Part shown: one piece after another, positions 1 through 64,000 of the stretch
Layout of the letters: every line of letters starts with the position of its first letter
Position numbering within the stretch: position 1 is the first letter of the stretch
Source: a virus
Virus record (IMG/VR): IMGVR_UViG_3300020411_004289
Coordinates: 1 to 64,000 of that record
Direction: 5' to 3' (one strand)
Length of the DNA stretch: 64,000 nt
Position numbers and translations under genes: made by a program
The notes under the pieces: model-generated
The model's input: only the letters and a program-made list of their open reading frames with translations
Told to the model about the DNA's origin: nothing
Databases searched by the model: none

Positions 1-1305
1 AACTGGATTGTTGACTCAAGTAATCAACGTAATGGCTGGAACTATGCTCGTGTGGTTCATTCTGGAGCTAATGATGATGGTGGAGCTCTAGTAACAAATT
101 ATGTCGAGTGGGTCAATGATAGTGATGGAACTGCCATGGCAATTGATACTGCTGGATTTGCCGCCACTTTTGCTGATGATGAATACTATCTTCAGAGTGG
201 GGTAAAATACTTTGCTAATGCACCTACCAGTTCATTTTCTTATCGGGTGACTTCAGGATACACAAATGTTTATTCTGATAGTTCATCAGCACTCTATCTG
301 GACAATCTATCTAATCTTAGTGTTACTAGAATGGAGGTTTCTGGGACAACTGTTACGGATGCCGGCGCAAATGCAGCAGCAATAGGGTTTCCTGCTTTAA
401 ACACTGTGGGAGGTCAAAATTCTCCTGTACATGTTACAGCTTCAATAGTGTTTACTCAAGCAAAATCACTTCCAGGGTCAGCCGGGAGCGGCGCGTATGG
501 TGTTACAGGAAGTGCCCATGCTTTACACCCCTTAGATGGAACTAAGAATTCTTCTACACTTAGCAAGCCTCCACTTTTGGTATTTAGTGCTTCATTGACA
601 AATACAAGTGCTCAAACTTCAAATGCAAATACTCAAGAAGTTTTTGCTCAGGAATATTATCGTCTAATGAGTGGATCTTTTGCTAATCAAAGTGCAACAG
701 GTTCTGCACACTGGGACTCTTCTAAATCTCTAGAGTCTGGCGGTGTAGGTTACAATACAGGACTTTTAACTTACAACTACGCAATCTATTCACCTAAATT
801 TTCCGGTATTCCAGCTGGGGGTGACTTTAGAAACTTATCTGAGGGTGGTACTTATACAACCCCCAAAGACAACCCGAACTACACATCACTTTCTAACAGT
901 GAAAGAGATTACTATAGAGCGTTCTTAAACAATACAACTTCTGATCAAGCTGATGTCTCGATAACATTGTACGGTGATGCGACCTTAGTTCCTAGATCAG
1001 GCGCCGGCGCTGGAACACCAGGCGCAAATAAAAATTTCTTTTTAGATGTTAAGATACCTGGTAAAACTGGGTGGATGGATTCTGCAAAAGCGGCATCAGG
1101 AGGAATAAGTGATGGTGACGGAGCATTAAGCGGGGACAGAGATTCGACAGTTGATGGTGCAGGTGCAACTAACACTGCGGACTTCCAAACAGCATTTATT
1201 GCCGGCACAGCATCGTCAGGCGGCCCTGAACACTTTATCATTAGAATTGTTGCTCATGAAAATTGGACTGGACACATTGACAGAATTGTAGTTTCATACG
1301 TCTAG
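1..1305 (+). CDS. Virion fibre/surface protein, 5'-truncated
   Basis: The reading frame is open from base 1, so the gene starts upstream of the window; at least 434 codons are visible. The protein is rich in Ser, Thr, Gly, Ala and Asn, has no membrane segment, and shows short beta-strand-like alternations typical of phage fibre or adhesin proteins. No enzymatic motif was recognised. It is followed after 69 bases by another fibre-like gene, so it probably belongs to the same structural group. The exact role (tail fibre, head decoration or baseplate appendage) cannot be told from the sequence. Confidence 0.7.
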   Translation, partial: NWIVDSSNQRNGWNYARVVHSGANDDGGALVTNYVEWVNDSDGTAMAIDTAGFAATFADDEYYLQSGVKYFANAPTSSFSYRVTSGYTNVYSDSSSALYLDNLSNLSVTRMEVSGTTVTDAGANAAAIGFPALNTVGGQNSPVHVTASIVFTQAKSLPGSAGSGAYGVTGSAHALHPLDGTKNSSTLSKPPLLVFSASLTNTSAQTSNANTQEVFAQEYYRLMSGSFANQSATGSAHWDSSKSLESGGVGYNTGLLTYNYAIYSPKFSGIPAGGDFRNLSEGGTYTTPKDNPNYTSLSNSERDYYRAFLNNTTSDQADVSITLYGDATLVPRSGAGAGTPGANKNFFLDVKIPGKTGWMDSAKAASGGISDGDGALSGDRDSTVDGAGATNTADFQTAFIAGTASSGGPEHFIIRIVAHENWTGHIDRIVVSYV

Positions 1306-1374
1306 TAATCCTAGTTAACTGGATAGTTATTTGTGTTGTTTTGACACTTTTAATCCGGATGAAGACTGGGAAAA

Positions 1375-3669
1375 ATGGCAGGTAAAACCAATTTAACATC
1401 TACGCTTTTTTCTCAAAAAAAGCTATTAGCTAAATCTAATACAGGTGTACATAGAGCTGATAATCAAGAACCTTTGCCGTCCGGGCTTCAGGTTGCAGCT
1501 CAAAGTACTTTTTCTCAAGATATTCCTGCATCTCCTTCAAAAACACTTTGGACTGTACAAGGGACTAATTCAACTGCAGAGTACGTCGAGTTCGTTCTTC
1601 AGCCCATTACCGGCTCCACTTATGACGCCAATAGTTTTGATCCGGATGCACAGGCTCAATCATCAGGACCGCATGCTTATAGATTGGTGATGACTGGTAA
1701 CTACGAGTCGCTTACAGACAATACAAAAGCCGGTGAGGGTTATTATAAAAACGATCAAATTCTTCACTGGACTTTAGGAGGTCTTCAGCTTCTTTCACCA
1801 GGATTTTCAAATGACGTGCCGAATCCTTATACAATTTCAGTATACTCAGGCCCGGATGACATTAATGATGAAATACCATTGTTAGATGAAACTGACTGGT
1901 ATGTTGACTATTTTAGTGGAATTTTATTCATTCAGGATTACGATTCTGGAAAAGTTCCTACTAGAGCAAAAGGTTTTATCTATACAGGAAAAATGCTCAA
2001 TGAAAGCCTCGCCGGAGCCGGAGGCGGAGGCGGCACCGGGACAGGCGTAGGATGGATCGCTTCTGGAAATAGCAGCATTTCAACGACAGGATCACTTTTA
2101 GTAGGTACAAATACTGCAACTCCGGCCAACGCAGACATTAGTTTTTCTTCTATTGGTGCAGCAGTCTTTAATGAACAGTCTAGAAATGCCGACTTTAGAG
2201 TTGAAGGCACCAGTAAGACTCATGCATTTTTTATAGATGCTAGCGAAAATCAAGTTTTAATTCTATCAGGTGGTGCAGCTTCATCTACAAATGAAGCAGT
2301 AGGCACTGACATTAATTTTTATGTTTCAGGGTCAGTAGGTGGAAAAGGAGGGACTTCTAGGTCCATTACGCTTTTTGGTGGGGACATTCACATATCAGGA
2401 AACCTTACAGTCGATGGCTCTTCCCCGGGAAGCGGCGGCGGAACTCCTGCCGGTAGTAATACACAAATACAATTTAATGACAACAGCACTTTTGGTGCCA
2501 GTTCAGCTTTTACTTTTACAGGAACTGAAGTGGCACTTAGTGCTGCTAGTCCCAAATATGTCTTGCAAAGAAGTAGCAATGATCAAGAAAGCTCACTAGA
2601 ATTTAAGGGTGCAGCAGGAGTTCCAGGAGCTTCTATTTCACATAATATTGTTGGTAATGACCTAGTGCTTAAGACGTTTGGGAATGGCGGTGGTGGCCTT
2701 GAGGAAATGTTAAGATTAGGCGGTTTTTCTTCTGGCGATAATCGTATAGTCACAGTCTTATCAGGGTCCGGAGTTGCTGCTAGTGATATGCAACCTAGCA
2801 AAGCAACTGATATTGCATTCTTTGTATCAGGTGCAATAGGCTCTAAAGATACTACTAATCCTGGCGCTTCTGTTTTTGGCGGGGACGTTGTAATTTCTGG
2901 AACTTTACACGGTGGTTCTCCACTTAGGGTTGATGGAGGCATGGCAATAACAGGTACTATGGAGCTTAAACCTTCATCGGGTGGAGTTGCTATAGTAAGA
3001 AATCCAAGAGGGCCTGTTAAGTTATTTGCTAGTAGCGCTTTAAAATTAGGAGCGCAGACCGGACTAATTGATCTTATAGATTTGAATGATGGAGCTGCCG
3101 GCGCGCTTTGGCTCACCGGAAGTGGAGGGCTTTCAAATAGATCGATATCTTTAAATACACCAGGCACACTTTTTCTAACAGGTGCCTTAGGTGGAATTCA
3201 TACGAAAGGTGTGATTACATCTCATGATGGAATTAGCGGATCACTAACACAGCTAGCAGATGGCTCATCTTATCTTAAAGCGGGTGCAAATGTATCGATA
3301 ACTTCATCTTCCAATGGTGCCATAACAATAGAGTCATCCGCCGGCGGGGCGGGATTTATAGGAGGCGACGGTGCCAACAACCAGATGATCACCGCAGATG
3401 GTTCTGGGAACATCGTTGCTGAAACCAATATCACCTTTAATGGAAGTCAATTGGAGGTCACAGGGAACATTCTGCCTGGCTCTGATCGTATTTATAACCT
3501 AGGGTCTGAAGATGCGCGGTTCGCAAACATCTATACCGGTGACCTTCACTTAAAAAATGAGAGGGGCCACTGGCAGATCGTAGAGGAAAAAGATTGCCTC
3601 ACAGTGATTAATAGGCTTACCGGGAAAAAATATAAGATGGTTTTAGAGCCTTATGAAGAGCCTACTTAG
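1375..3669 (+). CDS. Modular tail-fibre-like protein with C-terminal IYTGDL module
   Basis: A 764-residue Gly/Ser-rich protein. Its N-terminal third has a more globular composition (WTVQGTNSTAEYVEFVLQP, ETDWYVDYFSGILF). A Gly-rich linker near residues 214-225 leads into repeated modules: LILSGGAA followed by FYVSGSVG and FGGDIHISG, then AGSNTQIQFNDNSTFG, then a second VSGAIG...FGGDVVISGTL copy. The C-terminus carries a module (about residues 705-764) with RIYNLGSEDARFANIYTGDL, a conserved RG-W and GKKYKMVL. The same C-terminal module ends the 1110-residue protein downstream. From this composition it is inferred to be a trimeric fibre or virion appendage. The ATG is chosen because it follows the only weak purine-rich stretch (GGGAAAA). 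Confidence 0.7.
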   Translation: MAGKTNLTSTLFSQKKLLAKSNTGVHRADNQEPLPSGLQVAAQSTFSQDIPASPSKTLWTVQGTNSTAEYVEFVLQPITGSTYDANSFDPDAQAQSSGPHAYRLVMTGNYESLTDNTKAGEGYYKNDQILHWTLGGLQLLSPGFSNDVPNPYTISVYSGPDDINDEIPLLDETDWYVDYFSGILFIQDYDSGKVPTRAKGFIYTGKMLNESLAGAGGGGGTGTGVGWIASGNSSISTTGSLLVGTNTATPANADISFSSIGAAVFNEQSRNADFRVEGTSKTHAFFIDASENQVLILSGGAASSTNEAVGTDINFYVSGSVGGKGGTSRSITLFGGDIHISGNLTVDGSSPGSGGGTPAGSNTQIQFNDNSTFGASSAFTFTGTEVALSAASPKYVLQRSSNDQESSLEFKGAAGVPGASISHNIVGNDLVLKTFGNGGGGLEEMLRLGGFSSGDNRIVTVLSGSGVAASDMQPSKATDIAFFVSGAIGSKDTTNPGASVFGGDVVISGTLHGGSPLRVDGGMAITGTMELKPSSGGVAIVRNPRGPVKLFASSALKLGAQTGLIDLIDLNDGAAGALWLTGSGGLSNRSISLNTPGTLFLTGALGGIHTKGVITSHDGISGSLTQLADGSSYLKAGANVSITSSSNGAITIESSAGGAGFIGGDGANNQMITADGSGNIVAETNITFNGSQLEVTGNILPGSDRIYNLGSEDARFANIYTGDLHLKNERGHWQIVEEKDCLTVINRLTGKKYKMVLEPYEEPT

Positions 3670-3693
3670 ATGTGAGATAGGGAAATTACTTCT

Positions 3694-3936
3694 ATGAGTA
3701 AAAAAAGCAATAAAGCACAATCAGATTATATTACAAACGACATATCTGTTGCTGCGTTTTTGATGATGAAAGGATTAACCTTGACGAAGGCTTCTAGTGC
3801 TGGAGGCCGTTATGAGTTTATTTTTGATGACCCACAAAATGAAGCTTTGAACCTAGTGTTAAGTTTTCCCGGGACGCCTTTTGGTCAATATGATTCTTAC
3901 CTAAGAATGCTTAGAGGCCTGGTGAAAAATAAATAA
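3694..3936 (+). CDS. Small DUF5659-like protein
   Basis: An 80-residue soluble protein. The centre (ISVAAFLMMKGLTL, then GGRYEFIFDD) resembles the short DUF5659 domain seen in many phages, in which a helix is followed by a beta hairpin and a DP motif. The C-terminus has a helical YDSYLRMLRGLVKNK stretch. Function is unknown. It sits 24 bases after a fibre gene and is followed by a 202-base gap, so it is probably the last gene of that transcript. The match is by eye and modest. Confidence 0.6.
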   Translation: MSKKSNKAQSDYITNDISVAAFLMMKGLTLTKASSAGGRYEFIFDDPQNEALNLVLSFPGTPFGQYDSYLRMLRGLVKNK

Positions 3937-4138
3937 GACAAAAATATCTTAAAAATATTTTTTAAAAACATATTTACATGTGTTCGTTTTTGTGGTTTGC
4001 TCTACCATATCTCCTAGTAATACTGAGCATTCACATCGTTAAATTTCGTTTAGTTGTTTAAGTTCGGCAATTTGTTTGTTGGCAGAATATCTGCTTTAAC
4101 AATTAACTTTGTCATATGACAAAAAGGAAAATTTAACA
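3937..4138 (+). other. Intergenic gap with AT hairpin and RBS-proximal palindrome
   Basis: A 202-base AT-rich non-coding stretch. It begins with a weak AT-only hairpin (AAAAATAT at 3940-3947 with ATATTTTT at 3955-3962, 7-base loop) and ends with a perfect 16-bp palindrome touching the Shine-Dalgarno of the next gene. No convincing sigma70 -35/-10 pair or T4-type late promoter was seen. It probably holds the control region of the long repetitive gene that follows. Confidence 0.4.
4108..4123. promoter_or_regulatory. 16-bp perfect palindrome before the RBS
   Basis: TTTGTCATATGACAAA is a perfect palindrome ending two bases before AGGAAA, the ribosome-binding site for the ATG at 4139. Its GTCATATGAC core recurs at 7487-7496, just after the same gene. 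It could be a dimeric protein's operator or, as RNA, a 6-bp stem with an AUAU loop that affects ribosome access. No binding protein is known. Confidence 0.4.
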
Positions 4139-7100
4139 ATGGGATTAAAACTTAATCATATTTCTGCGTCTAACTACGTGAAAGGCGCGCAGTCCAGAAA
4201 CATGATCGGTGTCTCGGGATCCATGATATGGAACCCATCTAAGGCCGCGACGCCAACCGTTCCGGCGACATTGATCTCAGGCCATCCGGATGCTGCGTAT
4301 ATCTTTAGTGGTTCTGTGGGTGGAACAGACAAGGCTGTCTTCTTAGGAGACGTCACAGTTTCTGGTACACTTAAGACAGGTGCAGGTGGTTCATTTGTAA
4401 ATACTAACGGTACCGGTGGTAACAAGTACATGACCTTCTGGGTTGATGATGATACTGTTGCCGGTAATGCAAAATTTACTTTTGATGGATCGCATGCGAC
4501 ACTATCTAAAGACTCGATGCTAAAATTCACAGATGGTAACTCGTATATCTACAGTAATGCATCTGGATCTATGCAGGTATTTTCATCTGCCTCGATGTAT
4601 GTTTCTTCTTCAATCACTCTTAACTTGCAGAGTGGAAGAAATGCTTTCCTAACAGGTAAGACAGGAAATGTATCGCTATGCGCAGGGTCAGATCAGATTT
4701 ACTTGTGTGGTGCAGACACAAATGCAATCTTTACTGCGATGTCGATGAATCATCCGCAATTAGGTGCTAATACAAACGGTGTAATGATTTCAGACCATAC
4801 GGTCGCAAATGACTTCTTTGCAATTTATGTAGATGACAATAATGATGGTGCAGCATATATTGTTACTCAAGATAGCACAGCAGCAAATGGTCACTTGACA
4901 ATTTCTCCGGACGGTACCTTAAATCTAGAAGTTGACAATGCGGCAAACAAAATCGCCATATCCTCAGCCGGATCTGGAGATGATGCAGTTAAAATCGAGG
5001 CTACTGGTGGTGGTATTGATGCAGATGCAGCAGGTCACATCAAACTATTGGGTGGTGATGATTGTGAGTTCTTGACAGCTGATACTAAAACTCTTTACCT
5101 AGGTGAGGGTACGAACAATGCAGCGCACACTCATATTAGTATTAAGCATGATGCCTCAACGGCGGCAAATGAGAAGATTGCAATTCTAAACCAGACAGGA
5201 ACACAGGGTGATGCAATATTGCTCAAAGCAGCAGCCGGTGGTATTTGGATCGACGCTGATGTCGCCAATGCGGATGCAATCAATGTTGACTCTGCTGGTG
5301 GAATGCAGTTCGATGCAGCTGCTGGAATCAGTATTGATGGAGCAACGTCCTCGAACTTTACCGTTACCGGTACCGGTCAGGACTTAACTTTGTCTGTTGC
5401 TGGCGGAGGTGCTCAGGTTCTAGAATTAGCTTCTGCTGGTACTGCGGCTGATGCAGTTCACATTGTTGCTTCTGCTGGTGGTGTTGATATTGATGCCGCT
5501 GGTCTAGTGGCAGTTGATGCAAGTGGAGCGATATCGCTTGATTCAGCAAGTGATTCTAACTTTACTGTAGTCAATCACAATCTTTCTCTTCTTGCTTCCG
5601 GAAACGATTCGAATCAATCCAGAGTTGTCATATCTGGTTCTCATGGGGCTGATTCTCTCTTAGTTCAGTCTGATGCAACTTTTAGTAGCGATGTTGTAAT
5701 TACCGGTGACTTAGATGTCAACGGAACTGTTACGACTATTGATACGACAAACTTGGAAGTCAAGGATCGTTTGATTGGTATCAACTATGATGGAGGATCT
5801 GCTCAAGCTCTTGCAGATGCAGGTCTTATTATCGGAAACAGCGGAGGAAATCAAAAGGCCTTCTTCTGGGATAATACCGAGAGTGAGTTTGCTGTGGTTG
5901 ATACTACCAGTACTACCACATCGACTGTGGTTGCTACAACATCATATGCTGACTTCCGTGCGGGAACGATTTCAGGCTCCAATGTTTCAATCTCAGGATT
6001 GACACAACATCATGTCGTCCATGGTGGCGCTGGTGGTGCTCTAGAGGGTTCTGCTGACTTCACTTATGATGGTTCTACACTGACTGTTGGTGCCAGTGCG
6101 GCTCAAGCTGTGGATATGAATGCATCGACATTTGATATCGACGCAACCGGTCTAATATCACTAACCTCGTCAGGTGGTGGTGTTGATATTGATGCTAACG
6201 GAACAACATCAATTGATGGTGCTTCAGGAATTAATATCGGTACCGCAGCTAATGTTCTTGTTGACCTTAATGCTAGTAGACTAGATATTGATACAACTGG
6301 TGCTATTGAAATGGATGCCTCCAGTGGCGGCTGCTCGATTGATGTTGTATCCGATTCAAACTTTACAGTTACGTCTTCTGGAGCAGATCTAGATCTTGCT
6401 GTTGCAGGTGGTGGTGCACAGGAACTTAGGCTGTCATCAGCGGGTACTGGTGGAAGTGCTATCCATCTAAACTCTTCAGCAGGTGGTTTGAATATTGACG
6501 TAGCGGATGCTATGGATGTTGATGTCACTGGTGCGTATACACTAGATGCAGCCGGTGTTTCTATTGACGCGACTGCTGCTTCTAATGTTACAGCAACCGG
6601 TGCAACGCTTGTACTTTCCACAGTTACATCAGGTGAACTTGATATTACAGCAGCAGGTCTGCTTGATATTAATGCTGCTGCTAACATGGATATTGATGTC
6701 ACTGGTACTTATGACATGCTGGCTTCAAGCACCTTCTCAATTGATGGTACTGGAGCTTCTAATGTCACAGCTACTTCCGGTAAGCTGACACTTAGTACTG
6801 CAACATCTGGTGAAATACATGTCAGTTCTGCTGGGTTGGTTAATATCGATGCAGCTGCTAACATGGATGTTGATGTGACAGGCAATTACACGCTGGATGC
6901 AACAGGAACTTACTCTGTTGATGCTGTTGGAGCTTCAAACATTACAATCGACAGTGGTGCGCTTACCTTGGGTACCACCACTTCTGGTGATGTTGAAGTT
7001 GTCGCGGCCGGTGGTGATATTGTGATGGGCGCTGTTGCCGGTACCAACGAGCTAGCTTTTGCTCTAGGTGGATCAGGAGTCGTTGACATTGAGGCTAAGG

Positions 7101-7471
7101 TTTCTAATGAAAGCTTGCGCTTAAGAGTTAACGATGGTGGATCTGCTAGAACGGCTATCGAAATTGATGGTGACTCGTCTGTTGGCAGTAACTTGGATAT
7201 TATTCTAGGGCACACCGGTATGGGAGCAGGCACGGTCGCCATGGTTCCAGCGGTGGATAATGTCATGGACTTAGGTGGAGAATCTAATAGATTCCGCAAC
7301 ATCTACACCGGTGACCTTAACTTGCGAAATGATCGTGGAAACTGGACCCTCATAGAGGAAGCCGGCTTCATCTCATTCCGCAACAATGATTCCGGTAAAC
7401 GCTACAAGATGCTTATGGAAGAAATTACTGGAGACGGTAGTTACGGTCCAGGCAACGATGGTGTGATGTAA
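4139..7471 (+). CDS. Long repetitive fibre/virion surface protein with C-terminal IYTGDL module
   Basis: A protein of 1110 residues starting MGLKLNHISASNYV. The ATG at 4139 is chosen over an in-frame TTG ten codons upstream because AGGAAA lies just before it and the TTG lies inside a palindrome. It is rich in Ala, Gly, Asp, Ser and Thr. The body consists of degenerate repeats with patterns such as GGGVDIDA, SNFTVT and AAGLVDIDA, and near the end three tandem units of about 58 residues. The C-terminus repeats the RFRNIYTGDLNLRNDRG...GKRYKML module of the 764-residue protein. Repeats of this type usually form elongated beta-rich rods. Codons look more GC-rich than those of the neighbouring glycan genes, which may reflect high expression. 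A major fibre or decoration role is inferred. Confidence 0.72.
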   Translation: MGLKLNHISASNYVKGAQSRNMIGVSGSMIWNPSKAATPTVPATLISGHPDAAYIFSGSVGGTDKAVFLGDVTVSGTLKTGAGGSFVNTNGTGGNKYMTFWVDDDTVAGNAKFTFDGSHATLSKDSMLKFTDGNSYIYSNASGSMQVFSSASMYVSSSITLNLQSGRNAFLTGKTGNVSLCAGSDQIYLCGADTNAIFTAMSMNHPQLGANTNGVMISDHTVANDFFAIYVDDNNDGAAYIVTQDSTAANGHLTISPDGTLNLEVDNAANKIAISSAGSGDDAVKIEATGGGIDADAAGHIKLLGGDDCEFLTADTKTLYLGEGTNNAAHTHISIKHDASTAANEKIAILNQTGTQGDAILLKAAAGGIWIDADVANADAINVDSAGGMQFDAAAGISIDGATSSNFTVTGTGQDLTLSVAGGGAQVLELASAGTAADAVHIVASAGGVDIDAAGLVAVDASGAISLDSASDSNFTVVNHNLSLLASGNDSNQSRVVISGSHGADSLLVQSDATFSSDVVITGDLDVNGTVTTIDTTNLEVKDRLIGINYDGGSAQALADAGLIIGNSGGNQKAFFWDNTESEFAVVDTTSTTTSTVVATTSYADFRAGTISGSNVSISGLTQHHVVHGGAGGALEGSADFTYDGSTLTVGASAAQAVDMNASTFDIDATGLISLTSSGGGVDIDANGTTSIDGASGINIGTAANVLVDLNASRLDIDTTGAIEMDASSGGCSIDVVSDSNFTVTSSGADLDLAVAGGGAQELRLSSAGTGGSAIHLNSSAGGLNIDVADAMDVDVTGAYTLDAAGVSIDATAASNVTATGATLVLSTVTSGELDITAAGLLDINAAANMDIDVTGTYDMLASSTFSIDGTGASNVTATSGKLTLSTATSGEIHVSSAGLVNIDAAANMDVDVTGNYTLDATGTYSVDAVGASNITIDSGALTLGTTTSGDVEVVAAGGDIVMGAVAGTNELAFALGGSGVVDIEAKVSNESLRLRVNDGGSARTAIEIDGDSSVGSNLDIILGHTGMGAGTVAMVPAVDNVMDLGGESNRFRNIYTGDLNLRNDRGNWTLIEEAGFISFRNNDSGKRYKMLMEEITGDGSYGPGNDGVM
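6503..7018 (+). repeat. Three tandem ~174-177-bp coding repeats
   Basis: Within the long fibre gene, three consecutive units share the pattern A-x-A/N-M-D-V/I-D-V-T-G, then Y, then (S)-ID/VD, then ASN-T/I-T, then L-LST/GT-T-SG, then an AG or AGG turn. The aligned Met codons start at 6512, 6686 and 6863, giving periods of 174 and 177 bases (58 and 59 codons). The DNA is diverged but clearly related, which suggests old internal duplication. Confidence 0.7.
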
Positions 7472-7509
7472 GCCTAAAAAAGAAAAGTCATATGACTTCG
7501 GTCTAGGCT
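7471..7509 (+). promoter_or_regulatory. Nested stem-loop after the repetitive fibre gene
   Basis: AGCCTA at 7471-7476 pairs with TAGGCT at 7504-7509. The enclosed segment contains the 14-bp palindrome AAGTCATATGACTT at 7485-7498. The structure begins on the last base of the stop codon and lies just before the terminator. It may stabilise the mRNA end or bind the same factor as the 4108-4123 palindrome. Confidence 0.35.
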
Positions 7510-7517
7510 AATTCTTG

Positions 7518-7550
7518 GGGGTGGGACTTCGGTCCCACCCCTTTTTTTTT
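7518..7550 (+). terminator. Rho-independent terminator
   Basis: A 10-bp GC-rich stem (GGGGTGGGAC at 7518-7527 with GTCCCACCCC at 7532-7541) closed by a TTCG tetraloop and followed by nine T residues. This is a textbook intrinsic terminator and ends the transcript of the repetitive fibre gene. Confidence 0.95.
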
Positions 7551-7582
7551 GTATATTTAGAGTAAACATCGGGAGAATAAAA

Positions 7583-9334
7583 ATGCCACTAATTGGTGAT
7601 CTTTCTGGATCTTTAGGAAAAAATAGTTTAATTGGTGTAACCGGGTCGATTGATATATCATATGACGGAGAAGGGACTGAGGATGGCTGGATCCAGTTTC
7701 AAGAGATGACAGGCGATCCTTCTACTCCTGCAGCAAATCATGGTAAAATATATGCAAAAGATACGGGAGGCGTCACAATCCCTTATTTTATTGATGCTTC
7801 CGGTACAGTAACTAGTCTTTTAAGTGGTGGTAGCGGAGGATCCGGGTCACCGGCAGGATCAGACACGCAGTTGCAATTTAATGATGGAGGAAGCTTTGGG
7901 GCTAGTGCCAATCTTACCTGGGATGATACAGAACTCAAGATATCCGGGACAGGCACTAATACGCTTCTAAACCTGCAAACAACAGAAGATAGCTCAACGG
8001 CTAGCCCTGTGCTTGAGTTAACAAGAGTAAGTTCATCTCCTGCAGATGCAGATTACCTAGGTCAAGTAAAGTTTGTTGGAAGGCATGACGGGAACGGTGC
8101 AACAACCTATGCAAAGATAACTGGGAAAATAGATGATGCATCTGATAGTTCTGAAGATGGCATTCTTGAGTTTGCGAACATCAAAAATGGATCGCAAACT
8201 GTGACCGCACGGCTACGATCAGATTCATTACAACTACTAAACAGCACTAATCTATCTGTTGATGGAACAGCTGAGATAAGCCAGTATCTTTACCACAAAG
8301 ATGACAATGACACATATGTTAAATTTGAGGATGATGTAATTACTCTAACAGCAGGGACCGCAGCCTCTATTCAACTAAGAGAATCTTCTTATGATCATAT
8401 CATGATTAATAGCTCCATGAATGACGTAGACACATACATTTACGGTCAAAACATGAATCGCACTTTGTTTAAAGGTATAGCTCAACAAAATAATGAGCAG
8501 GTTTTGATTCTTTCCGGAGGGGCAGCCGGGTCAATTAATACTGCTTCCGGAGACGACGTGGCCTTTTTTGTTTCTGGGTCTGTAGGTGTAAAAGATTCAG
8601 GTACCAAAGGTGCGTCTGTTTTTGGTGGCGACCTCATAACTAGCGGAACTAGTTGGCACATGAATAATTTAGTCGTAGAAGATATTGATGCCAACGAGCA
8701 AGGAATAATAACAATCGGTGATACAACTGCCTCTGCTTATACAACTATTACCACTAGTCAATATGGAAGAGTTACCGTCCAGTCTAGAAGAAACGGAAGG
8801 GATGGAGAGATATGGCTAGATTCATCGGACGATATCATCTTGGATGTCGAAAGTGGGGGCACTCTAGAAATGAGAGAAGCCAGTGTATCATTACTTAAAA
8901 TAACACCAAACTCAAGCAATATTGATATTCAACCGCAAGTTGCGAACAAAGACATAAGAATAGCATCTCAAAGTGGAAATACTTTACTGACAGCAGACTC
9001 ATCTGATGAAGCTATCAAAATAGATAGAAAACTAGGGTTGGGAATGACTACTCTGATGTCGACAGGTACTCTGAGCGCTGATCATCCCGTTGTCATGATA
9101 GCAAATGCTGGTTCGTCTGATGTCACCGGCACATTGTCAGACCCAACTTTTTCAGGTCAAATGAAAGTAGTAGTAGGAATGAAAATGAGTTCAGGTGAGT
9201 GTATTTTATCATACAAAAATCCTGCCGGTACCACCACCAACAAAACATTGATCAATGGTGTTGGAGTACTTTTGTGCGGATTTGAAATGACACCCGGTTC
9301 TTATCGTTGGTTTACTGTGGGTGACGTCACATAA
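7583..9334 (+). CDS. Modular tail-fibre-like protein
   Basis: A 583-residue Gly/Ser-rich virion protein behind a GGGAG ribosome-binding site. It shares modules with the 764-residue protein upstream: GSDTQLQFNDGGSFGAS near residues 91-107 and QVLILSGGAAGSI...VAFFVSGSVG...FGGDLITSG near residues 307-355. It lacks the IYTGDL C-terminal module; its own C-terminus (CGFEMTPGSYRWFTVGDVT) looks like a compact beta domain. It starts 33 bases after a strong terminator, so it needs its own promoter or read-through, although no clear promoter was found. A fibre role is inferred from modularity and context. Confidence 0.68.
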   Translation: MPLIGDLSGSLGKNSLIGVTGSIDISYDGEGTEDGWIQFQEMTGDPSTPAANHGKIYAKDTGGVTIPYFIDASGTVTSLLSGGSGGSGSPAGSDTQLQFNDGGSFGASANLTWDDTELKISGTGTNTLLNLQTTEDSSTASPVLELTRVSSSPADADYLGQVKFVGRHDGNGATTYAKITGKIDDASDSSEDGILEFANIKNGSQTVTARLRSDSLQLLNSTNLSVDGTAEISQYLYHKDDNDTYVKFEDDVITLTAGTAASIQLRESSYDHIMINSSMNDVDTYIYGQNMNRTLFKGIAQQNNEQVLILSGGAAGSINTASGDDVAFFVSGSVGVKDSGTKGASVFGGDLITSGTSWHMNNLVVEDIDANEQGIITIGDTTASAYTTITTSQYGRVTVQSRRNGRDGEIWLDSSDDIILDVESGGTLEMREASVSLLKITPNSSNIDIQPQVANKDIRIASQSGNTLLTADSSDEAIKIDRKLGLGMTTLMSTGTLSADHPVVMIANAGSSDVTGTLSDPTFSGQMKVVVGMKMSSGECILSYKNPAGTTTNKTLINGVGVLLCGFEMTPGSYRWFTVGDVT

Positions 9335-9557
9335 AAAACATATAATTCTCCAAAAATTTCTAGACGTTGATGTTGATTTATTAGTACAGTCTTTAGGATA
9401 CGTTGAAATTTTATTTTGTACAATATCTACAGTAGTTATAGTGTCTATATAACAGGATATCAGTATTAGAAGTACAGAGAAACAGAGACAGATAAACTCT
9501 AAAACTCTTAAGACAGATATACTGATATCAGATTATTAGTACCTAAGAGATAAGTTT
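9335..9557 (+). promoter_or_regulatory. Control region before the glycan operon
   Basis: A 223-base AT-rich gap. It contains an 11-bp perfect inverted repeat (9456-9466 and 9519-9529) and three related elements: ATTAGTACAG near 9380, ATTAGAAGTACAG near 9465 and ATTAGTACCT near 9534. A weak TTGTAC (9416) and TATAGT (9437) pair has a short 15-base spacer. The position before a run of co-oriented genes that continues for more than 40 kb suggests a promoter and possibly an operator, but no consensus promoter is certain. Confidence 0.4.
9456..9529. repeat. 11-bp inverted repeat
   Basis: GATATCAGTAT at 9456-9466 and ATACTGATATC at 9519-9529 are exact reverse complements separated by 52 bases, directly upstream of the first glycosyltransferase gene. 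They could form a long-loop RNA hairpin or a pair of protein-binding sites. Confidence 0.5.
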
Positions 9558-11474
9558 ATGTTTAGTAACCCATTTAATATTCCAGAAGAAAAACACTTAG
9601 ACCCAGATTCTGAAGTAGTTTTTGTTGCAGATCTTTTTGCCAGTGACTATGCAGGAGGAGCTGAGCTTACTAGTCAGGCTTTGATTGACAGCTGTCCTCT
9701 GAAAATAGAGTGTTTAAGAAGTAAAGAAGTGACAATTGAACTTCTAGAAGAAGGTCATCAGAAGTACTGGATCTTCGGAAACTTTTCAGCTATGAACATG
9801 GAATTAATTCCGACGATTGTAGCAAACCTAAATTATTCAGTACTTGAATACGACTTTAAATATTGCAGGTACAGAAGCCCGGAAAAACACAGATTCGCTG
9901 AGCAGATTGATTGCAACTGTCATACAGAAATGCATGGAAAAATGATAAGTGCTTTTTTCTACGGTGCAAAGTCACTCTGGTGGATGTCTGAAGCACAGGA
10001 AAATCATTACCTAGGGCTATTTCCTTTCTTAAAGGAAAAGGAATCTGTGGTACTCTCTAGTGTCTTTGATGACAATTATTTTGCCACCGTCAAAACCCTT
10101 AATGAAAAATATAAGAATGAGAATAGGCAAGGCTGGATAGTCCTAGGATCCAATAGTTGGATTAAAGGTGCAGAAGCAGCTGAAGCCTGGTGTAAAATGA
10201 CAGGCAAAGACTATGAGGTAGTTTGGAATCTCCCCTACTCAGAAGTTCTAGAAAAACTTGCTAAAGCTGAAGGTTTTGTCTATCTCCCAGAAGGCATGGA
10301 TACATGCCCCAGAATGGTTATTGAAGCTAAGATGCTAGGCTGTCAGCTACACCTCAACGACTATGTTCAACATAAGAACGAGGTATGGTTTGACACAGAA
10401 GATCCTTTTGACACTGAGGCCTATCTTTACGCCGCTCGATCTAGATTTTGGGGATCAATTAAAGAAACAATGGCTTACAGACCCACCATAGGAGGATACC
10501 TTACAACAAAAGATTGCACATCACAAGGGTACCCATGGAAGCAATGTATTGAATCTATGTTGGGTTTTTGTGATGAAGTTGTTGTAGTGGACGGAGGTTC
10601 TACAGATGGAACATGGGAAGAGTTATCAGAGTGGTCCCAAAAAGAAGAACGTCTGAAAATAGATCAAGTTGTAAGAGATTGGACACATAAAAGACATGCT
10701 GTTTTTGATGGTGCACAAAAAGCTGAAGCTAGAAAAAGATGCACATCAGAATTTCTTTGGCAAATGGATGCCGATGAAATAGTTCATGAAGAGGACTATG
10801 AAAAAATCATAGGACTTTGTAGAAATTTTCCGGAGCATGCTGAACTAGTTTCTCTACCGGTAATAGAATATTGGGGAAGCCATGAAAAAGTCAGACTTGA
10901 CGTTAATCCATGGAAGTGGCGCTTGTCAAAAAATGTACCACATATTACTCACGGAATTCCAGTCGAATTAAGAAAATATGATGATGACGGAGATCTTTAT
11001 GCTCAGATGGGAACAGACGGTTGTGACTATGTCCACACAGAGACCGGAGAAAGAATTCCTCACGCATCTTTCTATACAGGCGATGTAGACTTAGCCAGGC
11101 GACATGCACTTACCGGTAATAAAGATGCTTACGAGCAGTATCAAAAATGGTACCAAGGTGTTGTTGATATGCTACCTGGTGTACACCACTACAGCTGGTT
11201 TGATATAGAAAGAAAAATCATGACTTACAAAAACTATTGGCAGACTCATTGGGAAAGCCTGTATGACATAACGCAGGAAGATACAGTAGAGAACAATATG
11301 TTTTTTGATAAAATGTGGAAAGATGTAACAGATAAAGAAATCTCTGAAATGGCACATAAATTGTCCACCGAGACAGGTGGGCATATTTTTCATTCCAAAG
11401 TAGATTTTTCTAATCCTACTCCTCACCTAGAGATAAAAAGATCTCATCCCAAAGTAATGATTGATGAAGAGTAA
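9558..11474 (+). CDS. Two-domain glycosyltransferase (GT-B-like + GT2)
   Basis: A 638-residue predicted cytoplasmic enzyme. The N-terminal half (about residues 20-290) looks like a GT4/GT-B fold with a late PEGMDTCPRMVIEAKMLGCQ donor-site-like helix. The C-terminal half (about residues 310-600) is a GT2/GT-A domain with VVVVDGGSTDGT near residue 345 and a DxD-like QMDADEIV near residue 402. It is the first gene of the glycan operon and overlaps the next gene by about 11 bases. Two transferase domains in one chain suggest two successive sugar additions, but the sugars are unknown. Confidence 0.8.
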   Translation: MFSNPFNIPEEKHLDPDSEVVFVADLFASDYAGGAELTSQALIDSCPLKIECLRSKEVTIELLEEGHQKYWIFGNFSAMNMELIPTIVANLNYSVLEYDFKYCRYRSPEKHRFAEQIDCNCHTEMHGKMISAFFYGAKSLWWMSEAQENHYLGLFPFLKEKESVVLSSVFDDNYFATVKTLNEKYKNENRQGWIVLGSNSWIKGAEAAEAWCKMTGKDYEVVWNLPYSEVLEKLAKAEGFVYLPEGMDTCPRMVIEAKMLGCQLHLNDYVQHKNEVWFDTEDPFDTEAYLYAARSRFWGSIKETMAYRPTIGGYLTTKDCTSQGYPWKQCIESMLGFCDEVVVVDGGSTDGTWEELSEWSQKEERLKIDQVVRDWTHKRHAVFDGAQKAEARKRCTSEFLWQMDADEIVHEEDYEKIIGLCRNFPEHAELVSLPVIEYWGSHEKVRLDVNPWKWRLSKNVPHITHGIPVELRKYDDDGDLYAQMGTDGCDYVHTETGERIPHASFYTGDVDLARRHALTGNKDAYEQYQKWYQGVVDMLPGVHHYSWFDIERKIMTYKNYWQTHWESLYDITQEDTVENNMFFDKMWKDVTDKEISEMAHKLSTETGGHIFHSKVDFSNPTPHLEIKRSHPKVMIDEE

Positions 11475-12231
11475 CGTATACGTAATTTCTTGTCAAAGAA
11501 ATGCAAACAAATATGCTGTTAATTGTCTAGAGACAGTTCGCTTACAAAAAGTAGCTGTAAAAAAACACATATTCATAGATGACGTATCTTCTGATAACAC
11601 ATGCGAAATTATTAACAATTACATTTCACAGACAGAAAATTCAATAGTAGAATTTGTCCAAAATTCTGAAAGAAAATACAGACTAAAAAACATAGATGAT
11701 GCTATTGAATCAATTGATGATGAAGATGGAATTGTTTGTCTATTAGACGGCGACGACTGGTTCTCTACAGATCAAGCCACAGCAATAGTTCAGTCTGCAT
11801 ATAGTCAAAATAAAAAATTAGAATACGTCTATACTAACTGGATGTATTCACACGATGGATCACTAGGAATATCTCAGAGAATCCCTAGCCAAGATTGGTG
11901 TGCGTATAGAGATCCATGGATTACTAGTGCCATGGCCACATTTAAAGTTTCAACTTACAAAAATGTACCTAAAGCCAATTTTTTAGACGACTCCGGAGAA
12001 TTCTTTAAAATGGGCACAGATCATGCCTATGTTTTACCAATAACACACATGCTAAAAAAGAAGTACGGTGACTATAGTGCAGTAGGTTTTATTGACATGC
12101 CTCTTTATGTCTACCAGTTTGTGGAAAATCAAATGCGCCGAAGAACTAATTCTGAAGAAGGCTTTTGGGAAACAAAGACAGCAGCTGACTCTTCTAGTTT
12201 TATTAGAAGCAGAGGTTTTTTAGATGACTAG
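11464..12231 (+). CDS. GT2 glycosyltransferase
   Basis: A 255-residue GT-A enzyme. The N-terminus has the family pattern VYVISCQRNANKYAVNCLET, followed by IFIDDVSSDNT (nucleotide-binding Asp) and the catalytic-site CLLDGDDWF near residue 95. The ATG at 11464 is preferred to an in-frame TTG one codon upstream. It overlaps the preceding and following genes, indicating translational coupling. It probably transfers an activated sugar in assembly of the phage- or host-surface glycan. The acceptor is unknown. Confidence 0.82.
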   Translation: MKSNVYVISCQRNANKYAVNCLETVRLQKVAVKKHIFIDDVSSDNTCEIINNYISQTENSIVEFVQNSERKYRLKNIDDAIESIDDEDGIVCLLDGDDWFSTDQATAIVQSAYSQNKKLEYVYTNWMYSHDGSLGISQRIPSQDWCAYRDPWITSAMATFKVSTYKNVPKANFLDDSGEFFKMGTDHAYVLPITHMLKKKYGDYSAVGFIDMPLYVYQFVENQMRRRTNSEEGFWETKTAADSSSFIRSRGFLDD

Positions 12232-13162
12232 AATATTAATGGTAACTTCTCCGGGAGGAAATCGAGGCCCGGCAAACGCTTTTCAAAATCATCTCAATGC
12301 TTTAAATGACTCTACAGAATTTGAAATAAAAGAGTGGCATCAGCTTTTTTCTGAAAGTGAACTAGCCACATTTGATGTATTTTGGTTTTCAGTAAGGTTC
12401 CACCCAAACTACTATTACGAGCTCAAGAAAAGATTTCCGGAAAAAATATTCTGGATGGGGCCAAATGTTTTGTTTGAAAAAGCAGAAGTCGGACCTTCAG
12501 ATGATTGGGAAAAATGGTTTGTGAGTAATGTAGAATGTGATGTCTACACAAATAAGGCTGATTTTTACTTAAATAGAGCTAGACAATTTTTTGATAAAAG
12601 CAAAAAATATAGTGTCTTGAGAAACTGCCTAAATCTAAAAAATTACTCAGTCACAGTCGACCAGTTGCAGTCACCTCGTAGCAATGATGTTCTAGTTTAT
12701 TATAAGAATAGAAGAATTGACAATCAACTAGATAGACTTTTTCCTAGGTTTATGGAAAATATTAAAAAACTTGATGTCTCCTTTGATGTAATAGAATATG
12801 GAAATTACAATAGAGAAGACTATTTTGATAAGCTAGCTAATTCAAAGGTTTGTGTCTGGTTAAGCATAGAAGATTTTTGCTCAAATGCGCAACTTGAAGC
12901 ACAATATCTAAATGTCCCTGTAATAGGAACATGTTATAACAATACTGATGTGTATGACACAAATCTAAATGTTGCTGCAGCAAATATGTCAGATGACAAA
13001 TGGATAACCTGGAATGAAAACATGCCCGAGTTGTTTTCCCAGAGAGTTGAAAATTTTCTCAATAAAGACTACAATACTATTAGTATGAAGCCTAGAAATC
13101 ATATTCTAGAAAACTATTCGTATGATGCATATGCTAAACAGGTAAAAGACATTCTAGGATGA
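12224..13162 (+). CDS. GT-B-type glycosyltransferase (GT4-like)
   Basis: A 312-residue protein with an N-terminal Rossmann-like start (RILMVTSPGGNRGPANAF) whose GGNRGPANA loop resembles GT4 acceptor-site loops. The C-terminal region (VCVWLSIEDFCSNAQLEAQYLNVPVIGT) corresponds to the donor-binding segment; the usual E-x7-E is only partly kept. It has an AGAGG ribosome-binding site inside the upstream gene and ATGA overlaps on both sides. Function is inferred from fold and operon context. Confidence 0.7.
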   Translation: MTRILMVTSPGGNRGPANAFQNHLNALNDSTEFEIKEWHQLFSESELATFDVFWFSVRFHPNYYYELKKRFPEKIFWMGPNVLFEKAEVGPSDDWEKWFVSNVECDVYTNKADFYLNRARQFFDKSKKYSVLRNCLNLKNYSVTVDQLQSPRSNDVLVYYKNRRIDNQLDRLFPRFMENIKKLDVSFDVIEYGNYNREDYFDKLANSKVCVWLSIEDFCSNAQLEAQYLNVPVIGTCYNNTDVYDTNLNVAAANMSDDKWITWNENMPELFSQRVENFLNKDYNTISMKPRNHILENYSYDAYAKQVKDILG

Positions 13163-14058
13163 AAAAAAGAATTCTAATAACATACGACGTAGAAGACTGG
13201 GCTTATCATAAAAATGCTAAGATCTTACAAAAGTATCTATCAGATTTCTATGATATTGATGTAATATCTGATCAAGATAAGCATGCGCTCTTAAGTCACA
13301 TCAATAGAGTTCCTTATAATCTGCTTTTTCTACAATGGTTTCCAGATGTCGACATATTCTACAAAATGTATCGATTACCCTACCCAACAGTGACACAAGT
13401 CACCTCTTCCGTGTTTTTTAAAATGCATTCAGAGGGATGGGACACACTAGACTTGGTTCCTTTAGTAGTGTCTAAAAGTCGTCAATACTATGATAAACTT
13501 AAGAACATAATAGGCGAAGAAAAGTCTAGACTAGCTTATCACGTTAATGATTATGAGCTGTTTAAGCCAAAACACGGAAGAAGAAATAAAGAGTTTACTG
13601 TAGGTTATGTCGGAAGAGACTGTGAGATAGCAAATGAAAACAAGGGGCATTCTTTTATAAAAGAAGCTTGTGATTTAGTTGGTGCAAAATTTAAAATAGC
13701 TGGGTTTGACAATAGGTTGTCTTATGAAAAAATGCCAGAATACTATCATTCAGTTGATGTTGTAGTTTGTGCATCCCGCCACGAAGGTGCTCCAAACTCT
13801 ATGCTCGAAGCCGGCCTCTGCGGCACACCAATCATTTCTACCAGAGTAGGTCAAATTCAAGAAATGATAAAAGATGGAGAGAATGCTTTTTTCTGCGAAA
13901 GAAACGCTAGTAATATTGCAGAAAAACTGACTCTCTTAAGAGAAAATAATGAGTTATATGACACTTTTTCTAGAAATATATCAGAGACCTGCCACAGTTA
14001 TGCTAGACTAGCAATTGATCAGTGGAAAGAATTTTTCGAGGAATCATTAAATGTTTAA
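13159..14058 (+). CDS. GT4 glycosyltransferase
   Basis: A 299-residue GT-B enzyme. The C-terminal half has the hallmark donor-site region ASRHEGAPNSMLEAGLCGTP followed by ISTRVGQIQEMI, with the E-x7-E glutamates. The N-terminal domain is short for GT4 (usual total about 350-400 residues). The start overlaps the previous stop (ATGA). It is predicted to use a nucleotide sugar donor in cytoplasmic glycan assembly. Confidence 0.85.
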   Translation: MKKRILITYDVEDWAYHKNAKILQKYLSDFYDIDVISDQDKHALLSHINRVPYNLLFLQWFPDVDIFYKMYRLPYPTVTQVTSSVFFKMHSEGWDTLDLVPLVVSKSRQYYDKLKNIIGEEKSRLAYHVNDYELFKPKHGRRNKEFTVGYVGRDCEIANENKGHSFIKEACDLVGAKFKIAGFDNRLSYEKMPEYYHSVDVVVCASRHEGAPNSMLEAGLCGTPIISTRVGQIQEMIKDGENAFFCERNASNIAEKLTLLRENNELYDTFSRNISETCHSYARLAIDQWKEFFEESLNV

Positions 14059-14809
14059 CAATCCATTTGAAACTAAAAAAGACCAACGGGCTAAGCTATC
14101 ATTAGACTTAAGTTTGCTGCCAGTAGACAACGAGTGGGAACTTAAGTTTCAAGAGCTCATGAAAGATGAATATCTTTCCAAGAAGTACAACAGAGAAAAG
14201 AGAATTAATGATCATCTAGACTATCTTAAGAATTTATGCCCAATAGTGTTTCATTCTGAAAATATCAATAAGGCTCTAAATGTAATTGATATCGGTCCCG
14301 GTCCAGGAGAGTTGCTTGAAATTACAAGATGCTTAGGGTACAATTCTGTAGGTTTTGATGCAAAATTAGAAGATTGTGAAATGGGTGTACCTTACATAAG
14401 TTTAAGTAAGATGATGTCTAGCCGACAAAATCTAGATATTCGCTATACAGGTTTTGAAAACACAATAAATCACATGCCTTTCAAGGAAAACTCTACTCTT
14501 CTTATAAACAGTAGAGGATCCATTGAACAGGTATTTAAAGATCATCTCAAAGGTGTGCCTCATAGAGAACACCATAATGCTAGGCTTTTAACATGGAGCA
14601 TGTCTAAAGAGATGCTATCTGATTTTACCAGTCTTTTCATGGAAGCTAAAAGAATATTAGTCTCCGGAGGCGTGTTCCTTATACACGGCAATGGCGCAAC
14701 AAATATTGATGACTATCACAATATGATAATGAAGATCGTAGAAAGCACTGAGGGATTAATCTGTGATGCCTCAGATGGACAGACATTGCATAGGTTAAGA
14801 AAACTATGA
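14051..14809 (+). CDS. SAM-dependent methyltransferase-like protein
   Basis: A 252-residue protein with a class I methyltransferase motif I (NVIDIGPGPGELLEI near residue 78) and a later VSGGVFLIHGNG segment corresponding to the post-motif strand. The N-terminal NPFETKKDQRAK tail resembles the NPFNIPEEK start of the first glycosyltransferase in this operon. A GAGGAA ribosome-binding site precedes the ATG inside the upstream gene. The acceptor is unknown; a glycan hydroxyl is likely from context. Confidence 0.72.
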   Translation: MFNNPFETKKDQRAKLSLDLSLLPVDNEWELKFQELMKDEYLSKKYNREKRINDHLDYLKNLCPIVFHSENINKALNVIDIGPGPGELLEITRCLGYNSVGFDAKLEDCEMGVPYISLSKMMSSRQNLDIRYTGFENTINHMPFKENSTLLINSRGSIEQVFKDHLKGVPHREHHNARLLTWSMSKEMLSDFTSLFMEAKRILVSGGVFLIHGNGATNIDDYHNMIMKIVESTEGLICDASDGQTLHRLRKL

Positions 14810-15618
14810 TATTTTACCCAAAGTCAAACCAAGATATATCAGAATACACTCTAGCAATCATTGCTAGTAATAACGTATACAACTATCTAAAGCAACATGT
14901 ATTCTTTCTTAGAAGTGCTGAGATTAAGTTTAAAAACTTGGTAATCGGTGATGCTGGACTTTTAGAAAAGCAAAAAGAAGAAATAGTTGATGGCTTAGGG
15001 GAAAAGGTGTCTTTTGTAGAGTTCGAGGATAAAAATTATGACACTAATTTCAAAACTCAGAGCAATGAATACAGAAAGATAATCGACAACAGAGTACAGT
15101 TTTTAAAAGATATATTCTTAGACAAAAACACTGAAAGAGTAGTTCAGTTAGATGCTGATACTGCAATAATACAAAATAATTTTAAAATGCTAGACAAGAC
15201 TGCAGACGTAAGTCTTACTGTCCGCCCGGTTACGCCATACGATCATATTTTAGGACAGTTTCAAGTCGACTATCCAAATTGCGGTGTTATCTTTTGGAAT
15301 AATCCGACGAAGTCAATACCATTTTTAAATCACTGGGAAGAATACAAACAAAACAATCCTGCAAAAGGTGGACAATATGAACAAAACTATTTTTTGCATG
15401 CATGCCTAGATGATTCTTTTACTCAATTAAATGTGCAAAAAATTCACTGCGCGTACTACAATTGTTATAATGCTGACTGGCTTAATCAAGACACATCTAT
15501 TCTTCACTACAAGGGAAATAGTAAGCTGTTTGGCCCGGGCGGCGGAAATTTTGAGTCAAGAAGTGACTATTTGAATATGGCTGCTTTTGGCAAAAAGCTT
15601 AGGTTTGAACAAGAGTAA
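14806..15618 (+). CDS. GT-A nucleotide-diphospho-sugar transferase-like protein
   Basis: A 270-residue protein with a GT-A-like core. RVVQLDADTAII near residues 111-122 supplies a DxD metal-binding motif, followed by YPNCGVIFWNN and a C-terminal LHYKGNSKLFG segment as in GT8/GT77-type enzymes. The start overlaps the upstream stop (ATGATA). It probably adds a sugar in the same glycan pathway. The family assignment below GT-A level is uncertain. Confidence 0.75.
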   Translation: MIFYPKSNQDISEYTLAIIASNNVYNYLKQHVFFLRSAEIKFKNLVIGDAGLLEKQKEEIVDGLGEKVSFVEFEDKNYDTNFKTQSNEYRKIIDNRVQFLKDIFLDKNTERVVQLDADTAIIQNNFKMLDKTADVSLTVRPVTPYDHILGQFQVDYPNCGVIFWNNPTKSIPFLNHWEEYKQNNPAKGGQYEQNYFLHACLDDSFTQLNVQKIHCAYYNCYNADWLNQDTSILHYKGNSKLFGPGGGNFESRSDYLNMAAFGKKLRFEQE

Positions 15619-15622
15619 AAAG

Positions 15623-15994
15623 ATGTCAAACATACGACCTATAACAATATTTTGTGACATTGATGGAACCTTGGTAGAACATGCCAAACCATGTATTGCA
15701 GCTAAACCCGGGTACAAGATGCAATTATTACCAGGTACTATAAACAAACTATTAGAGTGGGACAAAAAGGGTTATAGAATAATCCTAACTACCGGAAGAA
15801 AAGAAAGTCTAAGAAGACAGACCGTAAAACAATTAGAAGCCGCCGGCATAATATACGATATGCTTATTATGGGAATTGGCGGGGGTAATAGAGTGTTAAT
15901 AAATGACCTAAAAGAAGACTCTACAGAGCTCACAGCCAAGGCATTTTGTGTCAAAAGAGACAAAGGCATTAAAGATTTAGAAATAGAGAAGTAA
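15623..15994 (+). CDS. HAD-superfamily phosphatase
   Basis: A 123-residue protein with all small-HAD landmarks: FCDIDGTLVEH (nucleophile Asp12 and acid/base Asp14), ILTTGRKES (motif II Thr) and VLINDLKED (motif IV Asp). It has no large cap domain. The ATG at 15623 places motif I ten residues in; an upstream ATG at 15587 would overlap the previous gene by 32 bases and add 12 extra residues. In a sugar-nucleotide cluster such enzymes dephosphorylate sugar phosphates. The substrate is unknown. Confidence 0.85.
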   Translation: MSNIRPITIFCDIDGTLVEHAKPCIAAKPGYKMQLLPGTINKLLEWDKKGYRIILTTGRKESLRRQTVKQLEAAGIIYDMLIMGIGGGNRVLINDLKEDSTELTAKAFCVKRDKGIKDLEIEK

Positions 15995-16007
15995 AAAAGG
16001 TAGAATA

Positions 16008-16400
16008 ATGGAAAAGACAGCAAAGGCAATTAGAATTGATAGAAATGAAGGCCTATCGAAAATTTCTGTAGAAGATTTAGAGTCATTAGCAGCAGACTAT
16101 TTTTTGATATTCGCCAACAAAGATCTCAAGTCATTAGCTTCTGTGCTTTCAGACGATGTTGTACTTAGGGACTGGGAGATAACAGCTACCGGAAAACAGG
16201 AAGTTTTATCTGCAAACGAAAATATTTTTAATGCCTTTGAAAATATCGAAGTCTCAATAGAGAAAATGTATGTGTGCGACATGACTGTAATCGCAGAAAT
16301 CACAATCAATCTAGATACTGAGACAATATTAGTCACAGACATTATTGAGTTTGATTCACACCAGAAAATAAAATCAGTAACTGCGTATAAGGGAAACTAG
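16008..16400 (+). CDS. NTF2/SnoaL-like small protein
   Basis: A 130-residue protein with the cone-shaped NTF2-like pattern: an N-terminal helix with ADYFLIFANKDLKSLASVLSDDVVLRDW, then TATGKQEVLSANENIF, then long antiparallel strands ending in IIEFDSHQKIKSVTAYKG. Members can be isomerases, lyases or binding proteins. Its stop overlaps the GTG start of the cupin gene, so the two are probably made together. A role in sugar modification is inferred from context only. Confidence 0.78.
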   Translation: MEKTAKAIRIDRNEGLSKISVEDLESLAADYFLIFANKDLKSLASVLSDDVVLRDWEITATGKQEVLSANENIFNAFENIEVSIEKMYVCDMTVIAEITINLDTETILVTDIIEFDSHQKIKSVTAYKGN

Positions 16401-16741
16401 TGGAAAAAACAACAAGACCTTGGGGAACTTATGAAGTTCTTTTAGATGACGAAGATTGCAAAGTAAAAAAAATAACCGTAAATCCAGGTGAAAATCCTAG
16501 CTATCAATACCACCATAAAAGAGCAGAGGATTGGATTGTCGTCTCTGGGCATGGAGAGGTCTGCTTAGATGACAGCACATTTTCTGTCACAGCCGGCGAC
16601 AGAGTTCATGTTCCTATAAAGTCTAGACATACAATTAAAAATTGTGGCGATGAGTCTTTGATTTTTATTGAAATTCAGACAGGATCTTACTTTGGAGAAG
16701 ATGACATTGTTCGCTTAGAAGACAAGTATGGAAGAACTTAA
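16400..16741 (+). CDS. Cupin, mannose-6-phosphate isomerase type II C-terminal-like
   Basis: A 113-residue single cupin. TRPWGTYEVLLDD at the N-terminus and VKKITVNPGENPSYQYHHKRAEDWIVVSG match the C-terminal isomerase domain of ManC/AlgA-type proteins, including the HH and E metal ligands, followed by GDRVHVPIKSRHTIKN. The nucleotidyltransferase half of ManC is absent. The start is GTG overlapping the upstream TAG, with AAGGGA before it. It may isomerise a hexose phosphate, or be a sugar epimerase-like cupin. Confidence 0.85.
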   Translation: MEKTTRPWGTYEVLLDDEDCKVKKITVNPGENPSYQYHHKRAEDWIVVSGHGEVCLDDSTFSVTAGDRVHVPIKSRHTIKNCGDESLIFIEIQTGSYFGEDDIVRLEDKYGRT

Positions 16742-18296
16742 AGTATTAATAACAACTAGTGGGGTAGGAAGTAGACTAGGAGAACTTACAGATTTTACTA
16801 ATAAATCTTTAGTTCGAGTAGGCTCTATGCCGATAATAACTCACATAATAGAAAGCTATCCTAAAGAGACTAGTTTTGTAGTTACTTTAGGTTATTACGG
16901 CAATCATGTAAGAGAATATCTCACAATAGTACATTCTGATCGCAAGTTTATTTTTGTAGAAGTAGAAAATTTTGCCGGTAAAGGATCAAGTCAACTTTAC
17001 TCAATGAGTCATGCAAAGAAAGAATTGCAATGTCCTTTTATATTTCACGCATGCGACACAATATCAGAAGGACACTCAACTAAAATAGATAGCAACTGGG
17101 TGGCTGCTTTTAAAGTCGATAATGCAGATCAGTATAGAACACTTAGAATTGATTCCGGACTAAACTTTGAAGGATTTAATGAGAAAGGAGAGATTGCTTT
17201 TGACTATGCATATCCAGGAATCTGCGGTATTAAAGACTTTAAGAGTTTTTGGAAAAGTGTGGAAGAAATTCTAGAGGACTCAAAAAGTAAAAATCTATCT
17301 GATTGTGATGTTATTAATAGAATGTTATCACAGAAAAAATGTAATTTTAAGATAGCAGAGCTTAAAAACTGGTATGACATAGGAAACGTTTCTGAGCTAG
17401 AAAGAACTAGAGCTAACTTTAAAGAAGAGTTTGATGTCTTAGATAAACCTAGAGAAAACATTTATTTTCACAATAATAGTGTCATTAAGTTTTTTCATGA
17501 TGAATCCATGATTAAAAAAAGAGTTGCGAGATGTGAGTATTTAAAGGGTTTGGTCCCGGAGCTTGAGGCTTCATCTAAGCATTTTTTTAAGTACAAATTT
17601 GTAGAAGGTAAGCTTTTTGCAAACTCAGCAACCCCTTCAAAAATGAAAAATTTTTTAGATTGGGTATCTAAGTCCATGTGGAGCAAAAACTCCAAAAAAG
17701 ACATATCAGATGAATGTCAAAAATTCTATTTTGATAAAACACTTAGTAGAATTGATGCGATGCTTAGTGGTGCTGAGGATAAAATTACTAGAATTAACGG
17801 TGAAGATGTTCCGCCTATTCATGAAATGCTAAGCAGCATAGACAGAAAATGGTTGTGTAACGGCAAATCCGGAACAATTCATGGCGACCTAATTCTTGAC
17901 AATGTTATAGAAACAAATACAGGCTTCGTTCTTATAGACTGGCGCCAAGACTTTGCAAATAGAAAAGACTTTGGAGATGTCTATTATGATTTGGCAAAAC
18001 TAAGTCATAATTTAACATTTAATCACGAGTTAGTGAATGCAAAAAAATATAGCTTAGAACACTCAGATGATGGTCTAATATGTGATATTCTTTGCAAAAA
18101 GAACTTATTAGACTGCAAAGAAGTTCTTGATGATTTTATTGTAAAAAATGGATATGATAAGTCAAAAGTAGATTTGCTTACTTCTATTGTGTGGATTAAT
18201 ATGTCACCACTTCATGAACATCCACTAGATAAGTTTTTATTCAATTTTGGCAAGTATAATTTGTATAGATGCCTAAAAAAGAGAGGACAATTATGA
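16728..18296 (+). CDS. Nucleotidyltransferase-kinase fusion (LicC/LicA-like arrangement)
   Basis: A 522-residue fusion. Residues 1-230 are a sugar-1-phosphate/choline-phosphate-type nucleotidyltransferase (ITTSGVGSRLGELTDFTNKSL; the usual GxGxR signature is GVGSRLG). Residues about 240-520 look like an aminoglycoside/choline kinase: GTIHGDLILDNVIETNTGF is the Brenner-type catalytic loop and VLIDWRQDF the metal-binding Asp. Such a protein could phosphorylate a small molecule and then activate it with CTP or another NTP. It overlaps the cupin gene by 14 bases and the next gene by ATGA. The substrate is unknown; the phosphonate genes nearby make head-group activation conceivable. Confidence 0.8.
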   Translation: MEELKVLITTSGVGSRLGELTDFTNKSLVRVGSMPIITHIIESYPKETSFVVTLGYYGNHVREYLTIVHSDRKFIFVEVENFAGKGSSQLYSMSHAKKELQCPFIFHACDTISEGHSTKIDSNWVAAFKVDNADQYRTLRIDSGLNFEGFNEKGEIAFDYAYPGICGIKDFKSFWKSVEEILEDSKSKNLSDCDVINRMLSQKKCNFKIAELKNWYDIGNVSELERTRANFKEEFDVLDKPRENIYFHNNSVIKFFHDESMIKKRVARCEYLKGLVPELEASSKHFFKYKFVEGKLFANSATPSKMKNFLDWVSKSMWSKNSKKDISDECQKFYFDKTLSRIDAMLSGAEDKITRINGEDVPPIHEMLSSIDRKWLCNGKSGTIHGDLILDNVIETNTGFVLIDWRQDFANRKDFGDVYYDLAKLSHNLTFNHELVNAKKYSLEHSDDGLICDILCKKNLLDCKEVLDDFIVKNGYDKSKVDLLTSIVWINMSPLHEHPLDKFLFNFGKYNLYRCLKKRGQL

Positions 18297-19258
18297 CAAC
18301 CCCTAGATTATTTGTAGGCCCAATGTCAAAAGAAATAGTTGACATTTCAATAGAATATTCAAATTCTAAAAATCGATTAGGGCTTATTCCTTCTAGAAGA
18401 CAAATAGAAAATGTCGGAGGGTATGTCAACAATTGGACAACAAAAAACTTTGCTGAGTATGTTAAGCAAAAAAGCGAAAATGTGCTTTTAGTAAGAGATC
18501 ACGGCGGACCTGGGCAAGGAAGTAAAGACGACAGTGGGTTAAAAAGCTTGGAGAGTGATATTTCTTCTGGGTTTAACATATTACATATTGACCCATGGAA
18601 AAAGGCAAAATCCTTAGAAGACGGAATTCAAAAAACTAGCGCGCTTATAAAGCACTGTTGTAATAAGGATAAAAATATACTATTTGAAGTTGGGACTGAA
18701 GAAGCGATTTATGCATATTCACAGACTGACTTAGAAAAAATATTATGTGAACTACAAAAAAGTCTAGGCGAAGACTTTGAAAGAATAAAGTACGCTGTAG
18801 TTCAATCGGGTGTAAGAATTAGTGGTACTTCTAATATCGGTGTCTTTAATTCAAAACGTCTTTACGCTATGACAGAAGTTTGTCGAAAGTATAATGTTAC
18901 TAGCAAGGAGCATAACGGAGACTACCTAAGTTTCTTAGAAATCAAAGAAAGAGCTGAACAAGGTCTAGACTGTATTAATATAGCCCCTGAGTTTGGAGTT
19001 ACACAAACTAGAGTAATGTTAGATAATCAAATGATAGATCTAGATGAATCATTTTCTACATGCTTAGAGGTTAATAAGTTTTCTAAGTGGTTACCTGAGG
19101 ATAAAAAACAAAATCCATCAAAAAGATTAATAGTAGAAGTTTCTGGTCACTACTGCTTCACTAAAGAGCCTTTTTTTAACTCAACTGAAAAGTCTTATTA
19201 TAATCTTAAGCAGTTGATTTTTGATAGATTTGATCAAATACACAACGCGTGGAGATAG
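18293..19258 (+). CDS. TIM-barrel protein, GatZ/KbaZ (tagatose-bisphosphate aldolase subunit)-like
   Basis: A 321-residue protein. VLLVRDHGGPGQG near residue 65, FNILHIDPWKK near residue 95 and LFEVGTEEAIYAY near residue 135 resemble the non-catalytic class II D-tagatose-bisphosphate aldolase subunit family, which keeps a (beta/alpha)8 barrel. No partner GatY/KbaY gene is seen, so it probably acts alone, perhaps as a sugar lyase, aldolase or isomerase. The ATG at 18293 has GAGAGGA before it and overlaps the upstream stop, which is better than the ATG at 18269. Assignment is by motif memory and moderate. Confidence 0.6.
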   Translation: MTTPRLFVGPMSKEIVDISIEYSNSKNRLGLIPSRRQIENVGGYVNNWTTKNFAEYVKQKSENVLLVRDHGGPGQGSKDDSGLKSLESDISSGFNILHIDPWKKAKSLEDGIQKTSALIKHCCNKDKNILFEVGTEEAIYAYSQTDLEKILCELQKSLGEDFERIKYAVVQSGVRISGTSNIGVFNSKRLYAMTEVCRKYNVTSKEHNGDYLSFLEIKERAEQGLDCINIAPEFGVTQTRVMLDNQMIDLDESFSTCLEVNKFSKWLPEDKKQNPSKRLIVEVSGHYCFTKEPFFNSTEKSYYNLKQLIFDRFDQIHNAWR

Positions 19259-19261
19259 ATA

Positions 19262-20053
19262 ATGGAAAAAAAGGGCATAAATTTAGGGTGTGGAATAAAA
19301 TGGAAAAATGATCTAAAGAGAAATATCAAAAACTATCAGGGGCTGGAATATTGGGACGGTCTAGACCAGCATTTAGGAAACGCTTACTTTTCTCCCGAGT
19401 ATTTTTTCCCTTATAACAATGAGTCAATTGACTGGTTTTTTTCTTCACATTTCTTCGAACACATAGATGAAAACACGGCTAAGCAATTAGTGAAAGAGTC
19501 TTATAGGAGTTTAAAGAAGGGCGGTATAATGAGAACAATAGTGCCTGACTTTGAATTACTTCATAGAAAATACCTAGAAAAAGATTATAATTTTTTTGAT
19601 AGAAGCATCTCCATTGGTAAAGTCTATCATTGTTGGTCTAAATACGGAATAGATCCGACTTACGAAAATATGGTCTTAAACTGGTTTTCTACATTTCACT
19701 TTTGTGAAAAAGGTGACGGCAAAGTTACTTTTAGAGGTCCTCCAATATTAGGAGAACCAAAAGACTATGGTTATAAACTTTTAAATACGATGTCAACTCA
19801 AGAAGTTTGTGATATTCTTCACAAGAAAGTGTTTGATCTTAAAGAAAAGTATCCAAAAGAAGTAGTCACACAGCACATCAGTTTTTGGAACTATGAAAAA
19901 CTAGAAGAAATAATGCTAAGCGCAGGATTTTCTCAGGTTTATATTTCTGGTTTTGAAGAGTCTAAAGAGTCATCTATGAGGACTCCACTATTCGATGTTT
20001 GGGAAAAGATTGGAGAGAAACCCATGAATTTGTATGTTGAAGCTGTAAAATAG
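19262..20053 (+). CDS. SAM-dependent methyltransferase-like protein
   Basis: A 263-residue protein. INLGCGIKWKND is motif I of class I methyltransferases, and FFSSHFFEHIDENTAKQLV and SLKKGGIMRTIVPDFE are typical of the methyltransferase type 11 group often found in polysaccharide clusters. It follows the aldolase-like gene by three bases. A 45-base gap with a fresh GAGGAA ribosome-binding site separates it from the next gene. The acceptor is not identifiable. Confidence 0.78.
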   Translation: MEKKGINLGCGIKWKNDLKRNIKNYQGLEYWDGLDQHLGNAYFSPEYFFPYNNESIDWFFSSHFFEHIDENTAKQLVKESYRSLKKGGIMRTIVPDFELLHRKYLEKDYNFFDRSISIGKVYHCWSKYGIDPTYENMVLNWFSTFHFCEKGDGKVTFRGPPILGEPKDYGYKLLNTMSTQEVCDILHKKVFDLKEKYPKEVVTQHISFWNYEKLEEIMLSAGFSQVYISGFEESKESSMRTPLFDVWEKIGEKPMNLYVEAVK

Positions 20054-20098
20054 GCTTGAAAAAACTAAAAAAAACTATTACTATTTTTGTGAGGAAAA

Positions 20099-20935
20099 AT
20101 GAAAGTAGCAATATGTTTACACGGTCTAGTAGGAAACGCAGGATCAAAGTCAGGCTATTCAGGGTCTGATCCTAGAGTACTAGATATAGCTTCTAAAAAT
20201 TATCTAAAAAACATAATTGTGCCGAACAATGCTGATGTTTTTTTACACACTTGGGATACACAACTAGAAGACGAAGTACGATCTGCGTTTTCACCTTGTG
20301 ATGCAATTTTCGAACATCAAATAGTATTTGACGTTCCTTCACATGTACGAGCGAACGGAGCACCAGATCCTGAAAAAAGAAAGCAGAATCACTATAGTCG
20401 ATGGTATTCTGTAAAGAAGTCTGTAGAACTTAAGCGAAAATGGGAAGAAAAAAACAATTTCAAGTATGATTGTGTGATGATTGGAAGGTTTGATACTTCA
20501 TGGGAAACCACCGTCGACTTTTCTTTGTTTGACATGAAAAAGAACTATACTGGTCGCTGGTGTCGCTTAATTTATCAAGGTAGAGATATCTACAACGCCG
20601 GCCGCGGCCCATTTTTTCAAATACAAGATCAGATAGACATGTCACAAGTTCAGCACACACATAAGTTTGATGGTGATGTCCCTAATCAAGGTCTTTCAGA
20701 TATCTGGTTTTTTGGAAATTCAGGGGACATGGATAAGTTTTCTTTGCTATATGATCACTTGGACACTTACACAGTTCCCGGTCAATGTCCCACCATGGAA
20801 AATACAATATCAAGTCATCGATTATCAGAATACCATCTTAAGCAAATAGGAATATACAAAAACTTAGAAAGAGTATTTCACAGATACTGTGATTTTCCTC
20901 TAGTAAGAACAAAATACTTTGGGTCAAAGAAGTAA
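20099..20935 (+). CDS. Putative glycosyltransferase-like protein of unknown family
   Basis: A 278-residue protein with an excellent GAGGAA ribosome-binding site. The start MKVAICLHGLVGN, then ADVFLHTWDTQ, SRWYSVKKSVELK and YDCVMIGRFDT resemble uncharacterised proteins of polysaccharide clusters that are thought to be GT-A-like, with GRFDT in the DxD position. No membrane segment is present. The glycan-operon context supports a transferase, but no family is firmly recognised. Confidence 0.55.
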   Translation: MKVAICLHGLVGNAGSKSGYSGSDPRVLDIASKNYLKNIIVPNNADVFLHTWDTQLEDEVRSAFSPCDAIFEHQIVFDVPSHVRANGAPDPEKRKQNHYSRWYSVKKSVELKRKWEEKNNFKYDCVMIGRFDTSWETTVDFSLFDMKKNYTGRWCRLIYQGRDIYNAGRGPFFQIQDQIDMSQVQHTHKFDGDVPNQGLSDIWFFGNSGDMDKFSLLYDHLDTYTVPGQCPTMENTISSHRLSEYHLKQIGIYKNLERVFHRYCDFPLVRTKYFGSKK

Positions 20936-20938
20936 ATT

Positions 20939-21532
20939 ATGAAAAGCAAGACAGAAAAAAGAAAAGTAGTGATTGATGCAGGTGCACATATAGGTCAGTC
21001 TATAGACAGACTAAGAGAAAAGTTTAAGAATGACAATATTGAGATTTACTCTTTTGAGCCTCACCCAAGATGTTTCCTAGCAGCAAAAACAAGAGAAAAT
21101 GAATCAACAAAAGTTTTTAACAAAGCTGTGTGGATCGAAGACGGAACGATTGAATTCTATTGTGATTCTTTAGATATTAACACTGCTCGACCTCTCCCGG
21201 GAGAAGCATCTACGATGTTTGAGGTAAAAACAAAAGGAAGATCTCTGCCCGGGCAGTTTGACAGTAGAAGTAAAATTACAGCAAAGTCATTTGATTTCAG
21301 TAAATGGATAAAAGAAAATTTTGATAAAGAAGACTTTATTCACCTTAAAATGGACATAGAAGGTGCAGAATATCAGGTTTTAAGAAAAATGGTAGATGAT
21401 GATTCTATTTCTTTTATTAATGAGCTTGATGTAGAGTTTCACTGGGAAGCCATACAACTACCAAAAAAAGAGCATGATGAAGTCTTAGACATTCTTTCAA
21501 ATTATGATCTTTTATTGACAATTCACGAATAA
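20939..21532 (+). CDS. FkbM-family methyltransferase
   Basis: A 197-residue protein showing the FkbM layout: VVIDAGAHIGQSIDRL (SAM-binding motif I), IYSFEPHPRCFLAA (acidic motif II) and FIHLKMDIEGAEYQVLRKM (the FkbM K-D-EGAE motif). FkbM enzymes O-methylate sugars and related hydroxyl groups. It is the gene directly before the phosphonate cassette and could cap the glycan. The family call is secure; the substrate is not known. Confidence 0.88.
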   Translation: MKSKTEKRKVVIDAGAHIGQSIDRLREKFKNDNIEIYSFEPHPRCFLAAKTRENESTKVFNKAVWIEDGTIEFYCDSLDINTARPLPGEASTMFEVKTKGRSLPGQFDSRSKITAKSFDFSKWIKENFDKEDFIHLKMDIEGAEYQVLRKMVDDDSISFINELDVEFHWEAIQLPKKEHDEVLDILSNYDLLLTIHE

Positions 21533-21547
21533 TACAGAGGTTTATCC

Positions 21548-22984
21548 ATGGAAAGAGACATATTTTGTATCGCGACTGATAGACTAACAGTCCACAGAAT
21601 GGATCTTTACGGAGGCTACAATAAGTTTCCTAATATTGATAAAATCGCCAAAGGCGGCACTATTTTTAAGCATCCTGTTGCTTGTTCTGCTTCAACTTTG
21701 TCATGTCATGCATGTGAATGGACAGGCCTAAATCCATGGGAAATTCATGACGATATGGAGGTGCCGTATGAACACAGAAATTACGATCTTCCAATCGCCA
21801 CAAAAGAATCAATGTTTACCGACTTGATAGAGCAAGGCTATGACATTAATCTAGTCTTCATGCACAAGCCTAACAAATACTTTCCTAGTTCTTATAATCA
21901 GATAATTCCGATATTCCAAAACACAGGCGCAAAAGTGCACTGTATACCAGAGTGGGACACTCCTGAAGGATTTGGCAATAATAGAGTAAAACATATAATG
22001 TACTGTGCTAGCATTATTGAAAACAATAGAAAGTTAGGAAAAAAGACATTTGTCTGGACGAAGATCGCCGGCATGTATCAGTCGCAAAATCCAGACAAAA
22101 GTATGATTCACTTAGGGCACATTTATCACAACTATGCTAATCAGACTAGAGTTACTAGAGATGATGTTTGGCAGTGTGCAGTTGATGACGGATTAGGAAA
22201 ATTTCTAAACCACTTTGACTATGGCAAAGAGAACTCCACTTGCCCAGAAGTAATATTCGCTTCAGATCACGGTTCTTGGTATGGTGAAAGAGGTAATGTC
22301 TACTACGGTTATGATCTGCATGAAGAGATTATTAGGGTTCCTTTAGTTTCTTCTTACGGTACGAAAGATGACGGAACACGTGTAGCTGAAAATGTCATGC
22401 CTAGAGTAGTAGAAGAACCTTTTAGCATGAGAAGGTTTAGAGACTTTGTTTCTGAAAAATACCGTCCAGTAAAAGATGCTGAAGAGTTTGTCTATGCAGA
22501 AACTCTTTTTCCAGGACAAGTAGCAAATCAACCAGGTCAAAAATACTCAAAAGCAAAGTCAAGCATCCGCTGGGGAAAATACAAGTACATATACAACCCA
22601 TTTGGCGAAGATGGAATGTCTGCTCATCCTACAGAAGAATTATACGATATAGACTACGACCCACATGAAAAGTTTAACTTAGCAAAATATGCCGACGAAT
22701 GGATCGATTGTTCTCGATCTCAAGCAACAGTTGCATGCGACGGAAAGAGTGGTTTAAGATTTTGTGATGTGTTATCTAGATTTCACAGTGACATAGAAAT
22801 TGTCAAAAGAGAAGAAGACCCGCCCGAAGCTGCTCATTGTGTTAAAAAGAATCCTAACGAATCCGGATCAGGAGAGCGGACTGGCTGGGGTGAGGTATCA
22901 AATATTCTGAACATTCTTAGACAAAAGATTAAAGTTTTATGGTACAGTACAGGCCGCGAAAGCGCTTATAGGGAAATATCATGA
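21548..22984 (+). CDS. Alkaline phosphatase/sulfatase superfamily enzyme
   Basis: A 478-residue protein with a sulfatase-type layout: IFCIATDRLT (one metal-ligand Asp at residue 11), PNIDKIAKGGTIFKHPVACS and TGLNPWEIHD around the nucleophile, FASDHGSWYGERG (Asp240, His241) and LHEEIIRVPLV. The formylglycine motif CxPxR is replaced by CSAST (residues 46-50), so a classic sulfatase activity is doubtful; Ser or Thr could serve as in phosphatases, phosphodiesterases and phosphoethanolamine transferases. It has no signal peptide. It overlaps the PEP mutase gene by four bases, suggesting that it hydrolyses or transfers a phosphonate or phosphate ester in the cytoplasm. Confidence 0.8.
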   Translation: MERDIFCIATDRLTVHRMDLYGGYNKFPNIDKIAKGGTIFKHPVACSASTLSCHACEWTGLNPWEIHDDMEVPYEHRNYDLPIATKESMFTDLIEQGYDINLVFMHKPNKYFPSSYNQIIPIFQNTGAKVHCIPEWDTPEGFGNNRVKHIMYCASIIENNRKLGKKTFVWTKIAGMYQSQNPDKSMIHLGHIYHNYANQTRVTRDDVWQCAVDDGLGKFLNHFDYGKENSTCPEVIFASDHGSWYGERGNVYYGYDLHEEIIRVPLVSSYGTKDDGTRVAENVMPRVVEEPFSMRRFRDFVSEKYRPVKDAEEFVYAETLFPGQVANQPGQKYSKAKSSIRWGKYKYIYNPFGEDGMSAHPTEELYDIDYDPHEKFNLAKYADEWIDCSRSQATVACDGKSGLRFCDVLSRFHSDIEIVKREEDPPEAAHCVKKNPNESGSGERTGWGEVSNILNILRQKIKVLWYSTGRESAYREIS

Positions 22985-24294
22985 AGGAAAAAACACCTTT
23001 TAAGACTGTTTACGTTGGAATGTGTGCTGACTTGCTTCATGAGGGTCATCTAAACATTCTTAAACATGCCAGAAGTCTTGGAAGTGTAACTGTAGGAATT
23101 CTTACTGATGAAGCGGTTGCTTCTTACAAAAGGGTACCAACTCAAAACTTTAATGCAAGATGTACAATTGTTGAGAGTCTAAGATACGTTGAAAATGTAA
23201 TACCCCAATCTTCCTTAAGCTATGTTGACAACTTAAGACTAGTCAAGCCTGACTATGTCGTTCATGGAGATGACTGGAAGACAGGGGTGCAGCAAAAAAT
23301 ACGCAAAGAAGTAATAGAAACGCTAGCAGAATGGGAAGGAGAATTAGTAGAAGTGCCCTACACTCCAGGGATATCATCTACGCAGCTAAACAATAAAGTA
23401 AGAATGCTAGGTACTACCCCCGGTGACAGGCTTAAAAAACTCGGAATTCTGCTCAAAAATAAAAATATTGTTAGAGCTATTGAGACTCACAACGGGCTCA
23501 CAGGTCTAATTGCCGAAAAAACAAAAGCTGCACACAATGGCGAGCCTAGAGAGTTCGATGCAATGTGGCTTAGTAGTCTAACACACTCAGCATCAAAAGG
23601 CAAGCCAGACATACAGTATGTCGATATTACATTAATGTCACAAACTATTGGTGAAATATTCGACATTACCTCTAAGCCTATGATAGTAGATGCGGATAGT
23701 GGAGGCTTAAACGAGCATTTTAAATTGATGGTAAAAACTTTAGAGCGTTTAGGCGTATCTGCTGTTATTATTGAAGACAAGACAGGCGTGAAGAGAAATT
23801 CTTTGTTCGGAACTTCAGTCCCACAAACTCAAGAGACAATAGAGAAATTTTCAGAAAAGATAGCAGAAGGAAAGAGAGCTCAGGTATCAAGCGACTTTAT
23901 GATTATTGCTAGAATTGAAAGTCTAATACTGGGTAAAGGACAAGAAGATGCTCTAAAAAGAGCAGATGCTTACGTTAAGGCTGGCGCTGATGCAATCATG
24001 ATTCATAGTAAGTCTGATACTCCGCAAGAAATCCTAGACTTCATTGCCACATTTAGAAAGGAAGACACTTATACACCAATTATAGTTGTACCCTCTACAT
24101 ACAATACCATTACCGAGACTGAATTACAACTTGCCGGCGCAAACTTAGTAATATATGCAAATCACCTTCTTAGAAGCGCATATCCAGCAATGCTAAATAC
24201 AGCAAAGAAAATTCTGGAAAATGAACGTTCTTTTGAAGCAAACGATCAGTGTTTGTCAATTAAGGAAATTATTCGTCTTATAGGTGACTTTTAA
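22981..24294 (+). CDS. pepM: Cytidylyltransferase-PEP mutase fusion (Fom1-like)
   Basis: A 437-residue fusion. Residues 1-140 are a cytidylyltransferase: HEGH at 20-23 and ISSTQL at 131-136. Residues about 155-437 are phosphoenolpyruvate mutase, which rearranges PEP to phosphonopyruvate and forms the C-P bond: WLSSLTHSASKGKPD at 196-210, DADSGG at 237-242, and the diagnostic EDKx5NS motif as EDKTGVKRNS at 265-274. The last motif separates true mutases from isocitrate lyase relatives. The same domain order occurs in Streptomyces Fom1, whose cytidylyltransferase acts on 2-hydroxyethylphosphonate. The decarboxylase and reductase genes follow immediately. PEP mutase is near certain; the cytidylyltransferase substrate is inference. 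Confidence 0.95.
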   Translation: MKEKTPFKTVYVGMCADLLHEGHLNILKHARSLGSVTVGILTDEAVASYKRVPTQNFNARCTIVESLRYVENVIPQSSLSYVDNLRLVKPDYVVHGDDWKTGVQQKIRKEVIETLAEWEGELVEVPYTPGISSTQLNNKVRMLGTTPGDRLKKLGILLKNKNIVRAIETHNGLTGLIAEKTKAAHNGEPREFDAMWLSSLTHSASKGKPDIQYVDITLMSQTIGEIFDITSKPMIVDADSGGLNEHFKLMVKTLERLGVSAVIIEDKTGVKRNSLFGTSVPQTQETIEKFSEKIAEGKRAQVSSDFMIIARIESLILGKGQEDALKRADAYVKAGADAIMIHSKSDTPQEILDFIATFRKEDTYTPIIVVPSTYNTITETELQLAGANLVIYANHLLRSAYPAMLNTAKKILENERSFEANDQCLSIKEIIRLIGDF

Positions 24295-24295
24295 C

Positions 24296-24709
24296 ATGGA
24301 GTGCAGTATAAAAGAACTAAGTTGCATAGACACAGTGAGTAACAGCAATTTTTTTACCGGTGTGCCTGACAGTCTTTTAAGTGAATTTATAAAGACAATT
24401 GACGAAAAGAAGAATGTAGTTCACGTGCCGGCGGTAAATGAAGCACATGCAGTATCTATTGCATTCGGAGCAATGCTCACCGGAAATGATGCATGTGTAT
24501 ATCTTCAAAATTCAGGCTTAGGAAATATTGTCAACCCAATTACTAGTTTGTGTATGCCGTCTAATGTTTTTCCATTTTTAATAATCGGACACAGACATAC
24601 CCTGGCGCAACATAAAGTCATGGGAGAGATTGATAAAGATTTGATGCAGCTCTTGAAGTACCCAGAAGATCGATATGTGATAGTTTCTGGAGGGAACAAT
24701 GAAAAGTAG
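24296..24709 (+). CDS. ppd: Phosphonopyruvate decarboxylase, N-terminal (PYR) subunit
   Basis: A 137-residue thiamine-diphosphate PYR domain. FFTGVPDSLL at 19-28 is typical of phosphonopyruvate decarboxylases; VNEAHAVSIAFGA carries the cofactor-activating Glu49; YLQNSGLGNIVNPITSL at 69-85 is also characteristic. The ATG at 24296 follows the upstream stop by one base with AGGTGA before it, which fits better than an in-frame GTG at 24284. The enzyme pulls the unfavourable mutase equilibrium by decarboxylating phosphonopyruvate to phosphonoacetaldehyde. The usual single chain of about 380 residues is split here; the partner is the next gene, which overlaps by 11 bases. Confidence 0.93.
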   Translation: MECSIKELSCIDTVSNSNFFTGVPDSLLSEFIKTIDEKKNVVHVPAVNEAHAVSIAFGAMLTGNDACVYLQNSGLGNIVNPITSLCMPSNVFPFLIIGHRHTLAQHKVMGEIDKDLMQLLKYPEDRYVIVSGGNNEK

Positions 24710-25169
24710 AAAGCAAGCCCTATCAGATATTTTTGAAAAGCATGGTAGTAGCTCTATTTACGTAACATCCACTGGCTATATCTCTAGAGCAACATATGAT
24801 CTTTTAAAAGACGAAAATTGTATATTTTACATGAACGGGAGCATGGGACTGGCTCCAGGAATTGGTATAGGTTTAGCACTTAATACAGAAAAAGATGTAG
24901 TTGTAATATCTGGAGATGCATCTCTGTTAATGCATTTAGGGTTGACACATACTGTAAGAGATTTGAATTTACAGAATCTGCATGTTTATATCTTGGACAA
25001 CAATTGCCATGAGTCTGTAGGGGCTCAACCATGTTCAGCTTTAGAAAAAAGCTATCCAGGCATAACACAGATAGTACCGATTAATCGTGAAGGCAAAACA
25101 CCAAGGGTAGGAATTACTTTTGAAGAAAATGTCAAACAAATAAAAATAGCATTGCATTCAGGAAACTAG
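24699..25169 (+). CDS. ppd: Phosphonopyruvate decarboxylase, C-terminal (TPP-binding) subunit
   Basis: A 156-residue thiamine-diphosphate binding domain. GSMGLAPGIGIGLAL at 47-61 and GDASLLMHLG at 72-81 followed by LDNN at 99-102 reproduce the GDG-x(25-30)-NN cofactor motif, with Ala in place of the third Gly. It lacks the PYR domain, which is encoded by the overlapping upstream gene, so the two chains should form the active heteromer. A simple frameshift is unlikely because each part has its own ATG and complete domain, and the overlap suits translational coupling. Related split enzymes include sulfopyruvate decarboxylase (ComD/ComE). Confidence 0.92.
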   Translation: MKSRKQALSDIFEKHGSSSIYVTSTGYISRATYDLLKDENCIFYMNGSMGLAPGIGIGLALNTEKDVVVISGDASLLMHLGLTHTVRDLNLQNLHVYILDNNCHESVGAQPCSALEKSYPGITQIVPINREGKTPRVGITFEENVKQIKIALHSGN

Positions 25170-25171
25170 AC

Positions 25172-25948
25172 ATGTTTTTAGTTTGTTCCAAGTCCACTAG
25201 AAAATTTTTTCCTGACATAGAAAATGTAAAAATTGTTTCCGGAAAACTAGATACCAGCATCTTAAGAGAAGAGAATACACAATGTGATGTAATAGCATGT
25301 GGTGGAGGAACTGTTATTGATGCAGCAAAAATTATATCTAGTGATCCGATAACATGTTACCCAACCACTGCAGCCGGCTCTTCTAGCACTGAGCATTCAG
25401 TTATATGGGATGGTGCTCAAAAAAAATCCATCAAGTGCAGCATTCCTAAGAAGGTTATTGTAGAGCCTAATTTTTTAGAAAACATTCCTAGTGATGTACT
25501 TTTTGAAACTAGAGTTGATGTTGTATCACACTGTTTTGATTCGCTTTACTCCAAGCAATCGTGCAAAGAAAGTGAAAAGTACATTTATATGGCATTGGAG
25601 ATTTTAGAAAACAAAAAAGGGACGAATGCTGATTTAGTTCAAGCAGGAAATCTTGCTGGAAAAGCAATACAAATAACGCCTACAACAATTCTACATTCTC
25701 TTTCTTATCCTTTGACCGGAAGATACGGAATTAGCCATGGAAAAGCAATGTCGTTTTTTCTACCTCAGCTTTCTGAGTACAAAGGGTTTGATTATAAAAA
25801 ATACATTAGTGGAAATTTTTACTCTGTTCCAAAAAACATAGACATGGACTCATGTCTAGCTGAATCACTGTCATATAGTAAGTTACACAATTTTTTATTT
25901 GAAACAGAGAACGACATACAAAATATCAAAGGAATACTTCGATTATGA
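25172..25948 (+). CDS. Compact Fe-dependent alcohol dehydrogenase (phosphonoacetaldehyde reductase)
   Basis: A 258-residue member of the group III metal-dependent alcohol dehydrogenases. ACGGGTVIDAAK at 42-53 is the NAD(P)-binding turn and TTAAGSSSTEHS at 65-76 the conserved phosphate loop. The metal ligands are all present with family spacing: Asp116, His120, His175 and His189. The usual length is about 380 residues; part of the N-terminal Rossmann region and much of the C-terminal helical domain are missing. After the decarboxylase, the expected reaction is reduction of phosphonoacetaldehyde to 2-hydroxyethylphosphonate, as by FomC/PhpC. It overlaps the radical SAM gene by four bases. Confidence 0.9.
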   Translation: MFLVCSKSTRKFFPDIENVKIVSGKLDTSILREENTQCDVIACGGGTVIDAAKIISSDPITCYPTTAAGSSSTEHSVIWDGAQKKSIKCSIPKKVIVEPNFLENIPSDVLFETRVDVVSHCFDSLYSKQSCKESEKYIYMALEILENKKGTNADLVQAGNLAGKAIQITPTTILHSLSYPLTGRYGISHGKAMSFFLPQLSEYKGFDYKKYISGNFYSVPKNIDMDSCLAESLSYSKLHNFLFETENDIQNIKGILRL

Positions 25949-27465
25949 AAAAGATCTGTCTTGTTATACCTCCGTCTCCTTTTTTGCTAGATGAGAGAGT
26001 TTTTGTACAATTAGGAGTATTAAAGATCGCTGCAGTTCTAGAAGAAGAAAATATTGGCGTTGATGTACTAGATCTGAATGGCGTGGAAAACTTCTTAGAT
26101 GCTTTAGAAGATTATATCGTAACCCACAGTGAAACACATGTGTTTGGAATTACAGCAACTACCCCTCAAATGCCTCATGCAGTTCAAATAAACAACAGAA
26201 TAAAGACTATCAATAAATCACTCAAGACAATTATAGGTGGCCCTCATGTGACTTTAATGCATGCAGCTGCAAAAAGAGAAAAAGCAAAAATAAATGCAGG
26301 GAGTTTGCGTGCCACAAAAGAAGTAGAAAATATTAGTCGTCTATTTGATGTTTTGGTTTGTGGTGACGGAGAATTAGCGATAACCAAAGCGATGGATATC
26401 GATACCGGTGTCATCGATGCAGATGATAGAAAGAGTGAACTGTTTCTTTCTAGAAACAAGCTTAAAGAAATGCCAATGCCGGCACGTCACTTAGTAGATC
26501 TAGACTCATATCATTACGAAATCGAAGGCCACAGGGCGACTAGCTTAATAGCACAACTAGGTTGTCCGTTTCAGTGTACGTTTTGTAGTGGAAGAAACTC
26601 ACCTTTCTTAAGAAATATTCGAGTACGCCCTGTAGATTTAATCGTAGAAGAAGTCAAGAGACTACATTTAGAGTACGGCTATACCGGCTTTATGTTTTAT
26701 GATGATGAACTAAATGTCAACAAAAAGCTAATGATTCAGTTAATGAACAAGGTATCAGATCTTCAAGATAATCTAGGTGTTGACTTTAGATTAAGAGGTT
26801 TTGTAAAAGCTGAGCTTTTTACAGAAGAACAAGCCAAGGCAATGTACCGAGCCGGCTTTAGATGGCTACTAACAGGCTTTGAGTCGGGCGATGATAGAAT
26901 ACTAGACAACATAAAAAAGCGTGCATCCAAAGAAGACAATACAAGGTGTGTTGAGATCGCAAAAAACAATAACCTTAAAGTAAAAGCTCTGATGTCAATA
27001 GGACATGCCGGCGAAAGCAGAGAATCTATCGCCAATACACAGCAATGGCTACTCGATGTCGAGCCAGATGACTTTGACTGCACTATAATAACGACATACC
27101 CAGGGTCTCCATACTTTGATGAAGCAATAAAGACAGGAAATCACTACACATATACTTCAGATGTGTCTGGCGATAAGCTTTATCAAGCACCGCTAGATTA
27201 TTTGGTTGAACTGGACTACTATAAGGGTGATCCCGACGGCGGCTACGTTTCTTATGTGTGGACTGACCATGTTTCACAAGAAGAGTTGGTTAGTGAAAGA
27301 GACAAGCTGGAAAAAACTGTAAGAGAAAAACTAAACATTCGCTTTAATCCTGCGCGCCCCGGAATAAAGTACGAACATTCAATGGGAATGGGAAATACAC
27401 AGCTTCCAGCTAGCATTCTAAGATCTTCTATGAACGATCTAAGCAATGAACAAAAAGGAAAATAG
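25945..27465 (+). CDS. B12-binding radical SAM protein, candidate phosphonate methylase (Fom3-like)
   Basis: A 506-residue protein. Residues 1-150 form a cobalamin-binding-like Rossmann domain (LGVLKIAAVLEEENI, TATTPQMPHAVQI, TIIGGPHVT). The radical SAM core follows, with Cys207, Cys211 and Cys214 in GCPFQCTFCSG holding the 4Fe-4S cluster, then FMFYDDELNVN and LLTGFESGDD. Such enzymes methylate unactivated carbon or phosphorus, as Fom3 (HEP-CMP) and PhpK do. Position as last gene of the phosphonate run, overlapping the reductase, suggests a phosphonate intermediate as substrate. The superfamily is secure; methylase function and substrate are inference, since some B12-radical SAM enzymes catalyse other reactions. 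Confidence 0.88.
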   Translation: MKKICLVIPPSPFLLDERVFVQLGVLKIAAVLEEENIGVDVLDLNGVENFLDALEDYIVTHSETHVFGITATTPQMPHAVQINNRIKTINKSLKTIIGGPHVTLMHAAAKREKAKINAGSLRATKEVENISRLFDVLVCGDGELAITKAMDIDTGVIDADDRKSELFLSRNKLKEMPMPARHLVDLDSYHYEIEGHRATSLIAQLGCPFQCTFCSGRNSPFLRNIRVRPVDLIVEEVKRLHLEYGYTGFMFYDDELNVNKKLMIQLMNKVSDLQDNLGVDFRLRGFVKAELFTEEQAKAMYRAGFRWLLTGFESGDDRILDNIKKRASKEDNTRCVEIAKNNNLKVKALMSIGHAGESRESIANTQQWLLDVEPDDFDCTIITTYPGSPYFDEAIKTGNHYTYTSDVSGDKLYQAPLDYLVELDYYKGDPDGGYVSYVWTDHVSQEELVSERDKLEKTVREKLNIRFNPARPGIKYEHSMGMGNTQLPASILRSSMNDLSNEQKGK

Positions 27466-27467
27466 AA

Positions 27468-28517
27468 ATGAAAATATTCTTAGAAACATACGACCAGAGA
27501 TACGGAGATAGAATTGCGTTTTTAGGCACGATTCAGAATCAGCTAAGTGATCATCACGATATTATGTTTGTTAGTTCGTACGAAGAAGCAGACATTCTTA
27601 TGAGTCAGCAGGTTTCTTATTTGCCCAATCTAGACTTCTGTCTTAACCAAAAAAAGCCTGTCATAATCATTGAGGTAAATGACTCTGCTTCAATTAAAAA
27701 TAATGAAATGAGAAAAGCAATAAAAAATCCAGTTGTAAAAGGGTTTTTTAAAGTAACCAATTTCAAAGATATCGAAAATCACAACAAACCTACTACAGGT
27801 GAGAGATACCATGCAAATTTCATAAATCAGCATGCAAACTTAGGAGAGGTCAAAGAGCATATCGTAAAATTTACAGACGAAGAGCTTCTAAAAATTCAGT
27901 GTGCATCGCCATCTTTTCTGAACTTTAGAATGGATCAGGTTAGAAAAGCAGATGGACTAGCTAACAGTAACAGACCTATTGATGTAAATTTTGCAGGTAC
28001 AACAGACTATACAAAAAATAAAAATTATGTCAATCTACCTGAAGGTGATCCTAAGCTAGCCTTACCACTACTAATCGGCATGCATAGAAAATGGGCAATC
28101 TCAGAGATTGTAGACGCAACAAAAGATCAAAACTTAAAGTCAATAATTGTAGATCATAAACCAATGTCACAACCTGAGTATTGGAACTCTCTTTATAGTT
28201 CTAAGGTGTGTATTTCTCCATGGGGATTTGGGGCTTATAACTGGAGAGATTATGAGGCAATCTATTTGGGCGCTTTGCTAGTAAAGCCTAATACTGACTT
28301 TCTAGAGACATATTGCGATCTCTTTAGAGCCGGCGAAAACTATGTTGAATGCGATCAAAATTTTGCTAATCTTCAATCCGTTTTAAAAGATTGTCTAGAA
28401 AATTATAATGATTATACACCCATAAGAGAGAATGCTCTTAAGACTCTAAATGATCATCACGATATAGAAAAAATAGCCGCAAGGTTTGCAAAACAATTAG
28501 GCAATTGTCTAAAGTAA
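27468..28517 (+). CDS. Glycosyltransferase-like protein (exostosin/CgeB type C-terminus)
   Basis: A 349-residue protein that starts two bases after the radical SAM gene, with AAGGAAAA before it. The C-terminal half has SSKVCISPWGFGAYNWRDYE followed by AIYLGALLVKPNTDFLET, the donor-side segment of GT-B-like transferases of the exostosin and spore-coat CgeB groups. The N-terminal half is poorly conserved. It may transfer a sugar, or the activated phosphonate unit, onto the glycan. The latter is speculation from position. Confidence 0.65.
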   Translation: MKIFLETYDQRYGDRIAFLGTIQNQLSDHHDIMFVSSYEEADILMSQQVSYLPNLDFCLNQKKPVIIIEVNDSASIKNNEMRKAIKNPVVKGFFKVTNFKDIENHNKPTTGERYHANFINQHANLGEVKEHIVKFTDEELLKIQCASPSFLNFRMDQVRKADGLANSNRPIDVNFAGTTDYTKNKNYVNLPEGDPKLALPLLIGMHRKWAISEIVDATKDQNLKSIIVDHKPMSQPEYWNSLYSSKVCISPWGFGAYNWRDYEAIYLGALLVKPNTDFLETYCDLFRAGENYVECDQNFANLQSVLKDCLENYNDYTPIRENALKTLNDHHDIEKIAARFAKQLGNCLK

Positions 28518-28540
28518 CCAAGTTAGGAGGTAACGTTACG

Positions 28541-29383
28541 ATGTATAACATTGGAATTATCGGCCATGGATTTGTAGGCACAGCAATCGTACATGGATTT
28601 TCTTTACATGCAAATATAAAAATATACGACAAGGATGCAACTAAGTCGACTCACTCACTAGAAGAAGTAGTAAATAGTTCAGATTTTGTCTTTATTGGAG
28701 TGCCGACTCCTATGACTAATGTATTGGGTGGAAAAATAGACTTGTCTATAATGGACAGTGTAATGTCAGAAATTAACGACCTACACAAAGGAAATGACAC
28801 CGTCTTTATTATTAAGTCAACAGTTGTCCCAGGAACAGTTGAAAAATATATTGAGATGTACCCGAACCTAGAGATTGCTTTTAATCCTGAGTTTCTAACT
28901 GAGCGAGCTGCCCGTCTAGACTTTATTAATACAGCTAGAATAGTAATAGGCGGATCTGAAAGCACTTGTCAAAAAGTAGAAGATCTTTACAGAGTAAGAT
29001 TTCCTTATACGAAAATTATTAAGACTGATCCTGCCACAGCACAGTTTATAAAATACATGGCTAACTGTTTTTTTGCTACAAAGGTATCGTTTATGAACGA
29101 AATGAGGCAAGCAGCAAATAAGCTAGGGTGTGACTGGGATGATACTATGGAAGGTTTCATAACAGATGGTAGAATTGGAAATTCACATTTAGACGTTCCT
29201 GGGCATGATGGTCATTGTGGTTTCGGGGGAAAATGCTTCCCAAAAGATTTAAATGCGTTTATTTCTCTTTTTGAGTCTATAGGAATAGATCCACTAGTCA
29301 TGAAAGCAGCCTGGGAAAAGAATTTAGAAGTTAGAAAAGAGTTAGACTGGAATTCAATTGAAGGAGCGGTTTCAAAGAAATGA
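28541..29383 (+). CDS. UDP-glucose/GDP-mannose dehydrogenase family protein, C-terminally short
   Basis: A 280-residue enzyme. The ATG at 28541 has a perfect AGGAGG ribosome-binding site 10 bases before it, which beats a TTG at 28505. IGIIGHGFVGTAI is the NAD-binding motif, NPEFLTERAA the central signature, and GFGGKCFPKD the catalytic loop with Cys232. The family is normally 390-450 residues; the C-terminal UDP-sugar-binding domain is missing. It would oxidise C6 of a nucleotide sugar to a uronic acid, or act on an alternative substrate because of the missing domain. It is followed by two epimerase genes. Confidence 0.85.
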   Translation: MYNIGIIGHGFVGTAIVHGFSLHANIKIYDKDATKSTHSLEEVVNSSDFVFIGVPTPMTNVLGGKIDLSIMDSVMSEINDLHKGNDTVFIIKSTVVPGTVEKYIEMYPNLEIAFNPEFLTERAARLDFINTARIVIGGSESTCQKVEDLYRVRFPYTKIIKTDPATAQFIKYMANCFFATKVSFMNEMRQAANKLGCDWDDTMEGFITDGRIGNSHLDVPGHDGHCGFGGKCFPKDLNAFISLFESIGIDPLVMKAAWEKNLEVRKELDWNSIEGAVSKK

Positions 29384-30285
29384 AATCCGTTGTAACAGGT
29401 GGTTGCGGCTTCATAGGAAGTCATATCGTAGATGCGCTGCATGATCTAGGGCACACAGTAGAAGTCATTGATGATCTGTCTGCTCCTGAAAATGAAAAAT
29501 TTTATTTTCATAATAATGATAAAAAAGTAACATATCACCAGCTAGATATCAGCAAAGATGACTGTGAAAATATTTTTGAAAATGTAGACTTTGTATTTCA
29601 TTTAGCAGCCCGAAGTAGAATTCAACCAACAATAGGAAGCCCGGGCGAATGTTTCGAGGTAAATGTGGTTGGCACGCAGAGGGTCTTAGAGTGGTCTAGA
29701 ATGCATTCTGCAAAGAGACTAATATATTCAGGTACGTCATCACTATATGGTCACCAGAATGTAATTCCGTTTCAGCCAAATATGCCCACTGATTGCTTAA
29801 ACCCATATTCGATGTCAAAATGGATGGGCGAGCAAATTTGTAAATTATACAGCCAGATGTATACTATGCCAAGTATTGTTTTGCGATATTTTAATGTCTA
29901 CGGCCCACGAGAGCCCGTTAAAGGACACTACGCTCCGGTTATCGGTCTATTCAAGAGGCAAGTAAAAGAAGAAAAACCTATGACAATAGTAGGGGATGGA
30001 AATCAAAAGAGAGACTTCACATACATCGATGATGTGGTTCAGTCAAATATTTGCGCAATGAACTTGCCAGAAAATTTTTCAAAATTTGAAATCTATAATG
30101 TGGGAACAGGTAAAAATTATAGCATAAATGAAGTAGCTAATCTGGTGAGTAGCGACGCAGAAAGAATTAATATTTCATCCCGTCCGGCCGAAGTAAGAGA
30201 AACTTTAGCAGACATACAAAAAACTTCAAATGACTTAGGGTGGAGCCCTAAATTCAGCTTAGAAGAAAAAATACTTTCATACTAA
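29380..30285 (+). CDS. NAD-dependent nucleotide-sugar epimerase/dehydratase
   Basis: A 301-residue extended short-chain dehydrogenase. VTGGCGFIGSHIVDAL is the NAD-binding motif, HLAARSRIQPTI the active-site region, SGTSSLYG the catalytic Ser/Thr strand and NPYSMSKWMGEQ the YxxxK pair, followed by LRYFNVYGP. It overlaps the dehydrogenase gene by ATGA. It probably converts UDP- or GDP-sugars, such as a C4 epimerisation or uronate decarboxylation. Exact chemistry cannot be read. Confidence 0.9.
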   Translation: MKSVVTGGCGFIGSHIVDALHDLGHTVEVIDDLSAPENEKFYFHNNDKKVTYHQLDISKDDCENIFENVDFVFHLAARSRIQPTIGSPGECFEVNVVGTQRVLEWSRMHSAKRLIYSGTSSLYGHQNVIPFQPNMPTDCLNPYSMSKWMGEQICKLYSQMYTMPSIVLRYFNVYGPREPVKGHYAPVIGLFKRQVKEEKPMTIVGDGNQKRDFTYIDDVVQSNICAMNLPENFSKFEIYNVGTGKNYSINEVANLVSSDAERINISSRPAEVRETLADIQKTSNDLGWSPKFSLEEKILSY

Positions 30286-30297
30286 AGAGGAAAAAAG

Positions 30298-31236
30298 ATG
30301 AGCAAATTATTAGTAACAGGAGGTTTAGGATTTATCGGTTCAAACTTAGTAAAAAAGCTAAGTGAGATGGAATTAGATGTCGTAGTTGTTGACAACAGAT
30401 CGTCGAGCAGAGAAGATGCAAATGAAGTAGAAATGTCTTTGCCTGAAGTTGAGTTTATTAATGCATGCTACACAGATGAAAGCCTGATTAGAAGAATTAA
30501 AGAAAAAGAATTTGACACAGTTTTTCATGTTGCTGCTATCCCTAGAGTTAGTTACTCTGTTGAGAACCCAACAGTAACGACTGACAATAACGTCGCAAAG
30601 ACGGTAAAATTAATGGAGGCATGTGCCGGAAATATTAGAAGATTTGTCTTTTCTTCTTCCTCTTCTGTTTACGGAGGTGCTGATATTTTACCAACTCCAA
30701 ACAGTCATTCAAAAAGTCCAAAATCTCCATACGCATGGCAAAAAAGCTGTATTGAGGATTTAATAGAAGTGTTTTGTAATCTTTATGAATTTGATGCTGT
30801 AAGCTTGAGATACTTTAATGTCTTTGGTCCAGGCCAATTTGGAGGATCTGCGTATGCAACTGCAATTTCTGCATGGTGTCATGCGATAAAGACCGGAGGG
30901 GTACTGAGAAAAGACGGCACCGGAGAGCAGTCTAGAGACATGTGCTACGTCGATAATGTTGTTAATGCAAATATTCTTGCAATGAATTCTAAGAAACAAT
31001 TCTTAGGGCAAAAATTTAATGTTGCTTGCGGAGACAGAACATCCAATAATCAAATACTAGACGCACTAACAGAAAGGTTTGGAAAGTTAAGCATTAACAA
31101 TGTGCCCTTCAGGAAGGGAGACGTAATGCATACTCAGGCTGATATAAGTCAAACTACTGCTGAGCTAGGTTATACACCGTCTGTTAGATTTTGGGAAGGA
31201 TTTAAAAAGACATTAGAATGGTGGGATCTGGCCTAA
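30298..31236 (+). CDS. NAD-dependent nucleotide-sugar epimerase
   Basis: A 312-residue extended short-chain dehydrogenase with GAGGAAAA before the ATG. VTGGLGFIGSNLVKKL binds NAD, FSSSSSVYGG and SPYAWQKSCIEDL hold the Ser and YxxxK catalytic residues, and LRYFNVFGPGQ follows. It is a diverged paralogue of the preceding gene. Together with the sugar dehydrogenase this suggests in-phage production of a special nucleotide sugar, likely a uronic acid derivative or UDP-GlcNAc C4 epimer. Confidence 0.9.
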   Translation: MSKLLVTGGLGFIGSNLVKKLSEMELDVVVVDNRSSSREDANEVEMSLPEVEFINACYTDESLIRRIKEKEFDTVFHVAAIPRVSYSVENPTVTTDNNVAKTVKLMEACAGNIRRFVFSSSSSVYGGADILPTPNSHSKSPKSPYAWQKSCIEDLIEVFCNLYEFDAVSLRYFNVFGPGQFGGSAYATAISAWCHAIKTGGVLRKDGTGEQSRDMCYVDNVVNANILAMNSKKQFLGQKFNVACGDRTSNNQILDALTERFGKLSINNVPFRKGDVMHTQADISQTTAELGYTPSVRFWEGFKKTLEWWDLA

Positions 31237-31237
31237 C

Positions 31238-31675
31238 ATGTCGAATAAAAAATTCAATACCGGGATAATATGTGGCTCATTTGATGTATTGCATCCTGGT
31301 TATACTCGTATGTTTGAAGACGCAAAAACAGTTTGCAAAACTTTAATTGTCGCCTTACAAGGAGATCCGACGATTGATCGACCAAAAAAATGCAAACCTG
31401 TACAGTCACTTTCAGATCGTATTGAGATTCTAGGAGCGCTAAAACATGTTGATCATATTGTCACTTATAACACAGAAGCTGAGCTAGAAAAACTCCTGGG
31501 CGAAGTACAGTATGATGTGAGAATCTTAGGGACAGATTATCAGAATAGAAAAGACTATACAGGGTTCAAGTACGGAAAGCCAGTATATTTTCACAAGAGA
31601 GATCATGATTACTCTACAACTAAACTTAAAGACTTGATATACAGAGAAAGAAGTCGCACCCTTGAAAACAATTGA
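31238..31675 (+). CDS. Cytidylyltransferase-like protein (TagD family)
   Basis: A 145-residue single-domain nucleotidyltransferase. ICGSFDVLHPGYTRMF aligns with the HxGH-bearing start of glycerol-3-phosphate and related cytidylyltransferases, but the second His is Tyr (HPGY at 19-22). The middle QSLSDRIEILGALKHVDHI and the C-terminal HDYSTTKLKDLI keep the RxxxL and (I/Y)STT-K signatures. It may make a CDP- or CMP-activated alcohol phosphate, possibly for glycan tailoring. This is a second cytidylyltransferase in addition to the one fused to PEP mutase. Confidence 0.82.
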   Translation: MSNKKFNTGIICGSFDVLHPGYTRMFEDAKTVCKTLIVALQGDPTIDRPKKCKPVQSLSDRIEILGALKHVDHIVTYNTEAELEKLLGEVQYDVRILGTDYQNRKDYTGFKYGKPVYFHKRDHDYSTTKLKDLIYRERSRTLENN

Positions 31676-31705
31676 AGACTTAACTAGAAACATCTATATT
31701 TTAAT

Positions 31706-32530
31706 ATGAATAATTTTCCGACAAATAAACCACATGTATCATATTCAGAAGTAAGGTGCTGGAAAGAATGCCCATATCGACACAAACTTCTGCATATTGA
31801 CAAAATAGACGTTTTTAAACCTTCTCCGTATTTAGACTTTGGGACACAAGTACACGAAGGTTGTGAAAGCTATTTGAACACCAGAACAATTCCAAAGCAA
31901 AAACTTTTAGAGAATATTAGGGCTGCATGGGAGAAAAATGGCTTTGATGATCCCGAATGGGTAAAGCAACAGCCCGGGTGGTACAAATATCATCCAGTTG
32001 AGGAGTGGTGTACATGGGCTTCGAATATGTGGGATGATGTTCCTAAATTCTTAGATGAAACTTTTCCTAATTGGGAGCCAGTCTCTGCAGAGGAAGAGCT
32101 TTACGAGGATATCGAAAACAAAGATATAAAATTTAAGGGTTTTATTGATGTAATCATAAAAACTCCTCGAAAAAATGGTACTTGGAAGTATTGGATTCTC
32201 GACTGGAAAACTGCAAAGTCATATGGTTGGGATAGAAGAAAAAAGCAAGATTTTCTAACACAAGCACAAATTGTACTTTACAAGCATTTTTGGGCAACTA
32301 AAAACAATATACCTTTAAAGGATGTAAGTTGTGGCTTTATCCTTTTAAAGCGAGGCGGCAAGCCAGGAAATATGTGCGACTTTTTTCAAATATCATCAGG
32401 CCCAAAAGCAATTGAGAAGGCCAGAAAAATGGTCAAAAATATGATAGGCACTGTACAAAGAAAGTTTTTTATGAAAAACAGGGATTCTTGCACATTTTGT
32501 GACTTTAAAAATACGCCTCACTGTACATAA
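31706..32530 (+). CDS. PD-(D/E)XK nuclease with Cas4/AddB-type Fe-S cysteines
   Basis: A 274-residue nuclease. HVSYSEVRCWKECPYRHKL and FGTQVHEGCESY (His50) are RecB/Cas4-type starts; FKGFIDVIIK and WILDWKTAKSY supply the catalytic Asp and D-x-K residues. Cysteines at 18 and 22 plus a C-terminal CTFCDFKNTPHC cluster suggest a 4Fe-4S site as in Cas4, Dna2 and AddB. It interrupts the glycan genes and is likely a recombination or replication exonuclease. The start follows an AT-rich TATATTTTAAT stretch rather than a clear ribosome-binding site. No cas1/cas2 or repeat array is nearby. Confidence 0.85.
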   Translation: MNNFPTNKPHVSYSEVRCWKECPYRHKLLHIDKIDVFKPSPYLDFGTQVHEGCESYLNTRTIPKQKLLENIRAAWEKNGFDDPEWVKQQPGWYKYHPVEEWCTWASNMWDDVPKFLDETFPNWEPVSAEEELYEDIENKDIKFKGFIDVIIKTPRKNGTWKYWILDWKTAKSYGWDRRKKQDFLTQAQIVLYKHFWATKNNIPLKDVSCGFILLKRGGKPGNMCDFFQISSGPKAIEKARKMVKNMIGTVQRKFFMKNRDSCTFCDFKNTPHCT

Positions 32531-32566
32531 TTTACTGGGCCTAAAACAAGAGTAGGATTATCTTAT

Positions 32567-33826
32567 ATGAATGAAAAGCTAAAAATATTAATATTGTCTG
32601 ATCACGCGCTTTCCACTTCGGGCGTGGGTTGCCAGACTCGATTTTTGGTTAACGGTCTAGTAGAAAAAGGCTGTTGGACTGTTAGGCAATTTGGTGCCGC
32701 AATCAAGCATGCCAATTATGATACTGTTGTTGTTAATGACGATTTCATCATCAAGCCGATCGATGGTTTCGGTAATAGAGATATGATTTTACAAACATTA
32801 GCAATGGAAAAACCTGACGTAATTCTTCTTTTTACAGACCCTAGATTCTTTATCTGGCTATGGGAAATGGAAGATGAGATTCATGATGTATGCCCAATAG
32901 CATACTGGCATGTCTGGGACAACAACCCACCGCCGGAATTTAATAAAGTGTTATATGAGTCAACTGATCTAATCAATTGTCACTCATATTTGACTTATGA
33001 AATTGTTTCAAAAATGTTCCCGAAGAAAACCAACTTTATTCCTCATTCTTTACCTGAAGATATCTTCTATCCACTTCCAAAAAATGAAATAAAGACGCAT
33101 AGAGTCAATCTAATAGGCTCGGAGCGAAAAGATCATTTTGTTGCATTTTGGGTTAATAGAAATGCTAGAAGAAAGAGGCCCAATGATGTTTTGTGGGGAT
33201 GGGCTGAGTTTGTTAAAAATGTAAAAGAAAAGCACGGAAAGTCTGATGTAACTCTTTTAATGCACACTGACCCACAAGATCAGGAAGGTCCAAACCTTTT
33301 AGCGACATGTGATCATTTAGGAATCAGTGACAGCGTAGTATTCTCAAATCAAAGAGTAGACTTTGATCAAATGAATATACTGCACAATATATCAGATGTT
33401 TGTGTAAACATTGCCTATGCCGAAGGATTTGGCTTGGCAACGTTAGAGGCTATGCAAACAGGAAATCCAATTATTGCGCTCAAGACAGGCGGTCTAACTA
33501 GACAGGTTGTTGATCATAGAGACGGCTCAGAAAATGGAATTGCACTTGATGTGTCCTATAGATCTTTAGTAGGTTCACAAAATGTGCCTTACATTTACGA
33601 AGACTATTGTTCACATACAGACACTGCTGATGCATTAATGAAGATGTACGAGATGTCTAGTGAAGAAAGAGAATCGCTAGGGCAAAAAGCTAGAAATTAT
33701 GTACTCTCTGAATTTTCTCATCAAGGGACTATTGATGCTTGGCACGAGACTTTGTTTAACTTGGTTAAAAACTGGAAAGAGAGCAAAACACCCCAGTGGA
33801 CAATTGAAGAGGTGAATACAAAATGA
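32567..33826 (+). CDS. GT4 glycosyltransferase
   Basis: A 419-residue GT-B enzyme. The N-terminal domain begins KILILSDHALSTSGVGCQTR (acceptor-site loop). The C-terminal domain has AFWVNRNARRKRP with the donor phosphate-binding Arg/Lys and AYAEGFGLATLEAMQTGNP with the E-x7-E pair, followed by IALKTGGLTRQVV. Length is normal for the family. Its stop overlaps the start of the next GT4 gene, so the two probably act in sequence. Confidence 0.9.
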   Translation: MNEKLKILILSDHALSTSGVGCQTRFLVNGLVEKGCWTVRQFGAAIKHANYDTVVVNDDFIIKPIDGFGNRDMILQTLAMEKPDVILLFTDPRFFIWLWEMEDEIHDVCPIAYWHVWDNNPPPEFNKVLYESTDLINCHSYLTYEIVSKMFPKKTNFIPHSLPEDIFYPLPKNEIKTHRVNLIGSERKDHFVAFWVNRNARRKRPNDVLWGWAEFVKNVKEKHGKSDVTLLMHTDPQDQEGPNLLATCDHLGISDSVVFSNQRVDFDQMNILHNISDVCVNIAYAEGFGLATLEAMQTGNPIIALKTGGLTRQVVDHRDGSENGIALDVSYRSLVGSQNVPYIYEDYCSHTDTADALMKMYEMSSEERESLGQKARNYVLSEFSHQGTIDAWHETLFNLVKNWKESKTPQWTIEEVNTK

Positions 33827-34986
33827 AAAAAGTCGTAATAAGAGCACCGCTTTTAACAAAATCCGGATACGGAGTACACTCCCGTCAGCTATTTCAATAT
33901 CTAGTAGGAAAACCAAACATAGAACTAAAAACTCAGATAGTGCCGTGGGGAATAACACCATGGTATACTAATTTTGATAGTTGCAATGGTTTGATCGGCG
34001 AGGCAATAAAGAGATCGAATACGACACCCGAAGAAAAATTCGACGTATCCTTTCAAGTACAGCTTCCAAATGAGTGGGATGCAGGCGTCGCATCTTACAA
34101 CGTAGGCGTCACGGCCGGAGTCGAAACTGATAAGTGCAACCCGACATGGGGGTCTGTTCACTGTAACAAGATGGATAAAATCATAGTTCCCTCAGCGCAT
34201 ACTGAAAAAAGCTTTAAAAACAGCGCTGTGATTCAAACTCCAATGCATGTAGTGCCAGAGGCATATTTTGAAAACTTGATAAACACACCTGAACATCTAG
34301 ATCTAGATATCAGCACTAATTTTAATTTTTTGACTGTAGGTGTACTAACCGGTTTTACACCAGACACAGATAGAAAGAATTTATTTTACTTGATCAAGTG
34401 GTTTGTTGAAGAGTTTAGAAATGACCCTGATGTTGGACTTATTGTTAAGACAAATAGTGGTAGAGACACAGCTATTGACAAGTCTGCTACACGTCAAATG
34501 CTAAATAAAATTTTAAAAGAAGTTGGACACGAAGGAACACCTAAAGTGCATCTTCTGCATGGGTCAATGACCCGTGATGAAATGAACGCATTGTACAAGA
34601 ATTCAAAGGTAAAAGCACTAATATCAGCAACTAGAGGAGAAGGGTTTGGTCTGCCGCTTCTAGAAGCTTCAGTTGCAGGATTGCCTGTCTTGGCGACCAA
34701 TTGGTCAGCCCATACAGAGTTTCTTAATATGGGAAGATGGGTAAAGTTTGATTATGATCTAATGCCAATTAGCGAGCAAAGATGTGATAACAATATTTTT
34801 ATGCCAGGTGCTAATTGGGCGTATGCTCGAGAAGAATCATTTAAAAAATCGTTAAGAAAATTTTATAAGAACTCAGAGATTCCAACACGATGGGCAGCAG
34901 ATCTATCAGAAAAATTAAAAGATACACATTCAATATCTTCTATCATAAAATGCTATGATAAAGTTCTGAAAGAGGTTCTGGGTTGA
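33823..34986 (+). CDS. GT4 glycosyltransferase
   Basis: A 387-residue GT-B enzyme. VVIRAPLLTKSGYGVHSRQL opens the N-terminal domain with the SGYGVHSR acceptor loop. FNFLTVGVLTGFTPDTDRKN and ATRGEGFGLPLLEASVAGLP (E-x7-E) form the donor site. It is the last clear glycan gene before the late-gene module. The following TTG-started gene overlaps it by four bases, tying the glycan operon to the structural genes. Confidence 0.9.
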   Translation: MKKVVIRAPLLTKSGYGVHSRQLFQYLVGKPNIELKTQIVPWGITPWYTNFDSCNGLIGEAIKRSNTTPEEKFDVSFQVQLPNEWDAGVASYNVGVTAGVETDKCNPTWGSVHCNKMDKIIVPSAHTEKSFKNSAVIQTPMHVVPEAYFENLINTPEHLDLDISTNFNFLTVGVLTGFTPDTDRKNLFYLIKWFVEEFRNDPDVGLIVKTNSGRDTAIDKSATRQMLNKILKEVGHEGTPKVHLLHGSMTRDEMNALYKNSKVKALISATRGEGFGLPLLEASVAGLPVLATNWSAHTEFLNMGRWVKFDYDLMPISEQRCDNNIFMPGANWAYAREESFKKSLRKFYKNSEIPTRWAADLSEKLKDTHSISSIIKCYDKVLKEVLG

Positions 34987-35291
34987 TATATCTTGTTGTA
35001 TTTTTAAGCATTCTAAGCATCGTTGCAATTTTTTATTGTGTACGATTCGGTCTGTTAATATTAAAAATACAAGATTCTTTAGAGGAGGCTCTAGATGTTA
35101 TTGATGAAAAGTACTCGTCAATAACTGAGATCTGTGAGCGGCCCCTTTTTTTTGATAGCCCTGAAGTTAGAAAAGTTTTAGAAGACATAAAGGGTACTAG
35201 AAAAGCTTTGCATGAAATAGCTTTCTCTCTTTCTAAGGATTTTGAGCTACTTGACGATGAAGAACAAGAAGGGGAAGAAGCAGTTCAATGA
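34983..35291 (+). CDS. Small single-pass membrane protein
   Basis: A 102-residue protein read from a TTG start overlapping the upstream TGA. Residues 2-28 are strongly hydrophobic (YLVVFLSILSIVAIFYCV then FGLLIL), a likely signal anchor. The rest is an acidic helical segment (IQDSLEEALDVIDEKY) ending in DDEEQEGEEAVQ. It overlaps the sigma-factor gene by four bases. A spanin-like or membrane-association role is possible, but no family was recognised. Confidence 0.65.
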   Translation: MIYLVVFLSILSIVAIFYCVRFGLLILKIQDSLEEALDVIDEKYSSITEICERPLFFDSPEVRKVLEDIKGTRKALHEIAFSLSKDFELLDDEEQEGEEAVQ

Positions 35292-36019
35292 AAGGCCGAA
35301 AAAAGATAAGAAGAAATCCGGGCAAGCCGCGCAACATGTACTTTACAATGGACACACAGGCAGCAATTGTAAAGTATCAAGAGACTGAAAAGCAAGAAGA
35401 TAAATTAAAAATATACGAAAAAGAAATATTACCAGCTTTCTCTAAGCTTTCAGAAAATTTAATTTTTGTCTATAAGTTTAATTCACCTTACTCACTTTTT
35501 GAAGAGTTAAAAGCAGATTGTGTTTCTTTTTTGTACGAATCAATTCATAAATGGGATGAAGCTAGGGGAACCAAGGCATTTTCATACTTTAATGTTGTGG
35601 CAAAAAACTGGTTGATTATTAATTGTCGACAGCATAAAAAAAGAAATAGTCGACACGTGAGTATTGACAATCCGTATGGAATGTCTGCTCAGCAAAAAGC
35701 AGCTTATGAAAACTATGATGTTGTTCCGCCTCCTGATGAAACTCTAATAAAGAAAGCCCAGCGGGATCAAATACTAAAGCTTCTAGAAGATATGCGACCA
35801 AAATTAACAAACGAAAATGAGTTAATTTGTCTTCAGTCTATAGAGACACTTTTCGCAAACATAGATGACTTAGAGCTGCTAAACAAAAGAGCTGTACTAA
35901 TATACATCAGAGAGATATCCGGACTAGACAAAAAAATTATGACAAAGTCTTTATCCGTCATCAGGCGGCACTATCGAGAAATGTCCGGCAAAGAAGATAA
36001 TTACGATATATTTTTTTAG
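35288..36019 (+). CDS. Late-transcription sigma factor, T4 gp55-like
   Basis: A 243-residue protein related to T4 gp55. After a basic N-terminus (RKKIRRNPGKPRN), the segment ENLIFVYKFNSPYSLFEELK then DCVSFLYESIHKWDEARGTK then AFSYFNVVAKNWLIINCRQH follows the sigma region 2 pattern (core-binding helix and -10 recognition). Basic KKRNSRHVSIDNP comes next. gp55-type factors direct host RNA polymerase to short TATAAATA-like late promoters. The position at the head of the tail module fits. The start overlaps the upstream stop. Confidence 0.8.
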   Translation: MKGRKKIRRNPGKPRNMYFTMDTQAAIVKYQETEKQEDKLKIYEKEILPAFSKLSENLIFVYKFNSPYSLFEELKADCVSFLYESIHKWDEARGTKAFSYFNVVAKNWLIINCRQHKKRNSRHVSIDNPYGMSAQQKAAYENYDVVPPPDETLIKKAQRDQILKLLEDMRPKLTNENELICLQSIETLFANIDDLELLNKRAVLIYIREISGLDKKIMTKSLSVIRRHYREMSGKEDNYDIFF

Positions 36020-36027
36020 GCAAGAGT

Positions 36028-36393
36028 ATGAAAAAGTTAGACAGTTTACTTGACAAAAATAGAAAGCTTGAAGATAAAGTCAAGGCATTCAACGAGCTAT
36101 TAGATGGGTTGTCATCGACTGAGGATAAAAAGAAAGCACTGTGGAGAGAAATTTATGAAAACGCAGTGTCCGATAGAGAACGCGCCTCAATTTTATTCAC
36201 AGAAGCATTCAAAGCAATGTCAGGATCACCGACAGATCACACAACAATGGGAACTGTTATGACCAAGTACTTGGAGCGAATGTGTAAGTCAAACGATCAG
36301 ATTCTTCAGCTTTCTGACTTAATTTCGAAAGCCGAGAAAGAAGAGTCACAAGTAAATCCGGACGACATATTTTCAAAAATATCTGAGGGTTAA
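36028..36393 (+). CDS. Small helical protein, possible terminase small subunit (gp16-like)
   Basis: A 121-residue, mostly helical acidic protein. The segment RASILFTEAFKAMSGSPTDH then TMGTVMTKYLERMCKSNDQI then LQLSDLISKAEKEE resembles the central coiled-coil of T4 gp16 (an IFLETAK-type start, then a helix with NREILKLHKDM), which forms the terminase small-subunit ring. The N-terminus is another coiled-coil-prone helix. A terminase large subunit is not in the window. An alternative is a gp33-like co-activator, given its place after the sigma factor. Confidence 0.45.
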   Translation: MKKLDSLLDKNRKLEDKVKAFNELLDGLSSTEDKKKALWREIYENAVSDRERASILFTEAFKAMSGSPTDHTTMGTVMTKYLERMCKSNDQILQLSDLISKAEKEESQVNPDDIFSKISEG

Positions 36394-38208
36394 ATGGTCG
36401 ACAATATCAGAAAAATTTCAGGGGGTGTCTCTAATGACGTAGGCGCTGAAATAACACAGGTCGCCACTACAACTGGAATCTCAATTTTTCAAAGAGCAGT
36501 TGTCTATGAAGTTTTAGACAATTTAACTTTGCGAGACTATACTGATGAAGAATTTTTAGATTCTGCTGAAATTAATTTAACGAACCCAGAAGACTTGCCA
36601 ATAGCACCTAGAAACTCTATAATAGTACAATATGTTTCATCTGGCAAGGGTAGAGCAGATTTATCGCAAACTGTTTGCTTTCCGTTTTTTTCTTCACACT
36701 TGTCTCTTCCTCTTAAGGTTGGAGAACAAGTATGGATAATGGTCGAAACGCCTGATCAGCCCGGCGCTAGAGGTTACTGGTTATCCAGGATTCATGAGCC
36801 TGTTTTTGTAGAAGACGTCAACTATACGCACGGCGACAGAAGATACGATCCTTTGACAAAAGATTCAAATAAGTCAATTGATGCAGATGACAATGAAGTA
36901 GACCTTACAACTTTTCCAACATTTCACAATGGAAAAGATAAGACGATGTTCGACCCGGACCAATTTACAATAGCGGGCTCCGACACTTATGAAGCCGTTT
37001 TTACAGGAAGCCTTGAGGCTAATTCATTTGTCATTGAACCGGTTCCTAGGCTGACGAAAAGACCAGGTGACTTGGTAATTCAAGGATCACATAACTCTGC
37101 AATTATCCTAGGAACAGATAGAGGATATAAGGCAGGAGACAAACTTGAAAGAGAAAAATCTAATGCTGAAATACCAGAACCGTTAACTCCCGGAAAAGGT
37201 GCAATTGATATTGTTGTAGGTCGAGGCAGAATATTTGCTGAGTCTGTTGACAAATTAGACGGTGGTGAAGAAAGAGAAATTGAGCCAACTAGAACAGAAC
37301 CTAGAGTAATTAAAAACGAGCCTGGGCTCCCGGCTCCTGAAGAAGGCGGAGAGCCACCGGAAGGAAGAGGGGAATTCTACGAAGTAGACAAAAATATATC
37401 TGTCGCAAAAAAAGACAAAAGTAATAATCGGACAGACGGGAGTGAAGGCGACCCGGATTTTGTCAATGACGCTGCTAGAATTTACCTAACGATGAATTCA
37501 AATCCGGACGAAGAGTTTAATATAATTCCGGACAACATACCCCAGCCTTTTGCATCCGAGCCGGCTGCAATTGAGGCCGCAGCTGCTACTGTCGTTAAAG
37601 CTGATGAAATAAGAATAATTGCTAGAAAGACCGGCTTAGACAGTCAAAAATCAGATGAAATGTCAGGTGACAACGAAGACAAAAAAGAAACCAATGGCAG
37701 TATTAGGATTATCAAAGAAGGTGTTCGTGATGATGATTCAGCATCAATCTATATTTTACCTGATGGAACAATTCAAATAAGCGGAAAAGTAGTTTATATT
37801 GGAAGGACATCTGACGACGGAGGCAAAGAAGACGGTTCTGGAGAAAAAGGCTCTGAGCCTTATTTGAGAATGTCTGATTTTGAAAAATGGGCAGATGGAT
37901 TAATTGATGCAATTAATACAGCTTTTGAAACAGCAGAAGCCGGGATTAATGCTAATGGAGATGCAATAAATACAATGGCTTCAGCAGGCTCAGGCCCAGG
38001 TGTAGCTGTCGGAGGAGCAACACCAGGATTTGGCGCGCCCAATTCTGCATTAGGTGGTGCTGTCGCAGGTGCCTTTGCCGGAGGAATTGCCCCGGCTGGA
38101 ATGTCGGGAATGCATATGCACGCACCTGACAAATCTGCAATTGAAGAGTTCAAAAGTACAAAAGATGCGATGGAAGCTATAAAGTCAGAAAGGATATTTG
38201 GAGAATAG
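36394..38208 (+). CDS. Baseplate hub/spike OB-fold protein (T4 gp5-like, no lysozyme)
   Basis: A 604-residue structural protein. NSIIVQYVSSGKGRADLSQT and FPFFSSHLSLPLKVGEQVWI resemble the OB-fold of gp5/VgrG spike proteins; GYWLSRIHEPVFVEDVNYTH and RPGDLVIQGSHNSAIILGTD are patterns I associate with gp5-like hub proteins of T4-like marine phages. The C-terminal third is Gly/Ala-rich with a GMHMHAP end, which could hold a metal ion at a spike tip. No lysozyme motif is visible. It precedes the gp25-like wedge gene, as expected in a baseplate cluster. Confidence 0.6.
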   Translation: MVDNIRKISGGVSNDVGAEITQVATTTGISIFQRAVVYEVLDNLTLRDYTDEEFLDSAEINLTNPEDLPIAPRNSIIVQYVSSGKGRADLSQTVCFPFFSSHLSLPLKVGEQVWIMVETPDQPGARGYWLSRIHEPVFVEDVNYTHGDRRYDPLTKDSNKSIDADDNEVDLTTFPTFHNGKDKTMFDPDQFTIAGSDTYEAVFTGSLEANSFVIEPVPRLTKRPGDLVIQGSHNSAIILGTDRGYKAGDKLEREKSNAEIPEPLTPGKGAIDIVVGRGRIFAESVDKLDGGEEREIEPTRTEPRVIKNEPGLPAPEEGGEPPEGRGEFYEVDKNISVAKKDKSNNRTDGSEGDPDFVNDAARIYLTMNSNPDEEFNIIPDNIPQPFASEPAAIEAAAATVVKADEIRIIARKTGLDSQKSDEMSGDNEDKKETNGSIRIIKEGVRDDDSASIYILPDGTIQISGKVVYIGRTSDDGGKEDGSGEKGSEPYLRMSDFEKWADGLIDAINTAFETAEAGINANGDAINTMASAGSGPGVAVGGATPGFGAPNSALGGAVAGAFAGGIAPAGMSGMHMHAPDKSAIEEFKSTKDAMEAIKSERIFGE

Positions 38209-38209
38209 A

Positions 38210-38470
38210 ATGTCAGTAGGAATAGGAAATCAGAATGAAAAGTTTGAAATTGATAAGTCAAAACTAGCACCTTTAGCTGCAACCCTTTCCACAGAAATAG
38301 TAAATGCTTTTGAAAAATCCAAGTCAGGAGGAGAATGCGGTCAGAAAGTTGCAGTCGCAATTCAAAAGTATCTTGATGGGACAATTGCTTTGATTGAGAC
38401 ATCTGTAGAGTCACAAGGATTCCAAAAAGCCATGCCTCCAGGTTCATCCGGCGGTGTTGGTGGCATCTAA
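38210..38470 (+). CDS. Small hypothetical tail-module protein
   Basis: An 86-residue protein. The ATG at 38210 is used because GGAG precedes it and it starts two bases after the upstream stop; a TTG at 38198 would overlap. The sequence is a helix pair (KLAPLAATLSTEIVNAFEKS, then CGQKVAVAIQKYLDGTIALI) ending in a Gly-rich tail. It has no recognised family. The position between hub and wedge genes suggests a small baseplate or assembly protein. Confidence 0.6.
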   Translation: MSVGIGNQNEKFEIDKSKLAPLAATLSTEIVNAFEKSKSGGECGQKVAVAIQKYLDGTIALIETSVESQGFQKAMPPGSSGGVGGI

Positions 38471-38534
38471 TTAAATGTGAAACGTCAACACCTGACATGA
38501 CTACAATAGTTAGTTAACAAAGGAGTGTTGGCTA

Positions 38535-39044
38535 GTGGCAGATCAAACCCAAAATTCAAATAGAAAAAAGTACGATTTTTCGTCTGTTGGACAGACAATT
38601 GTTTCTAGCAAAAACTCTTTCATTGAAGATGAGTCTGCTCTAACCCCAGTAGGCATTCTTACACCTCTTCGTCTAGGAAACGGCAGCGACGGCCTATTTA
38701 AAATGAGCAAAGATATTATCACGCAAGTTCGGGATAATTTTAGAAACATGCTTGCTACTAACTGGGGCGATCGCTTAATGCTACATGATTTTGGCGCAAA
38801 TCTATCTGAACTAGCTTTTGAGCTAGGAACAGAGGTCGCTGATCTTGAAGCTGTAATGAGAATTAAAGCAACTACAGAAAAATATATGCCGTTCGTTACG
38901 CCAATCACATTCGAGTCTTTTAATGAGCCTTCGCCATATGCCGGAGGTGGTCTGGCATTAATAGGTGTCCGAGTGACTTATACAATTGACAGGGTAGGCG
39001 CTGAAGAATACGCAGATGAAGTAGTAATCTACACGGCAGGATAA
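38535..39044 (+). CDS. Baseplate wedge protein, gp25/GPW-like
   Basis: A 169-residue protein with a GTG start behind AAAGGAG. It shows the gp25 pattern: GILTPLRLGNGSDGLFKMSK, then IITQVRDNFRNMLATNWGDR, then LMLHDFGANLSELAFELGTE, which is the loop and helix set of the gp25/GPW (lysozyme-like fold) wedge family. Residue count is close to the family's 130-170. The gene directly precedes the gp6-like gene, as in T4 (25 then 6). It is a structural subunit of the contractile baseplate. Confidence 0.9.
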   Translation: MADQTQNSNRKKYDFSSVGQTIVSSKNSFIEDESALTPVGILTPLRLGNGSDGLFKMSKDIITQVRDNFRNMLATNWGDRLMLHDFGANLSELAFELGTEVADLEAVMRIKATTEKYMPFVTPITFESFNEPSPYAGGGLALIGVRVTYTIDRVGAEEYADEVVIYTAG

Positions 39045-39045
39045 A

Positions 39046-40893
39046 ATGGCAACAAACATAAAAAAGAAAATAAAGAAGCTAAGAAACAGATCATTTCTTG
39101 CAAGAGATTTTGAGGCATTTAGAGCAAAGCTAATAGAAGATGCTAGAATTTATTTTCCAGATAAAATTCAAGACTTCTCAGAGTCGAGTTTGGGTGGCCT
39201 ATTAGTAGACATGGTTGCTTCTGTTGGTGACTCACTGTCATTCTATCTAGACCATGAATTTAGAGAATTAGACCCGCAGTCTGCAGTAGAGCTTGACAAT
39301 ATATTAATGCACCTTAGAAATGCAGGTGTAGATGCTTACGGTGCTTCTCCTGCGTCTGTTGATTTAAGATTTTCAATCGAGGTACCAGCTGAAAAAACAA
39401 GTACAGGCTATGCACCCAAGGTATCTGCTTTACCAGTCCTTTTGCAAGGGACAGTAACTCAGTCATTTGATGGAATAACATTTGTAACATTAGAAGATCT
39501 AAACTTTGCAGAAAAAGACATCAACGGAAATTTTCTAGCATCATATGAAGTAATAGAGACTAGAAATGACGGAACGCCAGTAAAATATGAAGTTTCTAGA
39601 ATAGCAGCAGCTTCTTCAGGCCTAGAACATACAGACACGTTTACAATATCAGACAATCATGTCGCTTTTAGAGAGCTTACTCTTTCTAAAGATAATGTTT
39701 CGACAATCTCTGATGTATTAGACGGAGATGGCAACGAGTATTATGAAGTATCAGCTTTAAGCCAGGACACTATTTTTAAAGCTGTTAACAATACAAACAG
39801 AAACGATGCTCTAGAAGTGCCAAGTAATTTAGAAATAACACCAGCCCCAAGAAGATTTGTGAAAAGATATAATCCCTCAACAAGAGTGACAACCATAAGG
39901 TTCGGGTCAGGTGATGCTGATGTATTAGATGATGATATTGTACCTGATCCTAGCGATCTTTCTTTGAGCTTGTATGGAAGAAAATACACACCAAGATTTT
40001 CAATTGATCCGAACTCGTTGCTAAAAACACAGACGTTAGGAATCTCTCCAAAAAATACAAGCATCAACATAAGATATCGATACGGAGGAGGTCTGTCACA
40101 TAACGTAGGTGCCGGATCAATCTCAGAGATAACTCAGCTAGAGCTTGAATTTAGAAATACACCTATTGCAAATGAAGCTCTAAGTGCGCGACAAAGCATT
40201 AAGGTTAAAAATCCGAGTCCGGCGATAGGTGGTACAAATGCACCGACTGTAGAAGATCTTAAGGCACTAATCACATCTGCAAGAAATAGTCAATCACGAG
40301 TAGTTACAAGAGAAGATTTACTAGCAAGAATATTTACTATGCCTTCAACATTTGGTCGAGTTTTTCGTGCCAGCATAGCAACTAATCCTGTAAACCCTCT
40401 TTCGATTATACTGTATCTAGTTTCTTTAGATAGAAATGGAAATATGACTGTAGCACCTGACCAGTTAAAGAAAAATTTAAGCACGTACTTAAATGAATTT
40501 AGACTAATATCAGATGCAATTGATATCTTGGACGCAAAAATCATAAACTTTGGCGTAAAGTACTCAGTAGTCTTGGCACCAAACGTCTCAAAGGTTCAGA
40601 CGATTCAATCCATTAATCAAAAAATTGCAAATGCAATGCAAAAAAAATATTTCCAAATAGATCAGCCCGTGATAATTGATGACATTACTAACATCATAAT
40701 CAACTCTGATTACGTAATTGCGCTTTCTGATTTAAGAATATTCCCTCGTGTAGGGAATATTGAGAACAGAGAATATTCTTCCGCCACGTTTAAGTTTGAG
40801 CAAAGCACTAAGAACGGCATTATTTTCGGCCCAGCTGGATCGATATTTGAGCTAAGATTTCCTGATGACGATATTATCGGGTCAGCAATGTGA
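39046..40893 (+). CDS. Baseplate wedge protein, gp6/baseplate J-like
   Basis: A 615-residue protein that starts one base after the gp25-like gene. The N-terminus FPDKIQDFSESSLGGLLVDM followed by VASVGDSLSFYLDHEFRELD is the conserved start of gp6/J-type wedge proteins, and LKALITSARNSQSRVVTRED matches the baseplate J core region where monomers contact. The C-terminal part has NQKIANAMQKKYFQIDQPV. gp6 forms the inner ring of the baseplate. Length is close to T4 gp6 (660 residues). Confidence 0.9.
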   Translation: MATNIKKKIKKLRNRSFLARDFEAFRAKLIEDARIYFPDKIQDFSESSLGGLLVDMVASVGDSLSFYLDHEFRELDPQSAVELDNILMHLRNAGVDAYGASPASVDLRFSIEVPAEKTSTGYAPKVSALPVLLQGTVTQSFDGITFVTLEDLNFAEKDINGNFLASYEVIETRNDGTPVKYEVSRIAAASSGLEHTDTFTISDNHVAFRELTLSKDNVSTISDVLDGDGNEYYEVSALSQDTIFKAVNNTNRNDALEVPSNLEITPAPRRFVKRYNPSTRVTTIRFGSGDADVLDDDIVPDPSDLSLSLYGRKYTPRFSIDPNSLLKTQTLGISPKNTSINIRYRYGGGLSHNVGAGSISEITQLELEFRNTPIANEALSARQSIKVKNPSPAIGGTNAPTVEDLKALITSARNSQSRVVTREDLLARIFTMPSTFGRVFRASIATNPVNPLSIILYLVSLDRNGNMTVAPDQLKKNLSTYLNEFRLISDAIDILDAKIINFGVKYSVVLAPNVSKVQTIQSINQKIANAMQKKYFQIDQPVIIDDITNIIINSDYVIALSDLRIFPRVGNIENREYSSATFKFEQSTKNGIIFGPAGSIFELRFPDDDIIGSAM

Positions 40894-40901
40894 GGTAGAC
40901 A

Positions 40902-42461
40902 ATGAAGATTTTTTGTACAGCAAGTAAAGACACTTACATTACTGATAAGATTATTGATAATCGGCTTCGAGCAGAAGATGCAAATGTAGGACGAGCTGGA
41001 ACGTTAGATGTCTTTCGCTTATGGAACGAAACAATAATAAACGGCTCTGGAAGTCAAAATGAGCTTTCAAGAGCACTAATAAAGTTCGACTATCAAAAAA
41101 TTCATGAATTGACGGCATCAAAGCTTGACTTATCAAACTTTACTGCAACGCTACGACTATTTGATATGAAGACAGGTCACGCTGTCCCTGCAAACTTTAA
41201 CCTATCAGTACTACCTCTTTCAAAAGCTTTTGATGAAGGGGCAGGTAGAGATATTGGCTCTTTTGGAGATTTGGACTCTTGCAACTTTATAACTTCTTCA
41301 ATAGATGGTACCGGTGCAGCAGTATTGTGGAACATGTCAGGTGCTAATGCTATAGGAGACCTAGGTGCTGCAGATTTAGATATTTTCGATAGGGCAAATT
41401 TTAATGATGGCGCCGGCTTATCGCTTATTGCTAAGTCACAAAATTTTATAAAAGGGACAGAGGACCTATCTGTCGATGTAACAAAAATAGTTTCAGCATC
41501 AGTAGCAGGACAAATTGAAAATCATGGGTTTAGAATTGCCTTTAGCGGAAGTGAAGAAACAGATTCAAAATCTAGGTTTGTCAAAAGATTTGCGTCTAGG
41601 CATGTTTCAAACTTATCTTTGAGGCCAAAAATAGAAATCGCATTTGATGAAAGTATTCAGGACAATCATAGTAATTTTTACTTTGATCTATCAGGGTCAT
41701 TATTTTTAAACTCATACGAAAGGTCTTCTGCAGCAAATTTAGTGTCTGGCAGCGCGCTGACACCTATTGCAGGAACTAACTCGCTAATGCTCAAGCTAAA
41801 AACAGGAAGCTTTGTTTATGCAACATCAGCTTCTCAATATTCTAGAGGAACGATTGATGCAAATGGAGAGAACTTTTTAACAGGTGTCTATTCTGTATCT
41901 TTTGCAATACCTTCAACAGATACTTCTTTAGTGGCGTCTGCTAGTGATTCAACTTTGGCAAATTGGGTTGCTACTAGTGGTTCTTTGACAATGGAGGAAT
42001 ATTGGTATTCTTTGGACGGCAATGTAGGGTTTCATACAGGAAGCATAAAGATAAACAGAGCTGCTAGGACATCAGGTAATTGGACTTCTAGAGAGCCACT
42101 AATACAAATAACCAATCTGAACCATGAGTACAGTACATCAGACGAAGTATCTTTAAGAATATTTGGTAGAGATCTTGTAAATGAGCAAAACCAGCCGGCA
42201 AAGATACCGATTAATTTAAAACCTGTAATATTTGATGAAGTCTATTATAGGGTACGAAATACCAAAGATGGCAAACTAATAATAGACTTTGGTGAAGACG
42301 ACAATTCAACTAGAGTGTCTACAGATAATGAAGGCATGTTCTTCGATTTTCATATGGATACCCTATATGCTAACAATGCGTATGAATTTGAATTTCTAGT
42401 AATTGACAGAGGTCAGCGTCATGTCGTAGCCAACAGAAGCCTTCAGTTTGTTGTGAGGTAA
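40902..42461 (+). CDS. Tail protein with DNRLRE/CBM96-like beta-sandwich
   Basis: A 519-residue protein. Residues about 8-250 follow the DNRLRE/CBM96 pattern: DTYITDK at the start, NVGRAGTLDVFRLWNETI, SRALIKFDYQKI, then a late SVDVTKIVSASVAGQIENHG and FVKRFASRHVSNLSLRPKIE (the Ser-Arg-...-RP-L ending). Such domains bind polysaccharides and adhesins. The remaining half is Ser/Thr-rich beta. It has an AGGTAG ribosome-binding site. Its place among wedge genes suggests a baseplate-attached receptor-binding or collar element. Confidence 0.65.
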   Translation: MKIFCTASKDTYITDKIIDNRLRAEDANVGRAGTLDVFRLWNETIINGSGSQNELSRALIKFDYQKIHELTASKLDLSNFTATLRLFDMKTGHAVPANFNLSVLPLSKAFDEGAGRDIGSFGDLDSCNFITSSIDGTGAAVLWNMSGANAIGDLGAADLDIFDRANFNDGAGLSLIAKSQNFIKGTEDLSVDVTKIVSASVAGQIENHGFRIAFSGSEETDSKSRFVKRFASRHVSNLSLRPKIEIAFDESIQDNHSNFYFDLSGSLFLNSYERSSAANLVSGSALTPIAGTNSLMLKLKTGSFVYATSASQYSRGTIDANGENFLTGVYSVSFAIPSTDTSLVASASDSTLANWVATSGSLTMEEYWYSLDGNVGFHTGSIKINRAARTSGNWTSREPLIQITNLNHEYSTSDEVSLRIFGRDLVNEQNQPAKIPINLKPVIFDEVYYRVRNTKDGKLIIDFGEDDNSTRVSTDNEGMFFDFHMDTLYANNAYEFEFLVIDRGQRHVVANRSLQFVVR

Positions 42462-42464
42462 TTT

Positions 42465-45400
42465 GTGGCCAGAGACTCTAATACATTTACCAAAACAATT
42501 CTTTTTAAACCTAGCTCACTAAGGTCGCTTAGGGATGGTTCAACTAGAGTTGAAAACATTACCTTGGGTGGAAATAAAGAAAAAACGCAGGGTGAAGCAA
42601 ACCTCATAAGCACTTCAAGCTTTAGGTATGATCCTGCAGGATTTCCTCTTAAAAGCACTCAGCAGCTAAACGTAGACTGGTCAAAGCTAGAAAACCATAC
42701 ATTCTTTAATTCAGCCCAAGTAAAGGTTCAAACTGCGTTTGACAAGATCATAAATCGATTTCCATTTGACGGAACAAAGTCTGAGTATATAGAGTTTAGA
42801 GATAACTTAACTGGTTTTGACAAGTACATTCTAGATACATTTCCTAAAAACTTAGGAAGTCTTAAATTTGATAGGGCATATAATAATGCGCTTAGAGTAC
42901 AAGACTATCAAGGTGCAGGGTTAATATCTGGCAAAAAAGGCTCGACAGGACAAGCTGTTCTAGACTTTTCATATATGCCATTTAGCATAGAAACCCATAT
43001 TTTTATCCCATCCGGATCAATAAATGACAACGAGGTAGTTTTACAAAAGATATCTGGGTCAAGTAGCGGATTAACCTTAGCAGTAACATCTTCTGCATAT
43101 GAAACTAGTCCGCATGGCGAAGCAACGCTATGGGCGTATTTAAGCTCAGGATCCACAGCAATAAGTGCTAGTCTAGGAATAAAAAAAGGTGTGTTCAATC
43201 ATGTCGCATTAGTGTACGACAGAAATGACACAGGAAAACTATTTATTTATGGAAACGGCAATGTACCTAACGAGTCGTCGAAAGCGGCTGTATTTAATGA
43301 CTATGATTTTATAGAATCTTTAACTACGATTGGTAGTGGGACTGTTCATCAAGTTGAAAATATTAATTTCACACCTGTACAAAATCTTTCAGGCGCTCTT
43401 GATGAATTAAGATGGTTTCATAAAACTAGGAATAGAAATCAAATACTAAGCTTTAAAGATCGAAGTATATTTGCTAACAATCAAGACGATCTTCGACTAT
43501 ACTTTAGGTTTAACGAGCCGTCTGGCAGTTTTGGAACCAGCTCCACTACAGGAAATGAAGATCTTGTCTTAGACTATAGTGGAAACGGTCTTCATACTAA
43601 GATTTCAAATTTTAATATGTCACTAAGAGAGACAGGATCTCTTCCAGTTGCTATGTCTCAAGAAGATCCTGCCCTATCTCCTATTCTTTTTCCGTCGTAT
43701 AGACAGGTCGCAGACTTAGGCGTAAAAATGCTTCTTTCCGGAAGCCAATACGACTATAATAATCCCAATCTGATAACAAAATTAATACCCAAACATTATC
43801 TTCTGGAAGCCTCTGAAAGAGAAGGTATGGAAAATGAGTGGGGTGACATTGGTGAGTCTCCGGGATATTATACAGATCAACCCGGTGGCTCAAAAATGAG
43901 ATCACCTCAAATAATTGCATCTCTTTTATACATGTGGGCAGAGTCATTTGATGAAATGAAAATGTTTATAGATGAATTTGGAAGAGCACTTAATGTAGAT
44001 TATCTCACAGATCAAACAATAAGCGATCAGCTTTTACCCTTTTTAGCAAGATATTACGGTCTAAATTTGCCAAACGCATACGCTGATGCATCAATGGCAC
44101 AGCTTTTGGATAGGCAAGATGTAAGAATGGATAATGTTTTGGCTGTCAAGGGATTACAGGGTGTCCAAAATGTAATTTGGAGGCGTGTACTGTCAGGATT
44201 GCCTGAAGTTATAAAATCAAAAGGCACGCGATACTCAATTGAAGCGCTTTTTAGAAACATGGGAATTAATCCTGACGGATCTTTTAGAATAAGAGAGTAT
44301 GGGGGCTCCAGGACAAAGTCCATAAGTGATACATTTGAAAAAAGAAGTGAGATCGCATCTATCTTAGATTTCTCAGGGTCAAAGTCTTCAGGAGGTGTAA
44401 TCGACGGTTCTGGAAAAAGCAGCAACAGACCTTTGATACAATCTTCTTACCTGTCTTCTTCAAGATTAGAGCCGGGTAAACCTTTATCAAAAATCCGGTA
44501 TGGTGACTATGTTTCTGGAGTATCACCCTATTCTGGAGACGGACTATATACTAGCGGCTCCTGGACTGTAGAGGGGACATTTAAGCTAGAAAATCCACTA
44601 AAAAATCCATTAACGCAAAGCTTAATGAGAATGCAAACAACAGGCTCTAGAGCTTCAGGTGTAGCAAACAATTGGCTGATTTTTAATACTGTAGCAACTG
44701 CTTTACTTACTTCTTCTAATTCTCCGGGAACATTATCTCTGTACGGTAGGGTAGGAAGTGGATCAAGCGAGACTTTAAAACTAACCATGACCGGTGTGAA
44801 TGTTTTCGATGGAAACAAGTGGCATGTATCATTTGGGCGCTTAAGAAATGATGAAATCGGATCATATGTTTCTTCAAGCTATTTTCTTAGAGCCGGTAGG
44901 ATGGGAACAAACTCAGTTTTAGAATTTTATACAACGTCTTCTTACTATAACGATCAAGGCGATACTATTCTAAACAGAGTGTCATCATCGAACAATGCTT
45001 CTGGGTCATTTATTACGATCGGAAGTCAAAGCCTCATGTATGATACATCTACTACCTCCGGAGGCGGTTTTCTAAATGAAGTCTCGGACAGCAAAGTAAA
45101 ATATGTTAACTTCACCGGAAAATGTGCAGGAATAAGATTCTTCTCAAAAGGTTTGAGTGAAAAAGAGACGCTGCAGCACGTAAGAAACTTTAAATCTCTA
45201 GGAGTTGAAAACCCACATGTAAACTTCAACTTCAACACGTCAGATGCAGGTTCTTTTGAAAGACTAAGGTTGAATTTGTCAATTGATCAACCTGTAACAA
45301 AATCAAATGCCGCCGGAAACGTACAGATATTTGACTTTAGTCAAAATAATAATCATGGTCTAGGTACCGGCTTTGAAACAAATGTACAGATAATTCGTCC

Positions 45401-45992
45401 TGAAAGATATGATTATATGATTCTCTCCCCGAGGTTTGAACTAGCGACTGATCCTAATAAGATACGAATACGAAGCTTTATTCAGGCTGAAAATGTTAGA
45501 TCAAACGGAATGAGTGATTCTTCTTACGCACCTCTATATAGAATTCCAGAAAACGAAAAACCAAAAGATGACAGGCGTTTAGCAATTGAAGTGTCGTCTG
45601 TACAAGCACTTAACGAAGACATCATGAATATATTCTCAACTCTAGATTCACTAGACAATGCTATTGGGAATCCTGAACTAGTGTTTTCACAAGAATATAA
45701 AAGCTTGCGCCATCTTAGAAAGATTTACTTCAATAGACTAGATGACAAAATGTCACTTAAGAAATTCTTTGAATTCTTCAAGTGGTTCGATCAAACAATT
45801 GGCGATATCTTAGAAGAAGTAATTCCAAGCACTACAAAATATATGGGAACTAATTTTGTGATAGAAAGTCACGCGCTAGAAAGAGCTAAGTTTCCTTATA
45901 AGTACAGCGACATGTATGTCGGGATTCTAGATAGAAGAGAAGCTTCTGTAATATTTTTACAGCAATTTCTAGGAAGACTAAGGAAGTTTTAA
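42465..45992 (+). CDS. Large tail protein: P2 gpI-like core with LamG-like domains
   Basis: A 1175-residue protein from a GTG start behind GAGGTAATTT. Residues about 150-320 look like a concanavalin/LamG sandwich (IETHIFIPSG, HVALVYDRNDTGKLFIYGNG, LDELRWFHKTRN). Residues about 480-640 contain DQLLPFLARYYGLNLPNAYA and WRRVLSGLPEVIKSKGTRYS then IEALFRNMGI, the signature of P2 gpI-type tail proteins that sit between wedge and fibre. A second LamG-like segment follows (SWTVEGTFKLENP, near residue 700). The C-terminus ends YKYSDMYVGILDRR. It is probably a baseplate-fibre adaptor with sugar-binding sandwiches. Confidence 0.7.
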   Translation: MARDSNTFTKTILFKPSSLRSLRDGSTRVENITLGGNKEKTQGEANLISTSSFRYDPAGFPLKSTQQLNVDWSKLENHTFFNSAQVKVQTAFDKIINRFPFDGTKSEYIEFRDNLTGFDKYILDTFPKNLGSLKFDRAYNNALRVQDYQGAGLISGKKGSTGQAVLDFSYMPFSIETHIFIPSGSINDNEVVLQKISGSSSGLTLAVTSSAYETSPHGEATLWAYLSSGSTAISASLGIKKGVFNHVALVYDRNDTGKLFIYGNGNVPNESSKAAVFNDYDFIESLTTIGSGTVHQVENINFTPVQNLSGALDELRWFHKTRNRNQILSFKDRSIFANNQDDLRLYFRFNEPSGSFGTSSTTGNEDLVLDYSGNGLHTKISNFNMSLRETGSLPVAMSQEDPALSPILFPSYRQVADLGVKMLLSGSQYDYNNPNLITKLIPKHYLLEASEREGMENEWGDIGESPGYYTDQPGGSKMRSPQIIASLLYMWAESFDEMKMFIDEFGRALNVDYLTDQTISDQLLPFLARYYGLNLPNAYADASMAQLLDRQDVRMDNVLAVKGLQGVQNVIWRRVLSGLPEVIKSKGTRYSIEALFRNMGINPDGSFRIREYGGSRTKSISDTFEKRSEIASILDFSGSKSSGGVIDGSGKSSNRPLIQSSYLSSSRLEPGKPLSKIRYGDYVSGVSPYSGDGLYTSGSWTVEGTFKLENPLKNPLTQSLMRMQTTGSRASGVANNWLIFNTVATALLTSSNSPGTLSLYGRVGSGSSETLKLTMTGVNVFDGNKWHVSFGRLRNDEIGSYVSSSYFLRAGRMGTNSVLEFYTTSSYYNDQGDTILNRVSSSNNASGSFITIGSQSLMYDTSTTSGGGFLNEVSDSKVKYVNFTGKCAGIRFFSKGLSEKETLQHVRNFKSLGVENPHVNFNFNTSDAGSFERLRLNLSIDQPVTKSNAAGNVQIFDFSQNNNHGLGTGFETNVQIIRPERYDYMILSPRFELATDPNKIRIRSFIQAENVRSNGMSDSSYAPLYRIPENEKPKDDRRLAIEVSSVQALNEDIMNIFSTLDSLDNAIGNPELVFSQEYKSLRHLRKIYFNRLDDKMSLKKFFEFFKWFDQTIGDILEEVIPSTTKYMGTNFVIESHALERAKFPYKYSDMYVGILDRREASVIFLQQFLGRLRKF

Positions 45993-45993
45993 G

Positions 45994-47886
45994 ATGGGAA
46001 AATATCGATATGCAAGATCTAATGGGCAATTTTTAGATTCTCGGCTTAATAATTTTGCAAAAGAAAATACAATACAAAATTTTAGATCTGACCAGTCTTA
46101 TGACTTATCAAAAGATTTTGTAACAGGTACCAACCCTAGCGAAAACAGTTTCATTCTAGACAAAAAAAACTTAAATGGGTATGAATCAAAAGCAAGCCTG
46201 TTAGCTTGGTGGAGGCCAGGAAACAAAGATGACGACACATCAGCAGTCAAGGATAGCTCAGGGAATAATGCTATTCTCACCCCGCCTGCAGTATCAAAAA
46301 CACCTACGCTTGATGTAGGGGACACACCTTCTAAGTTCATCTCTAATAATTCATTTCTTTTTGATGGGTCTGATGATTGTATTGCTTCTTCTGCATCAAG
46401 TCGCCTAGTCTTAAGCGACGGAACCAAGGATGAACCTTTTAGCGTTTCGATGTGGTTAAAAGCTAGTTCTTTCGGCTCAGGTCTCGGAGTCCCCATAGGA
46501 TCGTGTGATGCTGATAACACTTCCAATAGACAGTGGCTTATTCAAGTCAACTCCTCCGGAAACTTGAAAGTGGTACTCTATGACAACTCCGCCGGAGCTT
46601 ATGTGTGGAAAACGACAAATTCAGGTGTCTTAAACATTGACACATGGGAACACGTCGTACTTACATATGATGGTCGCTCCGGTACATCTGCGACAAACGG
46701 TGTAAAAGTATATGTGAATTTAGAGGAGTCCACGTATTACGCTCCCAGCGCAATTGGAACTTATTCTGCGATGGATGGAATAAGTCAAGCAAAAATAACA
46801 GTAGGTGCTCATATCCCGTCTTCTACATGGTGCTTTGCAGGCAGCATAGCAGATGTCGCCATATGGAACAAAGTGCTATCATCTAATGAGATAGAAAACA
46901 TCCATAATGTAAAGAGTGCCGGCGCTTATAGATTGGTAAGAGACTTTAGCAGAGTGTCTCCTGATAACGATACAAGAATTTTAGGTATTGCAACTGAAAG
47001 AAAAGGTTTTAATACAACAGGGTTCAAACCTGACATAATGAATCAGTTCGTACAAGGGATTAACGTAAAAAGCTTTGATCAGCTGTTAAACTACACAGCG
47101 ACCAGAATCAGACCCAATAGTAGCTTTGTCAAGACACTACGTGGCAAGGATATTTCTAGAACAACTTTTGACGAGACAGTCGCAACTACAGCAATCACAT
47201 CTGGGAGTCATACTTCACATGTTTTCCTGGGAGGCGAGGGAAGGCTGTCAGATAGACTTACGAACGAAAGAGAGTGGAGAGATTTAGGGCAGACAGCAAT
47301 TTATGACACCCCGGGTGCATTTGAAGATACACTTGATCTAGATCCAACTGCCATTGTTTCCAGGCAACCAGAAGACTTAATTTTACCATATCAGATGGTC
47401 GCCCAAACAAGTGCAGAACTCTTGGACGGAACCATAGAGCCATTAACCATCAGAAGTATTATCGATCGATCTTCAATAGAGGGCCCATTTTACTCTCATA
47501 CATTTAGAGCAGATCTAGGAGGCCAGACTGACGCGTTCAGGAGATCTTACGTAATTACTGACGGTGTAAGCATGCATGATATTAGAACACCTGAAGGAGC
47601 ATCTCCTTTTTTAGACTCGGTTGAAAATTTAGGTAAAACTGATATGCCCGGAGCGTTCTCTGACTATAAGTCTGTAATTGATCCTTACGTTGATTATGCA
47701 AACGATAGAGATAAAGAGTACACAATTAACAGTGTTTCATCTACAATTTCTGCTGTACTAGTTCATAGCTCTTCTTGGAAAGATAGTGACGATCGAACAC
47801 ATGAAAAAATGGCCGCACACGGATTTCAGTATGACAATAACCCAATTGGAATTGACTCCATTGCATATGGAGGTTTAAAGAAGTAA
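45994..47886 (+). CDS. Tail/baseplate structural protein with LamG-like domain
   Basis: A 630-residue protein. Residues about 65-310 resemble a LamG/concanavalin sandwich: LLAWWRPGNKDDDTSAVKDS, FDGSDDCIASSASSRLVLSD, PFSVSMWLKAS, WEHVVLTYDGRS, VKVYVNLEES and SIADVAIWNKVLSSNEIENI. The C-terminal half (QMVAQTSAELLDGTIEPLTI) has no recognised family. It lies one base after the gpI-like protein. LamG folds in tails usually mediate carbohydrate contact or oligomer packing. Enzymatic function is not indicated. Confidence 0.7.
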   Translation: MGKYRYARSNGQFLDSRLNNFAKENTIQNFRSDQSYDLSKDFVTGTNPSENSFILDKKNLNGYESKASLLAWWRPGNKDDDTSAVKDSSGNNAILTPPAVSKTPTLDVGDTPSKFISNNSFLFDGSDDCIASSASSRLVLSDGTKDEPFSVSMWLKASSFGSGLGVPIGSCDADNTSNRQWLIQVNSSGNLKVVLYDNSAGAYVWKTTNSGVLNIDTWEHVVLTYDGRSGTSATNGVKVYVNLEESTYYAPSAIGTYSAMDGISQAKITVGAHIPSSTWCFAGSIADVAIWNKVLSSNEIENIHNVKSAGAYRLVRDFSRVSPDNDTRILGIATERKGFNTTGFKPDIMNQFVQGINVKSFDQLLNYTATRIRPNSSFVKTLRGKDISRTTFDETVATTAITSGSHTSHVFLGGEGRLSDRLTNEREWRDLGQTAIYDTPGAFEDTLDLDPTAIVSRQPEDLILPYQMVAQTSAELLDGTIEPLTIRSIIDRSSIEGPFYSHTFRADLGGQTDAFRRSYVITDGVSMHDIRTPEGASPFLDSVENLGKTDMPGAFSDYKSVIDPYVDYANDRDKEYTINSVSSTISAVLVHSSSWKDSDDRTHEKMAAHGFQYDNNPIGIDSIAYGGLKK

Positions 47887-47887
47887 C

Positions 47888-50800
47888 ATGCCGAGACTAG
47901 GAAAAAAGATCAAAGTATACGATTTAAACCTTCAGGCTCAGCGTAGTCCGATAGGTGTTTCTGCTATTCCTGGAATAACATTTCCAGCAACAACCATGAA
48001 GTGTGGTGTTGACTCTGACCTAAAATCCAATGTTATAGTTTTCTCTTTAGGCTCAAGCTCTCCTGCTTCTCCTGATCGTTGGATTCAGCTAGACGGTCCT
48101 TTCTTAGGTCCGGTAACACTGACATATACAGCAGTGAGAGGCGATTATCCTGGAAAAATAGCTGTAGACGGAGTCCCCGAGGATCTTGCAGCCCCTGAAC
48201 AAGTCGGCGACGACGTTCTTTTAGTTCAAACTTCGAGAGACGGAATTTACTGGAAAACTGTGAGGACAGGAACGGTTGCCGAGTTAAGCAATGAAGTATA
48301 CACGACTATTTCTGTTAATGTTTATGGAGATTCTGGATATAAAATAAGAATAGCTCAGAAAAATCAATTCAATGCTTCAGAGGATGAATATGCCATTTCG
48401 GTGATAACAGTTTCACAAGGAGAGATTTCAGGCTATCTAAATAACCCGCCGCGAATTTTACTACAAGATAACGACAATAGAACTGGAAGCTATCCAACAG
48501 TAGCCCGCACAGGAGATCCCAACTTTACAGGCAGAGCAAATGTGAGGTTTAATGATCAACAAACAGTAGAATACTTTAGCTCATATCCAGAAGCTGAAAT
48601 TACTTTTCTTGATATTCCCCTAGATGCTCATTCTATCTCTTTGACAGGTTCAGCAGAAGATCCATCAGAGAACGTAAAAAAGCTTTTTGAGTTTCAAAAA
48701 GGCGTACTTCAATATTATAACGAATCCATCCTCGTAGACATTAAAGGAAAACAAACACCACGATCAGTGGCATATGCTTTTGCTAAGACAGTCAACAGCG
48801 CTTCTATGGGCATAAAGGCAACCCCAGTTGGAGAAAAAGTAAAACTAAGACAACACAGGCCTTTAATTCCAAGCAACGGGCTAAACATAACAACATCCAG
48901 CTATCCTGCTTTCTTCCTCCCTGCTTCAATAAAACAATTTACACAGCACGGCCCGGAAAATTATGCGTACCCTATGATTTTACCTGTGCCCGGAAGAAAT
49001 GACTATGCCAGTGGATCGACTCATGTAAATGCACTAGTCGCTTCACCTAATATCACTGGATCTTTAACTGCCCCGGCGATTATGGGCACATCAAATAGCG
49101 GCCCGGGAATACATTTTACCCCGGGAGAAAACATAGGACCGTTTGATGAGTCCAGGATTTACATCGACAATGACCTAAGTTTCTATACTGAAGGGACCAC
49201 AGTCAATGGCACAACTTTGCCAGGATTTGGTGAAAGACTAGGTTCTAAGGTAAGTCTATCTTTTGACATATCAACTAATGAACCCTGTTCTGTGTATTTT
49301 TCAACTGGAACAGTTTCACCTGGAGGTACACATGCATCAAGGGCAGATGCTCTAGCCGCAGGGGTTAATTCCGGGATAGCGTATTATAATTTTGCGGAAA
49401 GCAAGTGGGAAATTGTAGGAGATCTACTTACCGGCAGTAATGTAGATATTTTTAATTCAAATCCACAGACAGTTGCAGATTCAATGCTAGCGATAATGCC
49501 CTCTCAGTATGACTATTGGTCCTATCATACAGCACCCTTGACTAATATGCTTAAGCATCAAGGGTCACCCACTGAGTTCGCAGGATTCCCTCTAGCCAGC
49601 AAGTTTGACCCTTCAGAAGCTCAGCTACTTGATATGTCAGACTATATTACAGCTCCATTCTTATTAGAAAAATTAGAGCTGACAGTTTCTGCATCTTATG
49701 CTATGACACAGGTGATGACGGACATAAATGGTGTCCATAATGCTTCGTTTATGCTACTTTTACAAAGAGATGCAGTGCCTTCTGGTTCGTTTACTTCTGA
49801 GCTAACATTGCTAAAAAATAACGGGTCAAACACTCTGACAGATATGACGTGGCTCGCGCCTAAGAAAAAAACATTTGAGACTCATAAAGATAGAAAAATT
49901 ATCTGGTATGGTAGAATAGGAAGATACCTCGAATTCGATCACCCAACCCAGACTTATAGCTCTTTAGAAGAATTTAGAATTAGGGCCCCACATGTTTTTG
50001 CAGCATGCGATTTGTGGATACCACAGCTTAATCCTTACGGCAATAATCAGTATCCTTCCACTGGTTCTTTCACACTAAGAGGTTCTCCTAATACACCTAT
50101 CGGATGTGGTGTGTCAAATAATGTGGTGCGACCTAGAGGTACGCGTACCTCCGCGCACGCGGATATTCCGGAGTATGCAGTCATAGGAAGAAAGACAGGA
50201 GGAAGAGATCTTATAAATATTGCAGACGGACGTTCTTTTATAAGCTCTATTGCAGGCGCTAAAGAGGTCGGCACACATTATGTAGGCTATGAAGCTAATT
50301 CTGCCGGCAGCAGATTTGTACCACTCTATGAAAAGGATTCATCTGAATCTCCTTTTCTTTTGCTCCCAACAGACAAGTTAATGCTTGTGCATGTCAATCA
50401 AAAAATGCCTAATCCCAACGACGACGTACTTACCTGGTCGAAAGGCGAAGACCAAGTAGTTCAGAAAAGATCAACACTTCTCCCGGGCAAATCTAAACTA
50501 ACTCTTTTTGGCTCAATGGTGCGTGAAGGAAAAGCAGCAAATACGACCACACTAAATCAGCCACTCACGTCTGACGCAATACACGAGGATGTTAGAGATG
50601 ATATATCGCCCTTAGGTGAGTCTCTATGCCTAGATCAGTGGCAAGTAGAGCCTGTGTCTACATATTACAAGTCCTATCTAGACAATATTGTCACGGGGTC
50701 AATGTATAATCGAAATAACCCTACTCAGTTTATAAACCCACACACACCGCACGTTAGAAAGTCCCAAGGAACCACCGCAGGAACTGGTATCGTTTCTGGC

Positions 50801-52189
50801 CGTGTAGGGAGCCTCCTTTCTTCCGGAAGCATACAAAGATTTGTAAGGGCTGTAGACACAGAGCAGATATTTTACGACTCCACAGTTCCAAATTTGCAGG
50901 AAGTTGTTGACTTCTATCAAATGATGACACTCAATATCCTCGGTGGGTTTAATTATTTATTAATGTCACTCGATACAGAAGAGTGGTCGCAAGGCTGGTA
51001 CATCCACGAAGCCTCCGCTGGCAGCTTAAGATTTAATAGAAGCGGGATGTTCGAACATATAGGGCATTTAAAAAGATCTTTATCACCATCTACTGCGATA
51101 AAAAGAACTGATGGTGTTTCCGGACAAAACGCAAGGATCGACGGCTTATATCTCTTTTCTTCAGGAACACTACCGATTTACCCGGCCTCCATGTGGACGG
51201 GTCTGATGGAGACAGGGGTCAATTCCCAATTCTTTTTAATCGACTTCAAAGACGGTCAACCATCTACGGCCCTTGCGGGCTCGAGCCCGGGTTACCGGCC
51301 GGTCATGACACCGCAGTCAAAATATGGCTCGTCCTACATGCTTAAAATGCTCTGTGGTATTGGAGATTTTCATGGTATGCCTTTAAATCAAGCCGCTGAA
51401 GCATCACCTCGTCGAGGGCCGGCAGCGGCGACCAGTGTCAATTTTGGGCCCGACCCAGGAGATTGGCCTCTCGACGGCTCCGGAGCCTCAGACGTAACGT
51501 TTTATCTAGGACCCGGGTCAACGAACCCGGAAAAATATATATGTGCAGGATCTAATGAAGGCCCCGGTAGCGGCTATCAAGGTAAATTTGCTTTCGACTC
51601 CGATCCATCTAAAACCGCACGCAATTTTAGAGAAGTTGTTAATACATACTCAGAGCACCTTCGCGTCTTTTACGGCAACGCAGGCGAAGGAATTACAGTA
51701 ACCTTAGCTTCAGGTTCAGTTACAGATTCACTTTCTATGGTTGGGGAGAAGGCATGGGATCAGTCAGGTCCCTCAGGGACCTCTAACTGGGCCGGCACAT
51801 ACGGCGGAGAAACCTTCAGTTTGGCTGCTGACACCCTCCTATTGAGAGGTTTTAAGTACGGCCTATATAACGCTGTTCCTTCATCACCCACTGCTGTCTT
51901 TAGAAGCGATACATACGGACAATTTAGAGACATGTTAGAGCCCAGGCTTTTTAGTGCATTTTTCAATAAGAAGAAGCTAGAGCGTCCTCCAGTAGTGATA
52001 ACTTTTACTAGTAGAGCAGGTGAAAGAGGTGTGGCACCTGAAGAAACAAACTCACAAAATTTATCAAATCATGCAACTTCTTCCGTACCGTTTCGAGATG
52101 GTGTTTCCAGAGACAGAAAAGATATTCAGCCAGATCTATTACCTAGAGTTGAACTCGAGATGTTTGACTTGAAGCTCGGTAGCAGCTAG
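47888..52189 (+). CDS. Very large virion structural protein
   Basis: A 1433-residue protein, the longest in the window. The N-terminal 180 residues (KKIKVYDLNLQAQRSPIGVS, then a DGIYWKTVRTGTV strand set) look like a beta-sandwich. The rest is Ser/Gly/Pro-rich with many aromatic residues, no membrane segment and no enzymatic motif. It ends with a short basic and acidic stretch (DLLPRVELEMFDLKLGSS). Position within the tail module and size suggest a baseplate, long-fibre or peripheral-shell protein. No family was recognised. Confidence 0.7.
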   Translation: MPRLGKKIKVYDLNLQAQRSPIGVSAIPGITFPATTMKCGVDSDLKSNVIVFSLGSSSPASPDRWIQLDGPFLGPVTLTYTAVRGDYPGKIAVDGVPEDLAAPEQVGDDVLLVQTSRDGIYWKTVRTGTVAELSNEVYTTISVNVYGDSGYKIRIAQKNQFNASEDEYAISVITVSQGEISGYLNNPPRILLQDNDNRTGSYPTVARTGDPNFTGRANVRFNDQQTVEYFSSYPEAEITFLDIPLDAHSISLTGSAEDPSENVKKLFEFQKGVLQYYNESILVDIKGKQTPRSVAYAFAKTVNSASMGIKATPVGEKVKLRQHRPLIPSNGLNITTSSYPAFFLPASIKQFTQHGPENYAYPMILPVPGRNDYASGSTHVNALVASPNITGSLTAPAIMGTSNSGPGIHFTPGENIGPFDESRIYIDNDLSFYTEGTTVNGTTLPGFGERLGSKVSLSFDISTNEPCSVYFSTGTVSPGGTHASRADALAAGVNSGIAYYNFAESKWEIVGDLLTGSNVDIFNSNPQTVADSMLAIMPSQYDYWSYHTAPLTNMLKHQGSPTEFAGFPLASKFDPSEAQLLDMSDYITAPFLLEKLELTVSASYAMTQVMTDINGVHNASFMLLLQRDAVPSGSFTSELTLLKNNGSNTLTDMTWLAPKKKTFETHKDRKIIWYGRIGRYLEFDHPTQTYSSLEEFRIRAPHVFAACDLWIPQLNPYGNNQYPSTGSFTLRGSPNTPIGCGVSNNVVRPRGTRTSAHADIPEYAVIGRKTGGRDLINIADGRSFISSIAGAKEVGTHYVGYEANSAGSRFVPLYEKDSSESPFLLLPTDKLMLVHVNQKMPNPNDDVLTWSKGEDQVVQKRSTLLPGKSKLTLFGSMVREGKAANTTTLNQPLTSDAIHEDVRDDISPLGESLCLDQWQVEPVSTYYKSYLDNIVTGSMYNRNNPTQFINPHTPHVRKSQGTTAGTGIVSGRVGSLLSSGSIQRFVRAVDTEQIFYDSTVPNLQEVVDFYQMMTLNILGGFNYLLMSLDTEEWSQGWYIHEASAGSLRFNRSGMFEHIGHLKRSLSPSTAIKRTDGVSGQNARIDGLYLFSSGTLPIYPASMWTGLMETGVNSQFFLIDFKDGQPSTALAGSSPGYRPVMTPQSKYGSSYMLKMLCGIGDFHGMPLNQAAEASPRRGPAAATSVNFGPDPGDWPLDGSGASDVTFYLGPGSTNPEKYICAGSNEGPGSGYQGKFAFDSDPSKTARNFREVVNTYSEHLRVFYGNAGEGITVTLASGSVTDSLSMVGEKAWDQSGPSGTSNWAGTYGGETFSLAADTLLLRGFKYGLYNAVPSSPTAVFRSDTYGQFRDMLEPRLFSAFFNKKKLERPPVVITFTSRAGERGVAPEETNSQNLSNHATSSVPFRDGVSRDRKDIQPDLLPRVELEMFDLKLGSS

Positions 52190-52201
52190 CAGGAGGTAGA
52201 T

Positions 52202-52996
52202 GTGTCGTCTAAAAAGGTAAGTGTTAAAGATTTAAAAAGCACGCCATTTATTACTGCGTTCAACAATACCACACAACAAAATGAACCTGTAATATTTCCT
52301 AATGGAATAAAAGTCAATCTAGATTCCAGCCTGTTTAATAGAGGTATAGAAATAACACCTACAACTGCTCCTGATGTTACCACAAATCGGTTGTATAATG
52401 AAAACGGTACATTAAAATTTAATGGAAGCCCAATCGGCTCAGGCGGCGGCGGTGCTTCAGGACCTTCCTTTTTTGACGAGCGTGTAGCAGATAAAATCTA
52501 TACCACTGGATCCGTAACGATCAACAGCAATAGTACTGCAATGACTTCTCTCGATGTAATTCATGACTATACGACTCAGACTTTTGAAAATCAGCTAAGT
52601 AGTGGCGAAGGAGGAGGTACTGTCTTGCAGTATGGCACCGGTACGACTACAGCTGGATATTTGTACTATCTGGAGACGACAAAGGCGTGGACACAAAGTA
52701 CTGCTACAAGTGTAGCATCAGGAGCTAGTCAAATATTAGGCATAGCACTAGGGACTAGTCCAACAAGTACAGGTATGCTGCTAAAAGGATTTATAAGAAT
52801 AAGCTCGAGCAGAATCTCCGGAACGCCTCAAATTGGAAGCCCAGTGTACGTTTCTACAACTGCAGCAGCCTATACATTTACCGCACCTTCAAGTGTGAAT
52901 CAATTTGTTAGAATTGTAGGATATTGTCTGGATACGCATTCTAGCGATATTTTACTCTGGTTCGACCCAGACTCAACTTGGGTGGAAATATCGTAA
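52202..52996 (+). CDS. Short fibre-like virion protein
   Basis: A 264-residue protein with a GTG start 5 bases after a perfect AGGAGG. The segment APDVTTNRLYNENGTLKFNG is a common phage fibre pattern, followed by a Gly-rich linker (GSGGGGASGP) and a C-terminal beta domain (GYLYYLETTKAWTQ, ILGIALGTSPTSTGMLLKGF, GSPVYVSTTAAAYTFTAP). It may be a fibre tip or head/neck decoration. The stop overlaps the next start (TAATG). Confidence 0.68.
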   Translation: MSSKKVSVKDLKSTPFITAFNNTTQQNEPVIFPNGIKVNLDSSLFNRGIEITPTTAPDVTTNRLYNENGTLKFNGSPIGSGGGGASGPSFFDERVADKIYTTGSVTINSNSTAMTSLDVIHDYTTQTFENQLSSGEGGGTVLQYGTGTTTAGYLYYLETTKAWTQSTATSVASGASQILGIALGTSPTSTGMLLKGFIRISSSRISGTPQIGSPVYVSTTAAAYTFTAPSSVNQFVRIVGYCLDTHSSDILLWFDPDSTWVEIS

Positions 52997-54009
52997 TGGC
53001 AACAATTACTGTAAAGAAAGATGGCACAGGCGACTATACATCACTAACTTCAGCATTCGCAGCTGCTAATACATACGACGTTATAGAAATACAAGATAGC
53101 GGAACTTATTATGAAGGCAACCTCTCGAGAATTGTTTCTCATCTCACCATACGTGCTGGAACTGATGCTAATGGAAATAAATACACACCTACACTGAACG
53201 GTGGGGGAACAACTGATTGCGCAATAAAGTTTTACAACAACTGGGTTATAGATGGGTTGACGATTACCGATTATGATGGAACAGCAACTTACGGTGCAGG
53301 TCTAGTTTCTGTATCAGGGAATCGGGTTGTCACAATAAAAAACTGTACGATTCACAACTTGGACGATACAGCCATATCAGGCTTGAAAAACTTTAGTACA
53401 GTTGAGAATTGTATTATATACGATATTCGAGGGTCAGCAGCAAGAGGTATAGACTCGGGTACTCAATCTGCGACAATTAACAATTGTTTAGTATACGATG
53501 TCGAGCATGATGGAATTCAGTCGACACCTTCAGCAACAGTTATTGAACACTGTACGCTGCACAACGTCGGGTATGGCGGCGGAACTGGCGGTTATGGAAT
53601 TGCCGCAACATTAGGCTCAGTAAAGTTTTGCATTGTATCTGATCCAAACCATAATATCAACAGCGCCGGTATCAGAGCAGCTATTCATATCTATAATTGT
53701 GTCTCAGGCAGCGAAGGCGCCACCAACGGAAATTATTATGGCGGCGCAGGCACAGGAGATATTGAAGTAAACCCAATGTTAGTCACAGGATCTTTTATGC
53801 CAAGCAGCCTATCCCCGTGTCTAGGCGCCGCAGTTGGTTCAACTAGAACCAGTGATATCACAGGTGATTCAGTTACATGGCAATACACGCATAAAGTAAA
53901 CGGTGTAAGTGCTTCAGCAACGCCGAACGACATGGGTGCATACGAATATTCATATGCATCAGTCGCAGGTATTAATACTAATAAAATTGAAAAGATTTCG
54001 GGTGTTTAA
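52996..54009 (+). CDS. Right-handed beta-helix protein
   Basis: A 337-residue protein. The ATG at 52996 is preferred because it forms a TAATG junction and gives the typical start ITVKKDGTGDYTSLTSAFAA, a pectin-lyase-like opening. Repeated turns with VIEIQDSG, WVIDGLTITD, TIKNCTIHNLDDTAI, VENCIIYDIRG and INNCLVYDVEHDGIQ are parallel beta-helix coils with inward Asn and Val residues. Such folds serve as tailspikes that bind or cleave polysaccharide. A catalytic site cannot be named. The context as neighbour of a fibre protein supports a receptor-binding spike. Confidence 0.8.
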   Translation: MATITVKKDGTGDYTSLTSAFAAANTYDVIEIQDSGTYYEGNLSRIVSHLTIRAGTDANGNKYTPTLNGGGTTDCAIKFYNNWVIDGLTITDYDGTATYGAGLVSVSGNRVVTIKNCTIHNLDDTAISGLKNFSTVENCIIYDIRGSAARGIDSGTQSATINNCLVYDVEHDGIQSTPSATVIEHCTLHNVGYGGGTGGYGIAATLGSVKFCIVSDPNHNINSAGIRAAIHIYNCVSGSEGATNGNYYGGAGTGDIEVNPMLVTGSFMPSSLSPCLGAAVGSTRTSDITGDSVTWQYTHKVNGVSASATPNDMGAYEYSYASVAGINTNKIEKISGV

Positions 54010-54095
54010 TGTTTGTCGCTAGAGAGATATATCAAAGCTTCACGAATAAAAGTCAAGAACTATACCATCGTCAGGCAGTAAGGGCAAATAGTTAA
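54009..54095 (+). CDS. Possible 28-residue micro-protein
   Basis: An ATG overlapping the beta-helix gene's stop (TAATG) opens a 28-codon frame, MFVAREIYQSFTNKSQELYH followed by eight residues, ending five bases before the next ATG. It fills nearly the whole 90-base gap, and TAATG coupling is common here, but the predicted product is basic and unlike anything recognised. It may be a leader that couples translation. Confidence 0.3.
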   Translation: MFVAREIYQSFTNKSQELYHRQAVRANS

Positions 54096-54099
54096 AACC

Positions 54100-55053
54100 A
54101 TGGCTGGTATTCTAGACAACAAAGAAAGAATGATTGATTTCATAATGACTGAAGAAGGCAAGCGCCAGGCTGCCAGTGGTCAAATGAAAATAGAGTATGC
54201 TGCTTTTACTGACATGCATACTTTTTATGCAGCTTCTGGCACTCTAATGCCCAACATTGCTGAAGATGCCTCTGGTAGAATATTTTTTGAGGCTACAAAT
54301 CGATTTCAAGATGTAATAGTTCCCGAACTGGAAGCAGGCATGTCGCTGCGACCGTTTAGGACAGCAGACTTTGACTTTGACGGAAAAGTAATAGCATCCG
54401 GTACGTTTAGGGTCGGTTATGAGAAAAAGGCAAATATCATAACCGGTTCAAAAATAACAAATATTTCTGACAGAAGCTTAAGTGGCATTACTAGCAATTT
54501 TAATGATCTAAGGGTGTTGGGAACTAAAGATCCTTTTGCTACGACCTCCGGATTTGAAACTTCTATCACAACGGGTAGTTTTTATTTTTGGGACAAGATG
54601 CCGATGGGAAGATCATATGATGGATCACCAACTGCACTAGAAGATTGCGAAAGTCTTTTCGCAGATAGACGATTTTCACATTTTTCTAATTTCTCTTATT
54701 TGCCGCCTGTTAACAAACCATCAGAAGGCGCACCAAATGGAAAACCTTTGGGCATGTATCCAAAACTAAACGAAACTCCGATAATGACATTTCAAGACTT
54801 GGAAAAGTCTTTAAAAGAAAAGCAAAAAGTAGAGATTGATTTTACTGATACATCTAGAGAAAATAATCTAATAGGGCAGATATTCGAATATGATAGTACA
54901 GGAATAGACAAGCTCTCTATTATTGACTTTGGAGAGTTTGATGATGACGATCCTTTTAGTCGCGGCAAAAGAGTCTTTTTTGTTGGAAAAATTCTTAGAG
55001 ATGCCAACGGCGCAGAAACGTTTATGAATATATTCACAGTGGTATTTGACTAA
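54100..55053 (+). CDS. Virion structural protein of the 'TEEGKRQ' start family
   Basis: A 317-residue protein. Its start, MAGILDNKERMIDFIMTEEG then KRQAASGQMKIEYAAFTDMH, is a conserved N-terminal module (I-D, T-x-x-G-R/K, A-x-G, K-I, F-x-D) found in structural proteins of large phages; a related module begins the last gene in the window. The remainder is a mixed beta domain rich in Asp and Phe, ending ETFMNIFTVVFD. Its stop overlaps the next ATG. A structural role in tail or head completion is inferred. Confidence 0.65.
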   Translation: MAGILDNKERMIDFIMTEEGKRQAASGQMKIEYAAFTDMHTFYAASGTLMPNIAEDASGRIFFEATNRFQDVIVPELEAGMSLRPFRTADFDFDGKVIASGTFRVGYEKKANIITGSKITNISDRSLSGITSNFNDLRVLGTKDPFATTSGFETSITTGSFYFWDKMPMGRSYDGSPTALEDCESLFADRRFSHFSNFSYLPPVNKPSEGAPNGKPLGMYPKLNETPIMTFQDLEKSLKEKQKVEIDFTDTSRENNLIGQIFEYDSTGIDKLSIIDFGEFDDDDPFSRGKRVFFVGKILRDANGAETFMNIFTVVFD

Positions 55054-57905
55054 TGGCTAGATATGAACCAAGACAAGAACACGCGGTCGCCTTTAAAGAC
55101 ATTGCTGCATTTACAGAAGGCTCGTCTAATTTAGAGCTAATTGACATTATTAATGATGCGTCTAAAGAAAAGATATCTGACAACTATATTAATGCGCCAG
55201 GGGCTTATGTTTATGAGCTTGACATAACAGTTGATCAACAGAAGGTAATTGATCATGAAGTGCTAGGGTTTAAAGTTGAAATATTCTCAAAAAATCCTAA
55301 CATAAGATTTAATGAAGATTACTCAGTATCAAGAGCTACAATGGCTAAAGAGCGAAAAAATAGGCTGAGGGAGTTTATAGAGACTAGACAGCCTGACCCA
55401 GTTTTAGAGTTTGATATTGATCTAAATGTGCCATTGCCTCCACAAAACTTTAATTTTACCACAGCAGCATTAAAAGCTGTGCCAAAAATATTGCCTGTTT
55501 TTCTTAATAGTGAACCTCAAACTAGTGGTAAAATGGTCACAGCCCCTATTGTAGCAATGCCCATAATCACGCCAGCCCTAGGAATTAAAGCAACACCTAA
55601 AAGCTCACCTAGCACAAATCTAATAAAAGGAAATACATTTGCAAATATTGCTAAGCTAAGCATTACACACGACAAAAAAGATCCGATATCATTGATGGCA
55701 ACACCCAAGCCATTTTACCCGACACTTGCAGCTAAAACTAGTTTTGCATCTATCGATGTCTTTTCTCCACCCCCAAAAGATTATAGTCAAATTGAGCGAA
55801 TTTCTTTGGACAATATATACACACGAAGATCGCTTATAGAAGAAAGACAGGCACTAAAACCACAACAAGAAGATGAAAGTAAAGGTGCATACAAACTGGC
55901 AAATATTGTCAGTAACAATACATTCTTAAAGCGTGAAATAACTTTAGGCCACAAAGCAGAGATAAAAACGACAGCGTTTACAGTTAAAAGAGAAATAGAG
56001 ATTCCAAAGTTAGACTTAGGTATGAGATCTAGCTTTTATGTAAGCATTACACCTATCTTAAGAGAGAGTAACGCTATTGTAAGAGTAATTAAGACACCAA
56101 AAAGTCATACTTTTTCTGTTTCTCATAGGCGTCAAGTCGAAGATATAATGCTTCCTGTTTATCCTCCAGAAATAAGTTTGGTAATGAACAAGCGAGGAAT
56201 AGTTGTATTAAAAATAAAACAGGCAGACCCTTCTGCTACATTAATAGATGTTTTTCGAAAAGTAGTGTCACCCAGAAAAGATGGAATATCTTCTTCTAGA
56301 GCCATAGCTTCAATAGAGTCAGAAGCATCGAGTCCTTCTCAAATTGTGTCTGATTTTGATTCAGAGAATATTTTCCCAAACTCAGTAATATATCGAGCAA
56401 CGACTAGGTCTCCTATAGGGTTAGATGGTCCATCTTCTTCTCTAGTTATTGATAGTCATCATAACATAAATGCTCCGACAGCAAAAGAAGACCCAAATGC
56501 ATTATCAATAATTGCTGTTAACGAAAATGAACATATAAAAATAGATGTTGAAAGAATTCCACAAAATATCTTGGGATTAAAGCTTTTAAGAGAAGAAATT
56601 GATGAGAGTGGATCACTTTCTAAAAGAGTAACCACAGTTCCAATGTCAAATGGTAAAACTCTATATGATACTAAAAGAGGCATAAAAAAGCTAACCTATT
56701 TTGACAAAACAACAGATCTCAATAAGCGATATCGATATTTTTGCACGTTTAGGCCGCGCCTTGGAAATGAGTATCTTTCAGAAGAAGATGAGCATATTAT
56801 TAGAAAAATGCCTACCAAACCTCTTCCTGTAGAAGTTTCTATACAAAATCAACAGATTACTACCGACGACTCCGGACAGTTTATTATGTCTATAGATTTG
56901 ATTAGTATTCCTAAGGCAGAAGGGGTTGATTTTCTCTTGACATTACTAGAGCGCGCCGGCGTAAGCCAAGCATTTATATCATCAATTAAAGACCAAAGGG
57001 CAGAACTATCTCAGTTGGCTGCTTTTATTGTCGAAAGAGTTAATAGAAACACAGGGAAAAGAGTTTCTTTTGGTCAGGTAGGTCCTGGAACTTTTTCAGA
57101 CGATCCAGAAACCAGAGAAAGGTTAGGTATCCCGGCGCCGTCCAGCAACAATAGATACACTTACTTTTTTAAGCTCTGCATGCGGCCACCGCAAGCTTTC
57201 CTAAAGTCTTTGCTTACAAGTTTTCCTTCAGGTAAAATACCGGGTGTAGATGACACTACAGCATTGGCAAAAAAATTCCTAGGTGCATTTGCTGCACAAA
57301 CAGGTGCATTATATTCAGACAAGGAAATGTCAGACTTTTCTGTAGGCGATAACTTTAGAGCAGGGGAAACCGGTATAACACTGCATACTGATATTCAAAC
57401 CCCTAAACCTTTACCAAAACCTGTCGGTCTTAGAATTGCTAGAAGGTCTCGAAAGCGTGGCATTTTATTAAAGTGGGAATCTGATACTAATGATATTCGA
57501 CAAGTTGATCATGTTCTTGTGTTTGTTCTGATGCAGGATGGAACTGAGATTTTGTTGGGAACTAGGCCAGGCTCTTATTCCGGCGGCTGGTATTTTAAAG
57601 ATACAAAGTATGCACCCCAAGTAGGAAAAAAGAAATACTATGTAAAGTTTGTATATAACGATCTCACAGTTTCAGCTCCCAGTAATTCAGTCGTTTTTGA
57701 AATATTTGCCTCTCTTCCGCCTGCTTTTTTTAATTTTAAATTTAAGCCAAGTATTTTAGGGGTAGTAAATCCAACCGCTAAAAAACAAGATCAGTTAAAA
57801 ATGCCAGCGACCGGCTTAAAGCTTAAATTGCCTGATTTGTCTAAAAAAGTTAATGCATCCGGCTGGAACATAAACCCAGGCAAGTTTAAAAAGAAGCTTT
57901 ATTAA
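55053..57905 (+). CDS. Large structural protein with FN3-like domain
   Basis: A 950-residue protein. Most of it is Lys/Ser/Pro-rich beta structure. Residues about 785-890 look like a fibronectin type III sandwich: PKPVGLRIARRSRKRGILLK, then VDHVLVFVLMQDGTEILLGT and a KYAPQVGKKKYYVKFVYND strand before SAPSNSVVFE. The protein ends in a basic Lys-rich tail (NPGKFKKKLY). It is one of two FN3-bearing proteins in this region. Function is structural by context; no enzymatic signature was seen. Confidence 0.65.
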   Translation: MARYEPRQEHAVAFKDIAAFTEGSSNLELIDIINDASKEKISDNYINAPGAYVYELDITVDQQKVIDHEVLGFKVEIFSKNPNIRFNEDYSVSRATMAKERKNRLREFIETRQPDPVLEFDIDLNVPLPPQNFNFTTAALKAVPKILPVFLNSEPQTSGKMVTAPIVAMPIITPALGIKATPKSSPSTNLIKGNTFANIAKLSITHDKKDPISLMATPKPFYPTLAAKTSFASIDVFSPPPKDYSQIERISLDNIYTRRSLIEERQALKPQQEDESKGAYKLANIVSNNTFLKREITLGHKAEIKTTAFTVKREIEIPKLDLGMRSSFYVSITPILRESNAIVRVIKTPKSHTFSVSHRRQVEDIMLPVYPPEISLVMNKRGIVVLKIKQADPSATLIDVFRKVVSPRKDGISSSRAIASIESEASSPSQIVSDFDSENIFPNSVIYRATTRSPIGLDGPSSSLVIDSHHNINAPTAKEDPNALSIIAVNENEHIKIDVERIPQNILGLKLLREEIDESGSLSKRVTTVPMSNGKTLYDTKRGIKKLTYFDKTTDLNKRYRYFCTFRPRLGNEYLSEEDEHIIRKMPTKPLPVEVSIQNQQITTDDSGQFIMSIDLISIPKAEGVDFLLTLLERAGVSQAFISSIKDQRAELSQLAAFIVERVNRNTGKRVSFGQVGPGTFSDDPETRERLGIPAPSSNNRYTYFFKLCMRPPQAFLKSLLTSFPSGKIPGVDDTTALAKKFLGAFAAQTGALYSDKEMSDFSVGDNFRAGETGITLHTDIQTPKPLPKPVGLRIARRSRKRGILLKWESDTNDIRQVDHVLVFVLMQDGTEILLGTRPGSYSGGWYFKDTKYAPQVGKKKYYVKFVYNDLTVSAPSNSVVFEIFASLPPAFFNFKFKPSILGVVNPTAKKQDQLKMPATGLKLKLPDLSKKVNASGWNINPGKFKKKLY

Positions 57906-57920
57906 AGGTGTAGAACTAAC

Positions 57921-60900
57921 ATGGGAATTAAGACAGCAAAAGAAAAATTATTAACATTTGCAACTCAGTTTGATCCTGATATTGTAGGTGTTGGAAAGAC
58001 ACCACCGGTGGTTGAAGCACCAGAACCAGAAGGCGACCTTCTATTGAGTGCTGTACCTACTAATAAAAATAATGCTGCAGCTCTAACTCTAGAAAAAGGT
58101 ACTTTACAGAATCTAAAAATAGAGAAGAAAAGAGTGGTACCTTTTGTAACTTCACATGTGTTTAATCATGATGTAAGCGGCTTATTAGATATGCTCACCG
58201 CTCGACAACTCGAAAAGCAACTAGACGATATTTTACTGGAGTCGTTGTATGAAGCGGCAAAAATAGATGAAAATGATGCAGCATTTATAGTAGAAACTCT
58301 AGAAAATATCGACAGTGATTTAGAGACGATGGATACACTGCTAGCAGCCTTAAAAAGCATGCAAGATGCAATTAGCGATGCTGACAGTGCATTTGACAAA
58401 GAAGTTCAAGTTGAGAATATTACAGAAGAATTTAATAAAAGTTTACAAGAGGCAAAATTAGATGAAACAACCTACGATGCTGATTCGTCTGAAGGAGACT
58501 TTTTAGCAACGCTCGCCGATTTAACAGCATTATCACCAGAGGCACTATCTGAAATGACATTGACCGGTTGCTTTATACAAGCGCTGGCAGATGCTGAGTG
58601 GTCTCTTCGAGCAGGAGTCAGCCCTACTTTTTTCTTGCAAAAAGGAGAAAGAAACCTGGCAGCCAATGCTAAACCCCCTAGAGGTTTCTCTCGCCCGGGT
58701 CCAGCTGTTAAATCAGGTGTGGGAAAAACTATAAAAACACTGGAAGGGATCGGTATTGGAGATGATTCGACATATGATGGAATCTTTAATACAACTGCTG
58801 TTGCAAAACCACCAAAATATAGCAGCCTAGACCCTTTTAAGAGAGTTGCGTATTTGTGTTCACTTCTCTCTAGGGAGTATTTGCTTTCTGCAGGCCTAGG
58901 CAGTCAAATAGGGACTGAAGCAGGACAGGCATTCGGCGCATCTTCAGATCCAATGGCAAAGATTTTTGGGACTTCTAATATATCACATGTAAAAAATGAT
59001 CAATCAGTCTCAGACTCTTTGTCAGACTTTGCTGTTGTAGGCGAAGATGCCAGCATAAAAAGAAAGTCTTCATCTAAAAGAGTAATGATGCTAGAAGCTT
59101 CATGGAATGAAAATACAAATCCGGATCTCTGGACAACAGCAAAAAAAGAGTGGCTAGACAGTGTTAAAGAAGATCCACTTAAAAATAAGGCAGACTTATT
59201 TGATCAAGTTATAACTCAAGCGACAAATCGGTTTGTAGATGCAGAGGCTTTTCTTAACAGTATTTTAGCAAAAGATAGTGAGCTAAGCTTGCTAACGCCT
59301 ACTGGGCTTTTTTCTAGAGTTATTAAAGATTTTGCGACACTAATGCAAGGGTTGACTGTAGAGGCTGCGGAGGACGTGAGGCTAAAAAATGCATGTGAGC
59401 TAATGCTTCTTTCTGAGTCAGCAGCTTCTGGTACATATGGATTTAAGCTTAAGAGAAGAATGCTGATATTTGCTGCTAGACTAGCTAACCTAAAAAAGAA
59501 AGGTTTAAGTGAGGAAGAACGAGATAATTTTGTACGCCTTACTGCTAGAGAGTTTTCAAATAAGTTTGAATCTGATATAACTGAGCTTAAAACGGATAAG
59601 GATCAAGTAGCATTTAACTTGATGTCAATTTGGGCCGGCCGAACATTCAAAATTCTAGAAAATGATGTGAGGATACAAGGTCAACAGATAATAGATGCTG
59701 TTGTAGATAATGAAGAATCTGACGGACTAAACTCTCTTATTGTCGGGATATATGAAGATCTTCAAAAAGAAGCAATGGTCGTAGCCAAAGCAAATGACGA
59801 GTCCAAGTCATTTATGAGAGAAGGAAATACTACAAGGTATTCAGGTTTTGACGGTGCTATAACATTGTCTTTCATCTATGAATGTTTTGCCTTGCTAGCT
59901 TCAAACTTTACAACAGCTGACATAGAATTACAAGGTATGGCAAAGGTACATCTGATGTCATACGATCCACCACCGACAACTGGAGCTATACGAGGCGAAG
60001 ATAAAGATAAGCTAAAAAAAGCTACGAAAGAATTCATGAGACAAGAACAAAGTGTCAGATTTAATGGAGGGACACCAGACAGTTTAGTAAATAAGACAAG
60101 AAGGTTTTTACTAGAAATTGCTACTGCACTAGATACAGGTGATTTTTCTAATCTTTTAGACTCAAGCGGAGATGTGATTGCTGTTGAAGGCCTAAATGAA
60201 TCTTCTGATTTAGGGAAAAATATATTTGTCTCCCAGGTAATTGATACATGCTTAGATCTTTCAAAAGATGGAGATATACCAACTAAGCTTTTTATTATTG
60301 CCAAGTCCATGATTAGTAACCTAAGAAATACAACAAAAGCATTGTGTCAAAGAGGAGCTGCACTTAAAGGAAATACACAAAACATTCCAGATGATATTGC
60401 CGTTTTAAAAATCTTGGGAGAAACTAAACTAGGAAAAGACTTTATCGAAGGCTTGACGCCCTCTCAGCTGAAGTATGCAAATAAAAGATCTGCTATTCTT
60501 GCTGAATCTAAAGATGCGCCGTATATACTTGATAGCAAGCCGAGCGCACTTTTCAAAGCTATAAAAATGCTTTTTGAAAAAAAGAAAGGCGAGTTCAGCC
60601 ATTCAGCTGTTTTATTTTTAGGCCTTCCGGCTGGTTCTTTGTCTGAAGAGCTCTCTTCTTCTGGCAGAAGCGAGGAAAACGCAAGACTGAGTTTAAAAGT
60701 AGATAAGGTTGACGAATTAATAGGGTTACCTGACTATGAAGAGCAAGATTACAAGTTCTCTTTAAAGTACAGTATTACATCTCAAAGCATTGTTGATGCA
60801 TTTGATGCTGAGGTAGCCCCTACGACTTTTGATGCGCTAATAACACTTTTAAATTATGACGCAGTAGGAGAAGATGAGCCGATCCTGGGAAGTGATATAT

Positions 60901-61562
60901 TGTCTTCTGTGAATAACAAATCCGCGATGTTAAAAATGCTTAGTAACGAAGTTGAGTCTTTTTTACTAAAACAAACATTTGAAATTCTAGAAGGTTTCTC
61001 ACTTTTTGAAGAAAAGATTCAATTCAACAATCTTTCTTCTAGAGGGGTTCCGGCAAAGGCTTTGACAGAAACTTTAGTAAAATCAATGAACCTAGATGAA
61101 AATGTGCCCTTGTTTTTCTTTGAGCCTGTCAAGTCTTCTGATTTAAGTAATTCAAAAAAAGATCCTGTGCAAGGATGGCGTCTGCCAGGTGAAGAAAGAA
61201 TATCAAAAATGATCCAACCTCAAACTCTGATTGTAAGCGGTATTGATGCTTGGAAAAAACCAATATCGACACCAACGCAAATAGATACAATATTTGATCT
61301 GTTTACGACAAAACCATTTTATGTAGACAGAGTCAGAGAAACCATTCTAACTAGATCAATTTTTGACAAAGTATATGCTATCATGATTGATCTAGACAGT
61401 TTTAATTTTGACAAAGACTTTAACAACACACTGCTTAAACAAAATGATCTCGGTATGGGTATCACTTTAAAAGATGCTGATGCATATATAAAAAATTCAC
61501 TGTCTCCCGATCGTTTAAAAATTGAATCACTGTACATAACAGCAGAAATAGAAGGTGACTAA
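57921..61562 (+). CDS. Large mainly helical structural protein
   Basis: A 1213-residue protein behind AAAGGTG. Unlike its neighbours it is helix-rich, with coiled-coil-prone acidic regions (residues about 85-190, LEKQLDDILLESLYEAAKID) and many Lys/Glu stretches. There is no membrane segment or catalytic motif. The size and helicity are compatible with a tape-measure-like or baseplate-interior protein, but there is no long hydrophobic tape core, so the role is open. The stop overlaps the next ATG (TAATG). Confidence 0.6.
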   Translation: MGIKTAKEKLLTFATQFDPDIVGVGKTPPVVEAPEPEGDLLLSAVPTNKNNAAALTLEKGTLQNLKIEKKRVVPFVTSHVFNHDVSGLLDMLTARQLEKQLDDILLESLYEAAKIDENDAAFIVETLENIDSDLETMDTLLAALKSMQDAISDADSAFDKEVQVENITEEFNKSLQEAKLDETTYDADSSEGDFLATLADLTALSPEALSEMTLTGCFIQALADAEWSLRAGVSPTFFLQKGERNLAANAKPPRGFSRPGPAVKSGVGKTIKTLEGIGIGDDSTYDGIFNTTAVAKPPKYSSLDPFKRVAYLCSLLSREYLLSAGLGSQIGTEAGQAFGASSDPMAKIFGTSNISHVKNDQSVSDSLSDFAVVGEDASIKRKSSSKRVMMLEASWNENTNPDLWTTAKKEWLDSVKEDPLKNKADLFDQVITQATNRFVDAEAFLNSILAKDSELSLLTPTGLFSRVIKDFATLMQGLTVEAAEDVRLKNACELMLLSESAASGTYGFKLKRRMLIFAARLANLKKKGLSEEERDNFVRLTAREFSNKFESDITELKTDKDQVAFNLMSIWAGRTFKILENDVRIQGQQIIDAVVDNEESDGLNSLIVGIYEDLQKEAMVVAKANDESKSFMREGNTTRYSGFDGAITLSFIYECFALLASNFTTADIELQGMAKVHLMSYDPPPTTGAIRGEDKDKLKKATKEFMRQEQSVRFNGGTPDSLVNKTRRFLLEIATALDTGDFSNLLDSSGDVIAVEGLNESSDLGKNIFVSQVIDTCLDLSKDGDIPTKLFIIAKSMISNLRNTTKALCQRGAALKGNTQNIPDDIAVLKILGETKLGKDFIEGLTPSQLKYANKRSAILAESKDAPYILDSKPSALFKAIKMLFEKKKGEFSHSAVLFLGLPAGSLSEELSSSGRSEENARLSLKVDKVDELIGLPDYEEQDYKFSLKYSITSQSIVDAFDAEVAPTTFDALITLLNYDAVGEDEPILGSDILSSVNNKSAMLKMLSNEVESFLLKQTFEILEGFSLFEEKIQFNNLSSRGVPAKALTETLVKSMNLDENVPLFFFEPVKSSDLSNSKKDPVQGWRLPGEERISKMIQPQTLIVSGIDAWKKPISTPTQIDTIFDLFTTKPFYVDRVRETILTRSIFDKVYAIMIDLDSFNFDKDFNNTLLKQNDLGMGITLKDADAYIKNSLSPDRLKIESLYITAEIEGD

Positions 61563-63349
61563 TGGCGTTATTAGATAGCAGATATATTGGAATGGTAGAC
61601 ATTCCTGAGTCTAGAGAAATAACTGCACGTTTTGTATATAACTTTTTTGAACCTGACGAAAGAACCGATCGTTCCGGAAAACCCAGGTTTCATGGAATAA
61701 AAAATAATCAAACACAAAAACTAATAGACACTAGAATCATGGAGACTCGTTTACCAAGATTCATAGAGATTAACTTTGATCCTGTGGACTGTGGCAGTGC
61801 AAACATAAATGATCTAGGCGATCAGCCGTCAGTATTGACAGACCCGGCTGTAAAAGGAAAAACATGTAATGAGGAAAGCCTTACGACGTCAAGAGATACT
61901 TTGTACAGATATACAGACGGTTCTTTAAGAAAAAGACTGACTGACAAGGCGCGACAGGTTGCAAATATGCTAGGCGCAGAAAGCAGCAATGTTCGAGAGC
62001 AAATAAATGTGATTAAAGAAAAGAACGATGAAATTTCTGCAAACCACTTAGAGTCTATTTTAAGTCCTGAAAATACCCCGGGTGTGGAGTATGTAAATGA
62101 TGTGGGAGATATCTCAGAACCGAAAGTATTTGAGCTAGCCTCGTCCTTAAAATTAGACTCTTTTTTGGATAGGCGACTGCTGAGATCTTCCTTGGCGGGA
62201 AACTTTACACATGAAAGCGTTCTCAAGACACACAATGCAAAAATTGCTGAAAAAGATGCGATTAGTTTTTTACCAAACTGCCCAAATGATTCGGGCAAAG
62301 ATTCGTTTGAACCTACCTTTGAAGTAATAAGAATGAAAAAAGTAGGAAAACCATCTGATCTCATAAAGACAGTTACTGTAGGTTATATCATTGAAAGACA
62401 TGAAGTAGATGCATTTGGTAACTTTATTGATACAAAAAAGTTTCTACTTGACGGTGCTGGTTCTACAAGCTTTATAGATACACAAATAGTATACGGAAGT
62501 TCTTATACATACACAGTTAGGACTGTTGCTTTGATAGAGAGCACTATTGAAAAAAGAACAAAAACGTCATCGGGATATAAAAATGCATACTATGAAGCAT
62601 GGAGCTTAGTTTCGTCTAGGCCGTCTAAAAAAGCATTCGTCAAATCAATTGAACATCGCCCACCTCTAGAGCCCGACGGTGTGTTTTATCGATACAATTA
62701 TGATGACGGTAGAGGCTTGGTTATTAGATGGCAAATTCCAGTAGGGAAACAAAGAGACGTAAAATATTTTCAAATATTTCGGAGAAAAACTATATACGAT
62801 CCATTTCAGTGCATAGCTGAGATTGACTTTGACGACTCTACAATAAAAACCACTAGAAGAGAAATGGTTGATAGTAGCAATATTTTTAAGTTCAAGGCTC
62901 CTACTACCACATGGATCGACCATGAGTTCAATAGAGACAGTTCTTATATCTATGCAGTCGTAGCTTTGGATGCCCATGGTCTAACTTCAGGATATAGCGC
63001 ACAGACACTAGTAACTTTTAACGGACCCAAAAACACGATAGACTTAAAAAATATCTCTAGGCCTGGCGCGCCAAAACAATATCCTAACTTTTATATAGAC
63101 CCAGACTTAGATGATAATATATTTGTCGACAGCCTTACACAGGATGCAATGCTATCCAGTCATAAAAGAAAAATTAAAATTTACTTCGATCCAGACACAG
63201 TAGAATATACTAGTAGCAATGGAAATACCGGAAAAATAGTTAAGACAAAAAATAACGACAAAGGACTATATAAGATACACTTACTAAACATCGACAGACA
63301 AAAGTCGTCCGTCGTTGAACTAGAGATAGAGAATCTAGGCTCTGCTTAA
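61562..63349 (+). CDS. Structural protein with FN3-like repeats
   Basis: A 595-residue protein. Residues about 265-340 (VGYIIERHEVDAFGNFIDTK, then SSYTYTVRTVALIES) and about 365-480 (LVIRWQIPVGKQRDVKYFQI then FRRKT, later DSSYIYAVVALDAHGLTSGY) resemble two fibronectin type III sandwiches. The N-terminus begins with an IPESREITARFVYNFFEPDE segment. FN3 domains are common on tailed-phage surfaces and often touch carbohydrates. It overlaps the preceding gene by TAATG. Confidence 0.68.
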   Translation: MALLDSRYIGMVDIPESREITARFVYNFFEPDERTDRSGKPRFHGIKNNQTQKLIDTRIMETRLPRFIEINFDPVDCGSANINDLGDQPSVLTDPAVKGKTCNEESLTTSRDTLYRYTDGSLRKRLTDKARQVANMLGAESSNVREQINVIKEKNDEISANHLESILSPENTPGVEYVNDVGDISEPKVFELASSLKLDSFLDRRLLRSSLAGNFTHESVLKTHNAKIAEKDAISFLPNCPNDSGKDSFEPTFEVIRMKKVGKPSDLIKTVTVGYIIERHEVDAFGNFIDTKKFLLDGAGSTSFIDTQIVYGSSYTYTVRTVALIESTIEKRTKTSSGYKNAYYEAWSLVSSRPSKKAFVKSIEHRPPLEPDGVFYRYNYDDGRGLVIRWQIPVGKQRDVKYFQIFRRKTIYDPFQCIAEIDFDDSTIKTTRREMVDSSNIFKFKAPTTTWIDHEFNRDSSYIYAVVALDAHGLTSGYSAQTLVTFNGPKNTIDLKNISRPGAPKQYPNFYIDPDLDDNIFVDSLTQDAMLSSHKRKIKIYFDPDTVEYTSSNGNTGKIVKTKNNDKGLYKIHLLNIDRQKSSVVELEIENLGSA

Positions 63350-63402
63350 AATGCAATTTACGGCGAGCGATGTAAGCGTATATTTAACAGCAGAGGTGAG
63401 CT

Positions 63403-64000
63403 ATGGGATTTTTAGACCATTCAACAAATAATATAATAATCGACGCAGTCCTGACAGATACAGGGCGAAAAATGTTAGCTGATAACAGAGGAAGATTTAA
63501 AATCGCATTCTTTTCTCTTTCAGACGATGAAGTAGACTATCAAATCATTGAAAAGTTTGGTAGAGCTGTGGGTAAAGAAAAGATATCTAAAAACACACCT
63601 ATCTTTGAAGCACAGACAAAAGCTAGTTTGGCATTGAAACACAGACTTCTTACTCTACCAGACCCAACTGTAATTAGGCTTCCTAGTTTGTCACTGTCAT
63701 CGACTAACCTTTCTAGTAATTTGTTGACGTTTAATACGTCAACATCATCCACAAATACTGTAAGTGTAGAACAGGTAATTGAAGGCGAGACTATGATACC
63801 TGACGGTGTTTCAGATACGACATTTACAATTTTGGTACCAGATAGATTTCTATCTGTGCAAGGAAGATCAGAAATATCAGTTGAATCAACTACAAGAATT
63901 GCATCTTATAGCATTACAAGATCTGATACTAATAGTAAAAACGGCGCAAAGGCAGATTTTACATTGATAATTCAGCCAGGCCTGGACGATACGATGTTCA
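63403..64000 (+). CDS. Virion structural protein, cut by the window end
   Basis: The gene begins at the ATG at 63403 with GAGGTGAG before it and stays open to the last base; 199 codons are visible. The start MGFLDHSTNNIIIDAVLTDT then GRKMLADNRGRFKIAFFSLS and DDEVDY is the same type of N-terminal module as in the 317-residue protein at 54100. After that come Ser/Thr-rich strands. It is probably a structural protein of the tail or neck. Confidence 0.75.
   Translation, partial: MGFLDHSTNNIIIDAVLTDTGRKMLADNRGRFKIAFFSLSDDEVDYQIIEKFGRAVGKEKISKNTPIFEAQTKASLALKHRLLTLPDPTVIRLPSLSLSSTNLSSNLLTFNTSTSSTNTVSVEQVIEGETMIPDGVSDTTFTILVPDRFLSVQGRSEISVESTTRIASYSITRSDTNSKNGAKADFTLIIQPGLDDTMF

Follow-up and report, generated by a model that had tools for sequence, protein, structure and literature searches.

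A B12-binding-type radical SAM enzyme beside a putative HEP-CMP cassette in the glycan island of a T4-like phage

The open reading frame at positions 25945 to 27465 of a 64,000-nucleotide stretch of viral DNA (positions 1 to 64,000 of IMG/VR record IMGVR_UViG_3300020411_004289, in the following the window) is, judged from its sequence, a B12-binding-type radical SAM enzyme at the superfamily level. Its fold class, cysteine motif, family, mobility and neighbourhood are established. With moderate confidence it is interpreted as the phage member of a widespread B12-binding radical SAM family serving surface-glycan biosynthesis, which would provide a swappable tailoring step for a sugar or glycan and not for a phosphonate. 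The first-pass annotation had proposed a B12 radical SAM enzyme in a phage operon and, in case of a methylase, a methylated phosphonate as the product. The enzyme type was retained and a complete HEP-CMP context was recognized around it, whereas phosphonate methylation was not supported by the family linkage and the tree.

The radical SAM gene and its genomic setting

The ORF is intact, starts with ATG, ends with TAG and encodes 506 amino acids. The following features were assigned to it:

25945..27465, + strand: B12-binding-domain radical SAM enzyme, 506 aa (Pfam, AF2 model, fold matches)
26008..26277, + strand: B12-binding (PF02310) stretch, residues 22-111 (Pfam, above the curated cut-off)
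26563..26586, + strand: CX3CX2C [4Fe-4S] motif, C207/C211/C214 (translation)

The Pfam matches to Radical_SAM (E value 3.2e-21, 76.7 bits) and B12-binding (E value 1.4e-12, 47.9 bits vs a cut-off of 32.1) are far beyond chance according to their scores. Thus, the cobalamin-binding-like domain and the CX3CX2C radical SAM core of the first-pass annotation were both recovered, by Pfam and by translation. The cysteines are spaced C207-x3-C211-x2-C214, and the CX3CX2C motif is kept in all 160 aligned family members. The B12-binding model scores above its curated cut-off in five of five members scanned (the window enzyme and four others), unlike in the HpnJ reference, which reaches just 24.5 bits, and the GGPHxT and T-x-T-T-P loops of this domain are conserved in the family. 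From these sequence features the enzyme is probably B12-dependent. The AlphaFold (AF2) model has a pLDDT of 92.9, and its nearest folds are TsrM, AprD4, MgmA, OxsB, TokK and CysS.

The complete virus record comprises 106,087 bases and belongs to a tailed phage. Baseplate-wedge genes are located at 38.5-40.9 kb, and the part of the record beyond the window contains the terminase, portal, head protease, major head protein, two tail-sheath proteins and the tail tube, as well as primase and SbcCD-like genes. Among the relatives of the terminase are many T4-type phages, the closest being those of Flavobacterium phage immuto and Microcystis phage Mel-JY01 (43%), and the phage carrying the radical SAM gene is T4-like. 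Around the gene extends a co-directional island, of which the following parts are relevant here:

9558..34986, + strand: glycan-biosynthesis island with glycosyltransferases, methyltransferases, sulfatase-like and sugar-nucleotide genes
27468..28517, + strand: putative GT-B glycosyltransferase directly downstream of the radical SAM gene (weak Glyco_trans_1_2 / RXYLT1_C matches)
28505..29383, + strand: UDP-sugar 6-dehydrogenase-like (TIGR03026, 4.4e-52, slightly under the cut-off)
29380..30285 and 30298..31236, + strand: two SDR sugar epimerase/dehydratase genes (Pfam Epimerase, 3.9e-59 and 1.1e-51; GalE-like match under the cut-off)

The start of the radical SAM gene overlaps the stop of an upstream iron-type alcohol dehydrogenase (Fe-ADH) gene by four bases (ATGA), and two bases separate its end from the next ORF. 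Together with the phage structural genes in the record, this arrangement agrees with the proposed phage operon. No Rfam match to a cobalamin riboswitch was found within 8-40 kb, and promoter and terminator sites predicted between 21 and 32 kb were no more numerous than in shuffles. Further upstream in the island, the gene at 16728-18296 encodes a nucleotidyltransferase fused with a domain similar to aminoglycoside/choline kinases, which recalls the combination of LicC with LicA.

Family, known relatives and neighbouring genes

Scans with the family alignment identified at least 95 bacterial and at least 98 viral loci. The members are 45-68% identical to the window enzyme over the full length (117 sequences non-redundant at 85%), and 121 alignment positions are conserved in at least 95% of the family rows. 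In a quick maximum-likelihood tree, which contained no Fom3 or CysS sequences and in which the order among the outside groups is unsure due to long reference branches, the family forms a single clade (SH-aLRT 100, stem 2.13) that excludes the true PhpK (L213, L214), BchE (L245, L246) and HpnJ (L243) references. The comparison with phosphonate enzyme groups, which the first-pass annotation had named as the refuting test for a phosphonate methylase, turned out against it within the reach of these references. The window enzyme itself falls into a 12-row set (SH-aLRT 100) consisting of viral contigs except for one Falkowbacteria row, which argues that the enzyme is kept in phages. It was found in 7 of 285 sampled Omnitrophota genomes. 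The sole match in phage isolates was one of 23.6% in Streptomyces phage SF3, and among the matches listed for plasmids nothing exceeded 21-26% identity. The enzymes thus form a large family of the B12 radical SAM type that is highly conserved and moves between bacterial phyla and phages in surface-glycan islands.

The NCBIfam scores of the window enzyme are 100.9 bits for HpnJ, 100.7 for PhpK, 92.9 for BchE, 90.5 for MJ_0865 and 83.9 for AprD4, all far below the cut-offs (TIGR03471, HpnJ: 577.6; TIGR04479, PhpK: 600; TIGR02026, BchE: 481.35; NF033070, AprD4: 500 bits). PhpK and the other radical SAM P-methyltransferases of TIGR04479 share its domains, but true PhpK-type proteins of two bacteria (Acanthopleuribacter, G052, and Sulfidibacter, G047) reach 695 and 599 and branch outside the clade of the family (SH-aLRT 100), so that a PhpK identity was rejected. 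The genomes of these two bacteria gave no match to the PEP mutase model at 1e-40. HpnJ and BchE have the same domains as well and were rejected by their scores and their position outside the clade. The radical SAM diol dehydratase AprD4 acts on an aminoglycoside sugar, has a similar overall fold and is the best solved-structure match of the family profile (8.5e-24), but the fold match has an identity of only 18%, and an AprD4 identity was discarded on the basis of the score. The CysS fold (9n1d; TMq 0.58, 15% identity) ranks below those of TsrM, AprD4 and MgmA.

The family loci contain glycosyltransferases, epimerases, FkbM methyltransferases and asparagine-synthase-like genes. Exostosin/Glyco_trans_1_2-type glycosyltransferases make up 10 of 230 genes adjacent to the enzyme vs 2 of 1196 distant genes, the latter being those beyond the third place from it in the same loci (p 5e-7; a second seed gave 10 adjacent vs 1 distant, p 1e-7), and GT2 enzymes are found 28 times among the adjacent and 35 times among the distant genes (p 5e-8). 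The profiles used here were built by iteration, and the p values are optimistic, as loci were counted as independent. This neighbourhood rich in glycosyltransferases makes a sugar nucleotide or glycan intermediate the likeliest substrate, and no single conserved partner gene names a substrate across the family loci. Several candidate partners were rejected: GT4 is not enriched next to the enzyme, UGDH occurs in 11 of 45 viral enzyme loci vs 6 of 26 viral PEP mutase loci (p 1.0), and a cytidylyltransferase is present in two bacterial loci and adjacent in none. The glycosyltransferase directly downstream in the window, which is just 13-19% identical to the aligned glycosyltransferases of family loci, found no support as a dedicated partner either, because a 65% homologue is retained in the phage relative L030, which has no radical SAM gene.

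According to the favoured glycan interpretation, the enzyme would bind cobalamin and a [4Fe-4S] cluster and cleave SAM, and the resulting 5'-deoxyadenosyl radical would modify a sugar nucleotide or the growing glycan. A neighbouring glycosyltransferase would then use the modified product. The modification would most plausibly be a C-methylation, although an AprD4-type deoxygenation or other radical sugar chemistry is also possible. Among the known reactions of B12 radical SAM enzymes, C-methylation is the most frequent; here it is a first guess for the chemistry and not a result. The reaction of one or two members could give that of the whole family.

A sugar radical SAM enzyme that does not methylate and catalyses a deoxygenation, epimerisation or rearrangement, perhaps without B12 as a methyl carrier and with an inherited B12-like domain, is a rather unlikely alternative. 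It would fit the sugar genes around family members and the similarity to AprD4, which leads the solved structures in the sequence comparison with the family profile and ranks high among the folds. AprD4 shows that a protein with such a fold can change a sugar other than by methylation, and it is not known to need cobalamin. Against it stand the B12-binding scores of the five members scanned, compared with the low score of the HpnJ reference, and the conserved loops of the domain.

The phosphonate cassette and its linkage to the enzyme

Directly upstream of the radical SAM gene, four ORFs were assigned to phosphonate synthesis:

22981..24294, + strand: fused cytidylyltransferase-PEP phosphomutase (CyT-PepM), Fom1 architecture (TIGR02320, 378.6 bits vs a cut-off of 319.55; CTP_transf_like, 4.9e-13)
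24284..24709, + strand: phosphonopyruvate decarboxylase (Ppd), N-terminal half of a split gene (TIGR03297, 4.6e-28)
24699..25169, + strand: phosphonopyruvate decarboxylase (Ppd), C-terminal half (TIGR03297, 3.1e-26)
25172..25948, + strand: compact Fe-ADH, probable phosphonoacetaldehyde reductase (TIGR03405 Phn_Fe-ADH, 1.6e-23)

CyT-PepM contains the motifs HEGH and EDKTGVKRNS. Each Ppd half scores under the full-length TIGR03297 cut-off, and the Fe-ADH is below the TIGR03405 cut-off with 258 aa vs 355. By analogy, these genes would constitute a complete 2-hydroxyethylphosphonate (HEP)-CMP cassette with the same functions as Fom1, Fom2 and FomC, whose route yields 2-HEP-CMP, the substrate of Fom3 (PMC8158854). 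The CyT-PepM fusion by itself is no sign of fosfomycin chemistry, because PF01467 is fused in about 24% of such PEP mutase enzymes (PMC6697681). In marine bacteria, phosphonate clusters adjoin glycan genes (PMC8931226). The start of the CyT-PepM gene overlaps by four bases with a gene for a sulfatase/alkaline-phosphatase-superfamily protein (21548-22984), which is present in L030 too and might have the phosphonate, or the ester of it with the glycan, as its substrate.

Two viral scans detected 34 loci with CyT-PepM or its CyT part; among the 26 long loci, the PepM catalytic part is found in 24 and Fe-ADH in 23, and a viral scan with Fe-ADH as the query gave no matches. At least 24 long viral loci (L013-L035, L203-L208) contain the cassette of CyT-PepM, split Ppd and compact Fe-ADH and lack the radical SAM gene. 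Full CyT-PepM relatives are also encoded in MT837901.1 and MT836947.1 (54% and 51% identity), two phage records from human faeces that carry no annotation. No report of phage-borne phosphonate synthesis was found in the open-access papers searched, which is not proof of absence. The phage HEP-CMP cassette looks more unusual than the radical SAM enzyme, and through it phages would contribute directly to the synthesis of phosphonates in the sea.

Evidence against the glycan interpretation is the immediate upstream neighbour, a phosphonate Fe-ADH overlapping by four bases, in a gene order that is repeated in the unrelated genome of an Omnitrophota bacterium (L047). There, a standalone CyT, a PepM-nucleotidyltransferase fusion, Ppd and Fe-ADH precede the radical SAM family member. 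These observations support a Fom3-like methylase that C-methylates HEP-CMP to 2-hydroxypropylphosphonate-CMP, which would then be placed on a glycan: the upstream genes provide exactly the functions whose product is the Fom3 substrate, and PhpK shares the top of the NCBIfam matches with one other model. Fom3 is built from a B12-binding and a CX3CX2C radical SAM domain like the window enzyme, which likewise sits with CyT-PepM, Ppd and Fe-ADH.

However, this linkage does not extend to the family, which mostly lacks phosphonate genes. Neither PepM nor Fe-ADH occurs in any of the 45 non-redundant family loci from viruses, and they occur in 1 of 73 bacterial loci, so that the linkage known from Fom3 is restricted to the window and L047; PepM is absent from the remaining 72 bacterial loci as well as from the 45 viral ones. 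Of 50 enzyme-encoding genomes, 37 gave no PEP mutase match at 1e-40, including the complete one of Sulfidibacter corallicola, many of the remaining genomes in this screen being MAGs and possibly incomplete. Conversely, the enzyme is missing from all 28 viral PepM records found first and from every other viral CyT-PepM locus, and the first 11 viral family records have no full PepM, with matches confined to the cytidylyltransferase part. The enzyme of L047 groups with those of other Omnitrophota without a phosphonate link and not with that of the window, so that the two phosphonate associations are separate and either arose twice or are due to chance. The PhpK score equals that of HpnJ and is far under the cut-off.

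The closest phage relative, L030, has kept most island genes at 57-81% identity and an intact phosphonate pathway. At the site of the radical SAM gene, its Fe-ADH and glycosyltransferase genes are 42 bases apart, and no match to the gene was found anywhere in the record, which suggests that the gene is an accessory trait and leaves the reliance of infection on host B12, as put forward in the first-pass annotation, no more than a possibility. A methylated phosphonate as the product is thus disfavoured, the family being mostly without a PEP mutase in locus or genome and the same operon existing in L030 without the enzyme. For these reasons the Fom3-like function is considered improbable. Slightly more doubtful still is that the phage has a full fosfomycin-like route to 2-hydroxypropylphosphonate-CMP, carried out by a family not known for phosphonates, with the product built into a glycan during infection. 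The best reading of the linkage is that two glycan-tailoring modules meet in glycan islands, where the enzyme would tailor the same glycan as the phosphonate module and not the phosphonate itself.

Other radical SAM proteins were observed at phosphonate loci. Four viral PepM records hold different ones (L022:6482-8023, L025:8680-10203, L028:6185-7708, L032:5950-7200) with 21-26% identity to that of the window, and these may be more suitable candidates for the tailoring of a phosphonate. The L047 phosphonate locus encodes two more radical SAM proteins (1772-3757 and 4194-5819) beside the family member.

Exchange of radical SAM genes in phage islands

A stray gene without a role in the phage, carried as a recombination passenger in a hypervariable island, would agree with the differing presence between close relatives and with the mobility of the family across phyla, but is very improbable given the intact ORF, the overlap with the upstream neighbour, the invariant catalytic cysteines and the nearly all-viral tree set. 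Under the preferred glycan interpretation, the gene would be an exchangeable cassette in a host-recognition glycan island, inserted between the HEP-CMP cassette and a glycosyltransferase.

Phage radical SAM cassettes as such are already known: host-recognition clusters of pelagimyophages are reported to differ in cassettes of radical SAM genes, which are present in some and absent from others (PMC7029224). As in the window, these genes are gained and lost in a tail-fibre/glycosyltransferase island, but the family of the window enzyme is not named in that paper and the word phosphonate is absent from it. Furthermore, radical SAM genes are on record among the metabolic genes of marine phages (PMC7150976).
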